A stretch of DNA of 64,000 nucleotides from an uncultured Colwellia sp. GTDB taxonomy: Bacteria; Pseudomonadota; Gammaproteobacteria; Enterobacterales; Alteromonadaceae. The notes below the pieces were generated by a model. It did no database searches. It was not told where the DNA came from and was given only the letters and a program-made list of their open reading frames with translations. The DNA is taken from the NCBI GenBank assembly GCA_913062815.1, contig CAJXWZ010000010.1, forward strand, positions 1-64,000, given 5' to 3'. Shown piece after piece: positions 1 to 64,000 of this stretch (positions are counted from its first letter, which is position 1; every line of letters starts with the position of its first letter). The position numbers were made by a program, and so were the translations under genes.

Positions 1-233
1 CCACTCCGAAAGGTAATAATTTGAATAAGTATATGTTGTAAGTGCGAATGCTTTCTTGTACATATATAAAAGGTCTTAGGTTGTCTAACGTTTCATTAAA
101 AAGTCTGTTTGCCGCAAACTTTTCAAAAATTTGCTTATTTATAAATACCGCTGTCTGAGTTGGTTGTCAACAGTATTTTAATTTTAGCCGTTGTTTGTTT
201 TTGCCGAACAAGCGACTAGTGGAACAAAAACAA
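1..233. other. 5' flank without a gene
   Basis: I see no coding frame here. A short dyad at about 107-119 (GTTTGCCGCAAAC) followed by TTTTC could be a weak terminator for a gene left of the window, and the rest is AT-rich sequence that may carry the promoter of the next gene. Nothing more can be supported. Confidence 0.3.
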
Positions 234-2000
234 ATGAAAGCATTTTCTTTAATCTTGTTGCTATCTGCATTGATAACAACTCAATCTTCAGCCAAAACAA
301 CAGAAAAACAAAGTAAACTTTTTCTTGTTGGTGGCGGCTTAAAAACCTGCTCATCAATGGCAAGTAAAAACTGTATTTCCAATACGTTAGCGAAAAACTC
401 ACCGCTAAGCACCGCAAAAACAACGTCACTTTATAAAATTAATGAGAAAATAATAAAGCTATTGAAAAATAGTTGGCCTAATCACTTTAATAAACGCAAT
501 TTCCTACAAATAGTTTCTTTGTTGGAGAAAATTGACAAGAAAACTAGTGAGCAAATAAAAACTAAAGCTGAATTAAAGTCTCTCTTAAGAAAATACGATC
601 GTAAACGCGTTATCAGTAAATTAAATGATGCTGAATATTTTCTACTATTCGACTTACTCGAGCGACCAGTATTAGCGCCAAATAGCCAGCAACGATTGAA
701 AGAACATGTCGATTTAAGTCAGTCCACGCATGTTTTTTCTACCGAACTTTACCAGCGTTTTGTCGCCTTAGCTCGTGAGATAAGTAACAAAGAAACGCCA
801 AATATTGTCGTGATAACAGCGTCGGCTAGAGATCCTTTTGAAGCTGCCGACTTTTATCAAGCGGTATTTCAACAAGCAGGAGGCAACACTCAATGGCTGC
901 CACTCGACGCAACGTTAAACTCAGCTTTTCAGCAACAAGGTGATCGAAAAAGCATATGTAAATCCTTGCCTAGCATTCGGTTAAAAGTACAGGGGTCAAT
1001 TAACCGAGAATTGGTATACCCTGATTTGAGTGAACAGCAGTACCAAGCTTGCTTATCACCTGAAACAATCATTGAAAATATAGCTAATGCTGATGGTATT
1101 TTCATTAATGGTGGCGATCAATCATTAACCGCGAAAGCATTCCTTAATGACGATGGCACAGACAGTAAAACGCTTGCATTAATTAAGCAGAAACTTGCCA
1201 ACAACACCTTAATTATTGGCGGAACAAGTGCCGGTACAGCAGTGATGTCAGGCGGAAAATATAACAATGATGCAATTGTTATGATCACAAATGGTCAAAG
1301 TAATACCGCAATTGTACGCGGCGCAAAAAAAGATGTATTACCACAAGAAGGATGCCAGAAAACAGGCAGTTGTGATGATGCAGTCTTAAATGATGATTTA
1401 ACTTATAATTCTGCCGGTGGTTTAGGTTTGTTCCATTGGGGCATTATGGATACGCATTTTTCTGAGCGTGGCCGACAAGGACGATTAGCTACATTAGTAC
1501 TTGAGACAAATACGCGCTTCGCTTTTGGTGTAGATGAGGCAACAGCACTCATTGTTAGCGAAGTAACCAGCGAAAATCCAAACTTTGAAGTTGTCGGTGA
1601 GTCAGGTGTTTTTGTTGTTGATAATAGTTTTTCAATGCAGAACAAAACCTTATCCACCCACTATATTACTCGAGGTGATAAAGCTAGATTAGATAATCAG
1701 CAGTTTAGATTACAGATAGCCGATTGGAAAAATATGCCTATCGAAAAGGGAACTATGCCTTCAGACATTGAAGATATTTTTTCTGGCAGTCGGTATCAAC
1801 TTTCAGCTAAGGTGTTGTGTAGAACGTTAAATAAATCGTTTAGCGCAACTACTCAATGGCGTAAAACCAAGCACTCAGTACAAGTGGCCAAGGCAAACGA
1901 TTATAAAGATGGTTTTGGTGCTATATCTTTTGGTGGCGTTGATAAAGGCTATTGCTCTTATCAAAATTATCAATTATCGATATCAGCAAGTGAACCATAA
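234..2000 (+). CDS. Exported cyanophycinase-like peptidase (S51 family)
   Basis: The protein has 588 residues. I chose the ATG at 234 because it opens directly into a signal peptide (MKAFSLILLLSAL); the open frame runs back to a TTG at 195. The nucleophile elbow GGTSAG, with Ser at about residue 332, and the preceding FINGGDQS segment are hallmarks of the S51 serine peptidase fold (dipeptidase E/cyanophycinase). In the family this Ser attacks Asp-containing peptides. At 588 residues it is much longer than a core cyanophycinase (about 270). The first 180 residues are Lys-rich and unassigned, and about 130 residues follow the catalytic core. It ends about 55 bp from the convergent SDR gene. True cyanophycin cleavage is not shown; no cyanophycin synthetase is visible. 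A secreted or periplasmic isoaspartyl-type exopeptidase is the safer description. Confidence 0.8.
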   Translation: MKAFSLILLLSALITTQSSAKTTEKQSKLFLVGGGLKTCSSMASKNCISNTLAKNSPLSTAKTTSLYKINEKIIKLLKNSWPNHFNKRNFLQIVSLLEKIDKKTSEQIKTKAELKSLLRKYDRKRVISKLNDAEYFLLFDLLERPVLAPNSQQRLKEHVDLSQSTHVFSTELYQRFVALAREISNKETPNIVVITASARDPFEAADFYQAVFQQAGGNTQWLPLDATLNSAFQQQGDRKSICKSLPSIRLKVQGSINRELVYPDLSEQQYQACLSPETIIENIANADGIFINGGDQSLTAKAFLNDDGTDSKTLALIKQKLANNTLIIGGTSAGTAVMSGGKYNNDAIVMITNGQSNTAIVRGAKKDVLPQEGCQKTGSCDDAVLNDDLTYNSAGGLGLFHWGIMDTHFSERGRQGRLATLVLETNTRFAFGVDEATALIVSEVTSENPNFEVVGESGVFVVDNSFSMQNKTLSTHYITRGDKARLDNQQFRLQIADWKNMPIEKGTMPSDIEDIFSGSRYQLSAKVLCRTLNKSFSATTQWRKTKHSVQVAKANDYKDGFGAISFGGVDKGYCSYQNYQLSISASEP

Positions 2001-2056
2001 ACTAAGCAAAGTATCTATTAGTTAAATCGTCACCTATTTAGTCGCTTTTACTTGGA

Positions 2057-2863
2057 TTACACCAATTCAAGTAAAAGCTTTTCTAACGTTTCAACTAGCA
2101 TGGATGACTTTATTACATCTATGCCGCTAGGGTGCGGGTTTGCAAAACTCCCAGAGTCATTATCAAAATACTGTCCTGAACGATTAGCTAGATCGGCTTC
2201 TAATGCCATATTAGTCAATATTTTAGCGCCTATACTTAAGTCAGCTCCCTCAACACCAAAACCTTCTTTTACCATTTTACTCGCCAGTAAAGAACCAGGG
2301 TTAACTGATACATAAACAGGAGCATCATCTAGAGCTTTATCTGCTAAATTTTTGGTCCACATAGTTATTGCCAATTTACTTTGAGCATAGGCTTCCATAT
2401 CGCTTAGCCTTTTTTTACCCAATAAAGCAGCGGTGTTCACTGGCGCTTGCGCAGCAGACGAAAGATTCATTACTCGGCTTTTGCTTGTCAATATTGCTTG
2501 TAAAGCTTGTGTCAGTAAAAAAGGTGCAATGGTATTAACAACAAAGCGAACATCTAACCCGTCTTTAGTGATTGGCTCTGCCACTTTAAATATACCGGCA
2601 TTATTAATTAATACATCTAAGTGACTATGCTCAGCTTTGATTTTCTTCGTTAATGCTTGTACATCTGTTAAGTTCGAGAAATCAGCTAAATAGCTTACGA
2701 TTGCACCGCCATTAGCCAATGCTTTAAGTTGCTCACTCACTCGTACTAGTTTTTGTTCATTTCTGCCATGAATGAGTACATTGTGCCCCATAGAAACTAA
2801 ATTTTTGGCGGTAACCAAGCCAATACCATCCGTTGCACCGGTAATAAGAATTGTCTTTTGCAT
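2057..2863 (-). CDS. Short-chain dehydrogenase/reductase
   Basis: This is a 268-residue classical SDR. The nucleotide-binding motif TGATDGIG lies at residues 8-15, an NNAG motif near residue 90, a catalytic Ser near 139 and the YAQSK Tyr/Lys pair near 160. Such enzymes oxidise or reduce carbonyl/hydroxyl groups with NAD(P)(H) in the cytoplasm. The sequence does not reveal the substrate. The ATG is preceded by a good AGGAG. The gene is the last of three minus-strand genes (quinone oxidoreductase, DUF1330, SDR) with short gaps, divergent from a LysR gene, so it is probably a LysR-controlled redox operon. Confidence 0.85.
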   Translation of the reverse strand: MQKTILITGATDGIGLVTAKNLVSMGHNVLIHGRNEQKLVRVSEQLKALANGGAIVSYLADFSNLTDVQALTKKIKAEHSHLDVLINNAGIFKVAEPITKDGLDVRFVVNTIAPFLLTQALQAILTSKSRVMNLSSAAQAPVNTAALLGKKRLSDMEAYAQSKLAITMWTKNLADKALDDAPVYVSVNPGSLLASKMVKEGFGVEGADLSIGAKILTNMALEADLANRSGQYFDNDSGSFANPHPSGIDVIKSSMLVETLEKLLLELV

Positions 2864-2943
2864 GGTTAAGCTCCTGTGGGTTATGGTTAAAGGTATTTTG
2901 TGATGGGAGCATTGCTAAAACGTTGCTCCCTTTTAGTTAGTAA

Positions 2944-3249
2944 TTAGCTTGCTAAATCGTCTTTCGCTTCAATTAAAAAGTGCTCATTGATTGACCCTGC
3001 TGTACGAGACTTTAGGTGTGGCCCATATTCAGGGTCTGCCATAAATGCTAGTGCGTTAGCTTTTGATGGCCATTGAATAACAATACGTAAAGCAACATCT
3101 TGCGCGTTACCTTCTAACTGCTTATGACTTGATGTTCTTGCAAGATATTTACCGCCATGCTTTGCCACAAGCGCATTTGCAGAGCCTATATAATCAGGTA
3201 TCCAATCTTCATTTGTTGGCGTTACCGCCAATACTGAAAAATAAATCAT
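2944..3249 (-). CDS. DUF1330 family protein
   Basis: This 101-residue protein has the dimeric alpha/beta-barrel pattern of DUF1330, recognisable from the stretch around AKHGGKYLART and the later IVIQWPSKANALAF segment. The molecular function of the family is unknown; members are small cytoplasmic proteins often found next to oxidoreductases. An AAGGAAGG ribosome site precedes the ATG. It sits between an SDR and a quinone-oxidoreductase gene on the same strand. A second DUF1330 gene is present at 63169-63459. Confidence 0.8.
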   Translation of the reverse strand: MIYFSVLAVTPTNEDWIPDYIGSANALVAKHGGKYLARTSSHKQLEGNAQDVALRIVIQWPSKANALAFMADPEYGPHLKSRTAGSINEHFLIEAKDDLAS

Positions 3250-3300
3250 ATTACCTTCCTTAAATCTCTAATCAAAATATTATTGAATAAGCCCTGTAAT

Positions 3301-4287
3301 TTAGATTTCAACAACGACTTTACCCATGGCTTTGCCACTAGATAACCGGGCATGTGCTTGGCCTACTTGAGCTAAAGAAAAGCGTTGTTCATCTAGTACT
3401 GGTGTTAAATGACCTGATTCAACAATTTTAGTTAATTCACTAAGAATATGAGCATGTTCAGATCTTTTTTGATTATGAAGCATAGGTATCAACATAAAGA
3501 CCACATGCAACGATAAACCTTTGAAGTGAGCTGTTGATAAGTCTAGATTTACCATAGCCACCGTGGACGCTATATGACCATTTAAAGCAGCAGCTTCGAA
3601 GGAATTAGTCATATTATCTCCACCAACAGAATCAAACACTAAATCAAAGCCCACACCGTCGGTATGCTTAGCAACATAATCTGTTACCGTCTCCGTTCTA
3701 TAATTAATAGCCGTAGCACCCAGCTGCTCTATTAAGGTTGACTGTTGTTTACCGCCACCGGTCGCATAGACTTCTGCACCAAAATATTTAGCTAATTGCA
3801 ATGCCACATGACCAACACCACCTGAGCCACCATGAACCAATACTTTTTTTGCTTTATTGATATTTGCGCGCATCAGCCCCTCATACGCTGTTATCGCAAC
3901 TAGGGGTAAAGCAGCTGCTTCACGCATTGATAAATTTTTAGGCTTTGACGCGATAAGCTGAGCATCAGCTACCATAAATTCAGCAAGCGTACCTTGTAGG
4001 TCAGCTAATCCTCCAGCGCAACCATACACTTCATCGCCAACAGCAAAGTTAGTAACAGCATCGCCAATGGCTTCTACGGTTCCCGCAAAATCCATTCCTA
4101 AAATGGCTGGCAAAGCGGGTGCAATGGGTAAGTCATCACCCATGGCTCTGATCATTGTATCAACAGTATTCACACTCGTTGCAGCGATTTTTATTAAAAC
4201 ATATCCTGATTTTACTTGTGGTTTTTCAACGTTGGCCGCTTCAAATACTTCTTCGCTGCCAAAGTTATTTACTATCATTGCTTTCAT
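3301..4287 (-). CDS. Zinc-independent quinone oxidoreductase-like MDR protein
   Basis: The protein is 328 residues from the ATG at 4287 (MKAMIVNNFG); the open frame extends further upstream, but those residues do not resemble the family. It has a GroES-like N-terminal domain and a Rossmann domain with the HGGSGGVGHVALQLAK motif near residues 145-160, as in the NADPH:quinone reductase branch of the medium-chain dehydrogenase superfamily. The Cys/His ligands of zinc alcohol dehydrogenases are not evident. The likely role is NADPH-dependent reduction of quinones or enals. It is the first gene of the three-gene operon and is divergent from LysR, about 100 bp away, which probably regulates it. Confidence 0.85.
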   Translation of the reverse strand: MKAMIVNNFGSEEVFEAANVEKPQVKSGYVLIKIAATSVNTVDTMIRAMGDDLPIAPALPAILGMDFAGTVEAIGDAVTNFAVGDEVYGCAGGLADLQGTLAEFMVADAQLIASKPKNLSMREAAALPLVAITAYEGLMRANINKAKKVLVHGGSGGVGHVALQLAKYFGAEVYATGGGKQQSTLIEQLGATAINYRTETVTDYVAKHTDGVGFDLVFDSVGGDNMTNSFEAAALNGHIASTVAMVNLDLSTAHFKGLSLHVVFMLIPMLHNQKRSEHAHILSELTKIVESGHLTPVLDEQRFSLAQVGQAHARLSSGKAMGKVVVEI

Positions 4288-4389
4288 TTCTTTTTCTCCC
4301 CTAAGTTGATGAGGATAATTATATTCACTAGATATTAATTTGATAATAGAGCAGAATAAGAAATCACTTTTTAGTTTTCGTTGATAATA

Positions 4390-5289
4390 ATGAACAATGA
4401 ACACCTAAAGCTCTTTATACGTATTGCATCAACTCAAAATATTAGCGCTGCGGGTCAAGAGTTAAACTTGTCACCAGCCGTTGCTAGCGCGCATATTAGT
4501 AAATTAGAACATGGTTTGGGTGTGAGATTAATTCATAGAACAACGAGAAAAGTTTCATTAACTGAAGAAGGTAAGGCTTTTCTTCCTTATGCTGAAGATG
4601 TACTCGCCAGCATAGAAGCGGCTAGAGCTTCAGTTGGCGCAGGAAGTGCCCTGCCCCAAGGTACTTTGCGTATTGCAGCACCAGCCTCTTTCGGTCGTAT
4701 GCATTTACTCCCTGCCTTAAGTGAGTTCTTAAACAAGTATCCTGACTTGAAAGTAGACTTAAAGCTATCGGACACTATTGTTGATTTAGTTGAAGGGGGT
4801 TTTGATATCGCTATTCGAAATTCCGAGCTGAAAGACTCAAGCCTAATTGCCAGAAAATTAGCGCCAGACAATAGAATATTATGTGCTTCCCCAGAATACT
4901 TAGCAAAATATGGCGAGCCAAAAACACCTTCAGCGCTTGAGCAGCATCAATGTATTACTTTAATGGGCCTTGAAAATTGGACCTTTAGACAGGCATCAGG
5001 ACAAATAACGGTAAAAGCAAAAGGTTGTTTTAGCACTGATAATGGTGAGGCAATACGGGATGCTTGTATTAATGGCTTAGGAATAACTATTAATTCTAAA
5101 TGGAGTGTCTATGAAAGCCTTAAGAAGAAAGAATTGATTGAAATTTTAAAAGATAGTCCTTTGCTTTCTAATACCGCTATTTGGGCAATTTATCCTAGTT
5201 CTCGACTATTAGCGCCCAAAGTAAGAGCCTTTATCGATTACTTTGCTGCTTATTTTGGTGACACACCGTATTGGGAGTCTGAATCATGA
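4390..5289 (+). CDS. LysR-family transcriptional regulator
   Basis: This 299-residue protein has an N-terminal winged HTH (residues 1-60, with SPAVASAHISKLE as recognition helix) and a C-terminal LysR substrate domain. The stretch LRIAAPASFGRMHLLPAL matches the CrgA/AaeR-like branch. The ATG at 4390 fits the family start; a TTG lies three codons upstream. It is divergent from the quinone-oxidoreductase operon, the usual LysR arrangement, and probably controls it in response to an electrophile or quinone. Its stop overlaps the next start (ATGA), so the solute-binding gene is translationally coupled to it. Confidence 0.88.
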   Translation: MNNEHLKLFIRIASTQNISAAGQELNLSPAVASAHISKLEHGLGVRLIHRTTRKVSLTEEGKAFLPYAEDVLASIEAARASVGAGSALPQGTLRIAAPASFGRMHLLPALSEFLNKYPDLKVDLKLSDTIVDLVEGGFDIAIRNSELKDSSLIARKLAPDNRILCASPEYLAKYGEPKTPSALEQHQCITLMGLENWTFRQASGQITVKAKGCFSTDNGEAIRDACINGLGITINSKWSVYESLKKKELIEILKDSPLLSNTAIWAIYPSSRLLAPKVRAFIDYFAAYFGDTPYWESES

Positions 5290-6017
5290 AACTTCGCTTT
5301 ATAGTAGCCTTTTTGATGTCTTTTCCACTGTGTGCACAACAGGTTACTACTTGTTTAGACTACACGCCCTTCACGCTAAATGAAGAAAATGAAAAGCAAT
5401 GGAATGGCCCTAATGTAGAAACCTTATATTACATCACTGAAGCAATGAATATGACACTCGATGCGAGTATAAGAGCGCCTTTTGCTCGCTGCATCGAGTT
5501 ATTAAAACAAGGTAAAATTGATGTAATGCCCGGCCTGATTTATACCAAAGAACGAGAGAAGTTTTTACATTTAGTGGAATATGGCAGTAAAGATCAATTG
5601 GCTGTCTTTTTCTTAAAAGATAGTAAAACAAAAATCGAACTCGATAATTTATTATCCTCACAGGTTATTGGCATGCATAGAGCATTTGCACTGCCTGATC
5701 ATATAAAACAAAGTGAATTAGTGAATCATTTAACGCCAATCACCACGGTAGACACCGGATTAGCCATGGTACTAAAAGGTCGTATCGATGGTGTTTTAGC
5801 TACAATACCTACCGGCGAAGCCATTATTAATGAATGGCCAGAAATGCAAAATAAATTTACTTATACTCCTTTAGCCTTAGCTAATGATAAAAGAATCTAT
5901 TTAGCAATTAGCCGTCAATCCTTTCTGGCTGGTCACATTAAAACCATTCAAAAAACCATTAAAAAGTTGGCAAAAAAACCGGAATTAGCTCATTTGCAGA
6001 TTAATACAAGCTATTAA
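5286..6017 (+). CDS. Periplasmic solute-binding family 3-like protein
   Basis: The protein has 243 residues with a signal peptide (MKLRFIVAFLMSFPLCA). The remainder resembles the amino-acid-binding SBP_bac_3 fold, with the opening TCLDYTPFTLNE, a CIELLKQGKIDVMPGLIYTKER segment and a late LAISRQSFLAGHI segment. No ABC permease or ATPase is nearby. It could therefore be an orphan sensor-type binding protein, common in Alteromonadales, rather than a transport component. It overlaps the LysR stop by 4 bp. The ligand is unknown. Confidence 0.75.
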   Translation: MKLRFIVAFLMSFPLCAQQVTTCLDYTPFTLNEENEKQWNGPNVETLYYITEAMNMTLDASIRAPFARCIELLKQGKIDVMPGLIYTKEREKFLHLVEYGSKDQLAVFFLKDSKTKIELDNLLSSQVIGMHRAFALPDHIKQSELVNHLTPITTVDTGLAMVLKGRIDGVLATIPTGEAIINEWPEMQNKFTYTPLALANDKRIYLAISRQSFLAGHIKTIQKTIKKLAKKPELAHLQINTSY

Positions 6018-6400
6018 TTATCAATAAGTTTGTCTTGAAGTTTTCACCTATTTTTAAAAACACAGTGTCAAGATATGAGGTTTTGCTTCCATGGTTTTGT
6101 CACTATTAGCAACAAAATAAGTCAAATAAAAAGAATAAAACAAGCTGTTGAAATTATAATCAGATTATGCAACTCTAAAAGTTCAGCAATATCTGCTGAA
6201 TAAAAACTAACTTCAATAAATTATTAGGAGGACATATGAAATTAATTAATATTGCCCCTAGTGATCTGCAAGAATGTTCTGTTAATTTCCACTTAAGCGA
6301 GTGGTTTGACGAATAACCTCAACTGTATTTTTTACTGAATAAATTGTCACATTTTTTCGTGACACGCATAACTATAATTAAAATTTCAGGTAACAATACA
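6018..6400 (+). promoter_or_regulatory. Leader region with hairpins and one mini-gene
   Basis: This 383-bp stretch separates the solute-binding gene from the second S51 peptidase. It holds a perfect 7-bp hairpin at 6182-6200 (TTCAGCA, loop ATATC, TGCTGAA) and a 26-codon reading frame at 6236-6316 with an excellent ribosome site. A second small dyad lies at 6345-6364 (TGTCAC/GTGACA) just before the peptidase start. The layout resembles an mRNA leader, but no function is shown. Confidence 0.35.
6236..6316 (+). CDS. Small ORF (26 aa) with strong Shine-Dalgarno
   Basis: An ATG at 6236 follows TTAGGAGGACAT, one of the best ribosome binding sites in the window. It opens a 26-residue peptide beginning MKLINIAPSDLQECSV and ending in an acidic SEWFDE. 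It has no membrane segment and one Cys. The first peptidase codon is 85 bp downstream on the same strand. It may be a leader peptide, a small functional protein or a peptidase-linked substrate. The length is too short for coding statistics, so the ribosome site is the main evidence. Confidence 0.45.
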   Translation: MKLINIAPSDLQECSVNFHLSEWFDE

Positions 6401-7792
6401 ATGAAAAATATTAAATACATTCAAACAGTATTACTAGCTGTTGCACTTTCATTTACATCTTTTACAAGCTTCGCCTGTATTACCAGCGAAAGCGAGTCTA
6501 ACAATTATGAAAGCGATGCAAACTCCGGTCTTTGCAGCAATACCATAATCGAAGGTAACCTAAGTAGAAACGATACCGACTGGTTTACTTTTGACATAAC
6601 TCAACCCGGTTCAATAGATATATCATTAGATCACAATCGCCGTGATGATTACGACTGGTATCTTTACCAATCTTCTGGCTCTGCGGTTGCCCAAGCCGAA
6701 ACAAGTAATTATCCAGAAACAGGTAGTTATCAAGCGCTTGAGTCAGGTACCTATTACCTCAAATTAACGCGATATAAAGGCAGTGGTTGGTACGATCTTA
6801 ATATCAACTTTCCTGAAGGAAATACACCTCCTTCTGGTGAATGTAACTATGGCACAAGACCAAGTAAACCTGGCGCACTGAATGCTTATATAGCTGGTAG
6901 TAACAGTGACAGTTGTGGTGAACTTACTGAAAATAATGGTGCAACGTTACTCATGGGAGGCGGCTCGGATGTTGACGACGCTTTTAGTAATCGCGTTACT
7001 CCTCACATAGGCAGTAATCAAGATGTTGTGGTATTAAGAGCAACAGGCACTGATGCCTATAACGATTATTTGTTGAGTTTAATGAATGCAAACTCAGTTG
7101 AAACATTGATAATCGATAACCGCAGTAAAGCTAATGATCCTTATGTTGAATGGGTTATTAAAAGTGCCGAGTTTGTTTTTGTTGCTGGAGGTGATCAGTC
7201 CGATTACTTGAACCAATGGCAAGGCACGCTTGTTCAAAGTGCTGTGCAACATGTTTTTGATAAAGGTGGCGTAGTTGGCGGTACTTCAGCAGGTATGGCA
7301 CTTATGGCGAGTAGTATCTACGATCCTGATGGCGTGTCAGGCGCTGTTTCAGAAGAAGTCGTTACCGACTTTTGCCATGAGACATTGCAATTTAGTGAAC
7401 AATTTCTTTCCATTCCCATGTTGTCAAACAGTTTAACCGACACACATTTTCGTGAACGCGATAGAATGGGCAGAGCGGTCGTTTCTTTAGGGCATCACAA
7501 TAATAACTACTTTAGTATTGCAGCAAGCGAAGGTACTTCTATTTTCGTCACCAGTGATGGCAATGGTATTGTTGACGGTGATGCTGAGGTGTATGTATTT
7601 AGAGAAACAGCGCAAACACAAAGACAGACATTAAGTTGTGGCCAAGCCGTTAATTACCTTGATGTACTAAGAACAAAATTATTACAAGGTGATAGTTATA
7701 ATTTTAATAATCATAGTCACTCAGGTGCAGAATTGACTATTTCTATTAATGGTAACAATAACAACTTTTACAATCCAACTAACCCGTATTAA
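6401..7792 (+). CDS. Exported PPC-domain cyanophycinase-like peptidase
   Basis: The protein has 463 residues from the ATG at 6401, which opens a clear signal peptide (MKNIKYIQTVLLAVALSF); an upstream in-frame start at 6344 lies before it. After cleavage there is a bacterial pre-peptidase C-terminal (PPC) beta-sandwich at about residues 30-137 (WFTFDITQPGSIDI, then SGTYYLKLTRY). A cyanophycinase-like S51 catalytic domain follows, with FVAGGDQSD and nucleophile elbow GGTSAG (Ser near 296). PPC domains usually accompany secreted peptidases. It differs from the S51 protein at 234-2000 in domain layout, so it is not a recent duplicate. The substrate is unknown; an isoaspartyl or Asp-peptide bond is plausible. 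Confidence 0.82.
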   Translation: MKNIKYIQTVLLAVALSFTSFTSFACITSESESNNYESDANSGLCSNTIIEGNLSRNDTDWFTFDITQPGSIDISLDHNRRDDYDWYLYQSSGSAVAQAETSNYPETGSYQALESGTYYLKLTRYKGSGWYDLNINFPEGNTPPSGECNYGTRPSKPGALNAYIAGSNSDSCGELTENNGATLLMGGGSDVDDAFSNRVTPHIGSNQDVVVLRATGTDAYNDYLLSLMNANSVETLIIDNRSKANDPYVEWVIKSAEFVFVAGGDQSDYLNQWQGTLVQSAVQHVFDKGGVVGGTSAGMALMASSIYDPDGVSGAVSEEVVTDFCHETLQFSEQFLSIPMLSNSLTDTHFRERDRMGRAVVSLGHHNNNYFSIAASEGTSIFVTSDGNGIVDGDAEVYVFRETAQTQRQTLSCGQAVNYLDVLRTKLLQGDSYNFNNHSHSGAELTISINGNNNNFYNPTNPY

Positions 7793-7801
7793 AGCATAAA
7801 G

Positions 7802-7831
7802 CTGAAGAGTCTACTAATATAGGCTCTTCAG
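7802..7831. terminator. Hairpin between convergent genes
   Basis: A perfect 8-bp stem (CTGAAGAG/CTCTTCAG) with a 14-nt loop sits between the stop of the PPC peptidase (+) and the stop of the RIO kinase (-). No U-tract follows, so intrinsic termination is only probable. Confidence 0.4.
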
Positions 7832-7864
7832 TCATAATCGCTTTAAAGAGAATTAATCTACCAA

Positions 7865-8722
7865 TTAGTCAATTTCATTTGCTTCGGCTATACGTTGTAG
7901 GCGATCTTGCTCTTCAATAAATGCGGCATTGATCTCTTCTATAACATCATCAACATTTGCGGCAACATTACTCTCTGCAAATAAGCCGGTAAGTTGTGTT
8001 TTTGATGTTAATTCGCCACTTTCATACAATGCCCACATTTCTAGCGCATATTTACTCAATAATAATTCAGGCGCAAATTGACCATAGTAATTAGTCATAT
8101 TTTCTACATCACGAATTAACATGGCTTTAGCATTATTATTAGCGGAGGCATCTACTGCTTGGGGCATGTCAATAATTACGGGGCCATATTCATCAACCAA
8201 TACATTAAATTCAGATAAATCGCCATGAACAACGCCTGCACATAACATACGCATCACATAAATCATGACCAATTGATGATCTTCAATGGCTTGTTCTTTT
8301 GACATCAGCACGTCGTTTAATCTTGGCGCAACATCACCCGCTTCGTCAGTGATTAACTCCATTAACAACACGCCATCAAAACAACCAAATGGCTGAGGCA
8401 CACGAACCCCTGCTTCAGCTACAGTATAAAGAGCATCCACTTCTGCATTTTGCCATGCTTGTTCTTGCTGATTACGGCCATATTTAGAGCCTTTCTCCAT
8501 CGCTCGAGCACGTCGGCTGTTTCGGCCTTTTCGACCTTCTTGGTATTGAGCTGCTTTTGAAAAGCTACGCTTATTAGCTTCTTTATAAACTTTGGCGCAG
8601 CGGATTTCTTCACCGCAGCGAACCATAAAAACAGTGGCTTCTTTACCACTCATAAGTTGACTGATCACTTCATCAACTAAACCATCATTTACGAGTGGTT
8701 GAATACGTTTTGGAATTTTCAT
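7865..8722 (-). CDS. RIO-type serine/threonine protein kinase
   Basis: The protein has 285 residues from the ATG at 8722 (MKIPKRIQPLV), which matches the usual start of bacterial RIO kinases of the PA4780 group; the open frame extends to 8824 with unrelated residues. Seen motifs are the SGKEATVFMV nucleotide-binding segment with its Lys in CAKVYK, the catalytic loop HGDLSEFNVLVD, and the metal-binding IIDMPQAVD. This family phosphorylates proteins; its bacterial target is not established. The gene stands alone, insulated by a strong terminator upstream and a hairpin downstream. Confidence 0.88.
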   Translation of the reverse strand: MKIPKRIQPLVNDGLVDEVISQLMSGKEATVFMVRCGEEIRCAKVYKEANKRSFSKAAQYQEGRKGRNSRRARAMEKGSKYGRNQQEQAWQNAEVDALYTVAEAGVRVPQPFGCFDGVLLMELITDEAGDVAPRLNDVLMSKEQAIEDHQLVMIYVMRMLCAGVVHGDLSEFNVLVDEYGPVIIDMPQAVDASANNNAKAMLIRDVENMTNYYGQFAPELLLSKYALEMWALYESGELTSKTQLTGLFAESNVAANVDDVIEEINAAFIEEQDRLQRIAEANEID

Positions 8723-8786
8723 AGCGCCGTTATACAGTAATTTTGTAAATGATGAAACATTAACCTGTATTTGCTTTACATGAATT

Positions 8787-8822
8787 GACAAAAATCCAGC
8801 GATAATGGGCTGGATTTTTGTC
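8787..8822. terminator. Strong bidirectional terminator hairpin
   Basis: A perfect 14-bp stem (GACAAAAATCCAGC with its complement) and an 8-nt loop lie 22 bp beyond the stop of the minus-strand gene at 8844. The GC-rich inner stem is followed by ATTTTT on both strands, as in an intrinsic terminator. Confidence 0.8.
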
Positions 8823-8843
8823 ATGGTTAATACATATTAGAAT

Positions 8844-9968
8844 CTACACTTGCAACATTATATGTTGATGCACACGCACAATAATATCGTCGCTTTCTTT
8901 TTTCCAATCAACCTCATCAGCAAAAGATTTAACCGCAGCAATTGCCTGATTTACAAACTTGCCGTAGTTATGGTGCGTTTCATCACTTTTATCAGCAATA
9001 AAAACAAAACGTAGGGTGTCGACTAAAGTATCAGCTTCCCAATGTGCACAAAAACGCGATTCTGCATTATTCGGATTTACACCAATAGAGATTAGCTCTC
9101 CTTCAATATCAGACGTTTCGGTTTCATCATAACGTACAAATGGTGAAACGCCTTTAGCTATCATTGCTGCTTGATCAATCATATTTTCATCACATGACTT
9201 GTTAAAAGCTTGCTCTATTTTTTGATACAAGTTAGAAAAAGGTTCGTTTGATGAATAATCAATCTCAGCGCCTTTTAGTAAACGGCGAGCCATTGGGAGG
9301 CTAGCAATAGCATAAGTAATTGACGTGTGTTCGCCTTCAATATTTTGACCATCACTCTCATAACGATCGGCAATTTCTCTAAAAGTATGGCTAAGCGTAT
9401 TACTGCCACCCTTCTCTTTTGCAAACACATCAAAGGTTAGATGTTGATGGTCACGCAGTTTGATTTCGCCTTCGGCTAAGCCAACAATACTTGAAATTTC
9501 TTTTATTGCTTGGTAGACCGAGTGATGAAATTTTCCTGAGTTTACTCTCAGTTCTTCACCTGTTGCTAAAAATAATACTTTAATTTTTCTAGCACGAACG
9601 CTACCGTCAAAATAGCACTTAAAAGTACTGTTGTGCTGTGGACAATAAAAGAAAAATGATTGTTGTTCAGTGTGCAATACTTGCTGCTCATCACTGTAAC
9701 GCACTCGAACTAAACGATTATTGGCAACAAAATTCACATGTGATAAATCATGTTTTTCTACTACTTCGAAAATTTTATGTGACAAAGTTTGGTAGAATTT
9801 CTGATAAGGCTTAGCTGATGTTTCATCTATACCGTCGCAGATTAAATTAATTAAATTATCGGTTAGTGGTATCTCAGCAAGAATATACTGATTGTCACGA
9901 GAATCACTTGGCAAATATACGCGTTCGCCAGCTCTGTGTTTCTTTAAAATTGATGAAGTTCGTCTCAT
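8844..9968 (-). CDS. DUF3083-like conserved hypothetical protein
   Basis: This 374-residue cytoplasmic protein has no signal peptide or membrane segment. Length and content resemble the DUF3083 family of Alteromonadales, of unknown function; I assign this from memory with limited certainty. Features are a basic N-terminus (MRRTSSILKKHR), a central QQSFFFYCPQHN segment, and paired histidines near the C-terminus. A good AGAGAGGGAAT precedes the ATG. It is a single-gene unit: an intrinsic terminator follows it, and the neighbouring upstream gene is about 195 bp away. Confidence 0.6.
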   Translation of the reverse strand: MRRTSSILKKHRAGERVYLPSDSRDNQYILAEIPLTDNLINLICDGIDETSAKPYQKFYQTLSHKIFEVVEKHDLSHVNFVANNRLVRVRYSDEQQVLHTEQQSFFFYCPQHNSTFKCYFDGSVRARKIKVLFLATGEELRVNSGKFHHSVYQAIKEISSIVGLAEGEIKLRDHQHLTFDVFAKEKGGSNTLSHTFREIADRYESDGQNIEGEHTSITYAIASLPMARRLLKGAEIDYSSNEPFSNLYQKIEQAFNKSCDENMIDQAAMIAKGVSPFVRYDETETSDIEGELISIGVNPNNAESRFCAHWEADTLVDTLRFVFIADKSDETHHNYGKFVNQAIAAVKSFADEVDWKKESDDIIVRVHQHIMLQV

Positions 9969-10162
9969 ATTCCCTCTCTAATGTATACACAGTAAGTAAA
10001 AGTTATTACACCTTTTATACCACATAGTGAACAAAGCAATCGTGCTATTTATAGGGTTCATTAGACAGATTTGAACTGGTTTAGACTCGTTAGTTTTCTG
10101 AATGTTTTCATACCAAGTTTCAATAATTTCACTATTACTACAAAATACACCAGTTGGAATGA

Positions 10163-11398
10163 TTAAGTACTCGCTAATCCCCATATAAAAGCGATAGCTC
10201 CAGTAAAAATAAGCATGAAAAAGTAACTAGCGCCAATTAAAGAAAATTTTAAACTAGTGAGAAAATATCCTTGTTTATATACACGTTTTTGCATAATAAA
10301 TAGATAAATGGGAACCCAAGCAATAAGTACTATAAAGAGGCTTTCTACTGTACTGGCAATAGCAGGGTAATTTACTTCTGAATTTGTATGGATATAACTC
10401 AGAAGCTGTACAATTAAAATAACTAAAAAAAGAAAGCTGTGACTATGCAAAGCGACCGTTAAATGCTCTAGATATAAACGCTTGGAAAAAACAAACATGA
10501 GTTTTAATAGTACTGCAAATAACGGCAATAATATAAACATCAGTTGTGGCAGTTTCTCTATCGCTTCACGCACTAATGGTCTAGAGTCTTCCTTAAAGGC
10601 TTTCTCCCCTTTTTTAGTTAGTAAAACAGCAAATTCACTTAGCTTGGTATTGTTTTCTTTAGAAAGAAAATCAAAGGTTAAGCTACCATCCTCGTTATTT
10701 CCTATGGTGAAACCTTTACCCGGTAAATCAATACTTTCACCTGCTTTAAGCTTATCAATATTAGTTTGTAAGGTTTCTTTTACTGTTATCTGCTCCTTTG
10801 TTAACGCCTCAGTACTCGTCAACTCTAGCAACTCTATTGAAGCTAATTCACTTGTCATGCCTTTAAGCAGTAGGTTTTTAGTGTTAGATAAATCAGTTTT
10901 GAGAGTAGCAAACTTTACTAATTGCTTGTCTATATTTATTAACGTTTCAGGCGTAGCTGCTGATTTTTGCTTAGTGAGTAGTTCTATATGTTGGTTTATT
11001 TGTTGAAGATTACTCTTACTATCTCCAATATTTATGCCACCCGCCCCATCTGCAACAGTAAAAAACTTTAAAGACAAGAAAAAGAGAATACTGACAAATA
11101 GATATAACCGCAGTGGCGGTACATAATGTACTCGGCGGCCAGCGATATACTCATTAGTAAGAAAACCCGGTTTAAATATCAGCGGAAATAAGGTTCTGCT
11201 TGCTCTAGAATCGAAACTGAAAATGTCATCTAATAAGTGCAAGATAACAGTCCAAAAATACTTTAAGGTGGATTCAACCGATTGACCACATTGTGAACAA
11301 TACATACCACTTACGGGCTGATGGCAATTTTCACAACACGTCTCTGATTGTTTAATTGTTGTTATAGCATTTTGTGATATTTCAGCTTTATCAGACAT
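10163..11398 (-). CDS. DUF3667 membrane protein with N-terminal zinc ribbon
   Basis: This 411-residue protein starts with a Cys-rich ribbon (CENCHQPVSGMYCSQCGQ, residues 22-39) typical of DUF3667. The family signature around DDIFSFDSRASRTLFPL and FLTNEYIAGRRVHYVPPLRLYLF follows, leading into the first membrane helix. A long central soluble loop (about residues 120-285) contains helical, Leu/Thr-rich sequence. At least four hydrophobic helices occupy the C-terminal third. Function is unknown; the ribbon probably binds zinc in the cytoplasm. It is divergent from the HxlR-kef unit and does not look co-regulated with it. Confidence 0.8.
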   Translation of the reverse strand: MSDKAEISQNAITTIKQSETCCENCHQPVSGMYCSQCGQSVESTLKYFWTVILHLLDDIFSFDSRASRTLFPLIFKPGFLTNEYIAGRRVHYVPPLRLYLFVSILFFLSLKFFTVADGAGGINIGDSKSNLQQINQHIELLTKQKSAATPETLINIDKQLVKFATLKTDLSNTKNLLLKGMTSELASIELLELTSTEALTKEQITVKETLQTNIDKLKAGESIDLPGKGFTIGNNEDGSLTFDFLSKENNTKLSEFAVLLTKKGEKAFKEDSRPLVREAIEKLPQLMFILLPLFAVLLKLMFVFSKRLYLEHLTVALHSHSFLFLVILIVQLLSYIHTNSEVNYPAIASTVESLFIVLIAWVPIYLFIMQKRVYKQGYFLTSLKFSLIGASYFFMLIFTGAIAFIWGLAST

Positions 11399-11617
11399 CT
11401 AGATGCTCAGTTAACTTAGCCATAAACGATTAAATAATATTAACATGGATTGGTTTTATTTAAATTTCAATTTTTATTGCAAGCTTTACCTTCAAATTAA
11501 GTAAAACTCAAACAACACATTAATTCCGTTGATTGCGTATAACTTTTCTTAAAAAATGAGTTAATCAAATGATCACTGAGAAATATTCTCAATCTGGTCA
11601 ATTTTGTGGTATATTTT

Positions 11618-11660
11618 AGTTACCTAAAAAGTAATATTAATCAGTATACTTTTGGTAACC
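11618..11660. promoter_or_regulatory. Candidate HxlR operator upstream of the kef operon
   Basis: An interrupted inverted repeat, AGTTACC at 11618-11624 and GGTAACC at 11654-11660, has an inner AAAAGTA/TACTTTT dyad. It ends 20 bp before the HxlR start codon. HxlR-family operators are commonly GTTAC-N-GTAAC dyads in front of the regulator's own operon, so autoregulation is inferred. Confidence 0.55.
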
Positions 11661-11680
11661 TACATATTTAAGGATCTGCA

Positions 11681-12040
11681 ATGGAAAGTACAGTAAAAAC
11701 AGATAGTAAAGGCAGAAAGAAAGTTCTAAATGCTTGTACTGAGCCCTGCGCCATTGAAAAAGGTATGCGTTTAATTGGTGGAAAATGGAAGGGCTCAATC
11801 ATTTATCACTTAAAAGATGAACCGGTACGTTTTAATGATTTAACTCGTATGTTAGGCGGTGCAAGTAAAAAAATGGTTGATCAACGGCTAAAAGAGTTAG
11901 AGCAAGAAGGTATGGTGTTAAGAAAGGTGATCAGCGACAGACCAGTTGCAGTTACCTATGAATTGACAATGTTTGGTCAGTCAGCCTTGTCTATTCTAGA
12001 GCAATTGAGAATTTGGTCAGAATCACATCAAATCAACTAA
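11681..12040 (+). CDS. HxlR-family regulator
   Basis: This 119-residue protein is a single winged-helix domain of HxlR type, with GGKWKGSIIYHLKDEPVRF and the recognition region KKMVDQRLKELEQEG. Two N-terminal cysteines (CTEPC, about residues 20-24) match the position of redox- or electrophile-sensing Cys in several family members. AAGGATCTGC precedes the ATG. It is the first gene before kefF and kefC, which themselves respond to electrophiles. Control of that operon by quinones or aldehydes is a reasonable inference. Confidence 0.85.
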   Translation: MESTVKTDSKGRKKVLNACTEPCAIEKGMRLIGGKWKGSIIYHLKDEPVRFNDLTRMLGGASKKMVDQRLKELEQEGMVLRKVISDRPVAVTYELTMFGQSALSILEQLRIWSESHQIN

Positions 12041-12081
12041 TTTATTGTTAATCTTTATCTAAGTTCCCAGAATAAACTACC

Positions 12082-12717
12082 ATGAAAAATAAAAGAATCT
12101 TGTTATTATTTGCACACCCTTCTCAACATAGATCTGAAGTCAATTCGGCAATGTTTGATCTTGCTAAATCCTTAGACTTTGTTACTGCTATAGATTTATA
12201 TGCTAATTATCCTCGATTTAATATCGATATTGATAAAGAGCAACAGCAATTACTTTCCCATGACATTATCATTTTTCAATTTCCACTGTATTGGTATTCT
12301 ACACCCGCTATTTTAAAAGAGTGGCAAGATTTAGTGCTTGAATACGGTTTCGCCTATGGCACTGACGGCAATGCACTTAAAGATAAATTATTTATGTGTG
12401 CAATTAGTGCAGGTGGTAAAGAAATAGCTTATCGCGCCGAAGGCTATAATCACTTTACCGTGAGAGAACTTTTACAACCCTTAGAGCAAACCGCCACTTT
12501 AACTGGAATGCATTATCTGCCACCTTTTGCCATCTTTAGTAGTCGTAGTGCAAAAGAAGAAAATCGTTTGGAACACCACTTAAAACAGTGGCATAACTTA
12601 CTTAACCTACTACATAAAGATCAAATATCTGCAGAGAAAACACAATCGTTAATCACGCTGAATGAAGGCTACCAAGCAGCTCTAAATGAGAATATCGCGA
12701 CTAAGGCGGTTTCATAA
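12082..12717 (+). CDS. kefF: KefF-type NAD(P)H quinone oxidoreductase
   Basis: This 211-residue flavodoxin-like protein has the NQO/KefF pattern: LLLFAHPSQHRSEVN at the FMN-binding start, FQFPLYWYSTPAILKEW, and the GYAYG-like GFAYGTDG with a later CAISAGG loop. KefF is the ancillary subunit that binds FMN, activates the KefC K+/H+ antiporter, and has its own quinone reductase activity. Its stop codon overlaps the start of the antiporter gene by one base. That coupling and the HxlR gene ahead support a functional operon for detoxifying electrophiles. Confidence 0.85.
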   Translation: MKNKRILLLFAHPSQHRSEVNSAMFDLAKSLDFVTAIDLYANYPRFNIDIDKEQQQLLSHDIIIFQFPLYWYSTPAILKEWQDLVLEYGFAYGTDGNALKDKLFMCAISAGGKEIAYRAEGYNHFTVRELLQPLEQTATLTGMHYLPPFAIFSSRSAKEENRLEHHLKQWHNLLNLLHKDQISAEKTQSLITLNEGYQAALNENIATKAVS

Positions 12718-14630
12718 TGACTATCTATTTTGTACAAGCTTTTATCTATTTAGTTGCGGCTGTCATTGCCGTACCTTTAGCTAAGAAACTAGGCTTAGGT
12801 TCAGTATTAGGTTATTTAATTGCAGGTGTTGTTATTGGCCCTATTACAGGAATAGTAGGCCAAGAAACCGTCACCATTCAGCATTTTGCTGAGTTTGGTG
12901 TAGTCATGATGCTGTTTTTGGTTGGCTTAGAACTTGAGCCAAAAATGCTTTGGCAAATGCGCAATCGCCTACTCGGTTTGGGCGGCTTACAAGTTGTTAT
13001 TACCACAGCCGTTACCGCAGGAATTGCGCTTATTCTAAAACAACCTTGGACCGTTGCATTAGCAATCGGGTTAGTTTTCTCTTTGTCTTCAACAGCGATT
13101 GTATTACAAACCTTCAATGAGAAAGGCTTAAGTAAAACCGAAGGTAGCAAAAATGCCTTTTCTGTCTTACTTATGCAAGATATTGCCGTTATCCCGATGC
13201 TGGCCTTTATCCCGATGTTAGCATTGCCTGAATTAGTCGATGCTGCGCAACATGCAAAATCAGCGGCTGAACATCATGAAGAATTAAGCCTTGTCGCAGG
13301 CTTGCCTACCTGGGCTTATGCGTTAGCTATTTTGGGCAGTATTTCTGGCGTAATCATACTAGGACATTTTCTAAGCCGCCCGCTTTTCCACTATGTAGCA
13401 AGTTCAGGTTTAAGAGAAATTTTTGTTGCCACTGCTTTACTATTAGTTGTAGGCATTGCCGCACTCATGAGTTTAGTTGGCTTATCACCTGCACTAGGCA
13501 CCTTTTTAGCCGGCGTAGTGTTAGCAAATAGTGAATTTAGACACGAACTAGAATCCAATATTGAACCGTTTAAAGGCTTGCTGCTAGGGCTATTTTTTAT
13601 CACGGTTGGCGCCGGCATAAACTTCGCTATTTTATCTGAGAACATGCTGCTAATTATTACCCTAACTTTATCTGTCATGCTTATCAAAGCATCGGTACTT
13701 TGGTTATTGGCGGTAATATTTAAAATTAAAAATAGTGACCGTTGGCTATTTTCTTTAAGTTTGGCTCAAGCGGGTGAATTTGGTTTTGTATTACTCAGTT
13801 TCACCATGCAAAACAATGTAATACCAGACCCTATTGCTAGCTTGTTACAGCTTGTCGTAGCACTGTCAATGTTTTTAACGCCACTACTCTTTATTGTATT
13901 TGAAAAGGTTATTTTGCCGCGTTATCAAGCGAAAAGTAATCAAGGTGAATACGATACGATTGATGAAGAAGGTTGCGTTATCATTGCCGGTATTGGCCGT
14001 TTTGGGCAAATAGTTAATCGTCTCTTAGTCGCTAATGGCGTTAAAACAATTGTGCTCGATCACGAAGCAGGTCAAGTTGAAAACTTAAGGAAGGTAAATG
14101 TAAAAAGCTATTTTGGTGATGCCACTCGACCTGATCTATTGCATACCGCGGGCATAGAACATGCGAGATTGCTAGTTATTGCCATAGATAATAAAGAAGA
14201 GGCAAAAGAATTAACTCATTATGTGAAGAAAAACTTTCCTCAAGTGAAGGTGCTAGCGCGTGCTTTTGACAAAGGTCACAGCTACGAGCTAAAGGCTGCT
14301 GGTGCTGATTACACGGTTAATGAAACTTATCATTCCGCCTTAGAGCTTAGTGGTGAAGCAATGACTAGTTTAGGCTTTCACCCGTTCGCCGTTGAGCACA
14401 AGAAAACAACGTTTGCTCAAACCGAATCCTCTGCTTCTGAATTATTGTTTGATAAATGGAAGCATGGCTCTGAAGGTGAACGCTTCGATCTAGACTACCG
14501 TAAACTATTTATTGAACTGGAAGAAAGTATTAAACAAGCGATGGCTGTAGATAGGGCTGATAAACACAGTAGCGATGAAAGAGGTTGGACACCACCACCT
14601 AAAGGCTATGAAAGTAAATTTGAAGAGTAA
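12717..14630 (+). CDS. kefC: Glutathione-gated K+/H+ antiporter (KefB/KefC type, CPA2)
   Basis: This 637-residue inner-membrane protein has about 12 hydrophobic helices over residues 1-390. A cytoplasmic RCK/TrkA-N domain follows, with a nucleotide motif at about 417-425 (IIAGIGRFGQ). Landmark GLELEPKMLW and the discontinuous-helix region VLLMQDIAVIPMLAF match CPA2 antiporters, and QAGEFGFVLLS is conserved. In this family glutathione keeps the channel shut, while glutathione adducts open it, so K+ leaves and the cytoplasm acidifies. KefB and KefC cannot be separated with certainty; the adjacent kefF favours KefC. Confidence 0.85.
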   Translation: MTIYFVQAFIYLVAAVIAVPLAKKLGLGSVLGYLIAGVVIGPITGIVGQETVTIQHFAEFGVVMMLFLVGLELEPKMLWQMRNRLLGLGGLQVVITTAVTAGIALILKQPWTVALAIGLVFSLSSTAIVLQTFNEKGLSKTEGSKNAFSVLLMQDIAVIPMLAFIPMLALPELVDAAQHAKSAAEHHEELSLVAGLPTWAYALAILGSISGVIILGHFLSRPLFHYVASSGLREIFVATALLLVVGIAALMSLVGLSPALGTFLAGVVLANSEFRHELESNIEPFKGLLLGLFFITVGAGINFAILSENMLLIITLTLSVMLIKASVLWLLAVIFKIKNSDRWLFSLSLAQAGEFGFVLLSFTMQNNVIPDPIASLLQLVVALSMFLTPLLFIVFEKVILPRYQAKSNQGEYDTIDEEGCVIIAGIGRFGQIVNRLLVANGVKTIVLDHEAGQVENLRKVNVKSYFGDATRPDLLHTAGIEHARLLVIAIDNKEEAKELTHYVKKNFPQVKVLARAFDKGHSYELKAAGADYTVNETYHSALELSGEAMTSLGFHPFAVEHKKTTFAQTESSASELLFDKWKHGSEGERFDLDYRKLFIELEESIKQAMAVDRADKHSSDERGWTPPPKGYESKFEE

Positions 14631-14643
14631 CAGTGAAAATTAA

Positions 14644-15225
14644 ATGAATTATCTCGCCCACCTCTATCTTGCCCAACCTACGGCAGATTCCTACTTTGGT
14701 AATCTGCTGGGCGATTTTGGTGGTCGTATACATGCAAAAACCTTATCTAAATCCGTTAACAATGGCTTAGAAAATCATTATTTAGTTGATAAATACACTG
14801 ATAGTCACTGTTTAGTGAAGCAAGCTAGAGGGATGTTTTCTCCGCAAAGACGTCGATTTTCAGGTATTGCAGTTGATGTGTTATTTGATCACTTCTTAAT
14901 TCGTCATTGGGACAAGTTTAGCGCTATGCCATTTAGCCAATTCAAAGAAAACAGCTATTACCTTTTAAATCAAAGCATGACTAAAATGCCCATTAAAATG
15001 CAAAAAGTGGTATCACACCTAACGACAAATGACTGGTTTGAGTCTTACAAGTCTATTAAGGGCATTGGTGTAGCCCTTGATAATATTGCCAAGCGTATAC
15101 GCTTTACCAATCAGTTTACCAACAGTCTTGAGGATATTAATAAACACTACCTTGAATTAGAGCAGCTCTTTTTAGTTTTTTTTCCGCAGCTAATTAGTCA
15201 TATAACCAAGCGTAACCTTGAATAA
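14644..15225 (+). CDS. acpH: Acyl carrier protein phosphodiesterase
   Basis: The protein has 193 residues, the usual length for AcpH (DUF479). The N-terminus MNYLAHLYLA and the GNLLGDF motif, then VDVLFDHFLIRHW, are characteristic; the D/H residues form the metal site of an HD-like fold. AcpH removes 4'-phosphopantetheine from holo-ACP in the cytoplasm. It follows kefC by 13 bp, so it may be cotranscribed, though no functional link is known. The next gene converges 40 bp away. Confidence 0.88.
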   Translation: MNYLAHLYLAQPTADSYFGNLLGDFGGRIHAKTLSKSVNNGLENHYLVDKYTDSHCLVKQARGMFSPQRRRFSGIAVDVLFDHFLIRHWDKFSAMPFSQFKENSYYLLNQSMTKMPIKMQKVVSHLTTNDWFESYKSIKGIGVALDNIAKRIRFTNQFTNSLEDINKHYLELEQLFLVFFPQLISHITKRNLE

Positions 15226-15264
15226 AATCATTTAACCCCATAGAAGCCTACGCAGAAATAAGCA

Positions 15265-16152
15265 CTAACAAGTGATAGCGCTTATCAATTGACTTAACCA
15301 ACCCGCAGCCATGCTCGGTTTATAATACAACGCAATATCTTCCTTGTTTACCTCATGGTAATCAATCACCTCAACTAATTTCAAGCCATGTTGCATGGCA
15401 ATGTAATCTGGTACATAGGCAAGTGCCTGCCCTTCTTTTACCAGCGAGATTAATACACTAAAGTCGTTACAACGAAAGCCAATAACCCGTTTAACTTTTC
15501 CATCCTGCCAACCATCTGAGCCGACACCTCTTTTAATACCACAAAAAGGCGAAACACTAGGACAAGCAAAGGTAAATTGCTGTAATTGTTGGCTTGTTAA
15601 TTTCCCGTCAGGATAAGAATTAAATAAAGGATGTTGCTGAGCAGCTACAACCTGATAGGATGTTTTCCCTAGTATCACACTAGCCAATTCAGAATTACTA
15701 CTGCGCTCTAAAGCGGCAAACTTAGTTGCTAATGCAATGTGCATTAAGCCATTTTCAACTTGATTAAGTGCTTGCCCTTCCCAGTCAATATGAAGATTAA
15801 TGTCATACTTATCCCGACTAAATTGCTTGACTAGTTGTGGTAACCAAAACTGTACCAATACCGATGGACCAGAAATATTAACTTTAATTTTATTTTCAAG
15901 GCTACCAAATTCACTGAGGACTTGATCAGACTCATGAACGATATGAAGCGCATATTGTCGAAAACGTTCGCCACGCTGATTTAGAATAATGTTTCGACCG
16001 CTCCGATCAAAAAGCTGAGTTGCTAATTTTACTTCTAATCGCTTAATGACTTTAGACAATGCGCCAGGAGTTTTATTTACTTCTATTGCTGCCAATTGCA
16101 AGTTATTAACTTGAGCAATCACTAGAAACTGTCGTAAATCTTCGATATCCAT
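15265..16152 (-). CDS. LysR-family regulator
   Basis: The protein has 295 residues. The N-terminal HTH (MDIEDLRQFLVIAQV, with KTPGALSKVIKRLE as recognition helix) leads to a substrate-binding domain with a VSPFCGIKRG segment. It is divergent from the exported protein/MBL-hydrolase pair at 16283-17939, with 130 bp between starts, and probably regulates that pair. The ligand cannot be inferred. Confidence 0.85.
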   Translation of the reverse strand: MDIEDLRQFLVIAQVNNLQLAAIEVNKTPGALSKVIKRLEVKLATQLFDRSGRNIILNQRGERFRQYALHIVHESDQVLSEFGSLENKIKVNISGPSVLVQFWLPQLVKQFSRDKYDINLHIDWEGQALNQVENGLMHIALATKFAALERSSNSELASVILGKTSYQVVAAQQHPLFNSYPDGKLTSQQLQQFTFACPSVSPFCGIKRGVGSDGWQDGKVKRVIGFRCNDFSVLISLVKEGQALAYVPDYIAMQHGLKLVEVIDYHEVNKEDIALYYKPSMAAGWLSQLISAITC

Positions 16153-16282
16153 AAAATACCATTAGCACATAAATAAAGGATTATTATATCCAATATGGAA
16201 ACGGTTATTGACTGTTTTTCGTTATTTTTTTCAACAATGAAAAACTATACTCAATAAACTACATCCAAAAACGAGTTATTCA

Positions 16283-17008
16283 ATGCAATATAAGCACCTT
16301 AGCAAAACCATTCATTCTCTATTTTTACTTCTGTTGATGCTAATCATATCAATATCAGCTAGTCATGCTGAACAACACAAGCACCATAGAATGGGTAGCC
16401 ATGGCATGGTGTTATTTACCGCAAACAATAACTTATACGCCAGCCATATGCCTTTGTATAGCAAACCTCATGACTATCAATTAATTTTTCAAGTCAACAC
16501 TGATAACAATGAGAAGCTGATTACCTACCTTAATAAGCACTCCTCTTTAACAACAACTAAAGCACCCACAGCCATGTTAACTATTTTGCCTGACTCATTT
16601 GATTTAAATAAGTTAATTAATCAAGAGGCTTTAGCTATTAGAGCTACCGTTTTTACCGGTCACTTTGAACGTAATGGCAAAAAATGGCTCGAAAACATTC
16701 GCTTTTCTTTTGATAAAGCAATTTATAAAAAACAAATAGATATTTATCAAGAGACTCAAGACTCGTCAAATCCTAAATCACAATGGGCTAAGCTTTCCTT
16801 AGGAAAAAATGACCGTCATTTATTTGTTCATACCATCAACCAAAAGCCTTCTTTTGATGGCATTGTTCTAGGTAATCAATGTGATGTAGACAAGAATGAC
16901 CAAGTAGAGAACTTACATTCAACAGCACAAAAGTCTACATTAACATTAGATACACACTGCAAATCACAACAGGTTTTATATTATGAAACACAAGATTTTC
17001 AAGGGTAA
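16283..17008 (+). CDS. Exported His-rich-start hypothetical protein
   Basis: I do not recognise a named family. The 241-residue protein has a long hydrophobic signal peptide (FLLLLMLIISISASHA). The mature N-terminus starts with QHKHHRMGSHGM, a run of His and Met that could bind metal. The remainder is soluble, Lys-rich and ends with two cysteines (CDVDKN, then THCKSQQ) that could form a periplasmic disulfide. It is divergent from LysR and coupled to the MBL-fold gene, whose ribosome site AAGGG lies inside its last codons. A shared extracytoplasmic function is likely but undefined. Confidence 0.65.
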   Translation: MQYKHLSKTIHSLFLLLLMLIISISASHAEQHKHHRMGSHGMVLFTANNNLYASHMPLYSKPHDYQLIFQVNTDNNEKLITYLNKHSSLTTTKAPTAMLTILPDSFDLNKLINQEALAIRATVFTGHFERNGKKWLENIRFSFDKAIYKKQIDIYQETQDSSNPKSQWAKLSLGKNDRHLFVHTINQKPSFDGIVLGNQCDVDKNDQVENLHSTAQKSTLTLDTHCKSQQVLYYETQDFQG

Positions 17009-17012
17009 TGCA

Positions 17013-17939
17013 ATGAAATTATTCAGCTTTGTTTTTTTCACTTTAGTTGCTGCCTATACGCTTAAAGCCTGTGCCATGCAAACGCCTTCCCTTGAAAAAT
17101 TAACTAATCATAACTGGAATAGTGGCGCTCGGTTTTGTTTTTTTAATAGCGACCCTGCTATTGAGACCTATCAAGACGATGAAGGCACTTACCTGCTTAG
17201 ACAGAACAAATGTTCTCATTATGAAGCACCATTCATCTATGTATTATTTGGCGAGCACAGCGTACTTATTCAAGATACCGGTGCCACCAAAAGTGAAGCA
17301 GAATTTCCGTTATATAACCATGTGTTAGACATCATTAAGAAGGTTGCTCATAGCAAAGGCAAAGATGTAAATAATTACTCGATAATTGTCAGCCATTCTC
17401 ACAGTCATAGTGATCATACCGCAGCAGATCTGCAATTTTCTGGTAAGCCGAATGTAACGCTTATCAAACCTTCATTATCTGCCGTAAAAGACTATTTTGG
17501 TTATTCAAAACAAGCTCTGCAGTGGCCAATTGATAGAAGTTATCTTGAGCTAGGTAATCGTAAATTAACCATTGTTCCGCTACCGGGTCATCAAACTGAG
17601 GCTATTGCCGTATATGACCCACAAACCCAATGGTTATTAACGGGCGATAGTCTATATCCGGGCAGGCTATACGTTAAAAACTGGCAAACATATAGCGCAA
17701 GCATTGAGCGTTTAACTGAGTTTGTTAATACAATAAGCGTGTCAGCTATCATGGGAACACATATAGAAATGTCGAAAGAAGCAGGAGATGATTATCCTAT
17801 GGGCAGTACCTATCAACCAGACGAAGCAGCGCTACCGTTGCCAAAAAGCCAGTTGATCTTGCTCAATAAATTATTAAGTGAACAGAAAACCCCAAAATTA
17901 ATCACTACGGATAAATTCATTATTTACCCACTTAAATAA
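17013..17939 (+). CDS. Exported MBL-fold metallo-hydrolase
   Basis: The protein has 308 residues from the ATG at 17013, which has AAGGG five to twelve bases upstream and opens a signal sequence (MKLFSFVFFTLVAAYTLKACAM). The metallo-beta-lactamase motif is SHSHSHSDH (HxHxDH), followed by LPGHQTEAIAVY and LLTGDSLYPGR for the third His and bridging Asp. A final GTHIEMS supplies another His. This fold hydrolyses esters, lactams, lactones or thioesters with two zinc ions. The substrate is unknown; lactonase-like activity is only one possibility. It is the second gene of the LysR-divergent pair. Confidence 0.82.
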   Translation: MKLFSFVFFTLVAAYTLKACAMQTPSLEKLTNHNWNSGARFCFFNSDPAIETYQDDEGTYLLRQNKCSHYEAPFIYVLFGEHSVLIQDTGATKSEAEFPLYNHVLDIIKKVAHSKGKDVNNYSIIVSHSHSHSDHTAADLQFSGKPNVTLIKPSLSAVKDYFGYSKQALQWPIDRSYLELGNRKLTIVPLPGHQTEAIAVYDPQTQWLLTGDSLYPGRLYVKNWQTYSASIERLTEFVNTISVSAIMGTHIEMSKEAGDDYPMGSTYQPDEAALPLPKSQLILLNKLLSEQKTPKLITTDKFIIYPLK

Positions 17940-17949
17940 CGACACTAAA

Positions 17950-17986
17950 TTTGGTTGAGTGGTTTTACCTAAACCACTCAACCAAA
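17950..17986. terminator. Perfect 16-bp stem terminator between convergent genes
   Basis: A 16-bp perfect stem (17950-17965 with 17971-17986) around a 5-nt loop lies between the MBL hydrolase and YqhD stops. The arms begin and end in TTT/AAA, giving short U-runs in both directions. Confidence 0.7.
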
Positions 17987-18009
17987 CATCAAGTTGAGCT
18001 TTAATATAC

Positions 18010-19167
18010 TTACTTCGCCGACATCAAGATTTTATGGACAATATCTAAAGTTAAATCCCCTGTTTCAGATAAATGCGTTAACCCCATTTTTTTCATATTG
18101 GCAACTAAAGTATTAATCTCTTCATCACCAATATTATAGTGTGACAATTTAGTCACAATTCCTAATGAATTAAAGAAGGTTTCTGTTTTATCAATAGCCC
18201 CATTAATTTTTTCCTCATCGCTACCCTCACTAATATCCCAAACGCGCTCAGCAAACTGTAATAACTTATCCTTTTTATGCGCTTTTCGCTCACGTAGTAA
18301 ACTTGGTAAAATGATGGCTAATGTTCTGCCATGAGCAATACCAAACATAGCTGTCATCTCATGGCCTATCATATGCGTTGACCAATCTTGCATAACGCCA
18401 GCGCCTATCAAGCCATTTAATGCCGAAGTAGCTGACCACATAAAGTTTTTTCGTGCTTCAATATTGTCGTTATCCGCATAAGTAACTGGACCATCTTCGA
18501 TGAGCGTTTTCAGTAAACCTTCAGAAAATCTATCTTGCACTTTGGCATTTTCTACTTGAGTTAAATACTGCTCTATTACATGTATAAAAGCATCCGCAAT
18601 GCCGTTGGCAATTTGTTCTTTTGGTAAGGTTAAGGTTAAATCTGGATCTAATACTGAGAACTTTGGAAATACTAAAGGTGTTGTAAATGGGTACTTTTGC
18701 TTATTATAGGTAATCACGCCAAAGGTATTCATTTCTGACCCTGTTGCAGGTAAAGTGACGATACAACCTAAAGGTAGGGCTTCACTAACAGGTACCGGCT
18801 CAAAACCATTAAATAATATCTTTTCGTGCTCTGATGCCTGCTTGGCTGCTAAAGCAACAAATTTAGTACCATCCATTACCGAGCCGCCACCAACAGCAAG
18901 TAAAAAATCGACCTTTTCAGCGCGAACTAACTCAACCGCTTTCAATAACGTTTCAAACTGCGGGTTTGGTTCAATACCACCAAACTCTAGTACTTCGCGC
19001 TTTCCAAGGCTACTTTTGATTTTAGCTAAGGTACCAAACCTTTTTACACTACCGCCACCGAAAAGCACGAGCACTTTCGCGTTTTGTGGAATTAAATTAT
19101 CTAGTTCATTTAATCTGTTTTGGCCAAAAACGATTTTTGTTGGGTTGTAATAGTCAAAGTTTTGCAT
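18010..19167 (-). CDS. yqhD: YqhD-like iron-containing alcohol dehydrogenase
   Basis: The protein has 385 residues from the ATG at 19167 (MQNFDYYNPTKIVFG), which has an AGAGAGGAAA ribosome site; the open frame extends 30 bp further. It is a group III metal-dependent dehydrogenase. LFGGGSVKRFG and AVGGGSVMDGTKF bind the NADP, and the metal ligands appear as Asp and His in IADAFIHVIEQ, MIGHEM and GIAHGRTLA. YqhD reduces reactive aldehydes with NADPH. The divergent AraC gene matches the yqhC-yqhD pair of enterobacteria. Confidence 0.85.
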   Translation of the reverse strand: MQNFDYYNPTKIVFGQNRLNELDNLIPQNAKVLVLFGGGSVKRFGTLAKIKSSLGKREVLEFGGIEPNPQFETLLKAVELVRAEKVDFLLAVGGGSVMDGTKFVALAAKQASEHEKILFNGFEPVPVSEALPLGCIVTLPATGSEMNTFGVITYNKQKYPFTTPLVFPKFSVLDPDLTLTLPKEQIANGIADAFIHVIEQYLTQVENAKVQDRFSEGLLKTLIEDGPVTYADNDNIEARKNFMWSATSALNGLIGAGVMQDWSTHMIGHEMTAMFGIAHGRTLAIILPSLLRERKAHKKDKLLQFAERVWDISEGSDEEKINGAIDKTETFFNSLGIVTKLSHYNIGDEEINTLVANMKKMGLTHLSETGDLTLDIVHKILMSAK

Positions 19168-19353
19168 GGTTTTTTCCTCTCTCATTTTGATATGCACATT
19201 TTAAACATGTAAACCTTGAAAAGAATGGGTTAAACACCCAATATCATGCCTAAAACTCTCATAGACGATATTTATTAAGATTTAATATTATTCATTAGCT
19301 ATACTGCATTTCAAATAATGCCATGGCACTTACTTACTAGTTTTGGAGTTTTA
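19168..19353. promoter_or_regulatory. Divergent yqhD/yqhC intergenic region
   Basis: About 186 bp separates the two starts. It is AT-rich and should contain back-to-back promoters and the AraC-type binding site. The short dyad GGGTTAAACACCC occurs near 19229-19241; I could not define the operator. Confidence 0.35.
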
Positions 19354-20223
19354 GTGAACAACCTCGTGAACAACTTAGCCTCGTTATCAACTAAAAACGG
19401 CTATAATAAAACAGCGATTTCTGGCGTCGGCATATTTAAAGCCAGTGACTCAACCCCCCGTGTACCACTTTGTTATAGCCAAGGCATTATTATCATTGTG
19501 CAAGGGCAAAAACGTGTCTACTTTGACCAACAAAGTTATGATTACAACCCTGATAATTATTTAGTACTCACCGTACCTGTACCTGCAGAATGTGAAACAA
19601 TCGTTGAAGTCGACAAGCCATTACTATCATTAGTTATTGATCTAGATATGGGGATTTTAGGTGAGCTGGTTAGAGTACTAGATGACCACGGACATGTGAG
19701 ACAACATGAAAAATCACTCGAAAATAAAGGACTTTTTATCAGCCAATGTACTGAATCATTCTCTTGTGTGGTTGCCCGACTTGCAGATTGCCTAAGTTCT
19801 CCTTTGCAATGTGACATTATTGGTAAAGGATTATTACGCGAGATATTTTATCATGTACTCACCGGCCCACAAGCAGCGCCACTGTTTGCACTTGTTTCAC
19901 ACAACACTCATTTATCGCGCATGGAGCGAGTGTTAAAGCACCTTCACAACAGCTATCAAGCCAATTTAGATGTTGAACAACTTGCTAAAATGGCAAACAT
20001 GAGTAGCTCTACCTTTCACCGTAATTTCAAACAAGTTACCGCTTCCTCACCTATTCAATATGTAAAGCGAATAAGGTTAACGCGAGCCAGAGAATTACTG
20101 CAAGATCAAGGCTTAAAGGTAAAACAAGCCGCTGCCCAAGTAGGCTATGAAAGTGCTACGCAATTTAGCCGAGAGTTTAGTCGATATTTTGGCCTTAGCC
20201 CAAGTGAATGTGCTCAAAATTAG
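19354..20223 (+). CDS. yqhC: AraC-family regulator, YqhC-like
   Basis: The protein has about 289 residues from a GTG at 19354 that has GGAG five bases upstream; an in-frame ATG at 19318 is the alternative start and would add 12 residues. The N-terminal AraC_N domain (about 20-170, with SQGIIIIVQGQKRVYF) is followed by two HTH motifs in the last 100 residues (LDVEQLAKMANMSSSTFHRNFK and VKQAAAQVGYESATQFSREFSRYFG). YqhC activates the aldehyde reductase yqhD in response to aldehydes, and the divergent gene here is yqhD-like. Confidence 0.82.
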   Translation: MNNLVNNLASLSTKNGYNKTAISGVGIFKASDSTPRVPLCYSQGIIIIVQGQKRVYFDQQSYDYNPDNYLVLTVPVPAECETIVEVDKPLLSLVIDLDMGILGELVRVLDDHGHVRQHEKSLENKGLFISQCTESFSCVVARLADCLSSPLQCDIIGKGLLREIFYHVLTGPQAAPLFALVSHNTHLSRMERVLKHLHNSYQANLDVEQLAKMANMSSSTFHRNFKQVTASSPIQYVKRIRLTRARELLQDQGLKVKQAAAQVGYESATQFSREFSRYFGLSPSECAQN

Positions 20224-20344
20224 GCTATTTTATATTATAATTAGCAACTTAAGTTCAGAGAAAAGAATAGACGATGGTACAGAATTTTTAAGCATTGCTT
20301 TAGAGCAGATAACATTTAAATTCAAACATTAGTTGAAGAGAATA

Positions 20345-20373
20345 AAAAACCGCCAGCAAAATGCTAGCGGTTT
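20345..20373 (-). terminator. Intrinsic terminator of the 20396 lipoprotein gene
   Basis: CCGCCAGC and GCTAGCGG form an 8-bp stem with one mismatch. On the minus strand GGTTTTTTATT follows, a good U-tract. It lies 23 bp beyond the lipoprotein stop. Confidence 0.75.
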
Positions 20374-20395
20374 AATGCGTTATCAAGTAAGAGCA

Positions 20396-21844
20396 CTACC
20401 GTCTTTCTTTGTTAAGGAGTTTATTGAATATTTCGTTGGCAACTTTTTTCTGAGCAGAGGCTTTATTTACTTTCGAATTACTTTCAGCTCTTGTTGAATT
20501 AGTAATGTCAAAGTTGCTCGTTGTAATTTCAAAATAGACAAATTCACTCTTTGACCACTTCTCATTGGTAAGATTGTCCGTTGTCATTTCTGCTCTACTA
20601 TTTAAAAAGTCTTGATAACCGTTAATACCATCATAACCTCTAGCACTCACTGACATCTCTATCGAATCTATAGAAGCATCTAAAATATCATCTGATACAA
20701 AGGCACTAAAATCCATATTTTCGATACTAGGAACTTGACCAGAAGTTGGGGCGTAAATATACCAGTCAAGCATAGTATAATTATTACTGCTGGCTTCTAT
20801 CCCAATCGATAAATAATCCATATTCGAGGTATTTGACAGATCATACTGTCCAGAGTCACTCACCAAAATATTGAATAACGTTGTGTAATCCATTATTGGT
20901 AGTGGTAGATCAAAAGACTTGTTCAATTCTGTAGAATACTCTCTTGAAGCTATCCATAAAAAGGCGTCATCAACATTTGGAATTTCATAAATCGTTTCAA
21001 ATTTATAGGCCGAAACAGAGTAATGTTCCACTGAGTCGGTTTCATAACCATAAACATTACTTGCTTGATCAAAAGCATAATTCCTAAAATGAAAATCACC
21101 ATCAATCACAGTAGATACTTGTTTACTTGCCCCAAAATCATTGGTCGTAATATCCACTGCTACACCTGCTATTTCAGCATTAACATCTGTTGTAGTTGAA
21201 ATATCAGAAACCAAAGCGGCAAATGATTGCTCAGGATTTGAATAAGTAATTAAAGGAGATACTAAAGGCCATTCGCCTGTTGCACTTTTACAAGACTCCA
21301 GACCAACAAAGCTTGTGTAACCATAGTTGTTATTTATATGACCATCATCTTCCACTCCTGAAATACGGCCATTACCAAAATCATTTGCTCTTGCTGGAAC
21401 ACTAACATTTAAATCAAAGTACTGGCACTGACAAGCTTCAGTACTATCACTATAGTGGAAATAATCTCCCATATCGCTCACTGGATGATCAACATAAGTA
21501 GCTAAAAATACTGGTTTAACACCATTAATTTCATCGCTGCCTCGCATAACTATCGATATTGTTTGATTAGCGTTTTCTGTTTCATAAGTGATATTACCGT
21601 TACTATCGGCGTAAATTATTTCCTTGTTAGAATAATCATTATTATGAACTAACAAAGCGGCATCACCTGCTGCCGTTTCATTGCCACAACTATCTTTATA
21701 CTTTGCCGATATAGACAAGGTATTCAACGTTGTTTGGTTATTGCCATTTGGAGGAGTCGGGTTTTCAGGAGAGTCTGTTGAGCTTCCTCCACCACAACCG
21801 GCTAACATACTTAATAAAATTAATGACAGAGATTTACAATACAT
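20396..21844 (-). CDS. Orphan lipoprotein, function unknown
   Basis: The protein has 482 residues with a lipobox (LLSMLAGCGGGSS, Cys near residue 17), followed by a Pro/Asn-rich linker and a large, acidic, beta-rich extracytoplasmic portion. No family is recognised. The early segment (residues 45-105, with TAAGDAALLVHNND and ITYETENANQTI) could be an Ig-like or carboxypeptidase-regulatory-like fold. Four cysteines (CQCQYFD and the SCGNE and SCKSA segments) may form disulfides. It ends with a Lys/Asn-rich tail. AAAGGA precedes the ATG. It is a single-gene unit and is not clearly part of the adjacent xylan locus. Confidence 0.7.
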   Translation of the reverse strand: MYCKSLSLILLSMLAGCGGGSSTDSPENPTPPNGNNQTTLNTLSISAKYKDSCGNETAAGDAALLVHNNDYSNKEIIYADSNGNITYETENANQTISIVMRGSDEINGVKPVFLATYVDHPVSDMGDYFHYSDSTEACQCQYFDLNVSVPARANDFGNGRISGVEDDGHINNNYGYTSFVGLESCKSATGEWPLVSPLITYSNPEQSFAALVSDISTTTDVNAEIAGVAVDITTNDFGASKQVSTVIDGDFHFRNYAFDQASNVYGYETDSVEHYSVSAYKFETIYEIPNVDDAFLWIASREYSTELNKSFDLPLPIMDYTTLFNILVSDSGQYDLSNTSNMDYLSIGIEASSNNYTMLDWYIYAPTSGQVPSIENMDFSAFVSDDILDASIDSIEMSVSARGYDGINGYQDFLNSRAEMTTDNLTNEKWSKSEFVYFEITTSNFDITNSTRAESNSKVNKASAQKKVANEIFNKLLNKERR

Positions 21845-22296
21845 CGATATTCCTTTATTTAAACTGCGTTCTGATACAAAAAAAGGATTCTAGCATTTAA
21901 ATCTAAAAGTCCAACAATAAAACATTAACAAATTGTTAACCAATACAATGTGAGGCACAAATAACCTAACTAACCATTTTACTTCAAGCGATATAGGCTT
22001 AAATTCAAATAAAAAATGCACTTAGCCTAGTAATTGGATAGAAGTAATAGAAAGTAATAGAAAGTAATTAATAGCTTCTATTGTTGTCTATGAGTCTAAA
22101 GAAGCCATTTTGATTCCAATATTTATAATAATTTAACTTTATCAATTGCTTCATAAAACTAAAAAACGCTTGATTTCCATTAGAATAACGCCAACAATGA
22201 TAACGCTAACATGATTTTATTTTAATCATTGATTACTAGCAATTAACCATTGAATTTATGTCTAAAAACACAACGATCTATGTGGGGACCCATAAA
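21845..22296. promoter_or_regulatory. Intergenic region with tandem repeat and operator
   Basis: This 452-bp AT-rich region lies between divergent genes. It holds three tandem copies of a 10-bp unit (AGAAAGTAAT-like, about 22040-22070) and one LacI-type palindrome at 22198-22211, 86 bp before the first gene of the xylan locus. I see no gene in it. Confidence 0.5.
22198..22211. promoter_or_regulatory. Predicted LacI operator (site 1)
   Basis: TGATAACGCTAACA matches the palindrome shared by ten sites in the locus. It lies 86 bp upstream of the ADP-ribosylglycohydrolase-fold lipoprotein. Confidence 0.65.
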
Positions 22297-23955
22297 ATGT
22301 ATAAATTAGTGTTTCTTTTACTCGCCACAGCTATATTTTTAGGATGCCAGACCACACCCAAAGCCATATTGATAGACCGTAGCGAATACAAAGATAAGTT
22401 AAGAGGGTTTTGGCTTGGTAGCTGCATTGCCAATTGGACAGGCTTAAAAACCGAGCTTCTCAGAAATGAGAAGCCTTTTTTCACTGATGCGGATTGGCAA
22501 ACAAATCAAGGGCGAAATAATGAGGTGATTGATTTTGTGCTCGACCAGCACCCTTGGAAATCAGATGATGATACCGATATTGAGTATGTATATCAGGCAG
22601 CTATAGAAAAGTACGGAACTCACCTTTTAAGTCCTGAACAAATACGTGATACGTGGAATGATCATATAGGTAAACCTTACCTATGGGTATCGAATTTGGC
22701 AGCCTCGGGACAAATGCTTGATGGTGCAGTACCTCCGGCAACTTCTCTTCCAGTAAATAACCCTATGTGGGAAATGATCGACGCACAACTCACTACCGAA
22801 ATTTTTGGGGCATTAGCACCGAGTCGTCCAGATGTTGCTCTAGACATGGCACACCTTCCAATTCGAACTACCGCCTATACACATTCTGAATGGGCCGCTG
22901 AATTTTATGTCATTATGTACTCATTAACGGCTAATGTAGACAAAACGCTTTCACATAAAGCGCAAGTTTTTTGGTTAGCAGCCCAAGCAAGAAAAAGGAT
23001 TCCTGAATGGTCTTACATTGCAAAAATGTATGACTTTATTAAAAACGAATATGAACATAATCCTGACAAAGACAATTGGGAGCATACCCGAGACGCTCTA
23101 TTTGAACGCTATCAGGTAGCACGTGAAGATGGCTATGATCGTTATTCCCTAGTTGATTCTGGTATTAACTTTGCGAGTTCTTTAGTGAGTTTATTTTATG
23201 GGGAGGGAGACTTCAAAAAAACCATTCGCATTGGCACACTATCGGGTTGGGATTCAGACAACCCTACGGCTACTTGGGGCGGCTTATTAGGATTACTTTA
23301 CGGACATGAGGAATTAGAAAAAATATTTCATAAATATGATTTTTCTGACGCTTATTGGATAGATCGCACCCGTCCGAAACTTGCTCGCCCTACTGATTCA
23401 ATAACCGACATGGCAGAAAGAGCACTCGTTATTATTGACAAGGTTGTTACTCAATCAATGAACGGCGCTATCAGTGATAATCATTGGATAATACCTCAGC
23501 CAGACAATATCATTAAAAAATCAACCATCGCAAAGCCTAAAACCGCATGGCATGCTATTGATGATGCTGATAGCCGTTGGAAATTCGATGGTTTCGAAAC
23601 CCAAGGTATTCATTATCAAAACAGCCTAGGAAATTTAGCTTACGGCTTTGAAACCTGTCAAGCTGACATTGCTTTTTCTGGCACTGCGGTAGCATTTTAT
23701 GCAGACAAACGAATCGATGCCGGTGATATTTTTATATCACTAGATGGTGGTATCCCAACTCGAGTATCTCAAAAATCCTCATTTGTTGCGGGCCAAAATT
23801 TTATGCTTCAATACAAGCGGTTAAACCTCAAAGACACGATTCACACACTCTCAATAACCTGTGACAATACGCCTTTAACGAAAACTATCGATATGATTGC
23901 ATTTATTCCAGGGGAATTCCCACAACCAAAAACGACTTACCCAAGAAATAAATAA
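22297..23955 (+). CDS. ADP-ribosylglycohydrolase-fold lipoprotein
   Basis: The protein has 552 residues from the ATG at 22297, preceded by GGGGA; the frame runs back to 22258. A lipobox (AIFLGCQTT, Cys near 17) predicts membrane anchoring. Residues about 25-390 match the DraG/ADP-ribosylglycohydrolase fold: YKDKLRGFWLGSCIANWTG at the start, WKSDDDTDIEY for the first metal-binding Asp cluster, and GWDSDNPTATWGGLLGLLYG for the second. Residues 420-550 form a beta-rich, jelly-roll-like C-terminal domain. Cytosolic family members remove ADP-ribose; an exported one in a polysaccharide locus more likely acts on a glycan or glycoside, but this is inference. A LacI-type operator lies upstream, tying it to the xylan regulon. 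Confidence 0.75.
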   Translation: MYKLVFLLLATAIFLGCQTTPKAILIDRSEYKDKLRGFWLGSCIANWTGLKTELLRNEKPFFTDADWQTNQGRNNEVIDFVLDQHPWKSDDDTDIEYVYQAAIEKYGTHLLSPEQIRDTWNDHIGKPYLWVSNLAASGQMLDGAVPPATSLPVNNPMWEMIDAQLTTEIFGALAPSRPDVALDMAHLPIRTTAYTHSEWAAEFYVIMYSLTANVDKTLSHKAQVFWLAAQARKRIPEWSYIAKMYDFIKNEYEHNPDKDNWEHTRDALFERYQVAREDGYDRYSLVDSGINFASSLVSLFYGEGDFKKTIRIGTLSGWDSDNPTATWGGLLGLLYGHEELEKIFHKYDFSDAYWIDRTRPKLARPTDSITDMAERALVIIDKVVTQSMNGAISDNHWIIPQPDNIIKKSTIAKPKTAWHAIDDADSRWKFDGFETQGIHYQNSLGNLAYGFETCQADIAFSGTAVAFYADKRIDAGDIFISLDGGIPTRVSQKSSFVAGQNFMLQYKRLNLKDTIHTLSITCDNTPLTKTIDMIAFIPGEFPQPKTTYPRNK

Positions 23956-23977
23956 GGTGAATATTAATGGACAATGC

Positions 23978-24106
23978 CACCATCAATAACAGTCATTGAT
24001 GGTGATACTACAGCCTAGTTAACATCTGGAATAATAGCCGTAGCACATCAAAGCAATATGAATATTAACGCTCAAATTACCGCTGAGTCGAATCCCCAGC
24101 GGTAAT
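23978..24106. other. Two 10-bp-stem hairpins between convergent genes
   Basis: The 277-bp gap 23956-24232 has no gene. It holds CACCATCAAT/ATTGATGGTG (arms 23978-23987 and 23995-24004) and ATTACCGCTG/CAGCGGTAAT (24076-24085 and 24097-24106), both perfect. Neither has a U-tract. They may serve as Rho-independent-like stops or mRNA 3'-end protectors. Confidence 0.5.
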
Positions 24107-24232
24107 CAAGCGCCAAAATATAAGGCATGCATATCTGAGATTAATGACTCATTTAGTGGATGTAGATACCATTTTGGCAACAGCCACTCACAGTAAAACA
24201 CTTTCAATCCCAAGCATCATACTTGTCAGGTA

Positions 24233-26179
24233 TCAGTAGGCGGTTGTACACATTGACCGAAGTAACTTATTAAATGACAAGCACAGAATAATTAGTAAAC
24301 CTATACTAATGCTGCCCCCGCCAGAGCTTTCTGGTTCATTTACTTGCTCAATTGGAGTTGGTGCAGGAACAGGTGCAGGAGTACTATCATCAGGTATCGG
24401 TGTGGTAATTAACTGGACATAGTCAACATTCATTGCTGTATCACCTGCGTCAAACTGTACTGTCATTGAAGAGTTTTCATCAATGGGTGTCTTTAATACC
24501 ACATAGCTATAATCGGATTCCCAAGCACCTGTTGGCGCAAAACTCAACGAATGTTTCTGGTCATTAATATAGATTGATATCGTCCCGGCTAATTCAGAGG
24601 CATAACGTAAAGTGACTTTTTCTGATTGTGGTAAGTCGCTATGGGTAAATCCTGAGCCTGCAGTATAAATATAGGCGACCCCAGAGCCATTTGAAGCATC
24701 ATTATCATTGTATATTTGGGCATCACCGGTAAACATAGCATTTTCCGCTTCTAACCGTTTGATGTTTTCATCCCCCCCCTGAATAGTGATTCTATCAAGG
24801 ACAGTCGTGACACCGCCTAATTCGTCGCTAGCAACAACTCTTAGCTGATGTTCACCTGCTTCAAGATTTGTAAGAGACCAGCTAAAAGGTGGTTGGCTAA
24901 TAGAAGAAATCAATTGCTCGGTGATTTCTTCCCCGCTTAAAGGGGTAAGCTGATGATAAAGTGCCACTGAGGTCACTTCTCCATCGCTGTCTGATGCATT
25001 AGCAATTATGTCTACATTTTCACCCCTGTTTTGTATAGCTACAGGTACAGAAAGTGTTAATTCTGGCGAAAGGTTGCTAGTAACCTGGTTATATCCCAAT
25101 AATTCAAAGAGCTCATCGCTGGCTTGATGAAATTTTTCAATGCTTGTTGCTTCAAGCCAACGTTGCTTAATATCCTCGTTTGCTTGAACTCTTGAATCGC
25201 CCCAATACCCTTCAGGACTACCTATACCATCGTTAGGGTTCCAACGAGTTTGACTGTCCCAATCGGCGTTTATATAAGTAATAGCTTTGACATTGTTGTT
25301 TTCATCTTTGATAAAGTCAAAATAAGGCTGATACCACTCATCCCAAATAGCCTCAGCAGTCTTGCTTTGTTTATTCGAACCATTGGCGCCGTCACTTGAA
25401 TAGCTCAATTCGCCTATTTGATAACGTTGCGGTGATGACTCGTTAATAAATAAAGGCTTATTATGATTTCTGGCAAACTGCGCCGCTTCATTAACGCGCT
25501 CAAAGTTACAGTCTTGTGGTGAAAACCAACTTAAGCCAACCCAGTCAACATAGTCATCGCCTGGCCAAAGAGCTTCTAATCCAGCCTGTCCCGCAGGATT
25601 GGGACAATAAGAAGATACCTGCCATACTAGAGATATACTGTCCTGAAATCCCAGCTCTGCAATTTGACCATGCACGTATTGAAAGGTGCTAATTACACCA
25701 CTATTGCTGTGATTATTCCACGGACCGTCAACTTCATAGGCCCAACGCAAATATACAGGCCGCTGATAACTCGCCAAGGTTTTGAGTAAAATATCAATAT
25801 TATTATTGTAATGACCGGCAGCAACATCGTCGATAACGCCATTCATAGAAACACCAACAACCAGAGTAGAATTAGGGTATTGATTTGCCAGTTCAGCGAT
25901 ATTATTTCGACCAGCTCCAGCCTCTGCATTAGATGTCAATCCGCCAAGTGAGTTGATGCCTATGTAATTAGTAACCCCTCCGGCAACGACATTGATACTG
26001 TCATGATAATTATTTATACTATCAACGTCTTGACCTATGCTCAGTAGCACGCCTTGTTCTGGCGCTAAATCGGCGGCTTTGGTGCTGAGCGAAAACAATA
26101 AAAACGTCACGCTCACAAAGGCTAAGCCCAACTTGTAAAAGCGCGATGTTATATCTTGGTAGGGTGAACTATGAAGCAT
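24233..26179 (-). CDS. Exported GH26 endo-beta-1,3-xylanase-type enzyme with C-terminal modules
   Basis: The protein has 648 residues. A signal peptide (residues 1-35) precedes a GH26 (beta/alpha)8 domain at about 38-350. The likely acid/base is Glu149 in [12 protein letters not shown] and the nucleophile is Glu247 in [10 protein letters not shown]; the opening [14 protein letters not shown] resembles characterised marine beta-1,3-xylanases rather than GH26 mannanases. An Ig-like domain (about 372-470, [10 protein letters not shown]) and a CBM6/35-like module (about 475-605, RLEAENAMF, then MNVDYVQLI) follow. A Pro-rich linker and a GGGS-hydrophobic-Arg tail end the protein, resembling GlyGly-CTERM. 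An operator lies 164 bp upstream. Substrate preference needs assay; beta-1,3-xylan is the best guess. Confidence 0.85.
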
Positions 26180-26342
26180 TATTTTACCTTATATTGGGAA
26201 ACATCTATTTATACATTCGGTGACAAGAAAGTCATAGCGTAGCACTCATCCCGTTATCCTTTTTACCTATAGCTTACTTTGGCAATAGCGGATGATTTTA
26301 TCTCCTTGGCTAACGGTTTGAAGCCTTGCTCAACCCATAAAA

Positions 26343-26356
26343 TGTTAGCGTTATCA
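26343..26356. promoter_or_regulatory. Predicted LacI operator (site 2)
   Basis: TGTTAGCGTTATCA is a close match to the shared palindrome. It lies 164 bp upstream of the GH26 start at 26179 and just beyond the terminator of the lipoprotein gene, where a promoter for GH26 would be expected. Confidence 0.65.
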
Positions 26357-26409
26357 TTTTTACTGTTTTTGTATACTAATGTCAATAGCTAAACGCGGTT
26401 CATCGGCAT

Positions 26410-26440
26410 AAAAAAAACCACCTTCAATTGAAGGTGGTTT
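26410..26440 (-). terminator. Palindromic terminator after the CCG-repeat lipoprotein
   Basis: AACCACCTTCAA and its exact complement form a 24-nt palindrome at 26416-26439. On the minus strand a run of T follows. It lies 46 bp beyond the lipoprotein stop, and the GH26 operator and start lie on its other side. Confidence 0.8.
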
Positions 26441-26485
26441 GATAAGGTTCAGCGATAAAGGGCGTTGCCGCCCTTATGCTAATAA

Positions 26486-29272
26486 TTATTGATAAAATCC
26501 AAAATGTAAGCCCGTACCTGCGGCAAAATCACCGATTGGAGTTATGGTGATCACGTCACCTTCAGCCAACATAGTGCCTACGTCTAAGAAAAATATTGAT
26601 GGTGAACCAAAGTTGGTATTTTCCCAGTCACCCGAGTTTTGTACTGGAGTGATAGTACCAACAGCGTCGCCATTAAGTGTTACAGCAACACCAAGTGCCG
26701 CGCCACCATTGTCGCCAACAGCAAGGCTTAAACCAACAACACTTGAACCAACACCAGCGGCTGGCACGGTTATTTGCACAATATCGCCATTACCAGTAAA
26801 GCCGCCCATTAGACCATTATCTAAAACTGTAGGGCCAGTTACGCCACAACAATTGCCTTCATCGGTATCGTTGCCAATAAAGCTTTCAGCTGGTAATGAA
26901 GAAAAAGGGAATTGTGTTAGTGCTGCATAAGCATTGCCATAATAACCAAAGTGCAAACCAGTACCAGCGGCAAAGTCTGAACTAGGCGTTACTGTGATTA
27001 CATCACCTTCTACTAACGGAGTATCTAAGGTTAAGAAGAAAGTATTAGCAGCGCCTGCGTAGGTGTTTTCCCAGTCGTCTGAATTACGAACCGGAGTGAT
27101 AACACCAACGGCATCGCCATTAACCGTAACGTCTACGCCAAGTGCAGCACCGCCATTATCGCCAACGGCTAAACCTAAACCTATGGTAGTAATACCATCG
27201 GCGGCAGCCGGCACTGTAATTTGTACAATATCGCCATTGCCAGTATAACCACCCATCAGACCATTATCTAAAATAGTAGGGCCTGTTACGCCACAACAGT
27301 TACCTTCATCGATATCGTTACCAATAAAGCTCTCTGCTGGTAGTTGGTTTAAGGCAAATTCCATTTGAGTTGCGATATAAAAGCCGAAGTGCAAACCTGT
27401 ACCTGCGGCAAAGTCTGAGCTCGGCGTTACTGTGATTACATCACCTTCTGCTAATGGTGCGTCAAATACCAAGAAGAATGTTCCAGGTGAATTTGCATTA
27501 ATGCTTTCCCAGTCACTTGAGTTTTGCGAAGGCATGATAGTGCCGGCATCGTCACCGTTTAAGGTTACATCAACACCAAGTGCAGCACCGCCATTGTCGC
27601 CAACAGCAAGTCCAATACCAAATACATCTAGTCCAGCAGCATCTGCAGGTACCGTAATTGTGACTACGTCACCGTTGCCAGTAAAGCCGCCCATTAAACC
27701 GTTGTCTAATACGGTAGGACCAGTAACACCACAACAGTTACCTTCATCGATATCGTTTCCAACTAGGTTTTCTGCAGGCAAACTACCAAAGTCTGACTTC
27801 ACTACTGCTTTATAAGTATTATCGCCAGCAAGGCCAGTATCTTCTGCAGGCTCTTCTGGTTCTTCTGGAACTTCTGGAACTTCTGGCGTTTCGTCTTCAC
27901 CCGTCGCTGGTAGATAAAAACCTAACGATATACCAACACCTGCTGAAAATTGACTATCTACCATAAAGGTAACAATTTGTCCTGCTGCTAAAGGCATATC
28001 AAGCGTTACAAAAGCAGTAGGTATTGCACCTTCAAGATGTGCGGTCCAGTTGCTATCAGCATTACCATGAATGAATATAGTTGCAACATCTTCACCGTCA
28101 ACGAATACCGACATAGAGCCTGTACTCGTAGCACCTCGAATATAAGTAAAACCAACAACCGATAAACCATCAGCGGCGTCAGGTACCATTACGCTAAAGC
28201 CATCACCTTCACCGTCAAGACCACCTAAATTGCCTTCTTCGTTTAAGAAAGGATCTGGGCCACAACATTCTGAAACACCGTTACCGATAATCTCATAAAT
28301 AGCACCTTCATCAGCCAATATTAGCTCAGCCACTAGTTGTGGCGGTCTGCCATTAGGTATTAAATCAGCTATTTTCCAATTTTCGATCTCTGCGCCAAGA
28401 AAATCACCAACGCCTTGATCGCCAGCGTAAAAATATAAAGGTTCGTCGTTAATAGTGACTTGTAGCGAGCCGTCTAAGCGAGTAATAGTACTAACACTAC
28501 CGCTGCTAAAAGGTACGACATGCTCTGTTGTTGGAACGGTATAAGCGGGCCAATCAACGGAACAGTCTGCATCACAAGCACTTTCGCCTTCGACTTTATC
28601 TTCGTCAAAAGTATATAAGGTTTTTCCTTCGATGCTCGAAGTATTACCTGAGACCAAGTACTTAAAGTATTCCTTGTCGTAAAAACCCAATGAATCAAGG
28701 TTTCCGGCCGTAAAATCACCGTCAGCAAGTACAGTAACCACTTGGCCAGCGGCTAATTCGCCCACTTCAAGGTAAACCGTAGGCGTACCGCCTTCTGCTA
28801 ACGTTGCCCAATCACCAGAATTAACGACTGGTATTAGGTTGCCAACGGCTACATCATCGATAAGCACCGTCATCGAACCTTCGGTATCACCTGCGCGGAA
28901 ATAACTTAAGCCAACATAAGTTGCACCGGCACCATCTTCGGGTACCACAACACTGACACCATCACCTGCTCCGGTGATACCGTCTACTCGCGTATCGACA
29001 ACCGCTGGCTCGCCGCAACATTCACTAACATTGTTGCTGATCAAGGTGGCAACGCCATCTTCTTCAAGTTCCAAAACGGCAGCTGCAACCATTTCTGCAG
29101 GATTTATTGTACCCTCGGTATCGGTTAATAACATAAGGTTTGTGGTAGCTATAGTTACCGGTGGAGTTTCAAGGTTAGGAGTTGTGTCACCTCCTCCACA
29201 CGCAGTTAAAGCGAAGGAAATAATTCCTAAGCTAAAATATTTTAATGGATTATTGCCATATGCTTTATTCAT
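26486..29272 (-). CDS. Lipoprotein with five Cys-Cys-Gly beta modules; candidate surface glycan-binding protein
   Basis: The protein has 928 residues. The lipobox is ALTACGGG (Cys25). Five modules of about 115-130 residues each carry a Cys-Cys-Gly motif at residues 85-86, 336-337, 513-514, 659-660 and 808-809, and end in SLGFY or HFGFY. The last three modules are nearly identical and share NDIDEGNCCGVTGPT. Between modules 1 and 2 (about 205-305) lies a Lipoprotein_15-like segment (GKTLYTFDEDK, then WKIADL). An acidic Pro/Glu linker follows module 2. It is very acidic, has no catalytic motif I recognise, and starts 166 bp downstream of the TonB receptor, as a substrate-capture partner would. 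A ribosome site AAAGGA precedes the ATG. Function is inferred from context; the modules could be CBM31-like or a new family. Confidence 0.75.
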   Translation of the reverse strand: MNKAYGNNPLKYFSLGIISFALTACGGGDTTPNLETPPVTIATTNLMLLTDTEGTINPAEMVAAAVLELEEDGVATLISNNVSECCGEPAVVDTRVDGITGAGDGVSVVVPEDGAGATYVGLSYFRAGDTEGSMTVLIDDVAVGNLIPVVNSGDWATLAEGGTPTVYLEVGELAAGQVVTVLADGDFTAGNLDSLGFYDKEYFKYLVSGNTSSIEGKTLYTFDEDKVEGESACDADCSVDWPAYTVPTTEHVVPFSSGSVSTITRLDGSLQVTINDEPLYFYAGDQGVGDFLGAEIENWKIADLIPNGRPPQLVAELILADEGAIYEIIGNGVSECCGPDPFLNEEGNLGGLDGEGDGFSVMVPDAADGLSVVGFTYIRGATSTGSMSVFVDGEDVATIFIHGNADSNWTAHLEGAIPTAFVTLDMPLAAGQIVTFMVDSQFSAGVGISLGFYLPATGEDETPEVPEVPEEPEEPAEDTGLAGDNTYKAVVKSDFGSLPAENLVGNDIDEGNCCGVTGPTVLDNGLMGGFTGNGDVVTITVPADAAGLDVFGIGLAVGDNGGAALGVDVTLNGDDAGTIMPSQNSSDWESINANSPGTFFLVFDAPLAEGDVITVTPSSDFAAGTGLHFGFYIATQMEFALNQLPAESFIGNDIDEGNCCGVTGPTILDNGLMGGYTGNGDIVQITVPAAADGITTIGLGLAVGDNGGAALGVDVTVNGDAVGVITPVRNSDDWENTYAGAANTFFLTLDTPLVEGDVITVTPSSDFAAGTGLHFGYYGNAYAALTQFPFSSLPAESFIGNDTDEGNCCGVTGPTVLDNGLMGGFTGNGDIVQITVPAAGVGSSVVGLSLAVGDNGGAALGVAVTLNGDAVGTITPVQNSGDWENTNFGSPSIFFLDVGTMLAEGDVITITPIGDFAAGTGLHFGFYQ
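26489..27790 (-). repeat. Three near-identical coding repeats of about 440 bp
   Basis: The DNA coding for modules 3 to 5 repeats at high identity. Landmark CCACAAC occurs at 26844, 27291 and 27729, giving spacings of 447 and 438 bp, and again at 28260 in the diverged module 2. Copies of this length can recombine, so copy number may vary among strains. Confidence 0.7.
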
Positions 29273-29438
29273 AATTTATTCCTTTGTCTCGAGTTATTAT
29301 TATATTTCGAGATTAAATGATATTTGATCGGCTTAACAAACCTGAATTCCATCGTTAACCGATTTAGTGAGAATTACTAACATCTTCACTTCACTCATTA
29401 GGGTTGAGTAATACTTACTACAACCCTGTTTTAAATTT

Positions 29439-32309
29439 TTAGAAGGTATATCGCATGCCAACGTTATATCTTGCACCGTATTGACGAGCATGGAGTAGCT
29501 GCTCTTCATATCGGCCATAGATACGCTGTGTTTCTTCGGTGATATTGAGTCCTTCGACAAAAACGGTGAACTTTTCTGTCACTTCATAGCTAGCACTTAC
29601 ATCCCATTGTCCATATTCTTCAGTATATTGTGGGTTGTTTGGCCCACCTTCTTGTTGACCAATGGCAGATAAAAACTCATCACGCCAGTTATAGGCTATA
29701 CGAGCTTGTAAGCCATCTTTGTCATAAAAGGCGACGAAGTTAGCCGAATCACTTAAGCCCGGTAAGGCAAATTGAACACCCGTTTTTGCATTGTCATAGC
29801 CAACATCACCATTGACGATAGTGAAATTGACCATACCGCCAAAACCAGACTCGCCAAACATATGCTGAATGGCAAACTCCCAACCGTCGATGGCCACAGT
29901 CTCGCCATTAGTGGGTACATTAATATCCCAAACGACGAGTTCATCGGTAGCATCACCGATTATTGTGGTGGCATCACCTTCCTGATTCTCGATCATACGA
30001 TCAAAGATATTTCCTTCGGTTAGCTGGATACCTTCGTCAGTAAGTTGCTGTCTGGCCAAGTCACTACGAGCACCATTGTGGGGATCATAAAGTCCATCAA
30101 TAGTTTCCTCTACTACCGAGGTAACTAAGAAGTTTTCCACATCTTTACTGTAGTAACCAACAGACATATAACTGGCTTCTCCGTAATAATATTCTAACGA
30201 TAAATCAATATTATCAGCGGTATAAGGTAATAGATCTGGGTTACCACGATAACCGTTACGGGCACCGACTTTAGGGTTACCAGAAATTGATGTGGTCCCA
30301 CGCATTGCGGAAAGATTGTTACGAGTTACCGTGCGACTATAGGAAAAACGAGTCACTAAATCATCGGTCAATTCAACACTGACATCTAAACTAGGCAGGA
30401 ACAATTTATAATCGGTATTAACATCGGTATAGATGCTGTCTGCTGCAACAATGGTTCTAAATTCAGTTGACGACTCCCACTCAACGTAAAGGGGGTCTTG
30501 TGCTAAACTGCTGGCGTTAACATCGGTGGCTTCATAACGCATGCCAGCAACGGTAGTAATTAGCAGGCCGTTAAATTCAGACTCAAAGTTAAATTGTATA
30601 TAAGCGCTGGTGGTTTCTTCAGCAACGGTATGATCTTCATCCCATGCTCCTGGACTGAAATTGATACCTAAGCCAGCTTCAGCTTGTTGTAATGCTGTTG
30701 CGGCATTATAGCTGTAATAATAGGGTAAGACACTACCGGTGAATTCGGTAAATAAGCCGTTGGTGCCTTTTTTCTGGAAGATACCATTGTCAAAAAAAGC
30801 ACTGTCTGAATCGGTTGCGACATTGTAAAAGGTGTTAGCGAATTTAGAACGGGATGACATTTCAACAAAACCGACGCCAAACTCTATGCTAGCTAAATCA
30901 CTGTCACCATCGTTAACCCACATACCGTCCATTCGAGCCTGTTCAATATCTGTTCTCATCGCACTGGCGTTAGCGATAGCAATATTTGAAGTAAGTTGGT
31001 CTGGCGTTACCTCAGTGGTTATGTCGATAAAGTCGAGATCTAGCGTCGGTACTTCATTACCATTAATATCAAAAGATTTACCGTCTAGCGCAGCGCCCAT
31101 GATGATAAAGCTGTTGTTGCCATCTTCTAAACCTTTCGATTCAGCCGATGAATCATGATAATCAAAAGTAAGACTGAAAGTATCATTTACTTGCCATTCG
31201 ATATTTAAACCTAAAGAATTATTTTCATTACCTGAGCTATTGCCATAAGCAAAATAATCCATAGTGCCCGCGGCTTCATCTAAATAAGTTGTGGTGCCAT
31301 TTTCATTAATAACGACTTCATTGACATTACCGCCACCGTTAAACCATACGCCAAAGTGATCTCTATCACTGCTAGTTTCATTTTCGGCATAAGTATACTC
31401 AAGTGTTGCGGTAACATTGTTGACTGGTTGATACTGCAACACTACCTGTGCATTGGTTCGTTCTCGCTCGATATCACCAACATCATATTTATAGTTACGC
31501 GGCAGCCAAGTATTACCATCTGGATTTAGGTTATTGTCAGTGACCATAGCATTACTCAAATCACCAAGGCTGTTGGTGCGCCAACCAGAAACTTCGGCAT
31601 TTTGCTCACGTGAGTCACGTTTTTGATAAGAGCCGCTTACCATGATACCAAAAGTATTATCGGCAAACGTATTGCTAAATAATCCAGACAATTCCGGTGT
31701 TACATCGTCACCTTCTTCAACAGTTGTATCCATCACTGCTTTACCACCTAATGATGCCTTCAAACCAGGATTATCGAGAGGGCGACCAGTGACGATATTA
31801 ATGGTGGATCCGATACCACCACTAGGGTTAGCGGCACGGCCTGTTTTATATATTTCTACCGCACTAACACTTTCTGATGCCAAGTTTGCAAAATCAAAAG
31901 AACGAGTAGCAGGAGCACCCGTTTGTCCCATTGCGGCGGTAGGCATTTGACGGCCATTTAAGGTAACTAGGTTAAAGTTGGGACCAAAGCCACGCACAGT
32001 GACATGGCTACCTTCATTATTTGATCGATCTATGGAAACACCAGATATGCGCTGTAAAGACTCAGCAAGGTTAGTATCAGGGAATTTTCCCATGTCTTCG
32101 GCAGATATAGCATCAACCACGCCGTGAGCTTCACGTTTAATATCCATGGCTTTGACCATACTGGCTCGAATACCGGTTACCTCTATAACCTCGATATTTT
32201 CATCCTCATGGCTACTTTCTGCTGCATAGGCTGGTGTTAGTGCCCCTGCACTTAAAACAAGAGATAAACTCTTAGCTAAGTGTGTCTTATTAAATAATCT
32301 ACTTTTCAT
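29439..32309 (-). CDS. TonB-dependent outer-membrane receptor for (oligo)xylan
   Basis: The 956-residue receptor has a signal peptide (SLVLSAGALTPAYA), then a plug domain at about 40-170 with IEVTGIRASM, EDMGKFPDTNLAESLQRISGV and VTVRGFGPNFNLVTLNGRQ. A 22-strand barrel follows and ends in the outer-membrane signature Phe (GMRYTF). The pattern belongs to the TonB-dependent receptors of oligosaccharide loci (TIGR01782-like), not siderophore receptors. AAGGGATAAG precedes the ATG. Operators lie at 32380-32393 and 32543-32556 upstream, and the CCG lipoprotein follows on the same strand. It is the probable energy-dependent importer of xylo-oligosaccharides. Confidence 0.88.
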   Translation of the reverse strand: MKSRLFNKTHLAKSLSLVLSAGALTPAYAAESSHEDENIEVIEVTGIRASMVKAMDIKREAHGVVDAISAEDMGKFPDTNLAESLQRISGVSIDRSNNEGSHVTVRGFGPNFNLVTLNGRQMPTAAMGQTGAPATRSFDFANLASESVSAVEIYKTGRAANPSGGIGSTINIVTGRPLDNPGLKASLGGKAVMDTTVEEGDDVTPELSGLFSNTFADNTFGIMVSGSYQKRDSREQNAEVSGWRTNSLGDLSNAMVTDNNLNPDGNTWLPRNYKYDVGDIERERTNAQVVLQYQPVNNVTATLEYTYAENETSSDRDHFGVWFNGGGNVNEVVINENGTTTYLDEAAGTMDYFAYGNSSGNENNSLGLNIEWQVNDTFSLTFDYHDSSAESKGLEDGNNSFIIMGAALDGKSFDINGNEVPTLDLDFIDITTEVTPDQLTSNIAIANASAMRTDIEQARMDGMWVNDGDSDLASIEFGVGFVEMSSRSKFANTFYNVATDSDSAFFDNGIFQKKGTNGLFTEFTGSVLPYYYSYNAATALQQAEAGLGINFSPGAWDEDHTVAEETTSAYIQFNFESEFNGLLITTVAGMRYEATDVNASSLAQDPLYVEWESSTEFRTIVAADSIYTDVNTDYKLFLPSLDVSVELTDDLVTRFSYSRTVTRNNLSAMRGTTSISGNPKVGARNGYRGNPDLLPYTADNIDLSLEYYYGEASYMSVGYYSKDVENFLVTSVVEETIDGLYDPHNGARSDLARQQLTDEGIQLTEGNIFDRMIENQEGDATTIIGDATDELVVWDINVPTNGETVAIDGWEFAIQHMFGESGFGGMVNFTIVNGDVGYDNAKTGVQFALPGLSDSANFVAFYDKDGLQARIAYNWRDEFLSAIGQQEGGPNNPQYTEEYGQWDVSASYEVTEKFTVFVEGLNITEETQRIYGRYEEQLLHARQYGARYNVGMRYTF

Positions 32310-32379
32310 ATACTTATCCCTTGAAAATAAATGCTTAGCAACGTGATTTATGCTTAACAGCTTGATGAAACCACCAAAA

Positions 32380-32393
32380 GGTTAGCGCTATCA
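32380..32393. promoter_or_regulatory. Predicted LacI operator (site 3)
   Basis: GGTTAGCGCTATCA lies 70 bp upstream of the receptor start and matches the shared palindrome except at the first base. Confidence 0.65.
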
Positions 32394-32542
32394 TTTCACG
32401 GCAAATGGTACTATTTGAATATTATTTTTTATTAATAGTACGCTCAAACTAAGTTTGCTTAATTTAACGCTAGTTTTTCCTCTTTCACATATTCGGTTAT
32501 CTCTACTTTACCGATAATGATAGCTCGACTAAAAAACCAGCA

Positions 32543-32556
32543 AGTTAACGCTAACA
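32543..32556. promoter_or_regulatory. Predicted LacI operator (site 4)
   Basis: AGTTAACGCTAACA lies about 235 bp upstream of the receptor start. Its 163-bp spacing from site 3 would allow looping by a LacI tetramer or two dimers; this is inference. Confidence 0.55.
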
Positions 32557-32764
32557 TTTTAAATTTAAGTGTACCAGTTGTTTTTAAGAAAAAGCCTAGT
32601 TTTTTTTTGTATTTCAAATTTAACCCCATAAAAAAACAGCCTACACAAGTCCTAATAAACCATAATAACAAAACAATTAACAGCTAAAAAACAGTTACTT
32701 ACAAATATAACCATCTTAAATTATTTGTATTTAAAAAAAGTAAAGACTTTCAAATAAAATAAAA

Positions 32765-32778
32765 AGATAGCGCTAACA
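32765..32778. promoter_or_regulatory. Predicted LacI operator (site 5)
   Basis: AGATAGCGCTAACA lies about 93 bp upstream of lacI, suggesting autoregulation. Confidence 0.6.
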
Positions 32779-32849
32779 AACCTAAGGTGGTTAAATATAT
32801 ATTCCGTACTTAAACGTTACAATCATTTTGTATGTCCAATTAGGAATCA

Positions 32850-32879
32850 ATGAAAATGCTTAGAGTTAGCAATGAATAA
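32850..32879 (+). other. Nine-codon mini-ORF overlapping the lacI start
   Basis: ATG at 32850 follows TAGGA and reads nine codons to a TAA that overlaps the lacI ATG at 32872. It may couple translation of the regulator to its leader. Length gives no coding statistics. Confidence 0.3.
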
Positions 32880-33906
32880 AGATAAAAAATCACGTTTACA
32901 GGACGTGGCGAAACATGCAGGCGTTTCTATGATGACCGTATCGAGAGTACTTAACCAAAATGGTATGGTGAGTGAAAAAACAAAGACAAAAGTACAAGCG
33001 AAGCTAAAAGAGTTAAATTATCAGCCCAATGTCTCTGCACGTCGTTTGGCAAGTAATAAGTCGTTCTTTTTAGGATTGTTATACGATAATCCTAGTGCAT
33101 CCTATGTTAGTCAATTTTTATTAAGTAGCCTTAAACTTTGTCGAGATTGCGGTTACCACCTTGTCGTTGATGAAGTCGATAAAAGTCTTACTAAAAACTT
33201 AGAATCAGTTGCCGAGCTTATTAATATTACCCAGGTTGACGGTCTAATATTGCTGCCTCCGGTTTGTGACATTGCGGAAATACTTGAAACTCTAATGGCT
33301 GCTAACATCCCATTTGTTCGAGTTTCGCCAAACGCTCAATTGAACGTTTCACCCTATGTTTGTATGGATGATTATCAGGCAGCATTCGAAATTACAGAAC
33401 AGTTGATTCAACAGGGGCATGTTAATATCGCTCATATCATTGGCCACCCTGATGTTGGAGCAAGTCGTTTACGTTACCAAGGCTTTCTTGACGCGTTAAG
33501 ATCAAACAAAATTAATATCCCACCTGAATATATTGAGCAAGGTTTTTTCACTTATAAGTCAGGATTAAGTGCTACGCAAAAATTGTTATCCTTAAACAAT
33601 CGACCGAGTGCTATTTTTGCCAGTAATGATGATATGGCAGCGGCAGCGATTTCAGCCGCCCATATGAAAAACATACCAGTTCCAACTGCACTATCGGTTG
33701 TAGGCTTTGATGATACTCTTCTCGCTAGTACAGTTTGGCCTCATATATCAACAGTGAGACAGCCTATTAAAGAAATGGCAAAAGTGGCTGTTGAATTACT
33801 GGTTTCGGGTAAATTTGATGACCCAGCTAACCTCAAAAGATCTGACTTGCGCCACGTCTTAGACTTTGAAATTATACAGCGTGAGTCTAGTACCGGAATA
33901 AGTTAA
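32872..33906 (+). CDS. LacI-family regulator of the xylan locus (copy 1)
   Basis: The 344-residue protein has an N-terminal HTH (RLQDVAKHAGVSMMTVSRVLNQNGMVS), a hinge YQPNVSARRLAS, and a sugar-binding periplasmic-protein-like domain with FASNDDMAAAAISAAH and VVGFDDTLLAS. It is a clear paralogue of the LacI protein at 46755-47792, sharing most of the HTH and long runs in the effector domain (for example MDDYQA and GASRLRYQG). It lies between the receptor and the second GH26 gene. It probably binds the TGWTARCGYTAWCA sites and is released by xylose or a xylo-oligosaccharide; the effector is inferred. Confidence 0.88.
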   Translation: MNKDKKSRLQDVAKHAGVSMMTVSRVLNQNGMVSEKTKTKVQAKLKELNYQPNVSARRLASNKSFFLGLLYDNPSASYVSQFLLSSLKLCRDCGYHLVVDEVDKSLTKNLESVAELINITQVDGLILLPPVCDIAEILETLMAANIPFVRVSPNAQLNVSPYVCMDDYQAAFEITEQLIQQGHVNIAHIIGHPDVGASRLRYQGFLDALRSNKINIPPEYIEQGFFTYKSGLSATQKLLSLNNRPSAIFASNDDMAAAAISAAHMKNIPVPTALSVVGFDDTLLASTVWPHISTVRQPIKEMAKVAVELLVSGKFDDPANLKRSDLRHVLDFEIIQRESSTGIS

Positions 33907-34076
33907 ATGTTCCTTGGTTGTAGCAAGCTCCTTGTTGCTATTATTCAACTAAACCTTGTGTTGCCATCAATAGCAACCTAACTATTTTGCACTCAACCAA
34001 TGTTGATTATTAAAAAACTATCATTAATCGATTTCCAGCACCTTAGTGGTCAATGAAAAAGAAAATCGTTACTCAC

Positions 34077-34090
34077 TGTTAGCGCTATCG
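34077..34090. promoter_or_regulatory. Predicted LacI operator (site 6)
   Basis: TGTTAGCGCTATCG differs from the consensus only at the last base. It lies 267 bp upstream of the GH26 start. Confidence 0.55.
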
Positions 34091-34308
34091 TATGTAAGTT
34101 GAGAAATTGCACAACGAAATATAAAATCTAGTATTTTTAATTTTTTTACTGAACCGAATTACTTTAATGAATGCTAGCTTCCTAATTAACTAAAACATCA
34201 AAAATGTTTCAATAACAACGAATATAGTAAAGTTAGCTATTATTTAATTAAACAATCATACTTTTTTCCAATAAACTAGGTTGACTTTCACGTTAACAAA
34301 GCACAAAA

Positions 34309-34322
34309 TGATAGCGTTAACA
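34309..34322. promoter_or_regulatory. Predicted LacI operator (site 7)
   Basis: TGATAGCGTTAACA lies 35 bp upstream of the GH26 start, where it would overlap the transcript start or early leader. Confidence 0.65.
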
Positions 34323-34356
34323 TTTAACTTTATTTATTTTCCAAAGGCAAGTAAAA

Positions 34357-35541
34357 ATGATGAAGAATAGGCTTTCCTCTGTAATGGTATTTTCTTTTTT
34401 TATGCTGGTAGATTTTTGTGCGTGGGGGCAAAGCCAACAACATACCAGCTCTGAAGTAGCAACTGATGACAAGTTAGGGAAATTTGAGCCTCCGGCTAAC
34501 AAAGTCCTACTTTTTATAGGTCAAGACTCGGATACCATTAGCGATTATATTTCAACAGTGCCCGAAGATAATGTTGAAGGAGTAACGCTTTACAGCGAAC
34601 TCAAAAGCGCTCATCCCAAAAAAACCTTAAAAGCAATGTTTACTCCTGACTTCTGGCAATCAGGAACAGTAGATTTCAGTAAAACGCTTACTGAATCACC
34701 TAATGCAGCTGTTGCGATTGGTTTAGCACTTGATAACTGTAATCAGGAAAACCATGAGGCTAATATCGCCAATGGCCTATACGACCTAACGATTGCCGTT
34801 ATGGTAAAACATTTAAAATCATTAGCGCCTCGCAAGGTGTTCTTGCGCATAGGATACGAATTTGACGGCCCTTGGAATTGTTATACACCAGATAATTACA
34901 AATTGGCGTTTCAAAGAATAGCGAAAGCTATCACCAAGCAGCATGCCGAAAATATTGCTACCGTGTGGCAATCAGCTTCGTGGCCTGATAGTTACGGTAA
35001 TCCTATTTATGACACTGGTTTAGACAATCATCTAGATAATTGGTACCCCGGGGACGAGTACGTTGATTGGGTAAGTATGTCAGTATTTTATCGTGATCTT
35101 TCTCAATGGAACTACGTCCCTCCCCTTACACCGGCTAAAGGACAAGAAAACATATTATCTTTCGCTAGGCAGCACAAAAAGCCGGTGATGATTGCCGAGT
35201 CAGCGCCGCAAGGCTTTCGTATCGCAGCGTTAACCAATAGTGTTATTCAAGAAAACAATCCAAAACCTGTAACGGCAAAAGATATTTGGCAGGGTTGGTA
35301 TCAACCCTACTTTGATTTTATTTATGCCAACAATGATGTTATTCGAGCAGTGGCTTATATCAATACGCATTGGGACTCTCAAGGGATGTGGCAATGCAAA
35401 TCAGGTATTGCCGCAGGAAGACCCGGCTGTTCGCAAGGAAATTGGGGCGATAGTCGCATTCAAGCGAATGACTATATAAAAGCACGTTGGTTAAACCAAG
35501 TGACTAATAGCGATTATTGGATGCAAACCAGTAATTACTGA
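34357..35541 (+). CDS. Exported GH26 enzyme, beta-1,3-xylanase-like (second)
   Basis: The 394-residue protein has a signal peptide (VFSFFMLVDFCAW) and a single GH26 domain. The opening LLFIGQDSDTISDY parallels that of the other GH26 protein here, with predicted acid/base Glu168 (LRIGYEFDGPWN) and nucleophile Glu281 (VMIAESAPQG). It lacks the Ig-like, CBM-like and C-terminal sorting segments of its relative, so it may be freely secreted or periplasmic and act on shorter chains. It heads a four-gene plus-strand run with GH43, PhyH and a GH-A hydrolase. Two operators precede it. Confidence 0.85.
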   Translation: MMKNRLSSVMVFSFFMLVDFCAWGQSQQHTSSEVATDDKLGKFEPPANKVLLFIGQDSDTISDYISTVPEDNVEGVTLYSELKSAHPKKTLKAMFTPDFWQSGTVDFSKTLTESPNAAVAIGLALDNCNQENHEANIANGLYDLTIAVMVKHLKSLAPRKVFLRIGYEFDGPWNCYTPDNYKLAFQRIAKAITKQHAENIATVWQSASWPDSYGNPIYDTGLDNHLDNWYPGDEYVDWVSMSVFYRDLSQWNYVPPLTPAKGQENILSFARQHKKPVMIAESAPQGFRIAALTNSVIQENNPKPVTAKDIWQGWYQPYFDFIYANNDVIRAVAYINTHWDSQGMWQCKSGIAAGRPGCSQGNWGDSRIQANDYIKARWLNQVTNSDYWMQTSNY

Positions 35542-35570
35542 GCAAATACCTTTAAAAATGAGTTGTCTTT

Positions 35571-37187
35571 ATGAGTAAAATTATTAACCCAATATTGACA
35601 GGGTTTAATCCTGATCCAAGTATTCTTAGAGTTGAGGATGATTATTATATTATCACCTCTACTTTTGAATGGTTTCCTGGCTGTCAAATTCATCACTCGA
35701 AAGATTTGATGAACTGGCAACTCATTACACGACCTCTAGAGCGAGTATCCCAATTGGATATGAGAGGCGTTCCCGATTCTTGTGGTGTTTGGGCGCCTTG
35801 CTTGAGTTACCATGAAGGGGTGTTCTACCTGATTTATGCCAATGTTAAAAGCTTCGATGGTGAGTGGAAAGATACCCCTAATTACTTAGTTACCGCAACA
35901 AATATCAAAGGTCCTTGGTCTGAGCCTACATTCATCAATGCTAGTGGCTTTGATGCGTCATTATTTCATGATGATGATGGTAAGTCTTACTGTCTAAATA
36001 TGCTAATGGACCATCGCAATGGCAAATTTTTTGGCGGAGTTGTTTTACAAGAGTTTGATAAAGAGACAAAGCAATTAATCGGTAAAATACATCATATTTT
36101 TGCAGGCACTGAGCACGGTCGAACCGAAGGGCCTCATATATACAAACGTAATGGTTATTATTACTTATTGACCGCTGAGGGCGGTACAAGTTACGAACAC
36201 TGCATGACCTTAGCACGTGCCAAGTCGATTACTGGCCCCTATGAAATTCATCCAGAAAACCCTCTCATTACCGCTAAAAACTTTCCTAATAACTATCTAC
36301 AAAAAACTGGCCATGGAGATTTTGTTGAGACACAAAATGGTGAATGGTACGCTGTTTTTCTTACCGCAAGACCGTTAACTAAACTGGGTCGATGTATCAC
36401 AGGACGAGAAACAGCCATAGAGAAAGTTGAGTGGCGCGATGATGATTGGCTTTACCTCACTTGTGGTGTTCACCTTGCTCGTAAAGAAGTTGAAGCGCCA
36501 GCACTTCCTGAACATAAATTCTTAAAAGCGAGCAGTAAGTTAACCTTTAACGATGCAGAAATAGACATCAACTTTCAGGCGCTAAGGGTGCCATTAAGCA
36601 AAGATTGGGTTAATCAAACCGACCGTCCAGGTTACCTCCGGCTTTATGGCCGAGAATCTCTTAGCTCGCGTTTCGAGCAGAGCCTGATCGGGCGAAGGGT
36701 TCAAGCCCATCATACCAGTGCTGAAACTTGCCTTGAATTTAACCCTGATAACTTTCAGCAAATGGCTGGATTGGTTTGTTATTACAACACAGTTCATTAT
36801 CATTACTTGCATGTTTCTGGTGATGACTTGGGCGCCTATTCGGGCAAAAAGTACCTGACTATTTTAAGTTGTGATGATCATAAAACGACTCAGCCCAATC
36901 AGACGCCGATTGACATTACCGGCGCAAGTAAAGTTTACTTAAAAGCTGACTTTGATGGTGCACGATTGCAATTTTTCTATGCTTTGCTTGCTGGCGATTG
37001 GCGCAAAATTGGGCCAGTTCTTGATGGTAGCATTTTGTCTGATGACTATGTTGAACATGCAGAAAGGCATTTCCACCCGTGTTTTACTGGTGCTTTTTAT
37101 GGACTTGCTTGTCAAGATCTTAGTGGTCAAAAGCTCGAAGCAGATTTTGAATACTTTAATTACCAAGAAAAACCAAAATACCTTTAA
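35571..37187 (+). CDS. Cytoplasmic GH43 beta-xylosidase
   Basis: The protein has 538 residues, the usual size for GH43 beta-xylosidases of the Selenomonas SXA type (subfamily 11). No signal peptide is present. The five-bladed propeller carries Asp15 (FNPDPS, general base), Asp128 (GFDASLFHD, pKa modulator) and Glu186 (TEGPHIYKR, general acid). A C-terminal beta-sandwich (about 330-538) completes the active site in the family. It releases D-xylose from the non-reducing end of short xylo-oligosaccharides after import. It lies 29 bp after GH26. Activity on beta-1,3 as well as beta-1,4 links is untested. Confidence 0.9.
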   Translation: MSKIINPILTGFNPDPSILRVEDDYYIITSTFEWFPGCQIHHSKDLMNWQLITRPLERVSQLDMRGVPDSCGVWAPCLSYHEGVFYLIYANVKSFDGEWKDTPNYLVTATNIKGPWSEPTFINASGFDASLFHDDDGKSYCLNMLMDHRNGKFFGGVVLQEFDKETKQLIGKIHHIFAGTEHGRTEGPHIYKRNGYYYLLTAEGGTSYEHCMTLARAKSITGPYEIHPENPLITAKNFPNNYLQKTGHGDFVETQNGEWYAVFLTARPLTKLGRCITGRETAIEKVEWRDDDWLYLTCGVHLARKEVEAPALPEHKFLKASSKLTFNDAEIDINFQALRVPLSKDWVNQTDRPGYLRLYGRESLSSRFEQSLIGRRVQAHHTSAETCLEFNPDNFQQMAGLVCYYNTVHYHYLHVSGDDLGAYSGKKYLTILSCDDHKTTQPNQTPIDITGASKVYLKADFDGARLQFFYALLAGDWRKIGPVLDGSILSDDYVEHAERHFHPCFTGAFYGLACQDLSGQKLEADFEYFNYQEKPKYL

Positions 37188-37221
37188 CTCGGTTTAACTA
37201 AGCTTAAGTAGAGAATACAGG

Positions 37222-37932
37222 ATGATAAACGTACAAGCATATGCAAAACAGTTTTGGCAAGAGGGCTTTATTCATATTGAAAATTTTTTCTCTGCTGAAT
37301 TAGTTGACTTATATAATGAAAAAATTATTGAACACTTTGGTATGACACCAGACTTTGCTCATACCGATGAATTCATCAAAAAGTCTGCCGTTGAAGTCAT
37401 CCCTTGGTTTCCGCAACGAGAAGGCGTTAAATGTTTTGACACCGTCAGCGAAGATAAAACGTTACGTGCATTGACTCAAGCCATTTTAGGGCATGACTGG
37501 TATGAACAATATTCAATGGTAATGTTTTCGAAACAAGGTACCGTTGGACAAGCTTGGCATCAAGATTGTTTACCAACTGATCCAAAACAATTTAATATCA
37601 ATAGGCTCGTGTACACCATGGATATTGACCAAGCATATACTGGTGGACAAACCATGGTCATGCCTGGTTCTCATAGGCAGGGATTAATACCTTCACCAAC
37701 AGATGCATTTGACCAATCAAAAGCCGAAATACTAAGCCCCAAAAAAGGCAGTTTAGTGCTCCTTCATGGTCATTGTTTTCACATGGTAAAACCTGTTACA
37801 GGAAAGTATCGTGTATCTACTAACTACCGAGTAGCGCCTAAAGGTACACCCGAAAATATTACTGATATTGGTATTTATAGAAATATGATTTATCAGTTTT
37901 CTACCCAAAGCGTACTAGAAGAAAGAAATTAA
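37222..37932 (+). CDS. PhyH-family Fe(II)/2-oxoglutarate dioxygenase
   Basis: The 236-residue cytoplasmic protein has the phytanoyl-CoA dioxygenase fold. The iron facial triad is His113 and Asp115 (AWHQDCLP) plus His187 (HCFHMVKP), and Arg197 is the likely 2-oxoglutarate anchor (KYRVSTNYR). The family hydroxylates diverse small substrates. It lies 34 bp after GH43 and 51 bp before a GH-A hydrolase, so it is within the xylan operon. A role on a modified or methylated xylose, or on a reducing-end group, is possible but not shown. Confidence 0.78.
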   Translation: MINVQAYAKQFWQEGFIHIENFFSAELVDLYNEKIIEHFGMTPDFAHTDEFIKKSAVEVIPWFPQREGVKCFDTVSEDKTLRALTQAILGHDWYEQYSMVMFSKQGTVGQAWHQDCLPTDPKQFNINRLVYTMDIDQAYTGGQTMVMPGSHRQGLIPSPTDAFDQSKAEILSPKKGSLVLLHGHCFHMVKPVTGKYRVSTNYRVAPKGTPENITDIGIYRNMIYQFSTQSVLEERN

Positions 37933-37983
37933 TTATTCTCCACTCGGCTTAACAGTACTTATTCAATCAACAAAGGTATTACT

Positions 37984-39327
37984 TTGAAATATTCTTTTTT
38001 AGCGTCCTTATACTCCCTTTTGCTAGCGACTTACTCATTTGCAAGTACAGATAGCCTCTCTGTCCCCAATCACGTCAGCATTGAAAAGCAAAGCCAGCAA
38101 TACCGACTGCTGGTCAACGACTCTCCTTTTGAGATTAAGGGTGCTGGGCTGAATTATCCTGATGGTCATAATTTTCAAGCGTTGAAAGCCGCGGGCGGTA
38201 ACAGTTTTAGAACTTGGTCTACAAAACACGCTGAACAGGAATTAGCGGCGGCCAAGGAATTAGGCTTGATGGTAGCTATGGGTATAGATCTGAAGAAGCA
38301 ATTACATGGCTTTGATTATAATGATAGCGCAGCGGTTGCCAAACAATTTCAATGGGTTAAAGAACAAGTAAATCGTTACAAAAACCACCCTAATCTATTA
38401 GTTTGGGTAGTCGCTAACGAACCCAATTTATTATTTAATGATGCTGGTCAACTTATACCGGTTAACCCTAAAGTCTATGACGCTATTAGTGATATTATTG
38501 ATTATATTCATCAAGTAGATCCACATCATCCCGTAACTTATTCCTATGCAGGTGTAATAAAATCTCATCTAGCAGTAGGACTCGCTAGAACGCCAAACGT
38601 CGACTTTGTATCAGTACAAGTCTATGGTGATTTAGCCAATATCAAACAACAAGTTATCGAAGCAAACATTAACATACCCTTTATGGTTACCGAGTTTGGT
38701 CCACTAGGGCATTGGGAAGTACCCACTACCCTTTGGGGGCAACCGATAGAGGAAACCAGTGCTGTCAAAGCAAAGTCGATGGCTCACCGTATGCAATTAG
38801 GGTTAGCTGACAATAGCACAGGTTTAAATATCGGCGCTTTTGCTTTTGAATGGGGACAAAAGCAGGAACGTACACCAACTTGGTATGGCATGTTCAACAA
38901 AGACGGCAAACCTAATGCGCGTGTTGATGAGATGACGCGTTTTTGGACAGGGCAATATCCTCTAAATCGTGCGCCCATGACCGAAGCTATAACCCTCAAT
39001 AATCTTTTTGCCAGTGACAATGTTTACCTTGAACCTAATAGTCAGGCCATAGCCAATGTGATGGTAACAAATAAAAGTAATGCCTCATTCACTTATCAAT
39101 GGAAACTATTAAAAGAAGTGGTTGAAGTAAGCCAAGGTGGAGCTTTTGAACAAGAGCCAGCAGCGACTCCATTCACCATTACCGCACCAACCAAACAGCA
39201 AAAGTTTAACAAAATAGAATTTCTAACGCCTGCAGTAGAAGGTGCTTATCGATTATTTGTTTATGTTCATGATGAACACGGTAAAGTTGGTAATGCTAAT
39301 TTTCCATTTTATGTTAAAGAAAAATAG
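37984..39327 (+). CDS. Exported clan GH-A glycoside hydrolase (GH2/GH5-like TIM barrel)
   Basis: The 447-residue protein starts at a TTG at 37984 with AAAGGT upstream and has a signal peptide (FLASLYSLLLATYSFA). The barrel carries Glu146 (VVANEPN, acid/base) and Glu237 (VTEFGPLGHWE, nucleophile), the layout of clan GH-A with strand-4 and strand-7 Glu. The start (LLVNDSPFEIKGAGLNY) resembles the TIM barrel of GH2 enzymes, but the N-terminal sandwich domains of GH2 are missing. A C-terminal beta domain spans about 335-447. The exact family is unclear. The xylan locus suggests an exo- or debranching activity in the periplasm. Confidence 0.75.
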   Translation: MKYSFLASLYSLLLATYSFASTDSLSVPNHVSIEKQSQQYRLLVNDSPFEIKGAGLNYPDGHNFQALKAAGGNSFRTWSTKHAEQELAAAKELGLMVAMGIDLKKQLHGFDYNDSAAVAKQFQWVKEQVNRYKNHPNLLVWVVANEPNLLFNDAGQLIPVNPKVYDAISDIIDYIHQVDPHHPVTYSYAGVIKSHLAVGLARTPNVDFVSVQVYGDLANIKQQVIEANINIPFMVTEFGPLGHWEVPTTLWGQPIEETSAVKAKSMAHRMQLGLADNSTGLNIGAFAFEWGQKQERTPTWYGMFNKDGKPNARVDEMTRFWTGQYPLNRAPMTEAITLNNLFASDNVYLEPNSQAIANVMVTNKSNASFTYQWKLLKEVVEVSQGGAFEQEPAATPFTITAPTKQQKFNKIEFLTPAVEGAYRLFVYVHDEHGKVGNANFPFYVKEK

Positions 39328-39427
39328 CATTAATGGCTTTTCAAAAAACAACGTACACCAACGTTACTCGTTTACAGCTTCCGGCTGAATAGCTGCATTT
39401 TCCTAAACGTACACTAAATGCAGATAT

Positions 39428-40819
39428 TCATCCGGTCATATCTTCTAGCTCAATGCCTTTCGTTTCATGAATATACTTGACCACAAATACTATCGATAGA
39501 AAAGCGCATACGCTATAAGCGCCATAGGCCACGGCCAAACCGACAGAGCTAAGCATGATAGGAAAAGTCATAGTAACGGTAAAGTTGGCAAACCATTGAG
39601 CAAAGCCGCTAACCGCAAGTCCAGAGCCACGGATTTGGTTAGGGAACATTTCCGCCAACATTACCCACATTACAGGTCCCCACGATAAGTTAAAAAAGAA
39701 CACATAAGCATTAGCCGCAATAAGTGCAACAGTATCTAAACCTCCTAGAGAAAGCCGACCTTGCGTATCTAGCTCTGCATTAACAAAAGAAATGACTAAA
39801 ATCGTTAAGGTGATAGCCATACCAACTGAGCCAAGAATTAAAAAGGGTTTCCGACCTACTTTATCAATAAAAAACAGGGTAATAAAGCAAGCCAACAGGC
39901 TAACTGCTCCACTAATAATATTGATCATCAAAGCGTCCGATTCAGAAAAACCAACCGCTTGCCATAGTACTGCGCCATAATAAAAGACCACATTTATCCC
40001 AACTAACTGTTGAAATGTCGCCAAGCCAATACCTAGCCAAACAATAAACCTCACCTTGTTGGTATTTTTATCGATTAAATCACTGAACTTTGGCTGATGT
40101 CTATCAACAGCGAGTGAGTTTTGTATTTCGTTTAACTTTTCTTGTCCTTGTTGTTCACCAAATAAGCGTTTGAGGACAAGGCTAGCCTTAATCAAATCTT
40201 GCTTCATCACCAAATATCGAGGACTTTCGGGAATAAAACACAAAGCGATAAAAAATATAATAGCGGGGAATAATTCAATCCAAAACATCCAACGCCATGC
40301 ATCAAAACCCATCCAAAGTTTAGCGACTGAAGATCCGGCCATATCAGCCAAGTAATAGTTGCTAACAAATGCGGCAAATAAGCCTGAAATAATGGCCACT
40401 TGTTGAATAGAAGTTAGCATGCCACGGTATTTCACCGGCGCAATTTCACTGATGTAGGCTGGCGCAATCACCGATGCAGCGCCTACGGCTAACCCGCCAA
40501 TAATACGATAAAAAATAAATTCTAACGACGTTGCAGAGATACCACTGCCCCAAGCACTTATGATGAACAGTACAGAGCTTACAAGTAAGATGTTCTTCCG
40601 ACCAAACATATCTGCTAACCTCCCGGCAGCAAAAGCACCAACAGCGCAGCCAAGTAACATACTAGCGACATTAAAGCCTGTTGCCACACTATCTGAATTA
40701 AAGGCCAGTCTTAAGCCATCCACAGTGCCATTGATAACGCCACTATCAAAGCCAAATAAGAAGCCACCTATGGTAGCAACACAGGCAATAAATATTATAA
40801 AAAACACCTCTTTATTCAT
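39428..40819 (-). CDS. Sugar porter MFS transporter (XylE-like)
   Basis: The 463-residue inner-membrane protein has 12 predicted helices. Sugar porter signatures are GRLADMFGRKN after helix 2, RIIGGLAVGAASVIAPAYISEIAPVKYRG, PESPRYLV, and a C-terminal HETKGIELE. It probably takes up D-xylose or a small xylo-oligosaccharide with protons. It is the last gene of a minus-strand operon (sugar porter, Gfo/Idh, this porter) and converges with the GH-A hydrolase. Confidence 0.88.
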   Translation of the reverse strand: MNKEVFFIIFIACVATIGGFLFGFDSGVINGTVDGLRLAFNSDSVATGFNVASMLLGCAVGAFAAGRLADMFGRKNILLVSSVLFIISAWGSGISATSLEFIFYRIIGGLAVGAASVIAPAYISEIAPVKYRGMLTSIQQVAIISGLFAAFVSNYYLADMAGSSVAKLWMGFDAWRWMFWIELFPAIIFFIALCFIPESPRYLVMKQDLIKASLVLKRLFGEQQGQEKLNEIQNSLAVDRHQPKFSDLIDKNTNKVRFIVWLGIGLATFQQLVGINVVFYYGAVLWQAVGFSESDALMINIISGAVSLLACFITLFFIDKVGRKPFLILGSVGMAITLTILVISFVNAELDTQGRLSLGGLDTVALIAANAYVFFFNLSWGPVMWVMLAEMFPNQIRGSGLAVSGFAQWFANFTVTMTFPIMLSSVGLAVAYGAYSVCAFLSIVFVVKYIHETKGIELEDMTG

Positions 40820-40854
40820 CGTTAACTCTCTGTTCTTTATTATTTTGTAAAATA

Positions 40855-41811
40855 TTAAAACTTTACTTTTATTTGTTCCATCTGCAATTGCAATGCATAA
40901 CTTACTTTTAGTGGCATGTCCGGATGTTCAATTTGATTAGTTAACATCGCCTCACCAACCGCTTCTGCTTCATAATTAAATCCTAAACTTTCTCGATTAT
41001 CAGCAAAGTGTTCGATTTGTTGATCTAATTTATATAAAGAACATTGATCCGCACGCCAAAAATTAGGGATAGCAATATAACCTTCCTCCCCGATGATATA
41101 CGCCCAATTTTGCAGTTTACATTGAAAAGAAGTCGCTAGGGTTAACCTTACGTCATTGACTTCAGCCATGATGATGACATCTTTTTCAACACCGTTCGGT
41201 GCCACTTGAGCATTCACCGTGAAAGACTCCATCGGCTGCCCAAGAAAAAATTGTGCTATGGCAATCGGATAAATGCCCATTTCAAGTAAACATCCCCCGG
41301 CAAGCTCAACATTCCACTCTCTGCGTTCAGGGTCATAAGGAAGTGGGTAACCAAAATCGGCTTTGATGTGTTTAATTTTACCAATACGGCCATTGTCGAG
41401 CCACTGTTTAGCTTTTTTAATTGCCGGAAGAAAATAAGTCCATATCGCTTCCATTAAAAACAAGCCTTTTTCTTTTGCCAGCAAATAGAGCTGCTGACAC
41501 TCAGCTGAGCTAATCGTGAACGGCTTTTCACAAAGCACAGACTTCCCTGCCATTAACGCATCATGAACATGCTGGAAGTGTAAATTATGAGGTGTAGCAA
41601 TATAAACCACATCAATTTCGGCATCATCGAATAATTGCTGATACCCTTGATAAGCCTTGTCAATTTCATGTTTTTTAGCAAATGATTGAGCATTTGTTAA
41701 TTGCCGCGCCGCAACCGCCAGTAGTTTACCGTTGCTAACATGTTTCATGTCTTGGCAGAATTGTTCGGCGATAACACCGGTACTGATAATCCCCCAATTT
41801 AACTGTTTCAT
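40855..41811 (-). CDS. Gfo/Idh/MocA-family oxidoreductase
   Basis: The 318-residue cytoplasmic NAD(P)-dependent dehydrogenase has a Rossmann start (NWGIISTGVIAEQF) and the catalytic Lys in CEKPFT near residue 98. A C-terminal Gfo/Idh fold follows, with GGCLLEMGIYPIA. Relatives include D-xylose dehydrogenase and dihydrodiol dehydrogenase. It lies between two sugar porters and 35 bp before the second. D-xylose or a xylose derivative is a plausible substrate, but the isomerase route is also encoded, so its role is uncertain. Confidence 0.8.
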   Translation of the reverse strand: MKQLNWGIISTGVIAEQFCQDMKHVSNGKLLAVAARQLTNAQSFAKKHEIDKAYQGYQQLFDDAEIDVVYIATPHNLHFQHVHDALMAGKSVLCEKPFTISSAECQQLYLLAKEKGLFLMEAIWTYFLPAIKKAKQWLDNGRIGKIKHIKADFGYPLPYDPERREWNVELAGGCLLEMGIYPIAIAQFFLGQPMESFTVNAQVAPNGVEKDVIIMAEVNDVRLTLATSFQCKLQNWAYIIGEEGYIAIPNFWRADQCSLYKLDQQIEHFADNRESLGFNYEAEAVGEAMLTNQIEHPDMPLKVSYALQLQMEQIKVKF

Positions 41812-41860
41812 TGTTATTCTCTATTATTTATTAGCTACACTTATGCAATGCAACAGCATT

Positions 41861-43456
41861 TTATGACACCGCCAGCGATTGACGATGTTGAACTTTGTTA
41901 TCTGAATTAAATACTTGCTCTAACTCTTCTAAAGACTTGCCTTTAGTTTCAGGTAGTAGTTTATATATCAAGACAAAACCAATAACGGCAAACACGCCAT
42001 AGATTGAAAATGTTAGTGCAGTGCCAATATTGGCTAGCTCCCACGGAAAAACAAACTGAACGGTAAAGCTGACAGCACTATTTACTAGCCCAACAAAAGC
42101 GATACCAACGCCACGCAGTTGATTAGGAAAAATTTCAGCCAAGAGTACCCACATTACCGGTCCTAAAGACACAGCAAAGGAAGCGACAAAACCAAGAATA
42201 CCAATCATGATCAATAGCGGGTTGATATTCGCAGCTGCTTGTATGAGTTCAGCTTGGTACTGACGGGCAACTTCTTCGCCTAAGTTTTCATTAAGCGCTT
42301 CTTTAAAGGCTAAATCAGACGGATACATTACGCCTATAATCGGTTCGACGTTATTTTGTACTTGCTCGTTAGTTAATTTTCCCACCGATTGAGGGGTAAG
42401 TTGATAGCTGGCTTGATGAAAACCATAGGCAGCAATAGACATACTAATGACCACGCCTGATAGGCCTATTAGCATTAAAGGTTTTCTACCTAACTTATCA
42501 ATTAATAACATCGCAAGAATGGTAAAAACAACATTGATAATTCCTACCCATATCGCTTGTGAAAAGGCTGCATCTTGTCCTATTCCACTTTGCTCAAAAA
42601 TGCTCGGAGCATAAAAATAGACAGCATTAACCCCAGTAATCTGTTGGCAAATACCGACCACTAAGCCAATGACTAAAATCAAGCGCATATTTTTAGAAAA
42701 CAGCGTTTTTAATCGGGTCAATAATGGGGGTAATTCATCACCATGTTGTTGTTCAATTTCACTGATCAGTTGTTGACTGTTTTGCTCAGGAAAAAGTTTC
42801 TCTAGCACAGGTTTTGCTTTTTGTTGTTGACCGTTACAAATCAACCAACGTGGACTTTCAGGAATGATAAATAATAATATAAAATACAAAAATGCCGGCA
42901 CAATTTCTAAACCTAACATCCAACGCCAAACATTTTCTGTAATGCCTAAGGTGATAGCTAATTCACTTGCGCCACCACTCATTTTTAATAAGTAATAATT
43001 AGCAAAATAGGCGACAGAAAAGCCAACAACAATATTAAACTGGTTGATTGAAATCATCTTTCCTCTGTATTTAGCCGGAGATATTTCAGCAATATACATA
43101 GGCGCTAACACCAAAGAAGCAAAAGCTAAGCCACCGATCATCCTCGCCATAACCAACATAAAGTAACTAACAGAAAAAGCAGAAAGTATTGCTGAGATTA
43201 CATATAAAGCAGCAATAGTGATCAGAATTTTTTTCCGACCATAAATATCGGACAAAGGCCCAGCAAACAGTGAACCAACCACTGCTCCTAAAGTCGGCGC
43301 ACTCACCACAAAACCTTGTTGCCATTCGTTGAGTTGAAACTCAGTGGTGACAAATCCCACCACGCCGGAAATAACAGAAGCATCAAAGCCAAAAATAAAA
43401 CCACCTAAGGCGACAACAACAGCATAAAAAATACTGGTAGATACTGAATGAGACAT
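41861..43456 (-). CDS. Sugar porter MFS transporter (second)
   Basis: The protein has 531 residues from the ATG at 43456 (MSHSVSTSIFYAVVVALGG); the open frame reaches back to a TTG at 43480, which I consider unlikely. It has the sugar porter signatures PLSDIYGRKK, RMIGGLAFASLVLAPMYIAEISPAKYRG, PESPRWLI and LPETKGKSLEELE. It is longer than its neighbour because of an insertion of about 55 residues between helices 9 and 10. It is the first gene of the minus-strand operon, with an operator 44 bp upstream. Xylose or xylobiose uptake is inferred. Confidence 0.87.
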   Translation of the reverse strand: MSHSVSTSIFYAVVVALGGFIFGFDASVISGVVGFVTTEFQLNEWQQGFVVSAPTLGAVVGSLFAGPLSDIYGRKKILITIAALYVISAILSAFSVSYFMLVMARMIGGLAFASLVLAPMYIAEISPAKYRGKMISINQFNIVVGFSVAYFANYYLLKMSGGASELAITLGITENVWRWMLGLEIVPAFLYFILLFIIPESPRWLICNGQQQKAKPVLEKLFPEQNSQQLISEIEQQHGDELPPLLTRLKTLFSKNMRLILVIGLVVGICQQITGVNAVYFYAPSIFEQSGIGQDAAFSQAIWVGIINVVFTILAMLLIDKLGRKPLMLIGLSGVVISMSIAAYGFHQASYQLTPQSVGKLTNEQVQNNVEPIIGVMYPSDLAFKEALNENLGEEVARQYQAELIQAAANINPLLIMIGILGFVASFAVSLGPVMWVLLAEIFPNQLRGVGIAFVGLVNSAVSFTVQFVFPWELANIGTALTFSIYGVFAVIGFVLIYKLLPETKGKSLEELEQVFNSDNKVQHRQSLAVS

Positions 43457-43499
43457 GGCTCTACTCTTATTACTAAACAATAGAACAATAGAACCACAT

Positions 43500-43513
43500 T
43501 GTTAACGCTAACA
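43500..43513. promoter_or_regulatory. Predicted LacI operator (site 8)
   Basis: TGTTAACGCTAACA lies 44 bp upstream of the sugar porter start at 43456, in the 315-bp divergent region shared with xylB. It is among the best matches to the consensus. Confidence 0.7.
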
Positions 43514-43734
43514 CAAGTTCTCTCCGGTTATTTTTCAATTTATTATCAACTGAGCTCTTTTTAAACTGCTCTCATAAACTCATACTTACCCCTTATCGAA
43601 AAAGGAATTAGCAAAAGATAACCATTTAACAGGTTGGTTTTATTTACTTATTTATAATGTTTACCTATTTTCTAGCGTTCACATAATTACATTAAAGCCT
43701 AAAGAGTATTGTTATTCAACAAAAGCAATGCTAG

Positions 43735-43748
43735 TGTTAGCGCTATCA
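43735..43748. promoter_or_regulatory. Predicted LacI operator (site 9)
   Basis: TGTTAGCGCTATCA lies 24 bp upstream of the xylulokinase ATG at 43772, where repressor binding would block transcription or early elongation of the xylBA unit. Confidence 0.7.
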
Positions 43749-43771
43749 TTTATAAAACTTAATAATTGATT

Positions 43772-45235
43772 ATGTATTTAGGCATTGATTTAGGCACTTC
43801 AGGTGTAAAAGTTATCATACTTGATGATAACGATACGTTAGTCGCACAAGCATCTTCAGCACTTGAGATCAGCCGTCCTGCCCCTCTTTGGTCAGAGCAA
43901 GACCCAAGCACTTGGTGGCAAGCAACTAAACTAGCAATGGAAGAGATTAAAGCTGCACATAGTGACTGTCTCGCTTCGGTGACCGCAATCGGTTTATCGG
44001 GGCAAATGCATGGTGCCACTCTTCTTGATGCTAATAACAACATCATTCGCCCTGCGATCTTATGGAATGACGGGCGAAGTGAGAAACAATGTAAAACCAT
44101 AGAAGCCAAAGAGCCTGCTACACGTTCTATCACCGGTAACATTGCTATGCCTGGTTTTACTGCCCCTAAATTGGCTTGGTTAAAAGAGCATGAGCCAGAC
44201 TGTTTTAACTGCGTTGCTAAAGTGCTATTACCGAAGGATTACCTGCGTTTTCTCATGACAGGTGATTTTGCTTCCGACATGTCAGACAGCGCTGGCACCT
44301 TATGGCTTGATGTTGAACGCAGACAATGGTCGACGCAAATGTTAGCTGCGACAGATTTAACACTTGAACAGATGCCAACATTGTATGAAGGCACTGAGAT
44401 TACGGGTTACTTAAGTGAAGAAATAGCAACACGTTGGGGTATGAGCAAAGTTCCAGTGATTGCCGGTGGCGGTGACAATGCCGCCGGTGCAGCTGGTATT
44501 GGTGTGATTAATCCCAATGAAGCGTTTCTATCACTTGGCACTTCTGGCGTTTACTTTGTTGCCAATGAAACCTATAACCCGAACCCAGACAGCGCAGTGC
44601 ACACTTTTTGTCATTGTGTACCGAATACCTGGCATCAAATGGCTGTAGTGCTAAGTGCAGCAAGTTGTTTAACTTGGGTCACTGAGCTGACTGGATATAA
44701 AGATGAGAAGAGTTTATTAGATGAAGTTGAAAAGCTCGACTTTTCCACACCTTCACCGCTTATTTTCTTACCTTATTTATCAGGTGAAAGAACCCCACAC
44801 AACAACCCTAATGCCCAAGGTGTATTCTTTGGTTTAGGCCATAACACCACAGCTGCAGAGCTAGGTAGAGCAGTGTTAGAAGGCATTGCTTTTGCTTTTG
44901 CTGACGGTCAACAAGCCCTCGTCGCCGCAGGTACTCAAATAGAGCAAGTATCAGTCATTGGTGGCGGCTCTCGTAGCAAACTATGGGGAAAAATTCTCGC
45001 CAGTGTGCTCAACAAACCACTAACGTATCGTAAAGGCGGAGAAGTGGGTCCTGCATTGGGCGCGGCACGATTAGCTAAAATAGCCGTAAACAACCTTAAT
45101 GCAAGTGATGTATGTGTTGCTAGTGGAATAGACCATGTAATTGAGCCAGACCAATGCATGGTCAACTATTACCCTGCACAACACCTTAAATTTCAACAAC
45201 TTTATCACAGTGTAAAAGCGCACTTTCAAACTTAG
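43772..45235 (+). CDS. xylB: Xylulokinase
   Basis: The 487-residue FGGY kinase starts at the ATG at 43772; a TTG two codons earlier is an alternative. It opens with the phosphate-binding YLGIDLGTSGVKV. IGLSGQMHG and ILWNDGRS are typical of xylulokinases, and a glycine-rich AGGGDNAAGAAG segment is conserved. It phosphorylates D-xylulose to xylulose 5-phosphate with ATP. xylA follows by 47 bp, so transcription as xylBA is likely. Both are controlled by site 9. Confidence 0.93.
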   Translation: MYLGIDLGTSGVKVIILDDNDTLVAQASSALEISRPAPLWSEQDPSTWWQATKLAMEEIKAAHSDCLASVTAIGLSGQMHGATLLDANNNIIRPAILWNDGRSEKQCKTIEAKEPATRSITGNIAMPGFTAPKLAWLKEHEPDCFNCVAKVLLPKDYLRFLMTGDFASDMSDSAGTLWLDVERRQWSTQMLAATDLTLEQMPTLYEGTEITGYLSEEIATRWGMSKVPVIAGGGDNAAGAAGIGVINPNEAFLSLGTSGVYFVANETYNPNPDSAVHTFCHCVPNTWHQMAVVLSAASCLTWVTELTGYKDEKSLLDEVEKLDFSTPSPLIFLPYLSGERTPHNNPNAQGVFFGLGHNTTAAELGRAVLEGIAFAFADGQQALVAAGTQIEQVSVIGGGSRSKLWGKILASVLNKPLTYRKGGEVGPALGAARLAKIAVNNLNASDVCVASGIDHVIEPDQCMVNYYPAQHLKFQQLYHSVKAHFQT

Positions 45236-45282
45236 TACGCAAAAACTCAACTTTTAGATACCGAATTAATTAGGAGAACAAC

Positions 45283-46599
45283 ATGAGCCAATTTTTTGAA
45301 AACGTAAGCAAAATTCCATTCGAAGGTCCTGATAGCACTAACCCATTAGCCTTTCGTTATTATGACGAAAACCAAGTAGTCCTGGGTAAAACCATGAAAG
45401 AACATTTACGTTTTGCTACCTGCTATTGGCATAACTTCTGTTGGACGGGCTCAGATATCTTTGGTGCAGGTACCTTTGATCGTCCTTGGTTACAACCAAC
45501 AGGTAATCAATTAGCGTTTGCGGAGCAAAAAGCAAAAGTTGCCTTTGAGTTTTTTGAAAAGTTAGGAACACCTTACTTTTGTTTTCATGATGCAGATATT
45601 GCTCCTGAAGGTAATTCATTAAAAGAATTTCATGCCAATGTAAATCACATTGCTAACATCTTTGAAAAAGAAATGGACCGTACTGGTATTAAGCTTTTAT
45701 GGGGTACTGCTAATTTATTTTCAAATGCACGTTTTTGTGCCGGTGGCTCTACCAACCCGAACCCTGAGTTATTTGCCTATGCAGCCGCACAAGTTAAACA
45801 TGCTATGGATGTTACTCACAGACTCGGTGGTGAAAACTATGTGCTATGGGGTGGTCGCGAAGGTTACGACAGCTTATTAAATACCAACCTGAAGCAAGAA
45901 GGTGAACAATATGCTCGCTTCTTAAAAATGGTTATCGAACATAAGCATAAAATTGGCTTCAAAGGCACATTACTGATTGAACCTAAACCTCAAGAGCCAA
46001 CCAAACATCAATATGATTATGATACCGCAACCGTGTCTGGTTTTTTACATAAACACGGCATACATAATGAAGTGAAAGTGAATATCGAAGCGAACCATGC
46101 CACCTTGGCTGGACACAGCTTCCATCATGAAATTGCTACAGCGTGTGCAGAAGGCATTATGGGTAGTATCGATGCGAACCGCGGAGATATGCAAAATGGT
46201 TGGGATACCGATCAATTCCCTAACGATGTTGCTGAATGCACTTTAGTTATGTATGAAATCTTGAAAAATGGTGGTTTCGACACAGGTGGCTTTAACTTCG
46301 ATACTAAGTTACGTCGTCAATCATGTGAGCGTGATGATTTATTTATTGGCCATGTTGGAGGTATGGATACTATGGCGAAATCATTACTCAATGCGGCTAA
46401 ATTAATAGCGGATGCTCCCCTTAGTGATTTTGTTGCTAATCGCTATGCTGGTTGGCAAGACAACTTAGGCCAAAGTATCTTAACAGGCGATCACAACTTA
46501 GAAAGTTTATCGAAACTGGTGCTTGAGAACAATATCAACCCTAAGCATGTTTCCGGCCGTCAAGAGTTACTTGAAAACATAGTAAACCGCTACATTTAA
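45283..46599 (+). CDS. xylA: Xylose isomerase
   Basis: The 438-residue protein has the length of class II xylose isomerases. His102 and Asp105 ([12 protein letters not shown]) are the catalytic pair, with [23 protein letters not shown] and [11 protein letters not shown] supplying metal ligands. TAGGAGAACAAC precedes the ATG. It converts D-xylose to D-xylulose in the cytoplasm with divalent metal. It is cotranscribed with xylB. Confidence 0.95.
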
Positions 46600-46630
46600 T
46601 CCATTTAAATAACTAAATGATAAAAACTAT

Positions 46631-46662
46631 GCCAGTGAATGTTACTAAATAACTTCACTGGC
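46631..46662. terminator. Hairpin between xylA and the second LacI gene
   Basis: A perfect 9-bp stem (GCCAGTGAA/TTCACTGGC, arms 46631-46639 and 46654-46662) lies between convergent stops. No clear U-tract follows, so function as a terminator is tentative. Confidence 0.45.
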
Positions 46663-46754
46663 TATCAGAAACAATACCTTGAACTTGCTTATGAATTTAA
46701 GCGTCGAGTTAAAGCCTAATGCTGCTATAACTATTATTATGGCTTAACGATTGC

Positions 46755-47792
46755 TTAAGCACCCTTAACTGCAGTGGATGCACGTTCGACAATTTCAAAG
46801 TCGAGAACATGTCTATAGGCTCGGCTATTTGCTTTTGCAGTATCAGCAAATTTTTTCGAGGCAATTAGCTCTATGGCAAGAGCCGCCATCTCTTGAATGG
46901 GTTGTCTAATGGTTGTCAAATGTGGTGTGACCGTTGTCGCCAAATGACCATCATCAAAGCCAGCGACAGACAACTGTTCAGGAATATTTAACTGATTCAT
47001 ATGAGCTGCGGAAATGACCGCTGCAGCCATTTCATCATTAGCGGCAAATATTGCTGTCGGTTTATCGTTAAGTGCTAACATCTTTTTAGCTACTTCAAGT
47101 CCAGAATCATAGGTAAACAGGCCTTGTTCAATATATTCAGGTGGCACATTTATTTGATTAGAACGGAGCGCATCTAAATACCCTTGGTAACGTAGGCGAC
47201 TCGCTCCTTGGTTCGGGTTACCAATAATATGGCCAATTTTTTTATGCCCTTGTTTAATCAACAATTCAGTTATATCAAACCCTGCTTGATAATCATCCAT
47301 GCAAATATAAGGAGACAGATTGAGTCTTGAGTCAGGAGCAATACGCACGAAAGGAATAGCCGCTTCTTGAAGTGTCGTTAAAACTTCAGGGATGTCGCAC
47401 ACTGGTGGTAAAAGCACAAGACCATCAACTTGCGTGACTTCGATAAGCTCTTTTACTGAGGCGATTGATTTTACAATATCATCATCAATTTCATCCGCAA
47501 CTAAATGATGACCAGTAGCACGACAACTTTTTAAACCTCGTAACAAAAACTTACTTACATAAGAAGTATCTAAATCAAAATATAATAAACCTATTAAGAA
47601 AGATTGGTTTCCCGCCAAACGCCGTGCAGCAACGTTTGGACGATAATTCAATGCTTTGACGGCATCCATTACCAAGGCTGTTTTTGCATCGCTAACTTTA
47701 GCGTCTTTACTCAACACCCGAGAAACTGTCATTGTTGAAACGCCCGCTTTTTCGGCGACATCTTGTATACGAGCTCTTTTTGCTTTTTCCAT
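46755..47792 (-). CDS. LacI-family regulator of the xylan locus (copy 2)
   Basis: The 345-residue paralogue of the protein at 32872 has HTH RIQDVAEKAGVSTMTVSRVLSKDAKVS and hinge YRPNVAARRLAG. Its effector domain includes VDGLVLLPPVCDIPEV and FAANDEMAAAVISAAH. The recognition-helix region is almost the same as in copy 1, so both may read the same operator. It borders the right end of the locus, with its own operator 73 bp upstream. Whether the two act together, as heteromers, or in response to different sugars is unknown. Confidence 0.88.
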   Translation of the reverse strand: MEKAKRARIQDVAEKAGVSTMTVSRVLSKDAKVSDAKTALVMDAVKALNYRPNVAARRLAGNQSFLIGLLYFDLDTSYVSKFLLRGLKSCRATGHHLVADEIDDDIVKSIASVKELIEVTQVDGLVLLPPVCDIPEVLTTLQEAAIPFVRIAPDSRLNLSPYICMDDYQAGFDITELLIKQGHKKIGHIIGNPNQGASRLRYQGYLDALRSNQINVPPEYIEQGLFTYDSGLEVAKKMLALNDKPTAIFAANDEMAAAVISAAHMNQLNIPEQLSVAGFDDGHLATTVTPHLTTIRQPIQEMAALAIELIASKKFADTAKANSRAYRHVLDFEIVERASTAVKGA

Positions 47793-47864
47793 TAGTTTGG
47801 TGGCTTTCCTAACAATCGATTAATTTACTGAGATTGGCTATATCGATAATACTCTAACAACAAT

Positions 47865-47878
47865 TGTTAGCGATATCA
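47865..47878. promoter_or_regulatory. Predicted LacI operator (site 10)
   Basis: TGTTAGCGATATCA lies 73 bp upstream of the second LacI gene. One base departs from the consensus. Confidence 0.6.
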
Positions 47879-48024
47879 TCGTTTTTGATAATATTTTGCT
47901 AAATAGTTTAGCATTGATTAGCGCTTCCTTCGCAAGTTACTGGAATTTAAGCCAATTTAGAAAAATTTAGTTTACTAGTAAGCAACTAACTGTCATAGAT
48001 TTTGAGATTCAGCGCAAGGCTAAA

Positions 48025-49242
48025 TTAACTATTTCTGGGTAATTTCATTGATATTAGCGCTGCCGTCGAGACAAACAATGCCGATACCCACAAACACGCT
48101 GCTAATCCGTATTGTTGATATAGCCAGCCTGAAAGTACGGTGCCAATTAATCGCCCCATGGCATTAGCCATATAATAGAAACCTACATCTAATGACACTC
48201 CGTCACGATCGGCATAACTGACAATTAAGTAACTATGCAAAGACGAATTAATAGCAAATATGGCACCAAAAATCAGTAAACCAATCAGAATGGTACTTTG
48301 AATATAAAAATCAAAATGCAATGCTAACGCAATCAATATAGGAATTAATGCTAAATAGACTGCCCAGGTAAAAGCGGCTTTACCTGAAGGGACTCGCCCT
48401 TGCTTTTTACCGGTGAAATAAGGAGCGAACGATTGTACTATGCCATAACCAATAACCCAGCTTGCCATAAAACCACCTACCCACCAGTGATCCCAGCCAA
48501 AGCTTGCCGCTAAAAATACCGGAAGAGCCACCACAAACCAGACATCGCGAGCACCAAACAAAAACAAACGGGCAGCAGACAGTAAGTTAATTGGTGGGCT
48601 CTTTGAGAAAATTTCACTAAACTTTGGTTTGTTTTTAGCCTTGCCTAAGTCTTCTTTAAGCATCCATAAACTAAATAACCAGACGAACGCTAATAGAGCG
48701 GACATTAAGGTAACTGCACCGCTAAAGCCCAATATGGTTAACAGAACACCACCTAAGAAGAAGCCAATACCTTTTAAGGTGTTTTTTGAGCCAGTCAATA
48801 CCGCAACCCATTGATATAACTTACCTTCAGCACCTTCGGGTACTAGTAACTTAATAGAGCTCTTAGCGCTCATTTTATTAAGATCTTTAGCAATTCCCGA
48901 CAAAGCTTGCGCAAACATGACATAAACAATCGTCAGTAGCTCATTTGGCACCGCTAACATAGCCAGTGCTATTATTTGCAAAGCTAAACCAATATTCATG
49001 GTTTTATTTAGCCCTAGTCGAGCACCTAACCAACCTCCAACAAGGTTAGTGACCACGCCAAATATCTCATAAAACAAAAACAGCATGGCAATATTTAACG
49101 GGCTATATCCAAGTTGATGGAAATACAACACCACTAACATGCGTAGTGCACCATCAGTTAAGGTGAAAGCCCAGTAATTACCTGTTATCACCAAGTATTG
49201 TTTCACTTGTGGCGATAATGTTTTTAGTGATAAAGGCCCCAT
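48025..49242 (-). CDS. arsJ: Organoarsenical efflux MFS transporter ArsJ
   Basis: The protein has 405 residues from the ATG at 49242; the frame extends into the GAPDH gene, but AAGGAA precedes this ATG and only 5 bp separates it from the GAPDH stop. The inner-membrane MFS protein starts SLKTLSPQVKQYLVITGNYWAFTLTDGALRML, matching ArsJ. ArsJ exports 1-arseno-3-phosphoglycerate formed by GAPDH from arsenate, which then decomposes outside. Gene order phosphatase-ArsR, GAPDH, arsJ supports the pathway. Confidence 0.85.
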   Translation of the reverse strand: MGPLSLKTLSPQVKQYLVITGNYWAFTLTDGALRMLVVLYFHQLGYSPLNIAMLFLFYEIFGVVTNLVGGWLGARLGLNKTMNIGLALQIIALAMLAVPNELLTIVYVMFAQALSGIAKDLNKMSAKSSIKLLVPEGAEGKLYQWVAVLTGSKNTLKGIGFFLGGVLLTILGFSGAVTLMSALLAFVWLFSLWMLKEDLGKAKNKPKFSEIFSKSPPINLLSAARLFLFGARDVWFVVALPVFLAASFGWDHWWVGGFMASWVIGYGIVQSFAPYFTGKKQGRVPSGKAAFTWAVYLALIPILIALALHFDFYIQSTILIGLLIFGAIFAINSSLHSYLIVSYADRDGVSLDVGFYYMANAMGRLIGTVLSGWLYQQYGLAACLWVSALFVSTAALISMKLPRNS

Positions 49243-49247
49243 GGCAA

Positions 49248-50258
49248 TTATTCCTTGTCGCCTTGACCAACCATGCGAGCTAATTCTGCCGTTCGATTCG
49301 CATAGCCCCATTCATTGTCATACCAAACATATAGCTTTACTTGGCTTTCATTCACTACCATGGTTGATAATGCATCAACAATACTAGAACGGGGGTCAGT
49401 TTTATAGTCTATTGATACTAAAGGTCTTTCTTCAAATCCTAACACGCCTGGCATTTCTATTTCTGCAGCCGACTTTAATAATTGATTCACTTCTTCAACA
49501 CTGGTTGCGCGCGACACTTCAAACACACAATCAGTTAATGAAGCATTAGCTAAAGGCACACGTATGGCGTGACCATTAAGCTTGCCCTTCAATTCTGGAA
49601 ATATATGAGTGATGGCAGTAGCTGAGCCTGTGGTAGTAGGAATTAAACTCATGCCACAGGCACGTGCTCTGCGTAAGTCTTTATGAGGAGCATCTAAAAT
49701 GGTTTGCGTATTGGTAATGTCATGAATGGTGGTCATTGAACCATGCTTAATGCCAATTTTTTCATGAATCACTTTTACAACGGGTGCTAAGCAGTTAGTT
49801 GTACACGAAGCCGCCGTAACAATAGGGTGAATGCTTTTGTCATATAAGTCATCATTAACACCCATTACTACATTTAGCACACCGTCTTCTTTTACTGGTG
49901 CCGTTACCACAACGCGCTTAACACCTTGATTTAGATATGCTTGCAATAGTGCTTTAGTTTTAATCTTACCCGACGCTTCAATCACTACATCACACTGAGA
50001 CCAATCTGTATCTTCTATAGCGACATTTTGGCTACATGAAATCCTCTTACCATTTATTACAATTGCTTCATTTTCATGGTCTGCTTCATGTTGCCAACGG
50101 CCATGGACAGAGTCGAACGTTAACAAATGTGCAAGTGTTCTGGCATCGCCCGCAGGATCATTAATATGAACAATTTCTACATCATCCCAATCAAAAGCGG
50201 CTCGCATTGATAAACGCCCCATGCGACCAAAACCATTAATGCCTATTTTTATCGTCAT
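49248..50258 (-). CDS. Glyceraldehyde-3-phosphate dehydrogenase of the arsenate operon
   Basis: This 336-residue GAPDH has an N-terminal Rossmann start ([12 protein letters not shown]), catalytic Cys in ASCTTNC, and [10 protein letters not shown] near the end. A TTTAGGAAA site precedes the ATG. Its position between an ArsR-type regulator and arsJ identifies it as the arsenate-resistance paralogue: it uses arsenate in place of phosphate to make 1-arseno-3-phosphoglycerate, which ArsJ exports. It need not be the housekeeping glycolytic enzyme, although it should have that activity. Confidence 0.9.
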
Positions 50259-50321
50259 CTTTATTTCCTAAATATTAAAATCTTTAAAATTATGTTTTAA
50301 AAGCATTTGAAAATACTTACC

Positions 50322-51140
50322 TTATTTGCAAAACGCTACTTTGTTAGGTCGATTATTCATTTGCATTAATCGATAGAGTGCATCGTCAATTAAACTAATA
50401 TTGTTTTCTGTGGTTTGGGCAATAACGGACTTTGCCCATTGTGGAAGATTCGGGTTAATTCGGTAAAAAACCCATTGACCATGTTTTCGGTCGATAATAA
50501 CACCTGATTTTTTCAGTACCGCTAGATTGCGTGACACTTTAGGTTGACTCTCTTGAGCAAGGGCGGTCATCAATTCACAAACACACAATTCACCGTGGTA
50601 ATGAGTTAACATTAATGTTTTTAAGCGAATATCGTCTGTTAATGTTTTATAAAAGGCTACGGGTTGAAGGCTAACAAACTCTTTATCATCAGGCTTATGG
50701 TTAGCAAGCTGCGCTTGCATAGCCTCTTCATCATTCACCTGTAAAAACATTGTTATGCGGTTATTTATTTCAGCTAATGTTTCTGCAAAAGGATTATTGC
50801 AATCTCTTACTTTAGGATCAGGGAAGTCCCAAGACAATTGTGCTTGGGCGTGGGCATATTCACGGCATTCACTATTGGCTTTGTCACATAAGGTAATGAC
50901 ATAGTCAAAGCTGTATTTAACAAAAGAATTTACATGTTTGGAAAGCAAGTGCTCAGTTGGAATACCAAAACTAGTTAACGCTGTTTCTGTACGCGGATCA
51001 ACCGGCTCTGGATGTGCACCTGCGCTATAAGCGGTAAATCTATTTCCTGCCCTATGCGTTAATAACGCTTCTGCCATCTGCGAGCGAGCAGAGTTGCCAG
51101 TACACACAAATAATACAGTTTTCTTTTCAACCTTGCTCAT
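50322..51140 (-). CDS. LMW phosphatase/arsenate-reductase-like and ArsR fusion regulator
   Basis: The 272-residue protein joins two domains. Residues 1-135 are a low-molecular-weight tyrosine-phosphatase/ArsC-like fold with P-loop CTGNSARSQM and a late DPKVRD Asp. Residues about 155-255 are an ArsR winged helix with ELCVCELMTALAQESQPKVSRNLAVLKKSGVI; its CVC pair matches the metalloid site of ArsR. It may sense As(III) and reduce or bind arsenate-derived species. It is the first gene of the arsCR-GAPDH-arsJ operon and probably represses it. No separate arsB or ACR3 gene is nearby. Confidence 0.85.
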   Translation of the reverse strand: MSKVEKKTVLFVCTGNSARSQMAEALLTHRAGNRFTAYSAGAHPEPVDPRTETALTSFGIPTEHLLSKHVNSFVKYSFDYVITLCDKANSECREYAHAQAQLSWDFPDPKVRDCNNPFAETLAEINNRITMFLQVNDEEAMQAQLANHKPDDKEFVSLQPVAFYKTLTDDIRLKTLMLTHYHGELCVCELMTALAQESQPKVSRNLAVLKKSGVIIDRKHGQWVFYRINPNLPQWAKSVIAQTTENNISLIDDALYRLMQMNNRPNKVAFCK

Positions 51141-51160
51141 TCTTGATTGTCACTAATTCT

Positions 51161-51187
51161 ATATACGAAATATTATATATACGAAAT
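51161..51187. promoter_or_regulatory. Candidate ArsR operator
   Basis: Two copies of ATATACGAAAT start at 51161 and 51177, a 16-bp period, 21 bp upstream of the fusion gene. The placement suits an ArsR binding site; the sequence is AT-rich, so the call is tentative. Confidence 0.45.
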
Positions 51188-51301
51188 TCCACATGTAAAG
51201 GAATTTCAGTTAACTGTTTAATCAATTATGCCAATCCATGCCTCACGCCCTTGTATTGTTTTATTGCAAAAAATCACCTCGTAACCTCAACACCTCAAAA
51301 A

Positions 51302-51337
51302 GCAAAAAGACTACCTGAATAGGTAGCCTTTTTTTGC
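51302..51337 (-). terminator. Terminator of the AGCS-ctlX-OCD operon
   Basis: CTACCT/AGGTAG with a 4-base loop is flanked by A-run and T-run on both sides. It lies 14 bp beyond the AGCS stop on the minus strand. Confidence 0.75.
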
Positions 51338-51350
51338 AAAGCACTTCGTT

Positions 51351-52757
51351 TTAAGACCAAACGCCGGGCTCTGTCTTACCTTGAATTTCTACATCACCCA
51401 CTTTAAAAGTAGGCTCCTTATTCGCTTTTAATTTAGCTTGATAATCTTTAGTCAAATTCACTATGGTTGGTGTTAACAATACAATGGCGTATACATTGAC
51501 AAGTGTCATTAAGCCTAATGCCATATCGGCCATACTCCACACTTCTTTTAATGACGCACTTGCTCCCCAAAATACCATGAACAAGTACAACGATGTATAG
51601 ACAAGTCGACCAACTTTATTGTCTAATTTAAATAAATGCAGATTACTTTCTGCATAGGCATAATTGGCAACAACTGAAGTAAAAGCAAATAGCGTTATAG
51701 CGGCTGCTACAAAGTAATTACCTCCCGAGCCGAAGTGAGCACTCATTGCATTTTGGGTCATGCGAATACCTTCCATTTCACCGCTGATGTTAATGTCAGA
51801 TAATAAAATCACCATGGCCGTACAAGTACATAGCACCATAGTATCCAAGAACACGCCCAGCATTTGAACATAGCCTTGCGCTACCGGATGATTCGGTACT
51901 GGCGATGCTCCGGCAGCAGCATGAGGTACACTCCCCGCCCCTGCTTCATTAGAGTATAAGCCGCGTTGAATACCATTTTTCATGGCGGCCCCCAAAGCGC
52001 CTGCGCCTGCTTCAGTTAAGCCAAATGCAGAGGCAAATATCTCAGCAAACATGGTTGGTAATAAATTAATATTCATCAGCGTGACAAAGATGGCCACTGA
52101 GATAAATGCTACGCCCATAAATGGCACGATAAGTTCGGCAAATCGGGCAATACTGCGTAAACCGCCAACAACAATGCAGCCAGCTAGTATAGCAATTACC
52201 GCTCCGCTATACGCAGTTGGAATGGCAAAGGTATTACTTAGCGCATCTGAGATGGTATTGGCTTGCATAGCACTAAAACTAATACCGTAGCCGAGAAATA
52301 AGCACAATGAGAATAATACTGCCAACCAAGGCTTTCCGAGCCCAGCCCGAATATAATAGGCCGGCCCTCCCCTAAACTCTTTATGATCATCCCGCACTTT
52401 ATAAAGCTGTCCTAAAACACTTTCAGCAAAACCTGTTGCCATACCTAATAGCGCAATTAACCACATCCAAAATACAGCCCCACTGCCACCTAAAGAGATA
52501 GCCATAGCAACGCCGGCAAGATTGCCAGTACCAACGCGAGCTGAAAGGCCTGTGCATAATGCTTGAAAAGAGCTAATACCGGACTTGTCTGCTTGTGTAC
52601 TGCCTTTCATCACACTGAACATATGCTTAAAATGACGAATTTGTATGAAGCCAAGTTTGAATGAAAACCACAAGCCAGCACAAAGTAAAAGATAAATTAA
52701 TACTTGCCCGTTACCCCACAAAATATTGTTAATAGGGTCTACAATTTGATTCAACAT
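51351..52757 (-). CDS. Sodium:alanine/glycine symporter family (AGCS) permease
   Basis: The 468-residue inner-membrane protein has the AGCS pattern, with ALCTGLSARVGTGNLAGVA near residue 65, GGPAYYIRAGLG, and RGLYSNEAGAGSVPHAAA near 265. This family takes up alanine or glycine with sodium. It is the third gene after OCD and ctlX, transcribed with them, so its substrate may instead be the citrulline, ornithine or proline of that pathway. AAAGGAAGAAGG precedes the ATG. Confidence 0.85.
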   Translation of the reverse strand: MLNQIVDPINNILWGNGQVLIYLLLCAGLWFSFKLGFIQIRHFKHMFSVMKGSTQADKSGISSFQALCTGLSARVGTGNLAGVAMAISLGGSGAVFWMWLIALLGMATGFAESVLGQLYKVRDDHKEFRGGPAYYIRAGLGKPWLAVLFSLCLFLGYGISFSAMQANTISDALSNTFAIPTAYSGAVIAILAGCIVVGGLRSIARFAELIVPFMGVAFISVAIFVTLMNINLLPTMFAEIFASAFGLTEAGAGALGAAMKNGIQRGLYSNEAGAGSVPHAAAGASPVPNHPVAQGYVQMLGVFLDTMVLCTCTAMVILLSDINISGEMEGIRMTQNAMSAHFGSGGNYFVAAAITLFAFTSVVANYAYAESNLHLFKLDNKVGRLVYTSLYLFMVFWGASASLKEVWSMADMALGLMTLVNVYAIVLLTPTIVNLTKDYQAKLKANKEPTFKVGDVEIQGKTEPGVWS

Positions 52758-52817
52758 TTACCTTCTTCCTTTATTAGCACTCTTAAGCTTAATTAGTTAG
52801 ATTTACTTTCATTTAAC

Positions 52818-53738
52818 TTAACGTTTCGACAAATGTATACCTGCTAGCATACAACGGACAGAGCCACCCGCAAGCTCTATTGCAGACACTTCTAAGGGGA
52901 GTATTTCTACATATTGCTCAAGTTGAGTAACCTGTGCATCTGTCAAGGCATGGTAAGCAGTAGTCGATAATGCTAATATTCGACCTGATTTACCCTGTAA
53001 TTCAAGGGCATTGCCACAAAAAGCATTAATTTGTGCTTCTGATAAAGTAATGATTTCTTTGCCTGCGCTTTCAAAGCGTCTGATAATTTCTGCCCTGCGT
53101 ACAACATCAGGCATCATGTCAAAACCAGCCATAACAAAATCACTGCCAATGCACATTAAAACATTGGTGTGATACACGGCAGTACCACTATTATCTTGAG
53201 CGTCAAAGACCATAGGTTCAAAATTAAAATGAGAACAAAAGCGCTCCAATGCGTGCGAGTCGGTGCGTTTTGAACGCGCGGCATACGCAACTCGTTCAAT
53301 ATGATCTAGCACCATGGCTCCCGTACCTTCTAAAAAAATACCATCGTACTCTAAGCCTGAATAATCAATAACATCTTGAACTCGGTATGAAGATTTCAAC
53401 ATTTCAATAATGTCACTACGACGTTCTTTACGGCGGTTTTTGGCGAACATTGGGTAAATTGCTACATGCCCACCAGAATGAGTTGAAAACCAGTTATTTG
53501 GAAACACTGAATCAGGTGTTTGCGTGCCTTCATCATCAAATACATGTACATTAACGCCGTGTTCTTTCAGGGTTTTCGCTGCTTGAGTTACTTGATTAAA
53601 TGCCAACAATTTAACCGCTTGTTTGTCAAAAACTTCGCTCGCTTGAAAGCTGTTGTCCTGTTGTGTTTGTTCATTGGGACAAAAGTGATGAGGCCGTATC
53701 ATCACCACACTAGCTGGTGCTTGCGGAAATATACTCAT
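52818..53738 (-). CDS. ctlX: Citrulline-utilising hydrolase CtlX-like (amidinotransferase fold)
   Basis: The 306-residue protein of the GME/amidinotransferase superfamily has the conserved TPDSVFPNNWFSTH, GTGAMVLDHIERVAYAA, and C-terminal Cys in GGSVRCMLAGIHL. CtlX hydrolyses citrulline to ornithine, carbon dioxide and ammonia. The ornithine cyclodeaminase gene overlaps its start by one base. The pair would turn citrulline into proline. An arginine deiminase-like role is the alternative. Confidence 0.82.
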   Translation of the reverse strand: MSIFPQAPASVVMIRPHHFCPNEQTQQDNSFQASEVFDKQAVKLLAFNQVTQAAKTLKEHGVNVHVFDDEGTQTPDSVFPNNWFSTHSGGHVAIYPMFAKNRRKERRSDIIEMLKSSYRVQDVIDYSGLEYDGIFLEGTGAMVLDHIERVAYAARSKRTDSHALERFCSHFNFEPMVFDAQDNSGTAVYHTNVLMCIGSDFVMAGFDMMPDVVRRAEIIRRFESAGKEIITLSEAQINAFCGNALELQGKSGRILALSTTAYHALTDAQVTQLEQYVEILPLEVSAIELAGGSVRCMLAGIHLSKR

Positions 53739-54862
53739 TAGCTCAGCTCTACACTTGCAGATGCAATGTTTTCTTTTTCTGTTATGTCACTGCCTGCTTT
53801 GGTGCCAGATGCTGCCGAAGGCGTGTCAATCAAGCCAAATAAATTTCTTGGGTCTTGCGGGCTTGCTAAGAGCTCTATTGCTTGGCACTGCCCATTCTTG
53901 CTAACTAAATCATAGAAATATCTTAAGGCCGAATAGTCTTCAATGGCAAAGCCAACTCCATCAAAAATAGTAAGTTGTGCATCACTTGTACGACCGGAAC
54001 ACTCACCACGAATAACACGATACATTTCAGTGACCATTGATTGTGCTGGTAGCTGCTGAATATCACCTTCTATACGTGTTTGTGGCTCAAACTCAACGAA
54101 AATATCAGCTCGTTCCAGTAATGATTTTGACAGTTCAGTTTTACCAGGGCAATCTCCACCAATCGCATTAATATGAACACCAGCAGGAACCATATCACTG
54201 GTCAGTATGGTGGCATTTTTCTTATCAGCCGTACACGTAGTGATAATGTCAGCTCCTTTAACGACTTCTGCTGCACTATCACACATCACAATATTGATGT
54301 TTTTATTGGCAAGATTTTTAGCACACTTACTCATCGCGTTTGAATCAATATCAAATAACCTGATTTCACTAATCCCTAGCAACTTGTTAAAGGCAGTTAC
54401 TTGGAATTCAGACTGTGCGCCGCAACCGATCATAGCCATCGTTTTAGCATTTTTGGGGGCAAGATACTTGGCCATCATTGCTGAAGTAGCAGCAGTTCTC
54501 AATGCCGTTAAAATGGTCATTTCAGATAACATCAACGGGTAGCCGCTCTCCACATCAGACAAAACACCAAAGGCTGTTACTGTTTGTAAGCCAATCTGGG
54601 TGTTTTTCGGGTGACCATTAACATATTTAAAACTAAATTTTTCATGATTACCTATGGGCATCAGCTCAATGACACCCTCTGGTGAATGCGCAGCAAATCG
54701 AGGGGATTTATCAAAATCTAACCAGCGTTTATAGTCTTGCTCTAAATAGTCAGCGATGCCGGCAATCAGATGTTCAGCGCCATAACTTCGAATAAGTCCT
54801 AACATCTGACTAACACTGATAAAAGAAATATTGGGTGATTTTAATGTTTCGAAAGATTGCAT
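53738..54862 (-). CDS. Ornithine cyclodeaminase family protein
   Basis: The protein has 374 residues from the ATG at 54862, which has AGGA eight bases upstream; an in-frame ATG at 54889 lacks a good site. Motifs are ILTALRTAATSAMMAKYLAP, MIGCGAQSEFQVTAF for NAD binding, and INAIGGDCPGKTEL. Ornithine cyclodeaminase makes proline from ornithine with release of ammonia; related mu-crystallin-type ketimine reductases cannot be excluded. It is the first gene of the operon with ctlX and AGCS, divergent from an Lrp regulator. Confidence 0.85.
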   Translation of the reverse strand: MQSFETLKSPNISFISVSQMLGLIRSYGAEHLIAGIADYLEQDYKRWLDFDKSPRFAAHSPEGVIELMPIGNHEKFSFKYVNGHPKNTQIGLQTVTAFGVLSDVESGYPLMLSEMTILTALRTAATSAMMAKYLAPKNAKTMAMIGCGAQSEFQVTAFNKLLGISEIRLFDIDSNAMSKCAKNLANKNINIVMCDSAAEVVKGADIITTCTADKKNATILTSDMVPAGVHINAIGGDCPGKTELSKSLLERADIFVEFEPQTRIEGDIQQLPAQSMVTEMYRVIRGECSGRTSDAQLTIFDGVGFAIEDYSALRYFYDLVSKNGQCQAIELLASPQDPRNLFGLIDTPSAASGTKAGSDITEKENIASASVELS

Positions 54863-55065
54863 ATTGTTTTTCCTGTCGTTCTTTTTCATTAATCGTCGCT
54901 GCAGTACTTATTAAGTTTTGATAGAAAGTATCTGCAGCTCATTTATTAATAACTATGCTAGCGATTTCATCCGTCAAACAAAATGACAAAAAGTTGCAAC
55001 TTTTGTATAAATATTTATCATTATGTATACCATGACCTATCAAAATGATAACAGTTGATATAAAA
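54863..55065. promoter_or_regulatory. Divergent OCD/Lrp intergenic region
   Basis: About 200 AT-rich bases lie between the OCD start and the Lrp start. Promoters for both directions are expected here; I could not fix an operator. Confidence 0.35.
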
Positions 55066-55515
55066 ATGACTTCACACACCACCCACAAGCCATACCTTTT
55101 CGATGCTGTTGATAAAGAGTTAGTGGCAATATTACGCTCAGATGCCAGAGCTTCTATCTCAAAATTAGCTAAAATGCTGCAAGTTTCACGAGGTACAGTA
55201 CAAAACAGACTTGATCGGTTAACGAGCACAGGCGCAATTCTTGGTTTTACCATTAGAGCGCATGACGAACTCGAAACTGATATTGTTAAGGCGGTGATGT
55301 TGATTGAAGTAGTCGGTAAGTCAACCACGCAAGTTATTAATAAATTACGCGGTATTCCTCAATTAGAGAAAATGCACACCACCAATGGTGCCTGGGATTT
55401 AGTAGCAGAAATAAGAACTTCAAACTTACAAGAGTTCGACAGTGTACTAAGAGATGTTCGTACTATAGACGGAGTGCTAAATAGTGAAACAAGTATTTTA
55501 TTAAGCTCTGTATAA
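55066..55515 (+). CDS. Lrp/AsnC-family regulator
   Basis: The protein has 149 residues from the ATG at 55066; an in-frame ATG at 55045 is equally open. The N-terminal HTH (AVDKELVAILRSDARASISKLAKMLQVSRGTVQNRLDRL) and the C-terminal RAM ligand domain (LRGIPQLEKMHTTNGAWDLVAEIR) are clear. Divergent from the citrulline/ornithine operon, it probably regulates it in response to an amino acid. Confidence 0.87.
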   Translation: MTSHTTHKPYLFDAVDKELVAILRSDARASISKLAKMLQVSRGTVQNRLDRLTSTGAILGFTIRAHDELETDIVKAVMLIEVVGKSTTQVINKLRGIPQLEKMHTTNGAWDLVAEIRTSNLQEFDSVLRDVRTIDGVLNSETSILLSSV

Positions 55516-55572
55516 AACGCTTATTTGATTTAATGATAATTTATGGTGTAAATAATGGTTTAATTCTCAGTG

Positions 55573-56199
55573 TCATTTTTGGGCTACAACAAAGGTGTGC
55601 TTTTCTGGATATTGATCTAGCTCTAAGTGCAGCAATGTTAATCCGTTCGCCATTAACTGCTTAATATTCTCATTAATACCGATAGAGCTATAATAAAAAG
55701 TATCATTTAACCATTCACTGGTGTTTTCTCCTTCAGCATTACCAAAGGTATATGCCAATATTCCTTTAGCTGTTAGCATGCTAGAAAGTTTATCTATAAC
55801 AAGTTTGTGCATATTTAAAGGTAAATGAAATATGCTGTCCCAAGCGAAAATAAAATCAAATTGTTCATCAGTCTGCCAAGTGCAAATATCAGAAAGAATG
55901 AACCGATTATCTGGGTGATTTACTTTCGCCAAATTGATCATCGACCTTGAAACATCTATTCCGGTGACATGCATGCCTTGACTATTAAGGAGATTAATAA
56001 ACCTGCCGCCAGCACCGCATCCTACATCTAGCGTTTTTGAGTTAGGCTGACAAAAGACCAATGCTTTATTGAAAGATGCAACACCGTAAGCAGAATCAAA
56101 ATGGCGGTCATGCCACCAAGTAGCAATTTTATTGTACTTTGCGCCTATTTCGACAGGATCCACATCAATTCCTTTGGGTGTTATATCAATTTGATTCAA
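55573..56199 (-). CDS. Class I SAM-dependent methyltransferase
   Basis: The 208-residue protein has SAM motif I at LDVGCGAGGRFINLL (residues about 58-72), followed by IDVSRSMI and a FDFIFAWDSIFHLP motif. The only start in frame near the family N-terminus is a TTG at 56199 with a poor ribosome site. The acceptor is unknown. It ends near the Lrp gene and follows the OsmC-YcaO gene by 65 bp on the same strand, so cotranscription is possible. Confidence 0.8.
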   Translation of the reverse strand: MNQIDITPKGIDVDPVEIGAKYNKIATWWHDRHFDSAYGVASFNKALVFCQPNSKTLDVGCGAGGRFINLLNSQGMHVTGIDVSRSMINLAKVNHPDNRFILSDICTWQTDEQFDFIFAWDSIFHLPLNMHKLVIDKLSSMLTAKGILAYTFGNAEGENTSEWLNDTFYYSSIGINENIKQLMANGLTLLHLELDQYPEKHTFVVAQK

Positions 56200-56264
56200 T
56201 TAGTTCTAAAGCAAAACGACTCTGGCGTTGCAATAAATTTGCAGTTAACACATAATCGCTGAGC

Positions 56265-58439
56265 TTATTTCGCTCGAGCTTGGTGCAATTTCTTGTAGCT
56301 TTCTATTAACCTTAAGTGAGGCTCAATTCCTTCAAGGTTCATACTGGTTTTTGTTAAGCCATAGAATTTTACTTCACCGTTAACTGAGCCAACAACATTA
56401 GCCATCACATCTTCACCAAACATTCTGGTCAAGTTGGTGCTGAAGTGCTCAAACTCCATTTCTTCGTCTAATGCTATTTCAAGTGTGGCGTGCAGTGCCT
56501 GATAAAACAAACCTCGCGCGACAGTATTGTCGTTAAACTGTAAGAACTCTGCTACTAATTCAATAGCTTCCTCAAGTGCGCCTAGAGCCAAATAAATCAA
56601 GGCTTTAAGCTCTAATATGGTGAGTTGTCCCCACACGGTATTTTCATCAAACTCAATGCCAACAAGGGATTTAATATCAATATAATTATCAAGCTGACTT
56701 GCTTCTAAACGTTCAACTAAACTTGCCAATGCATCGTCATTTAGGCTATGCAGGTTCAAGATATCTTCACGATAATTTAAGGCTTTGTTGGTATTATCCC
56801 AAATCAAATCCTCTACCGGATATACTTCAGAATAATCGGGTACTAAAATTCGACAAGCGGTAGCATCAAGTTGGTCAAACTCAGCCATGTAAACTTCTTT
56901 ACCTAGCGAAGTTAATATTGCCATCAGGTTATTGTCTTCTTCAGTAGTTGTGCCTGAAAAGTCCCATTCACTGAAAGCATAATCATACTTGCTACTAAAG
57001 AAGCGCCATGAAATAACACCGGTAGAGTCAATAAAGTGCTCTACAAAATTTTCAGGCTCTGACACGGCTAAACTGTTAAAAGTAGGTTTAGGAACATCGT
57101 TTAGTCCTTCGAAGCTACGACCTTGCAACAACTCAGTTAGACTACGCTCTAATGCTACTTCAAAACTTGGATGAGCACCAAACGAGGCAAAAACGCCACC
57201 TGTTCTTGGGTTCATCAAGGTTACACACATAACCGGAAATTGGCCGCCTAATGATGCATCTTTTACAACAACAGGGAAGCCTTGAGCTTCAAGCCCTTCT
57301 ATACCTGCCACAATATCAGGATATTTTGCTAAAACGTCTTTTGGTACATCAGGTAGTACAATTTCTTGTTCTATTATTTGCCTTTTAACTGCACGTTCAA
57401 AAATTTCAGACAAGCATTGTACTTTGGCTTCATGAAGGTTGTTACCGGCACTCATACCATTACTTAAGAATAGGTTCTCAACTAGGTTAGAAGGAAAATA
57501 TACCGTTTCACCGTCTGATTGACGTTTATAAGGAATAGTAACAATACCGCGATCAATACGGCCCGAGTTTGTATCAATTAAGTGTGAACCACACAGTTCA
57601 TCTTCAGGGTTATAAATAGCTAAACAATAGTCATCTAAAATCCCTGTCGGTAAAGAGTCGTCTTCTGTCAATTCAAACCATTTTTCATTTGGGTAATGAA
57701 CAAAGTCACTATTAGCGATATCCACACCAAAAAACTGATCATTGTAAAAGAAGTTACAATTCAAACGTTCAATGAACTCACCTAATGCGGAACATAGTGC
57801 GCTTTCTTTGGTTGCCCCTTTGCCGTTAGTAAAGCACATAGGCGATGCAGCATCACGAATATGTAATGACCAAACATTTGGCACAATATTACGCCATGAA
57901 GCAATTTCTATCTTCATACCTAAGTCAGCCAAAATGGCCGTCATATTCTTGATCGTTTGCTCAAGAGGTAAGTCTTTGCCTAAGATAAAAGTGCTGGTAT
58001 CACTTTCTGATTGCCCCATCAACATTGCTTGGGCATCTTCTTCCAGGTTTTCCACCATTTCAATATTGAAATCGGGCCCTGTTTGTACCACCTTTTTCAC
58101 AGTACAACGATCAATAGAGCGTAAAATACCGGTGCGATCTTTTTCAGATATGCTTTCTGGCAACTCGACTTGAATTTGAAAGATTTGATTGTAACGATCT
58201 TCAGGATCAACAATGTTATTTTGAGATACTCTAATATTTTCAGTCGGAATATCACGAGACTTACAATAAACCTTAACAAAGTAAGCCGCACATAATGCCG
58301 ACGATGCTAGAAAATAGTCAAAAGGGCTTGGTGCAGAGCCATCACCTTTATAACGAATAGGTTGATCAGCAAGTACAGTAAAATCATCAAACTTAGCTTC
58401 TAATCTAAGATTTTCGAGAAAATTAACTTTAATTTCCAT
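56265..58439 (-). CDS. ycaO: OsmC-YcaO fusion protein
   Basis: The 724-residue cytoplasmic protein has an N-terminal OsmC-like domain (1-140, with GDGSAPSPFDYFLASSALCAAYF) followed by a YcaO domain (about 150-560, with CFTNGKGATKESALCSALGEF, GNNLHEAKVQCLSEIFERAVK and VALERSLTELLQGR). A C-terminal alpha-helical region (about 590-724) resembles TPR. E. coli YcaO, which supports ribosomal protein S12 beta-methylthiolation, matches the YcaO and C-terminal parts closely but lacks the OsmC domain. YcaO proteins use ATP to activate amide backbones. Confidence 0.88.
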   Translation of the reverse strand: MEIKVNFLENLRLEAKFDDFTVLADQPIRYKGDGSAPSPFDYFLASSALCAAYFVKVYCKSRDIPTENIRVSQNNIVDPEDRYNQIFQIQVELPESISEKDRTGILRSIDRCTVKKVVQTGPDFNIEMVENLEEDAQAMLMGQSESDTSTFILGKDLPLEQTIKNMTAILADLGMKIEIASWRNIVPNVWSLHIRDAASPMCFTNGKGATKESALCSALGEFIERLNCNFFYNDQFFGVDIANSDFVHYPNEKWFELTEDDSLPTGILDDYCLAIYNPEDELCGSHLIDTNSGRIDRGIVTIPYKRQSDGETVYFPSNLVENLFLSNGMSAGNNLHEAKVQCLSEIFERAVKRQIIEQEIVLPDVPKDVLAKYPDIVAGIEGLEAQGFPVVVKDASLGGQFPVMCVTLMNPRTGGVFASFGAHPSFEVALERSLTELLQGRSFEGLNDVPKPTFNSLAVSEPENFVEHFIDSTGVISWRFFSSKYDYAFSEWDFSGTTTEEDNNLMAILTSLGKEVYMAEFDQLDATACRILVPDYSEVYPVEDLIWDNTNKALNYREDILNLHSLNDDALASLVERLEASQLDNYIDIKSLVGIEFDENTVWGQLTILELKALIYLALGALEEAIELVAEFLQFNDNTVARGLFYQALHATLEIALDEEMEFEHFSTNLTRMFGEDVMANVVGSVNGEVKFYGLTKTSMNLEGIEPHLRLIESYKKLHQARAK

Positions 58440-58626
58440 TGAATTGTTTCCAGTATTTTCGTAGCAAATATGGTTGGCTTTATTTGTTTTTTCACAATCT
58501 AGCGCTTTAAAACGAATAATTTGCTAATGGGTTTTATATAGGGAGAATTATCGGCTTTTTTACGTCAATAGTCTTGGATTAAATGACATTAAAGTGAATT
58601 TAATGTCCTTATATAAACACGCCTAA

Positions 58627-58656
58627 GAAAAAAGCGAGCCGAGGCTCGCTTTTTTC
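58627..58656 (-). terminator. Strong intrinsic terminator after the thioesterase
   Basis: A perfect 14-bp stem (GAAAAAAGCGAGCC with its complement) and a 2-base loop give U-tracts on both strands. It lies 52 bp beyond the thioesterase stop and separates that gene from OsmC-YcaO. Confidence 0.85.
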
Positions 58657-58707
58657 TAATTTAATTTAATTAAGGCTCAAGGTGAATTGAGTGCCTATAG
58701 CTATTTG

Positions 58708-59145
58708 CTATGTTCCAGCAGGAATAATTTTGCAAGTACAGGTGGCATGTGCATATAACTTACCGTTAGCATCGACTAGCTTACCTTCAGAAACACCTAA
58801 TGATTTAGAACGATTCAAGATTTTTCCTTCGCCAAACAGCAGAACATCTTGAGGTACTGGCCTCATCATTTTAACGTTTAAATCAATGGTACCGTATGTT
58901 TCACCTGCCTCAAGTACACTATGTACAGCACAGGCTGTTGCAGAGTCTAGAACCGTTGCAGCAAAGCCGCCATGGACACCGCCCATAGGGTTAAGGTGCT
59001 TATCAGTTGCAATAGCTTCAAAACGAGCATATCCATGCTCAACTGAAACCAAAGACATATTCATGGTGACCCCCATACTAACTTGCATGTTGTTTTTAAT
59101 AGAGCCTTGCAACATTTCAGCACCAGTAAGCGTCTTCATATCCAT
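58708..59145 (-). CDS. PaaI-type hotdog thioesterase
   Basis: The 145-residue hotdog-fold protein has the central helix motif NPMGGVHGGFAATVLDSATACAV, typical of PaaI-like acyl-CoA thioesterases. AAGAGGAAAA precedes the ATG. It hydrolyses acyl- or aryl-CoA esters; the substrate is not evident. It is divergent from the HxlR regulator with a strong inverted repeat between them, so regulation by HxlR is likely. Confidence 0.85.
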   Translation of the reverse strand: MDMKTLTGAEMLQGSIKNNMQVSMGVTMNMSLVSVEHGYARFEAIATDKHLNPMGGVHGGFAATVLDSATACAVHSVLEAGETYGTIDLNVKMMRPVPQDVLLFGEGKILNRSKSLGVSEGKLVDANGKLYAHATCTCKIIPAGT

Positions 59146-59167
59146 AACTTTTCCTCTTTTAATTTCA

Positions 59168-59210
59168 GTTCCTTTTTAGAACTTAATTATTTTAGGTTCC
59201 AAAAAGGAAC
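59168..59210. promoter_or_regulatory. Candidate HxlR operator, double palindrome
   Basis: GTTCCTTTTTAGAAC (59168-59182) and GTTCCAAAAAGGAAC (59196-59210) form a near-perfect inverted repeat of two 15-bp arms, each itself nearly palindromic. It lies between the divergent thioesterase and HxlR genes, where it could block both promoters. Confidence 0.6.
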
Positions 59211-59277
59211 TTGTCAATCTATACTTAAATTCAAACAGCTAGATAGCTCTTAGATAAATTAATAATGGATAGCCGAC

Positions 59278-59817
59278 ATGAAGCGTACAAGCCATAACGA
59301 CAAGCCCTGTGGGATTGCACAAACCCTAGGTATTATTGGGGATAGCTGGACAATGCTGATTTTACGAAACTGTTTTATGAGAACCCGCCGCTTTGATGAT
59401 TTTCAGCACCAATTAGGACTTACTCGACATGTGTTAACCGATCGCCTAAAAAAGCTGGTTGATTATGGCATTCTTAAAAAAGTGCCTTATGGTGAATCAG
59501 GCAAACGATATGAATATTTGCTAACACACAAAGGTAAATCGTTAGCGCCGGTGTTTATGGCCATGAGTAACTGGGGTAATGAATGGTTATTTGAAGACAG
59601 TAATGCCCCTACGTTATATAAACATCAAGCCTGTGGACAAGTGATGCAACCAGTAATGAGCTGTTCATGTTGTGGCGGTGTTGTCGATAGTAGTAATGTA
59701 AAAATGACCATGGGCCATGCGGTACAAGAAACCATGAAACAAGAGCCAGAAGAGCGCTGGGATGCAGTGTTAGGGTTTTCCCCTGCTCAAAATTTTGAAA
59801 AAAACAATAACAGCTAA
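59278..59817 (+). CDS. HxlR-family regulator with C-terminal extension
   Basis: The 179-residue protein has the HxlR winged helix at residues 1-100 (IIGDSWTMLILRNCFMRTRRFDDFQ, then HVLTDRLKKLVDYGIL). A 75-residue C-terminal extension contains a SCSCCGG cysteine cluster. Family members average about 110 residues, so the extension, perhaps a metal-binding or redox segment, is unusual. It is divergent from the thioesterase gene and probably represses it and itself. Confidence 0.83.
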   Translation: MKRTSHNDKPCGIAQTLGIIGDSWTMLILRNCFMRTRRFDDFQHQLGLTRHVLTDRLKKLVDYGILKKVPYGESGKRYEYLLTHKGKSLAPVFMAMSNWGNEWLFEDSNAPTLYKHQACGQVMQPVMSCSCCGGVVDSSNVKMTMGHAVQETMKQEPEERWDAVLGFSPAQNFEKNNNS

Positions 59818-59856
59818 TTAACGCCATAGTGCTAACTCAAATTAACCAGCTAAGTG

Positions 59857-60456
59857 TTAGTTTATTTTCATTTTATGATCGGCTATAGCAACCTTTGCTT
59901 TTAAATAAGACTGATTGTCGTCTTTCAGGAAAATAGAGGTAGGTACCACTTCTTTCACTTCTATACCATAGCTTGTTAATGCATCAACTTTTTTAGGATT
60001 ATTAGTCAGCAGTTTCAACTGAGAAATATTCAAAGCTTTAAGCATTTGCCCTGCTTCTTCAAAATCTCTAAGATCATCATCAAAACCCAGCATATTGTTA
60101 GCTTGATAAGTATCTATACCATTTGATTGATGCTTGTATGCTTCAATTTTATTATATAAGCCAATGCCGCGCCCTTCTTGACGCAAATAAAGAATAACAC
60201 CACCTTCTTTTTCCATCATGCTTATTGCTTCATCAAGTTGCTCACCACAATCACAGCGTGAAGAATGAAATACATCACCCGTTAAACACTCTGAATGAAG
60301 GCGAACAATTGGCGTTGACTGCTTTTCATCAGCTTGACCAAATATAATGGCAATATGCTCTTTATCTGATGCTAAATTTTCAAACGATGCAATTTCAGCG
60401 GGCACGCTACTATTAGCACCTATTTTTAGCGATATCTTTGTTTTTACTTCAGCCAT
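59857..60456 (-). CDS. ribA: GTP cyclohydrolase II
   Basis: The protein has 199 residues. Zinc cysteines appear in [22 protein letters not shown], and the nucleotide-binding [12 protein letters not shown] and a C-terminal NNPKKVDAL are diagnostic of RibA. It opens GTP to 2,5-diamino-6-ribosylamino-4(3H)-pyrimidinone 5'-phosphate, the first step of riboflavin synthesis. It is a stand-alone gene without the RibB domain. It converges with the HxlR gene with 40 bp between stops. Confidence 0.93.
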
Positions 60457-60707
60457 ATGTACAACTTATTTTTTAACAATTACTTGTGATGTATTTAATA
60501 AAACTAGCGAGCAACAATAAGCGCGCTAATGACTAAATGGGTACGAATAGAGAGTTTTCAAGTAAAAAATAATACAAACCGCCAAGGGATTTATATAACA
60601 ACTTACACAGCCTTCGGTTTACTTTTGGTTACACCAAAATATAGCTAATCTTACTAGCTTAGTTTAAGCTGCGAATGCTTTAAGCGTTGCGTATTTAAGA
60701 AAGCTTT
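60457..60707. other. Intergenic region without a gene
   Basis: About 250 bp separates divergent genes. It contains a small dyad TTTTGGTTACACCAAAA near 60623-60639, whose purpose is unclear. No RFN-type riboswitch was recognised upstream of ribA. Confidence 0.35.
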
Positions 60708-60998
60708 ATGCCCAATTATGAAGAGTTTACCATTGAAGAACTAAAGGATGTCTTTATTCAAATAGATGACTTACATTACTCTCAAAGAGCTTTTACTATA
60801 TTTGAGCACTTTGCACTGAGATTAAAAGTCGATTTAATAGAGTTGCAGCTAGAGGATATTATTAAAAACCCAACAGAGTCATATGGAATTGAGACCAAAT
60901 GGGAAGCTGAGTATGGGCTTAATGTTAGTTATACTCGAGATGCTATCACAGTAAGAGACAAACTCGCTCGTTTGAAAAAGCTTGTGCAAACTTCATAG
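60708..60998 (+). CDS. Small acidic conserved hypothetical protein
   Basis: The 96-residue protein is predicted to be mostly alpha-helical and cytoplasmic. I do not recognise a family. It has no signal or membrane segment. It begins with EEFTIEELKDVFIQIDD, a helical start. It is the first of a plus-strand run of small genes spaced 10-100 bp. Cotranscription with the DUF1304 gene 24 bp downstream is plausible. No function is inferred. Confidence 0.6.
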   Translation: MPNYEEFTIEELKDVFIQIDDLHYSQRAFTIFEHFALRLKVDLIELQLEDIIKNPTESYGIETKWEAEYGLNVSYTRDAITVRDKLARLKKLVQTS

Positions 60999-61022
60999 AC
61001 ATTATAAGAAGAGAGTAAACCC

Positions 61023-61406
61023 ATGAAATTATTAACAAACATTTTTGTTTTATTGGTAGCAGTAAGTCATATAGGCATACTAATATTGGAAATGTTCTTT
61101 TGGAACCATCCTATAGGTCAAAGAATATTTTCAATGACACCAGAAGTAGCGGAAACTTCAGCGGTTTTGGCTATGAACCAAGGTCTTTATAATGGTTTTC
61201 TCGCAGCTGGATTACTTTGGGGACTTCTAAAAGATCACATCGACTTTAAAATATTCTTTTTGTGTTGTGTAGTGGTCGCAGGGATATTTGGTGGCATTAC
61301 AGCGAAGACAAGTATACTGTTCACACAAGGGTTACCGGCCTTAATCGCACTAGCCTTAGTATTAGCAAGTTCGCGACATTCTCCAAACAAAGCAACAAGA
61401 ACCTAA
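61023..61406 (+). CDS. DUF1304 membrane protein
   Basis: The 127-residue protein has four hydrophobic segments, at about 5-25, 50-67, 77-95 and 100-116. The AMNQGLYNGFLAAGLLWG stretch is characteristic of DUF1304. An AAGAGAG site precedes the ATG. The family is of unknown function and sits in the inner membrane. Confidence 0.82.
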   Translation: MKLLTNIFVLLVAVSHIGILILEMFFWNHPIGQRIFSMTPEVAETSAVLAMNQGLYNGFLAAGLLWGLLKDHIDFKIFFLCCVVVAGIFGGITAKTSILFTQGLPALIALALVLASSRHSPNKATRT

Positions 61407-61455
61407 CAATTAACCATAAAATGGGTGTAAAACACTCATCAACAATAGGCCAATC

Positions 61456-61917
61456 ATGAAGTACTTTATAAAACTTGGATTATCTTTTACCTGTTTATTT
61501 CTTTCAAATATTGCTGTTGCATCAACTTGCGAGTCAGACTGTCAGTTAAATCAAATTAAGGGTTACTTTATCGCTTTAGATAAGATTAGCCGGAAAGGCT
61601 CAAGCAACGAGGATATAGATAATTTATTAGCTTTGATGCACGATGAGGTTAAATATGTGCACGTAGAATACCAAGCCAATTTTAATAAAACCTCATGGCG
61701 CGAAGCATTCATTCGTAATCTTAAACGCGGCTTTTATCAAAATGATGATAAAAATGAAATGCGCGTAAGCAACACTATCTTTGGTAAAAACTATACTGCC
61801 ATAGAGTATTCTCACGGTTTAATTCAACAAGATGGCAGTTGGCAACCATCAGAGCCTTTACTGGTATTATTTGGCTTTAAAGATGGCAAAATATCATTAG
61901 TTAAAGAGTTGTGGTAA
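61456..61917 (+). CDS. Exported SnoaL/NTF2-like hypothetical protein
   Basis: The 153-residue protein has a signal peptide (LSFTCLFLSNIAVA) and a short N-terminal segment with two cysteines (STCESDCQ). A SnoaL-like cone follows, with LLALMHDEVKYVHVEY and LFGFKDGKISLVKELW. This fold serves many binding and catalytic roles. It is 8 bp before the YjdM gene and probably cotranscribed. Confidence 0.65.
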   Translation: MKYFIKLGLSFTCLFLSNIAVASTCESDCQLNQIKGYFIALDKISRKGSSNEDIDNLLALMHDEVKYVHVEYQANFNKTSWREAFIRNLKRGFYQNDDKNEMRVSNTIFGKNYTAIEYSHGLIQQDGSWQPSEPLLVLFGFKDGKISLVKELW

Positions 61918-61924
61918 AAATATT

Positions 61925-62263
61925 ATGTCCTTACCTTCCTGTCCACTATGTCAGTCCCAATTTGTTTATCAAGATCAAAGTCTATTAATATGCCCTGAAT
62001 GTGCGCATGAGTGGAACCCTGCAGAGGCGCTTGCAGAAGAAGCGCTTTTAGCCATTAAAGATGCGAATGGCACAACGTTAACTGAGGGAGATAAAATCAC
62101 TATGGTTAAAGACCTTAAAGTAAAAGCTAGCTCTCAAGTTATTAAAGTGGGTACCAAAGCCGTGATCAGAAGAATAGTTGCAGGTAAAGATCATCAACTT
62201 GATTGCAAGGTGGATGGTGTGGGTGAAATGATGGTTACAGCGAAGTTTGTGAAAAAAGCCTGA
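61925..62263 (+). CDS. yjdM: YjdM/PhnA zinc-ribbon protein
   Basis: The protein has 112 residues. The N-terminal four-Cys ribbon (SCPLCQSQF, then CPECAHEW) and the C-terminal SH3-like barrel (LTEGDKITMVKDLKVK) match the YjdM (PhnA) family exactly in size. The family was named from phosphonate loci, but its function is unproven. It follows the SnoaL-like gene by 8 bp. Confidence 0.88.
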   Translation: MSLPSCPLCQSQFVYQDQSLLICPECAHEWNPAEALAEEALLAIKDANGTTLTEGDKITMVKDLKVKASSQVIKVGTKAVIRRIVAGKDHQLDCKVDGVGEMMVTAKFVKKA

Positions 62264-62353
62264 TTCTCACATTTGCCCAATAATATGTGACTTTATATTT
62301 TTACAACCACCTAGCCGCCAAATATTGTTAGTTAATAATAGAGATAGCTTTTA

Positions 62354-62719
62354 ATGAATAAAATTAATATCGCTGAAAAATTCGCGCTTTTTACTGAAGA
62401 ATGGACGCCAAAAATAATTGCAGAATCCAATGGCCAGTTAGTTAAAATTGCAAAAGGGAGTGGTGAGCTGGTTTGGCATAAACATGACAATGAAGACGAG
62501 CTTTTTATCGTTTTTAAGGGCCAGTTAATTTTACAACTTAGAGATAAAAATATCGTGCTCAATGTAGGTGAAATGTATGTGGTTCCTAAAGGCGTAGAAC
62601 ATTGCCCTAAAGCTCAAGCAGACACTCACTTCATGATGATTGAACCATCATCGACAGCACATACTGGTGAAACCAAAAGTGAACTTACTGTTTCAACTGT
62701 TCAACAAGCGCGAATATAG
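62354..62719 (+). CDS. Cupin-domain protein
   Basis: The 121-residue single cupin has motif 1 at WHKHDNEDELFIVFKGQL (His-His-Glu metal ligands) and motif 2 at GEMYVVPKGVEHCPKA. The fold binds a metal and small ligands; the substrate is unknown. It is separated from YjdM by 90 bp and from the next gene by 119 bp, so it may have its own promoter. Confidence 0.82.
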   Translation: MNKINIAEKFALFTEEWTPKIIAESNGQLVKIAKGSGELVWHKHDNEDELFIVFKGQLILQLRDKNIVLNVGEMYVVPKGVEHCPKAQADTHFMMIEPSSTAHTGETKSELTVSTVQQARI

Positions 62720-62838
62720 CATTTAACAAACTGTTAAATATAAATAAAACAAGCTTGAACTTCATAACTTTGTCGCATAGTCTAGCCATCAATACTATTG
62801 CCTGTTTGCAGGCTCGATATAGTGAGGAGATTTAGCTT

Positions 62839-63123
62839 TTGTCTAAAATCGTTTTGCAAGGTTATATCATTGTTCCCGATGCCGATTTAGTTAAGGTAAA
62901 AGTGGAACTTGAAGTTCACAAAAAACTTACACGGCAAGAACCAGGCTGCTTAAGTTTTGAGGTGACTCAAGATAACACTGACAAACAACGTTTTACTGTT
63001 TATGAAGAATTTATTAATCAAAAAGCTTTTGATTACCATCAAGCAAGAGTTAAAAACTCCACTTGGGGTAAAGTGACTAAAAATGTGCAAAGGCACTATC
63101 AAATAAGCGGTGCTACTAGCTAA
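62839..63123 (+). CDS. Antibiotic-biosynthesis-monooxygenase-fold (ABM) protein
   Basis: The 94-residue protein starts at a TTG at 62839 with GAGGAGA upstream. It shows the dimeric ferredoxin-like ABM fold, with a central GCLSFEVTQDNTDKQRFTVYEEF pattern of YgiN-like quinol monooxygenases. The substrate is unknown. It lies before the DUF1330 gene (45 bp), so cotranscription is likely. Confidence 0.8.
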   Translation: MSKIVLQGYIIVPDADLVKVKVELEVHKKLTRQEPGCLSFEVTQDNTDKQRFTVYEEFINQKAFDYHQARVKNSTWGKVTKNVQRHYQISGATS

Positions 63124-63168
63124 TAGCCGATTAACTTAGGCAGTTAAAATAAAAATGGAGTTTATCTT

Positions 63169-63459
63169 ATGAGTGCATTTCTTGTTGTTGATACTAATAT
63201 TCACAATAGCGAAAAATACGAAGAATATAAAAAGTTAGCAAAACCTATCGCTGAACAGTACGGTGGCATCTATCGAGTTCGCGGCGGAAAAATAGATGTT
63301 AGAGAATCCGAACTTTGGCAACCCACCAGAATTGTAATTATTGAGTTTCCTGATGTAAAAAGTGCTCAAGCATTTGTTGACTCTAAGGAATATGCTCAAG
63401 TTAAGCATATACGCCATGACAATGCTGAGTGCACTTTATTTATAGTCGATGGTGGATAA
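63169..63459 (+). CDS. DUF1330 family protein (second)
   Basis: The 96-residue protein has the DUF1330 pattern, with AEQYGGIYRVRGGKIDV and IVIEFPDVKSAQAFVDSKEY. It is distinct from the DUF1330 gene at 2944-3249 in operon context. The fold resembles the ABM fold of the neighbouring gene, and the two are in tandem. Confidence 0.82.
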   Translation: MSAFLVVDTNIHNSEKYEEYKKLAKPIAEQYGGIYRVRGGKIDVRESELWQPTRIVIIEFPDVKSAQAFVDSKEYAQVKHIRHDNAECTLFIVDGG

Positions 63460-63541
63460 ATGTCCGTTTAGTGACCTCACCCCTAATATTTAAGAAAAAT
63501 CAATTTTCAATTTAACTTCGAAGGTTAACTTAGGTAGCACA

Positions 63542-63880
63542 ATGAAAAAATCAGCAAAAGCAGCATTATTGTCTGCATTTTTATACCCAGGTGCTGGGCA
63601 CTTTTTTCTAAAAAAATATGCGTTTAGTGTAGCTTTTGCTTGCGCATTCTCTGTGCCTTTGTACTATATCATCAGTGAAACGACTACTAAAGCGATGCAC
63701 ATTGTAGAGCAAATTAAAAATGGAGAAATGGCGTTAGATATTACAAAAATATCAGAATCATTGACCAGTGCAGCAGTAGGCTTGGATACTCAAGAAGTAA
63801 ACATTAAGATGTATGCAGTAATCATTATATGGCTAATAGGAATCATTGATTCATATCGGCTTGGACATGAAAAATTATAG
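63542..63880 (+). CDS. Small membrane protein, unknown function
   Basis: The 112-residue protein has a first hydrophobic segment around residues 8-45 (FLYPGAGHFFLKKY then FACAFSVPLYYII), a Lys/Glu-rich loop and a second membrane segment near 90-103. The YPGAGHFF motif recurs in small TM2/DUF5683-like membrane proteins. Function is not known. It is the last gene in the window; the final 120 bp hold none. Confidence 0.6.
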   Translation: MKKSAKAALLSAFLYPGAGHFFLKKYAFSVAFACAFSVPLYYIISETTTKAMHIVEQIKNGEMALDITKISESLTSAAVGLDTQEVNIKMYAVIIIWLIGIIDSYRLGHEKL

Positions 63881-64000
63881 TCAGCCAATAAAGACGAGAC
63901 TGCTAATAGTTAGCTCTATTTAGCAAAGCTATCGAAACTTGCGGAGTGATACTAGAGTGTGGGCGATACATTGACGTTACTTAATTACCTTTTCTTAACA

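Follow-up and report, generated by a model that had tools for sequence, protein, structure and literature searches.

What does a lipoprotein built of Cys-Cys (CC) modules do beside a TonB-dependent receptor? Gammaproteobacterial TonB receptors of the type found here are not generally known to have a partner resembling SusD or SusE. A first-pass annotation of our window (the whole 64,000-nucleotide stretch of an uncultured Colwellia sp. contig that was analyzed) had proposed that the lipoprotein is a new SusD-like glycan-binding protein. The reading that we favor, and consider fairly probable, is that it is a SusE/F-like lipoprotein, composed of five divergent modules of the CBM6/CBM35 fold and a Lipoprotein_15 domain, which would capture beta-1,3-xylan by means of a Trp residue and the CC pair.

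Architecture of the lipoprotein

The gene and the parts of its product are as follows.

26486..29272, minus strand: CC-module lipoprotein gene, 928 aa (open reading frame list)
29198..29272, minus strand: signal peptide with lipobox-like end, residues 1-25 (Cys25), read from the sequence
28676..29137, minus strand: CC module 1, residues 46-199, CC 85-86
28358..28660, minus strand: Lipoprotein_15 (PF03640) domain, about residues 205-305, with a C-x3-C pair (233, 237)
27914..28351, minus strand: CC module 2, residues 308-453, CC 336-337
27821..27913, minus strand: Pro/Glu-rich linker, residues 454-484, read from the sequence
27377..27820, minus strand: CC module 3, residues 485-632, CC 513-514
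26930..27376, minus strand: CC module 4, residues 633-781, CC 659-660, the module chosen for folding
26489..26929, minus strand: CC module 5, residues 782-928, CC 808-809

The 928-aa frame at 26486-29272 on the minus strand, with its lipobox-like LTAC-GGG start, is as the first-pass annotation described it; read from the sequence, the signal peptide extends up to LTAC-GGGD. The five Cys-Cys-Gly modules are likewise as described, with the first Cys at residues 85, 336, 513, 659, and 808 and Cys-Gly next each time. The module repeats are real, with modules 1 and 2 39% identical to each other and either of them 31 to 40% identical to the others. To call the last three almost identical was an overstatement, as modules 3 to 5 are 69.2 to 72.8% identical. 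The five CC pairs, Cys25, and the Lipoprotein_15 pair (233, 237) account for all cysteines of the protein. The gene has a G+C content of 45.0% versus 39.0% for the window, which perhaps merely reflects Ala/Gly-rich modules.

Relatives and conservation of the Cys-Cys pair

A contig scan with the five modules led to four loci (L041 to L044), one from Alteromonadaceae DT_4 and three from Colwellia. The record titles of all four contain "DT" and one also contains "ALOHA," which we read as deep-trap (sediment-trap) particle samples. Five modules are present in L041 and L042 and three in L043 and L044, and alignment showed a lipobox-like start and the Lipoprotein_15 domain to be kept in 4/4. The CC pattern is not due to chance, because the pairs are the sole cysteines besides Cys25, Cys233, and Cys237 and are kept in these relatives, whose whole-protein identity to the window lipoprotein is 43 to 74%.

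A profile of 21 modules from the five proteins gave full matches in 5/395 family genomes, our own included; among 369 class genomes, full matches were confined to our own, with four others partial (best E value, 7.2e-5). The other four family genomes are apparently those of L041 to L044: the reading frames agree for G124 and L041 and the coordinates for G132 and L042, while G184 and G249 are assigned from protein length. The family samples used in this work (395, 390, and 385 genomes) differ slightly from one another. Weak matches outside the five genomes were found twice among 118 relatives (E values, 0.009 to 0.0098), twice among the 395 family genomes (0.0036 to 0.0055), and four times among the 369 class genomes (7e-5 to 0.0097); all were partial, some lay in frames that were very long or contained stops, and they were not counted as relatives. 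Phages gave no match, 0 of 140 stretches from viral contigs were confirmed as module relatives, and there were none among the matches listed for 120 plasmid records.

Each of the 21 modules contains exactly one CC and exactly one Trp. The Gly that follows CC in all five window modules is not essential, being Gly in 14 modules, Asp in 6, and Ala in 1. Further invariant columns are N20, E24, G43, G46, G48, D49, N98, F135, A137, and G138.

The Lipoprotein_15 domain

Between modules 1 and 2 lies a domain that the earlier annotation overlooked, Lipoprotein_15 (PF03640; E value, 2.3e-13; 49.8 bits versus a curated cutoff of 24.4). Residues 214-309 also gave a partial match, under the model cutoff, to the NCBIfam SCO0930 lipoprotein. 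The domain appears in a modelling table in one article (PMC8078820). Our best explanation does not account for its presence in the CC lipoprotein, a point against that explanation.

Several other proteins in our samples contain this domain. At three loci from relatives (L008, L010, and L012) it is found in one reading frame with CBM6/CBM35 modules and a DHOR (di-haem oxidoreductase-like) domain, joined in L008 by CBM56, and elsewhere in our own genome (G000:C1, L002 868-2862) a 665-aa lipoprotein-like frame has 10 matched Lipoprotein_15 stretches. Among the 20 matches listed for the 120 plasmid records, query residues 174-339 alone were matched, that is, Lipoprotein_15 and its edges.

The C-x3-C pair of this domain raises the question of whether the CC pairs bind metal or do redox chemistry together with it. 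Lipoprotein_15 is fused to di-haem peroxidase-like domains elsewhere, and one plasmid match is in a gene annotated as plastocyanin/azurin family, both in favor of such chemistry; however, the modules have no invariant His or Met, their invariant cysteines are the CC pair alone, and the context is a xylan regulon. We regard this explanation as highly improbable.

Predicted fold and family of the modules

The first-pass annotation recognized no annotated family for the modules. This holds at the level of sequence; the fold predicted for them, however, is already known, that of CBM6/CBM35. Module 4 was modeled with a pLDDT of 86 as a beta-sandwich jelly roll of this type, with strands only and no helices of at least 4 residues; the CC loop is its lowest-confidence block (block 21-30; pLDDT, 61). 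The full-length model was poor (pLDDT, 56.5), and reliable modeling is limited to module 4. The SusD fold is mainly helical (TPR-like). SusD-like in the sense of membership does not hold, as Pfam and NCBIfam gave no SusD match at E values of ≤1 and the module is predicted to be all beta; the subset of window proteins scanned likewise contained no SusD match.

Family searches with the modules (Pfam, NCBIfam, PHROGs, and PDB) returned nothing useful. Against the 21 modules, no Pfam family scored under an E value of 0.12 and none of those listed was a CBM, while the CBM6 (PF03422) and CBM35 (PF16990) models matched 0/21 modules at E values of ≤10, in a search whose HMMER filters discard most matches above about 0.1. 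Global alignment of the modules to CBM6 was without success. Nanobodies made up 4/11 matches of the PDB profile search, from an E value of 0.15.

In profile-profile comparisons, the modules scored 31.4 against CBM35 and 26.4 against CBM6, versus ≤19.2 for shuffles, 13.3 to 14.5 for a Lipoprotein_15 control, and 27.7 to 28.9 for an Ig-like control, the Big_7 region of the GH26 proteins (P = 1.8e-4, over 17 to 29 columns only). The profile evidence for CBM6/CBM35 kinship is thus weak, the Ig-like control scoring as high as the modules do against CBM6. These deep profiles comprised 26/30 CBM35 loci and 17/28 CBM6 loci, the 4 and 11 dropped having no single stop-free frame of the expected span; on shallow profiles (12/30 and 6/28 loci), the Ig control scored 23.8 and 25.5. 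Compared directly with the neighboring Big_7 region, the modules gave an hhalign score of 14.2, which did not exceed that of reversed controls, and they did not match the CBM6-like tail of the GH26 (a five-sequence profile; hhalign probability, 1.3). The CBM31 structure 2cov is absent from the PDB profile matches at E values of ≤5 and from the 50 fold-search matches listed, which excludes nothing; it did match (E value, 1.1e-22) a related xylanase that occurs without the lipoprotein (L145; GH26 58% identical).

The window modules thus share a predicted fold, modeled for one of them, with the beta-sandwich modules of CBM6, CBM35, and CBM36. Unlike these, they have no Pfam match and no EAE motif in the first strand, and they carry an invariant vicinal CC and occur as tandem repeats in a stand-alone lipoprotein.

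A putative binding site

In hhalign alignments, the invariant Trp (W102; 21/21 modules) is paired with the first aromatic residue of the TGGW motif of CBM6. In cleft A of CtGH11-CBM6, Trp92 and Tyr34 stack on xylo-oligosaccharide; their counterparts in CtGH5-CBM6 are Phe478 and Trp424 (PMC10284105). In the 2y8k chain, the TGGF aromatic lies 54 residues past the NVGW aromatic, equal to 478 minus 424, and in the 1uxz chain the counterparts are Tyr at 33, Trp at 92, and Asn at 121. From the TGGW alignment and this numbering, W102 would match Trp92 to the extent that the alignment is right; because the profile alignments are weak, this mapping is likely but not sure. The position equivalent to Tyr34 (44) is aromatic in 9/21 modules, and either 44 or 45 in 15/21; the Asn120/Asn121-equivalent position (139) is Asn in 9/21.

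The N-terminal EAE motif is the structural calcium site of CBM6/CBM35. It was found in the first strand of 0/21 modules (first 22 residues searched); the letters EAE occur at the CC loop itself in 6/21 modules (L043 and L044).

The CC pair lies 16 residues before the Tyr34 position. It probably forms a vicinal disulfide and may be part of the sugar-binding site; we infer its placement in the cleft. A vicinal disulfide in such a role is possible and has precedents in other proteins: Cys298-Cys299 of the SusD protein Bt1762 touches the sugar at a fructan branch point (PMC7782687), and the 1wd4 arabinofuranosidase has a vicinal disulfide touching sugar (PMC12102755, which cites Richardson et al. 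2017). As in Bt1762, adjacent cysteines are proposed here as a nonpolar sugar platform in a glycan uptake lipoprotein; the two differ in that Bt1762 has a SusD scaffold and a disulfide seen in a crystal structure, whereas the window disulfide is inferred. No CBM with a vicinal disulfide was seen among the papers listed from a literature that most subscription papers lie outside, which is no proof of absence.

The CC pair could instead be structural or cross-link modules or copies of the protein, with the same fold and glycan binding and no sugar contact. That CC stays constant in modules that differ in the aromatic at 44/45 is in keeping with this, as are the low confidence of its loop in the module 4 model and the vicinal disulfides of a sponge galectin, which pack at the dimer interface (PMC4557014). 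Yet one CC per repeat, with no other Cys in the module, leaves the pair no partner within the module, and the nearby invariant N20 and E24 suggest a functional loop. We hold this explanation less likely than not, and less probable than sugar contact by Trp and CC.

The lipoprotein gene is found with a xylan locus

The neighbors that bear on function are the following.

29439..32309, minus strand: TonB-dependent receptor, upstream neighbor (TIGR01782; E value, 6.8e-188)
24233..26179, minus strand: GH26 beta-1,3-xylanase with Big_7 and a weak C-terminal CBM6 below the Pfam cutoff (2ddx; E value, 1.3e-138)
32872..33906, plus strand: LacI-family regulator, named by eye from the sequence
34357..35541, plus strand: second GH26, beta-1,3-xylanase-like (2ddx; E value, 8e-42)
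35571..37187, plus strand: GH43, beta-xylosidase-like (PF04616, PF17851)
43766..45235, plus strand: FGGY kinase, xylulokinase-like by context
45283..46599, plus strand: xylose-isomerase-like TIM barrel

As had been noted earlier, the lipoprotein gene follows the receptor gene (29439-32309) on the same strand. The two are 166 bp apart, and the window GH26 is close to the beta-1,3-xylanase XYL4 (2ddx). The order TonB receptor, CC lipoprotein, GH26 is found in 5/5 loci. A GH26 match at E values of ≤1e-30 was present in 8/390 family genomes; the five with an ortholog at 76 to 100% identity are the same five that have the modules, and G118, with a GH26 58% identical, lacks any module match, and its xylanase bears CBM31. 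The best five receptors (65 to 100% identity) are again in these five genomes, the next ones being 48 to 52% identical. In the genomes sampled, the lipoprotein gene was found only with the xylan locus.

We rejected the notion that a receptor of this type is always accompanied by a lipoprotein of this kind: none of the five next receptors examined had a CC-containing reading frame of at least 180 aa in the stretch inspected around it. These were five of the six next by E value (48 to 52% identity; G279 was left out, and the L163 stretch ended at a contig end), and several of the five loci are of a GH1/GH3/GH16 type by eye.

The beta-1,3-xylan locus of Vibrio sp. EA2 encodes GH26 beta-1,3-xylanases, GH43, xylose isomerase, and xylulokinase (PMC12125979), and the window likewise has GH26, GH43, xylose-isomerase-like, and xylulokinase-like genes. 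The Figure 7 legend of that article places TBDTs among the genes of beta-1,3-xylan loci. EA2 takes up oligomers mainly via an ABC transporter, and, in contrast to what the window presents, the main text on EA2 does not contain the words SusD, CBM, or lipoprotein (PMC12125979).

Two features of neighboring sequences may be recorded. In L041, the lipoprotein-GH26 gap (10444-10863) reads by eye like a short remnant of a PhyH-type gene, and such a gene is present elsewhere, by eye, in the window (37222-37932) and in L044. At its C terminus, the GH26 at 24233-26179 has a Gly/Ser-rich stretch and a hydrophobic segment, which we take to resemble a GlyGly-CTERM anchor; NCBIfam gave no match at E values of ≤1.

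Operator-like and terminator-like sites

Three signals in the window suggest how these genes are controlled.

26343..26356, plus strand: LacI-type operator-like site upstream of the GH26 gene, 0 mismatches
32380..32393, plus strand, with others at 32543 and 32765: LacI-type operator-like sites in the receptor/LacI divergent region, 1 mismatch each
26415..26440, minus strand: intrinsic terminator-like palindrome (13-nt arms, 100% complementary) and T run, just after the lipoprotein gene

The operator-like palindrome TGWTARCGYTAWCA has 15 sites at ≤2 mismatches in the window versus 3.87 expected (0/100 shuffles), a count that is not an independent test because the pattern was drawn from two sites in this same window. 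All 10 sites with 0 or 1 mismatch are intergenic, and all 5 with 2 mismatches are inside genes. The intergenic sites are found by the receptor and LacI genes, ahead of each of the two GH26 genes, within the permease/kinase gap, ahead of a second LacI gene, and in front of an ADP-ribosylglycohydrolase-family gene. Sites with 0 or 1 mismatch are also present in L041 to L044, each of which has one upstream of GH26. The receptor-lipoprotein gap has 0 sites in the window, a 1-mismatch site to a looser pattern in L042, and a 2-mismatch site by eye in L041.

The terminator-like palindrome is a strong one, and its stem is seen by eye at the same place in L041 to L044. The L043 stem has one mismatch, and in L044 the T run is interrupted; over the region, terminator-like sites are not enriched (11 versus 7.8 expected; standard deviation, 3.0). 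The receptor and lipoprotein genes are probably cotranscribed, and the simplest reading is that they form a dicistron, with GH26 a separate unit of the same regulon.

A hairpin-like GGGTTG...CAACCC lies without a T run after the receptor stop (29273-29438, minus strand). A similar one can be made out by eye in L042 and not in L041, L043, and L044 (gaps of 43 to 57 bp); the hairpin could tune receptor versus lipoprotein expression. Separately, a perfect operator-like site (22198-22211) is just upstream of the ADP-ribosylglycohydrolase-family frame (22258-23955, plus strand; PF03747), and L044 has a similar gene (16002-17714, minus strand) with a site at 17888 in the same arrangement. These two upstream sites suggest that the protein is part of the xylan regulon.

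The protein could instead be a particle adhesin or a cell surface spacer that anchors the cell to algal debris, with the receptor pairing due to coregulation only. An adhesin would suit the repeat architecture and the varying number of modules (five in three of the proteins, three in the other two), the sample titles of the relatives, read as deep-trap particles, and the co-occurrence of Lipoprotein_15 elsewhere with fasciclin, thrombospondin-type, and CBM modules, but the receptor gene is the immediate neighbor, the terminator-like site comes only after the lipoprotein gene, and the gene accompanies only the xylan locus among the genomes sampled. We consider an adhesin or spacer unlikely.

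Proposed function and its implications

SusE and SusF of Bacteroidota are multimodule lipoproteins encoded beside an outer membrane glycan receptor. The window gene also encodes a multimodule lipoprotein beside an outer membrane receptor; it differs in its modules and in the TIGR01782-type receptor. What was found by role is a lipoprotein (lipobox by eye) with a predicted glycan-binding fold whose gene is beside an outer membrane receptor. In this respect, the protein may resemble SusE/F-type surface glycan-binding proteins. The earlier proposal of glycan capture beside a TonB receptor is thus backed by predicted fold, gene order, regulon signals, and synteny, while its SusD membership fails.

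In the SusE/F-like reading that we favor, the lipoprotein would sit in the outer membrane, facing out, and work beside the TonB-dependent receptor, the two being encoded in a beta-1,3-xylan locus under LacI control. The modules would keep beta-1,3-xylan or its oligomers, the presumed ligand, close to the receptor and the GH26 xylanase, in the manner of the SusE/F-type surface glycan-binding proteins found in Bacteroidota. The invariant Trp would stack on a sugar ring in a CBM6 "cleft A," and the invariant CC, probably a vicinal disulfide, would offer a further nonpolar platform at or near this cleft. More tentatively, and with considerable doubt, the modules might constitute a new CBM family in which a vicinal disulfide, invariant across the repeats seen, joined or replaced the second cleft A aromatic. 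The lipoprotein would then capture beta-1,3-xylan for a gammaproteobacterial TonB receptor in a SusE/F-like way, and the pair would have evolved apart from SusCD.

If true, a receptor-linked lipoprotein of CBM-fold repeats would be a second route to outer membrane glycan capture, and a CBM fold with an invariant vicinal disulfide would bind sugar by an unusual device. If the "DT" relatives do come from deep sediment-trap samples, the locus would link beta-1,3-xylan to carbon export on sinking particles.
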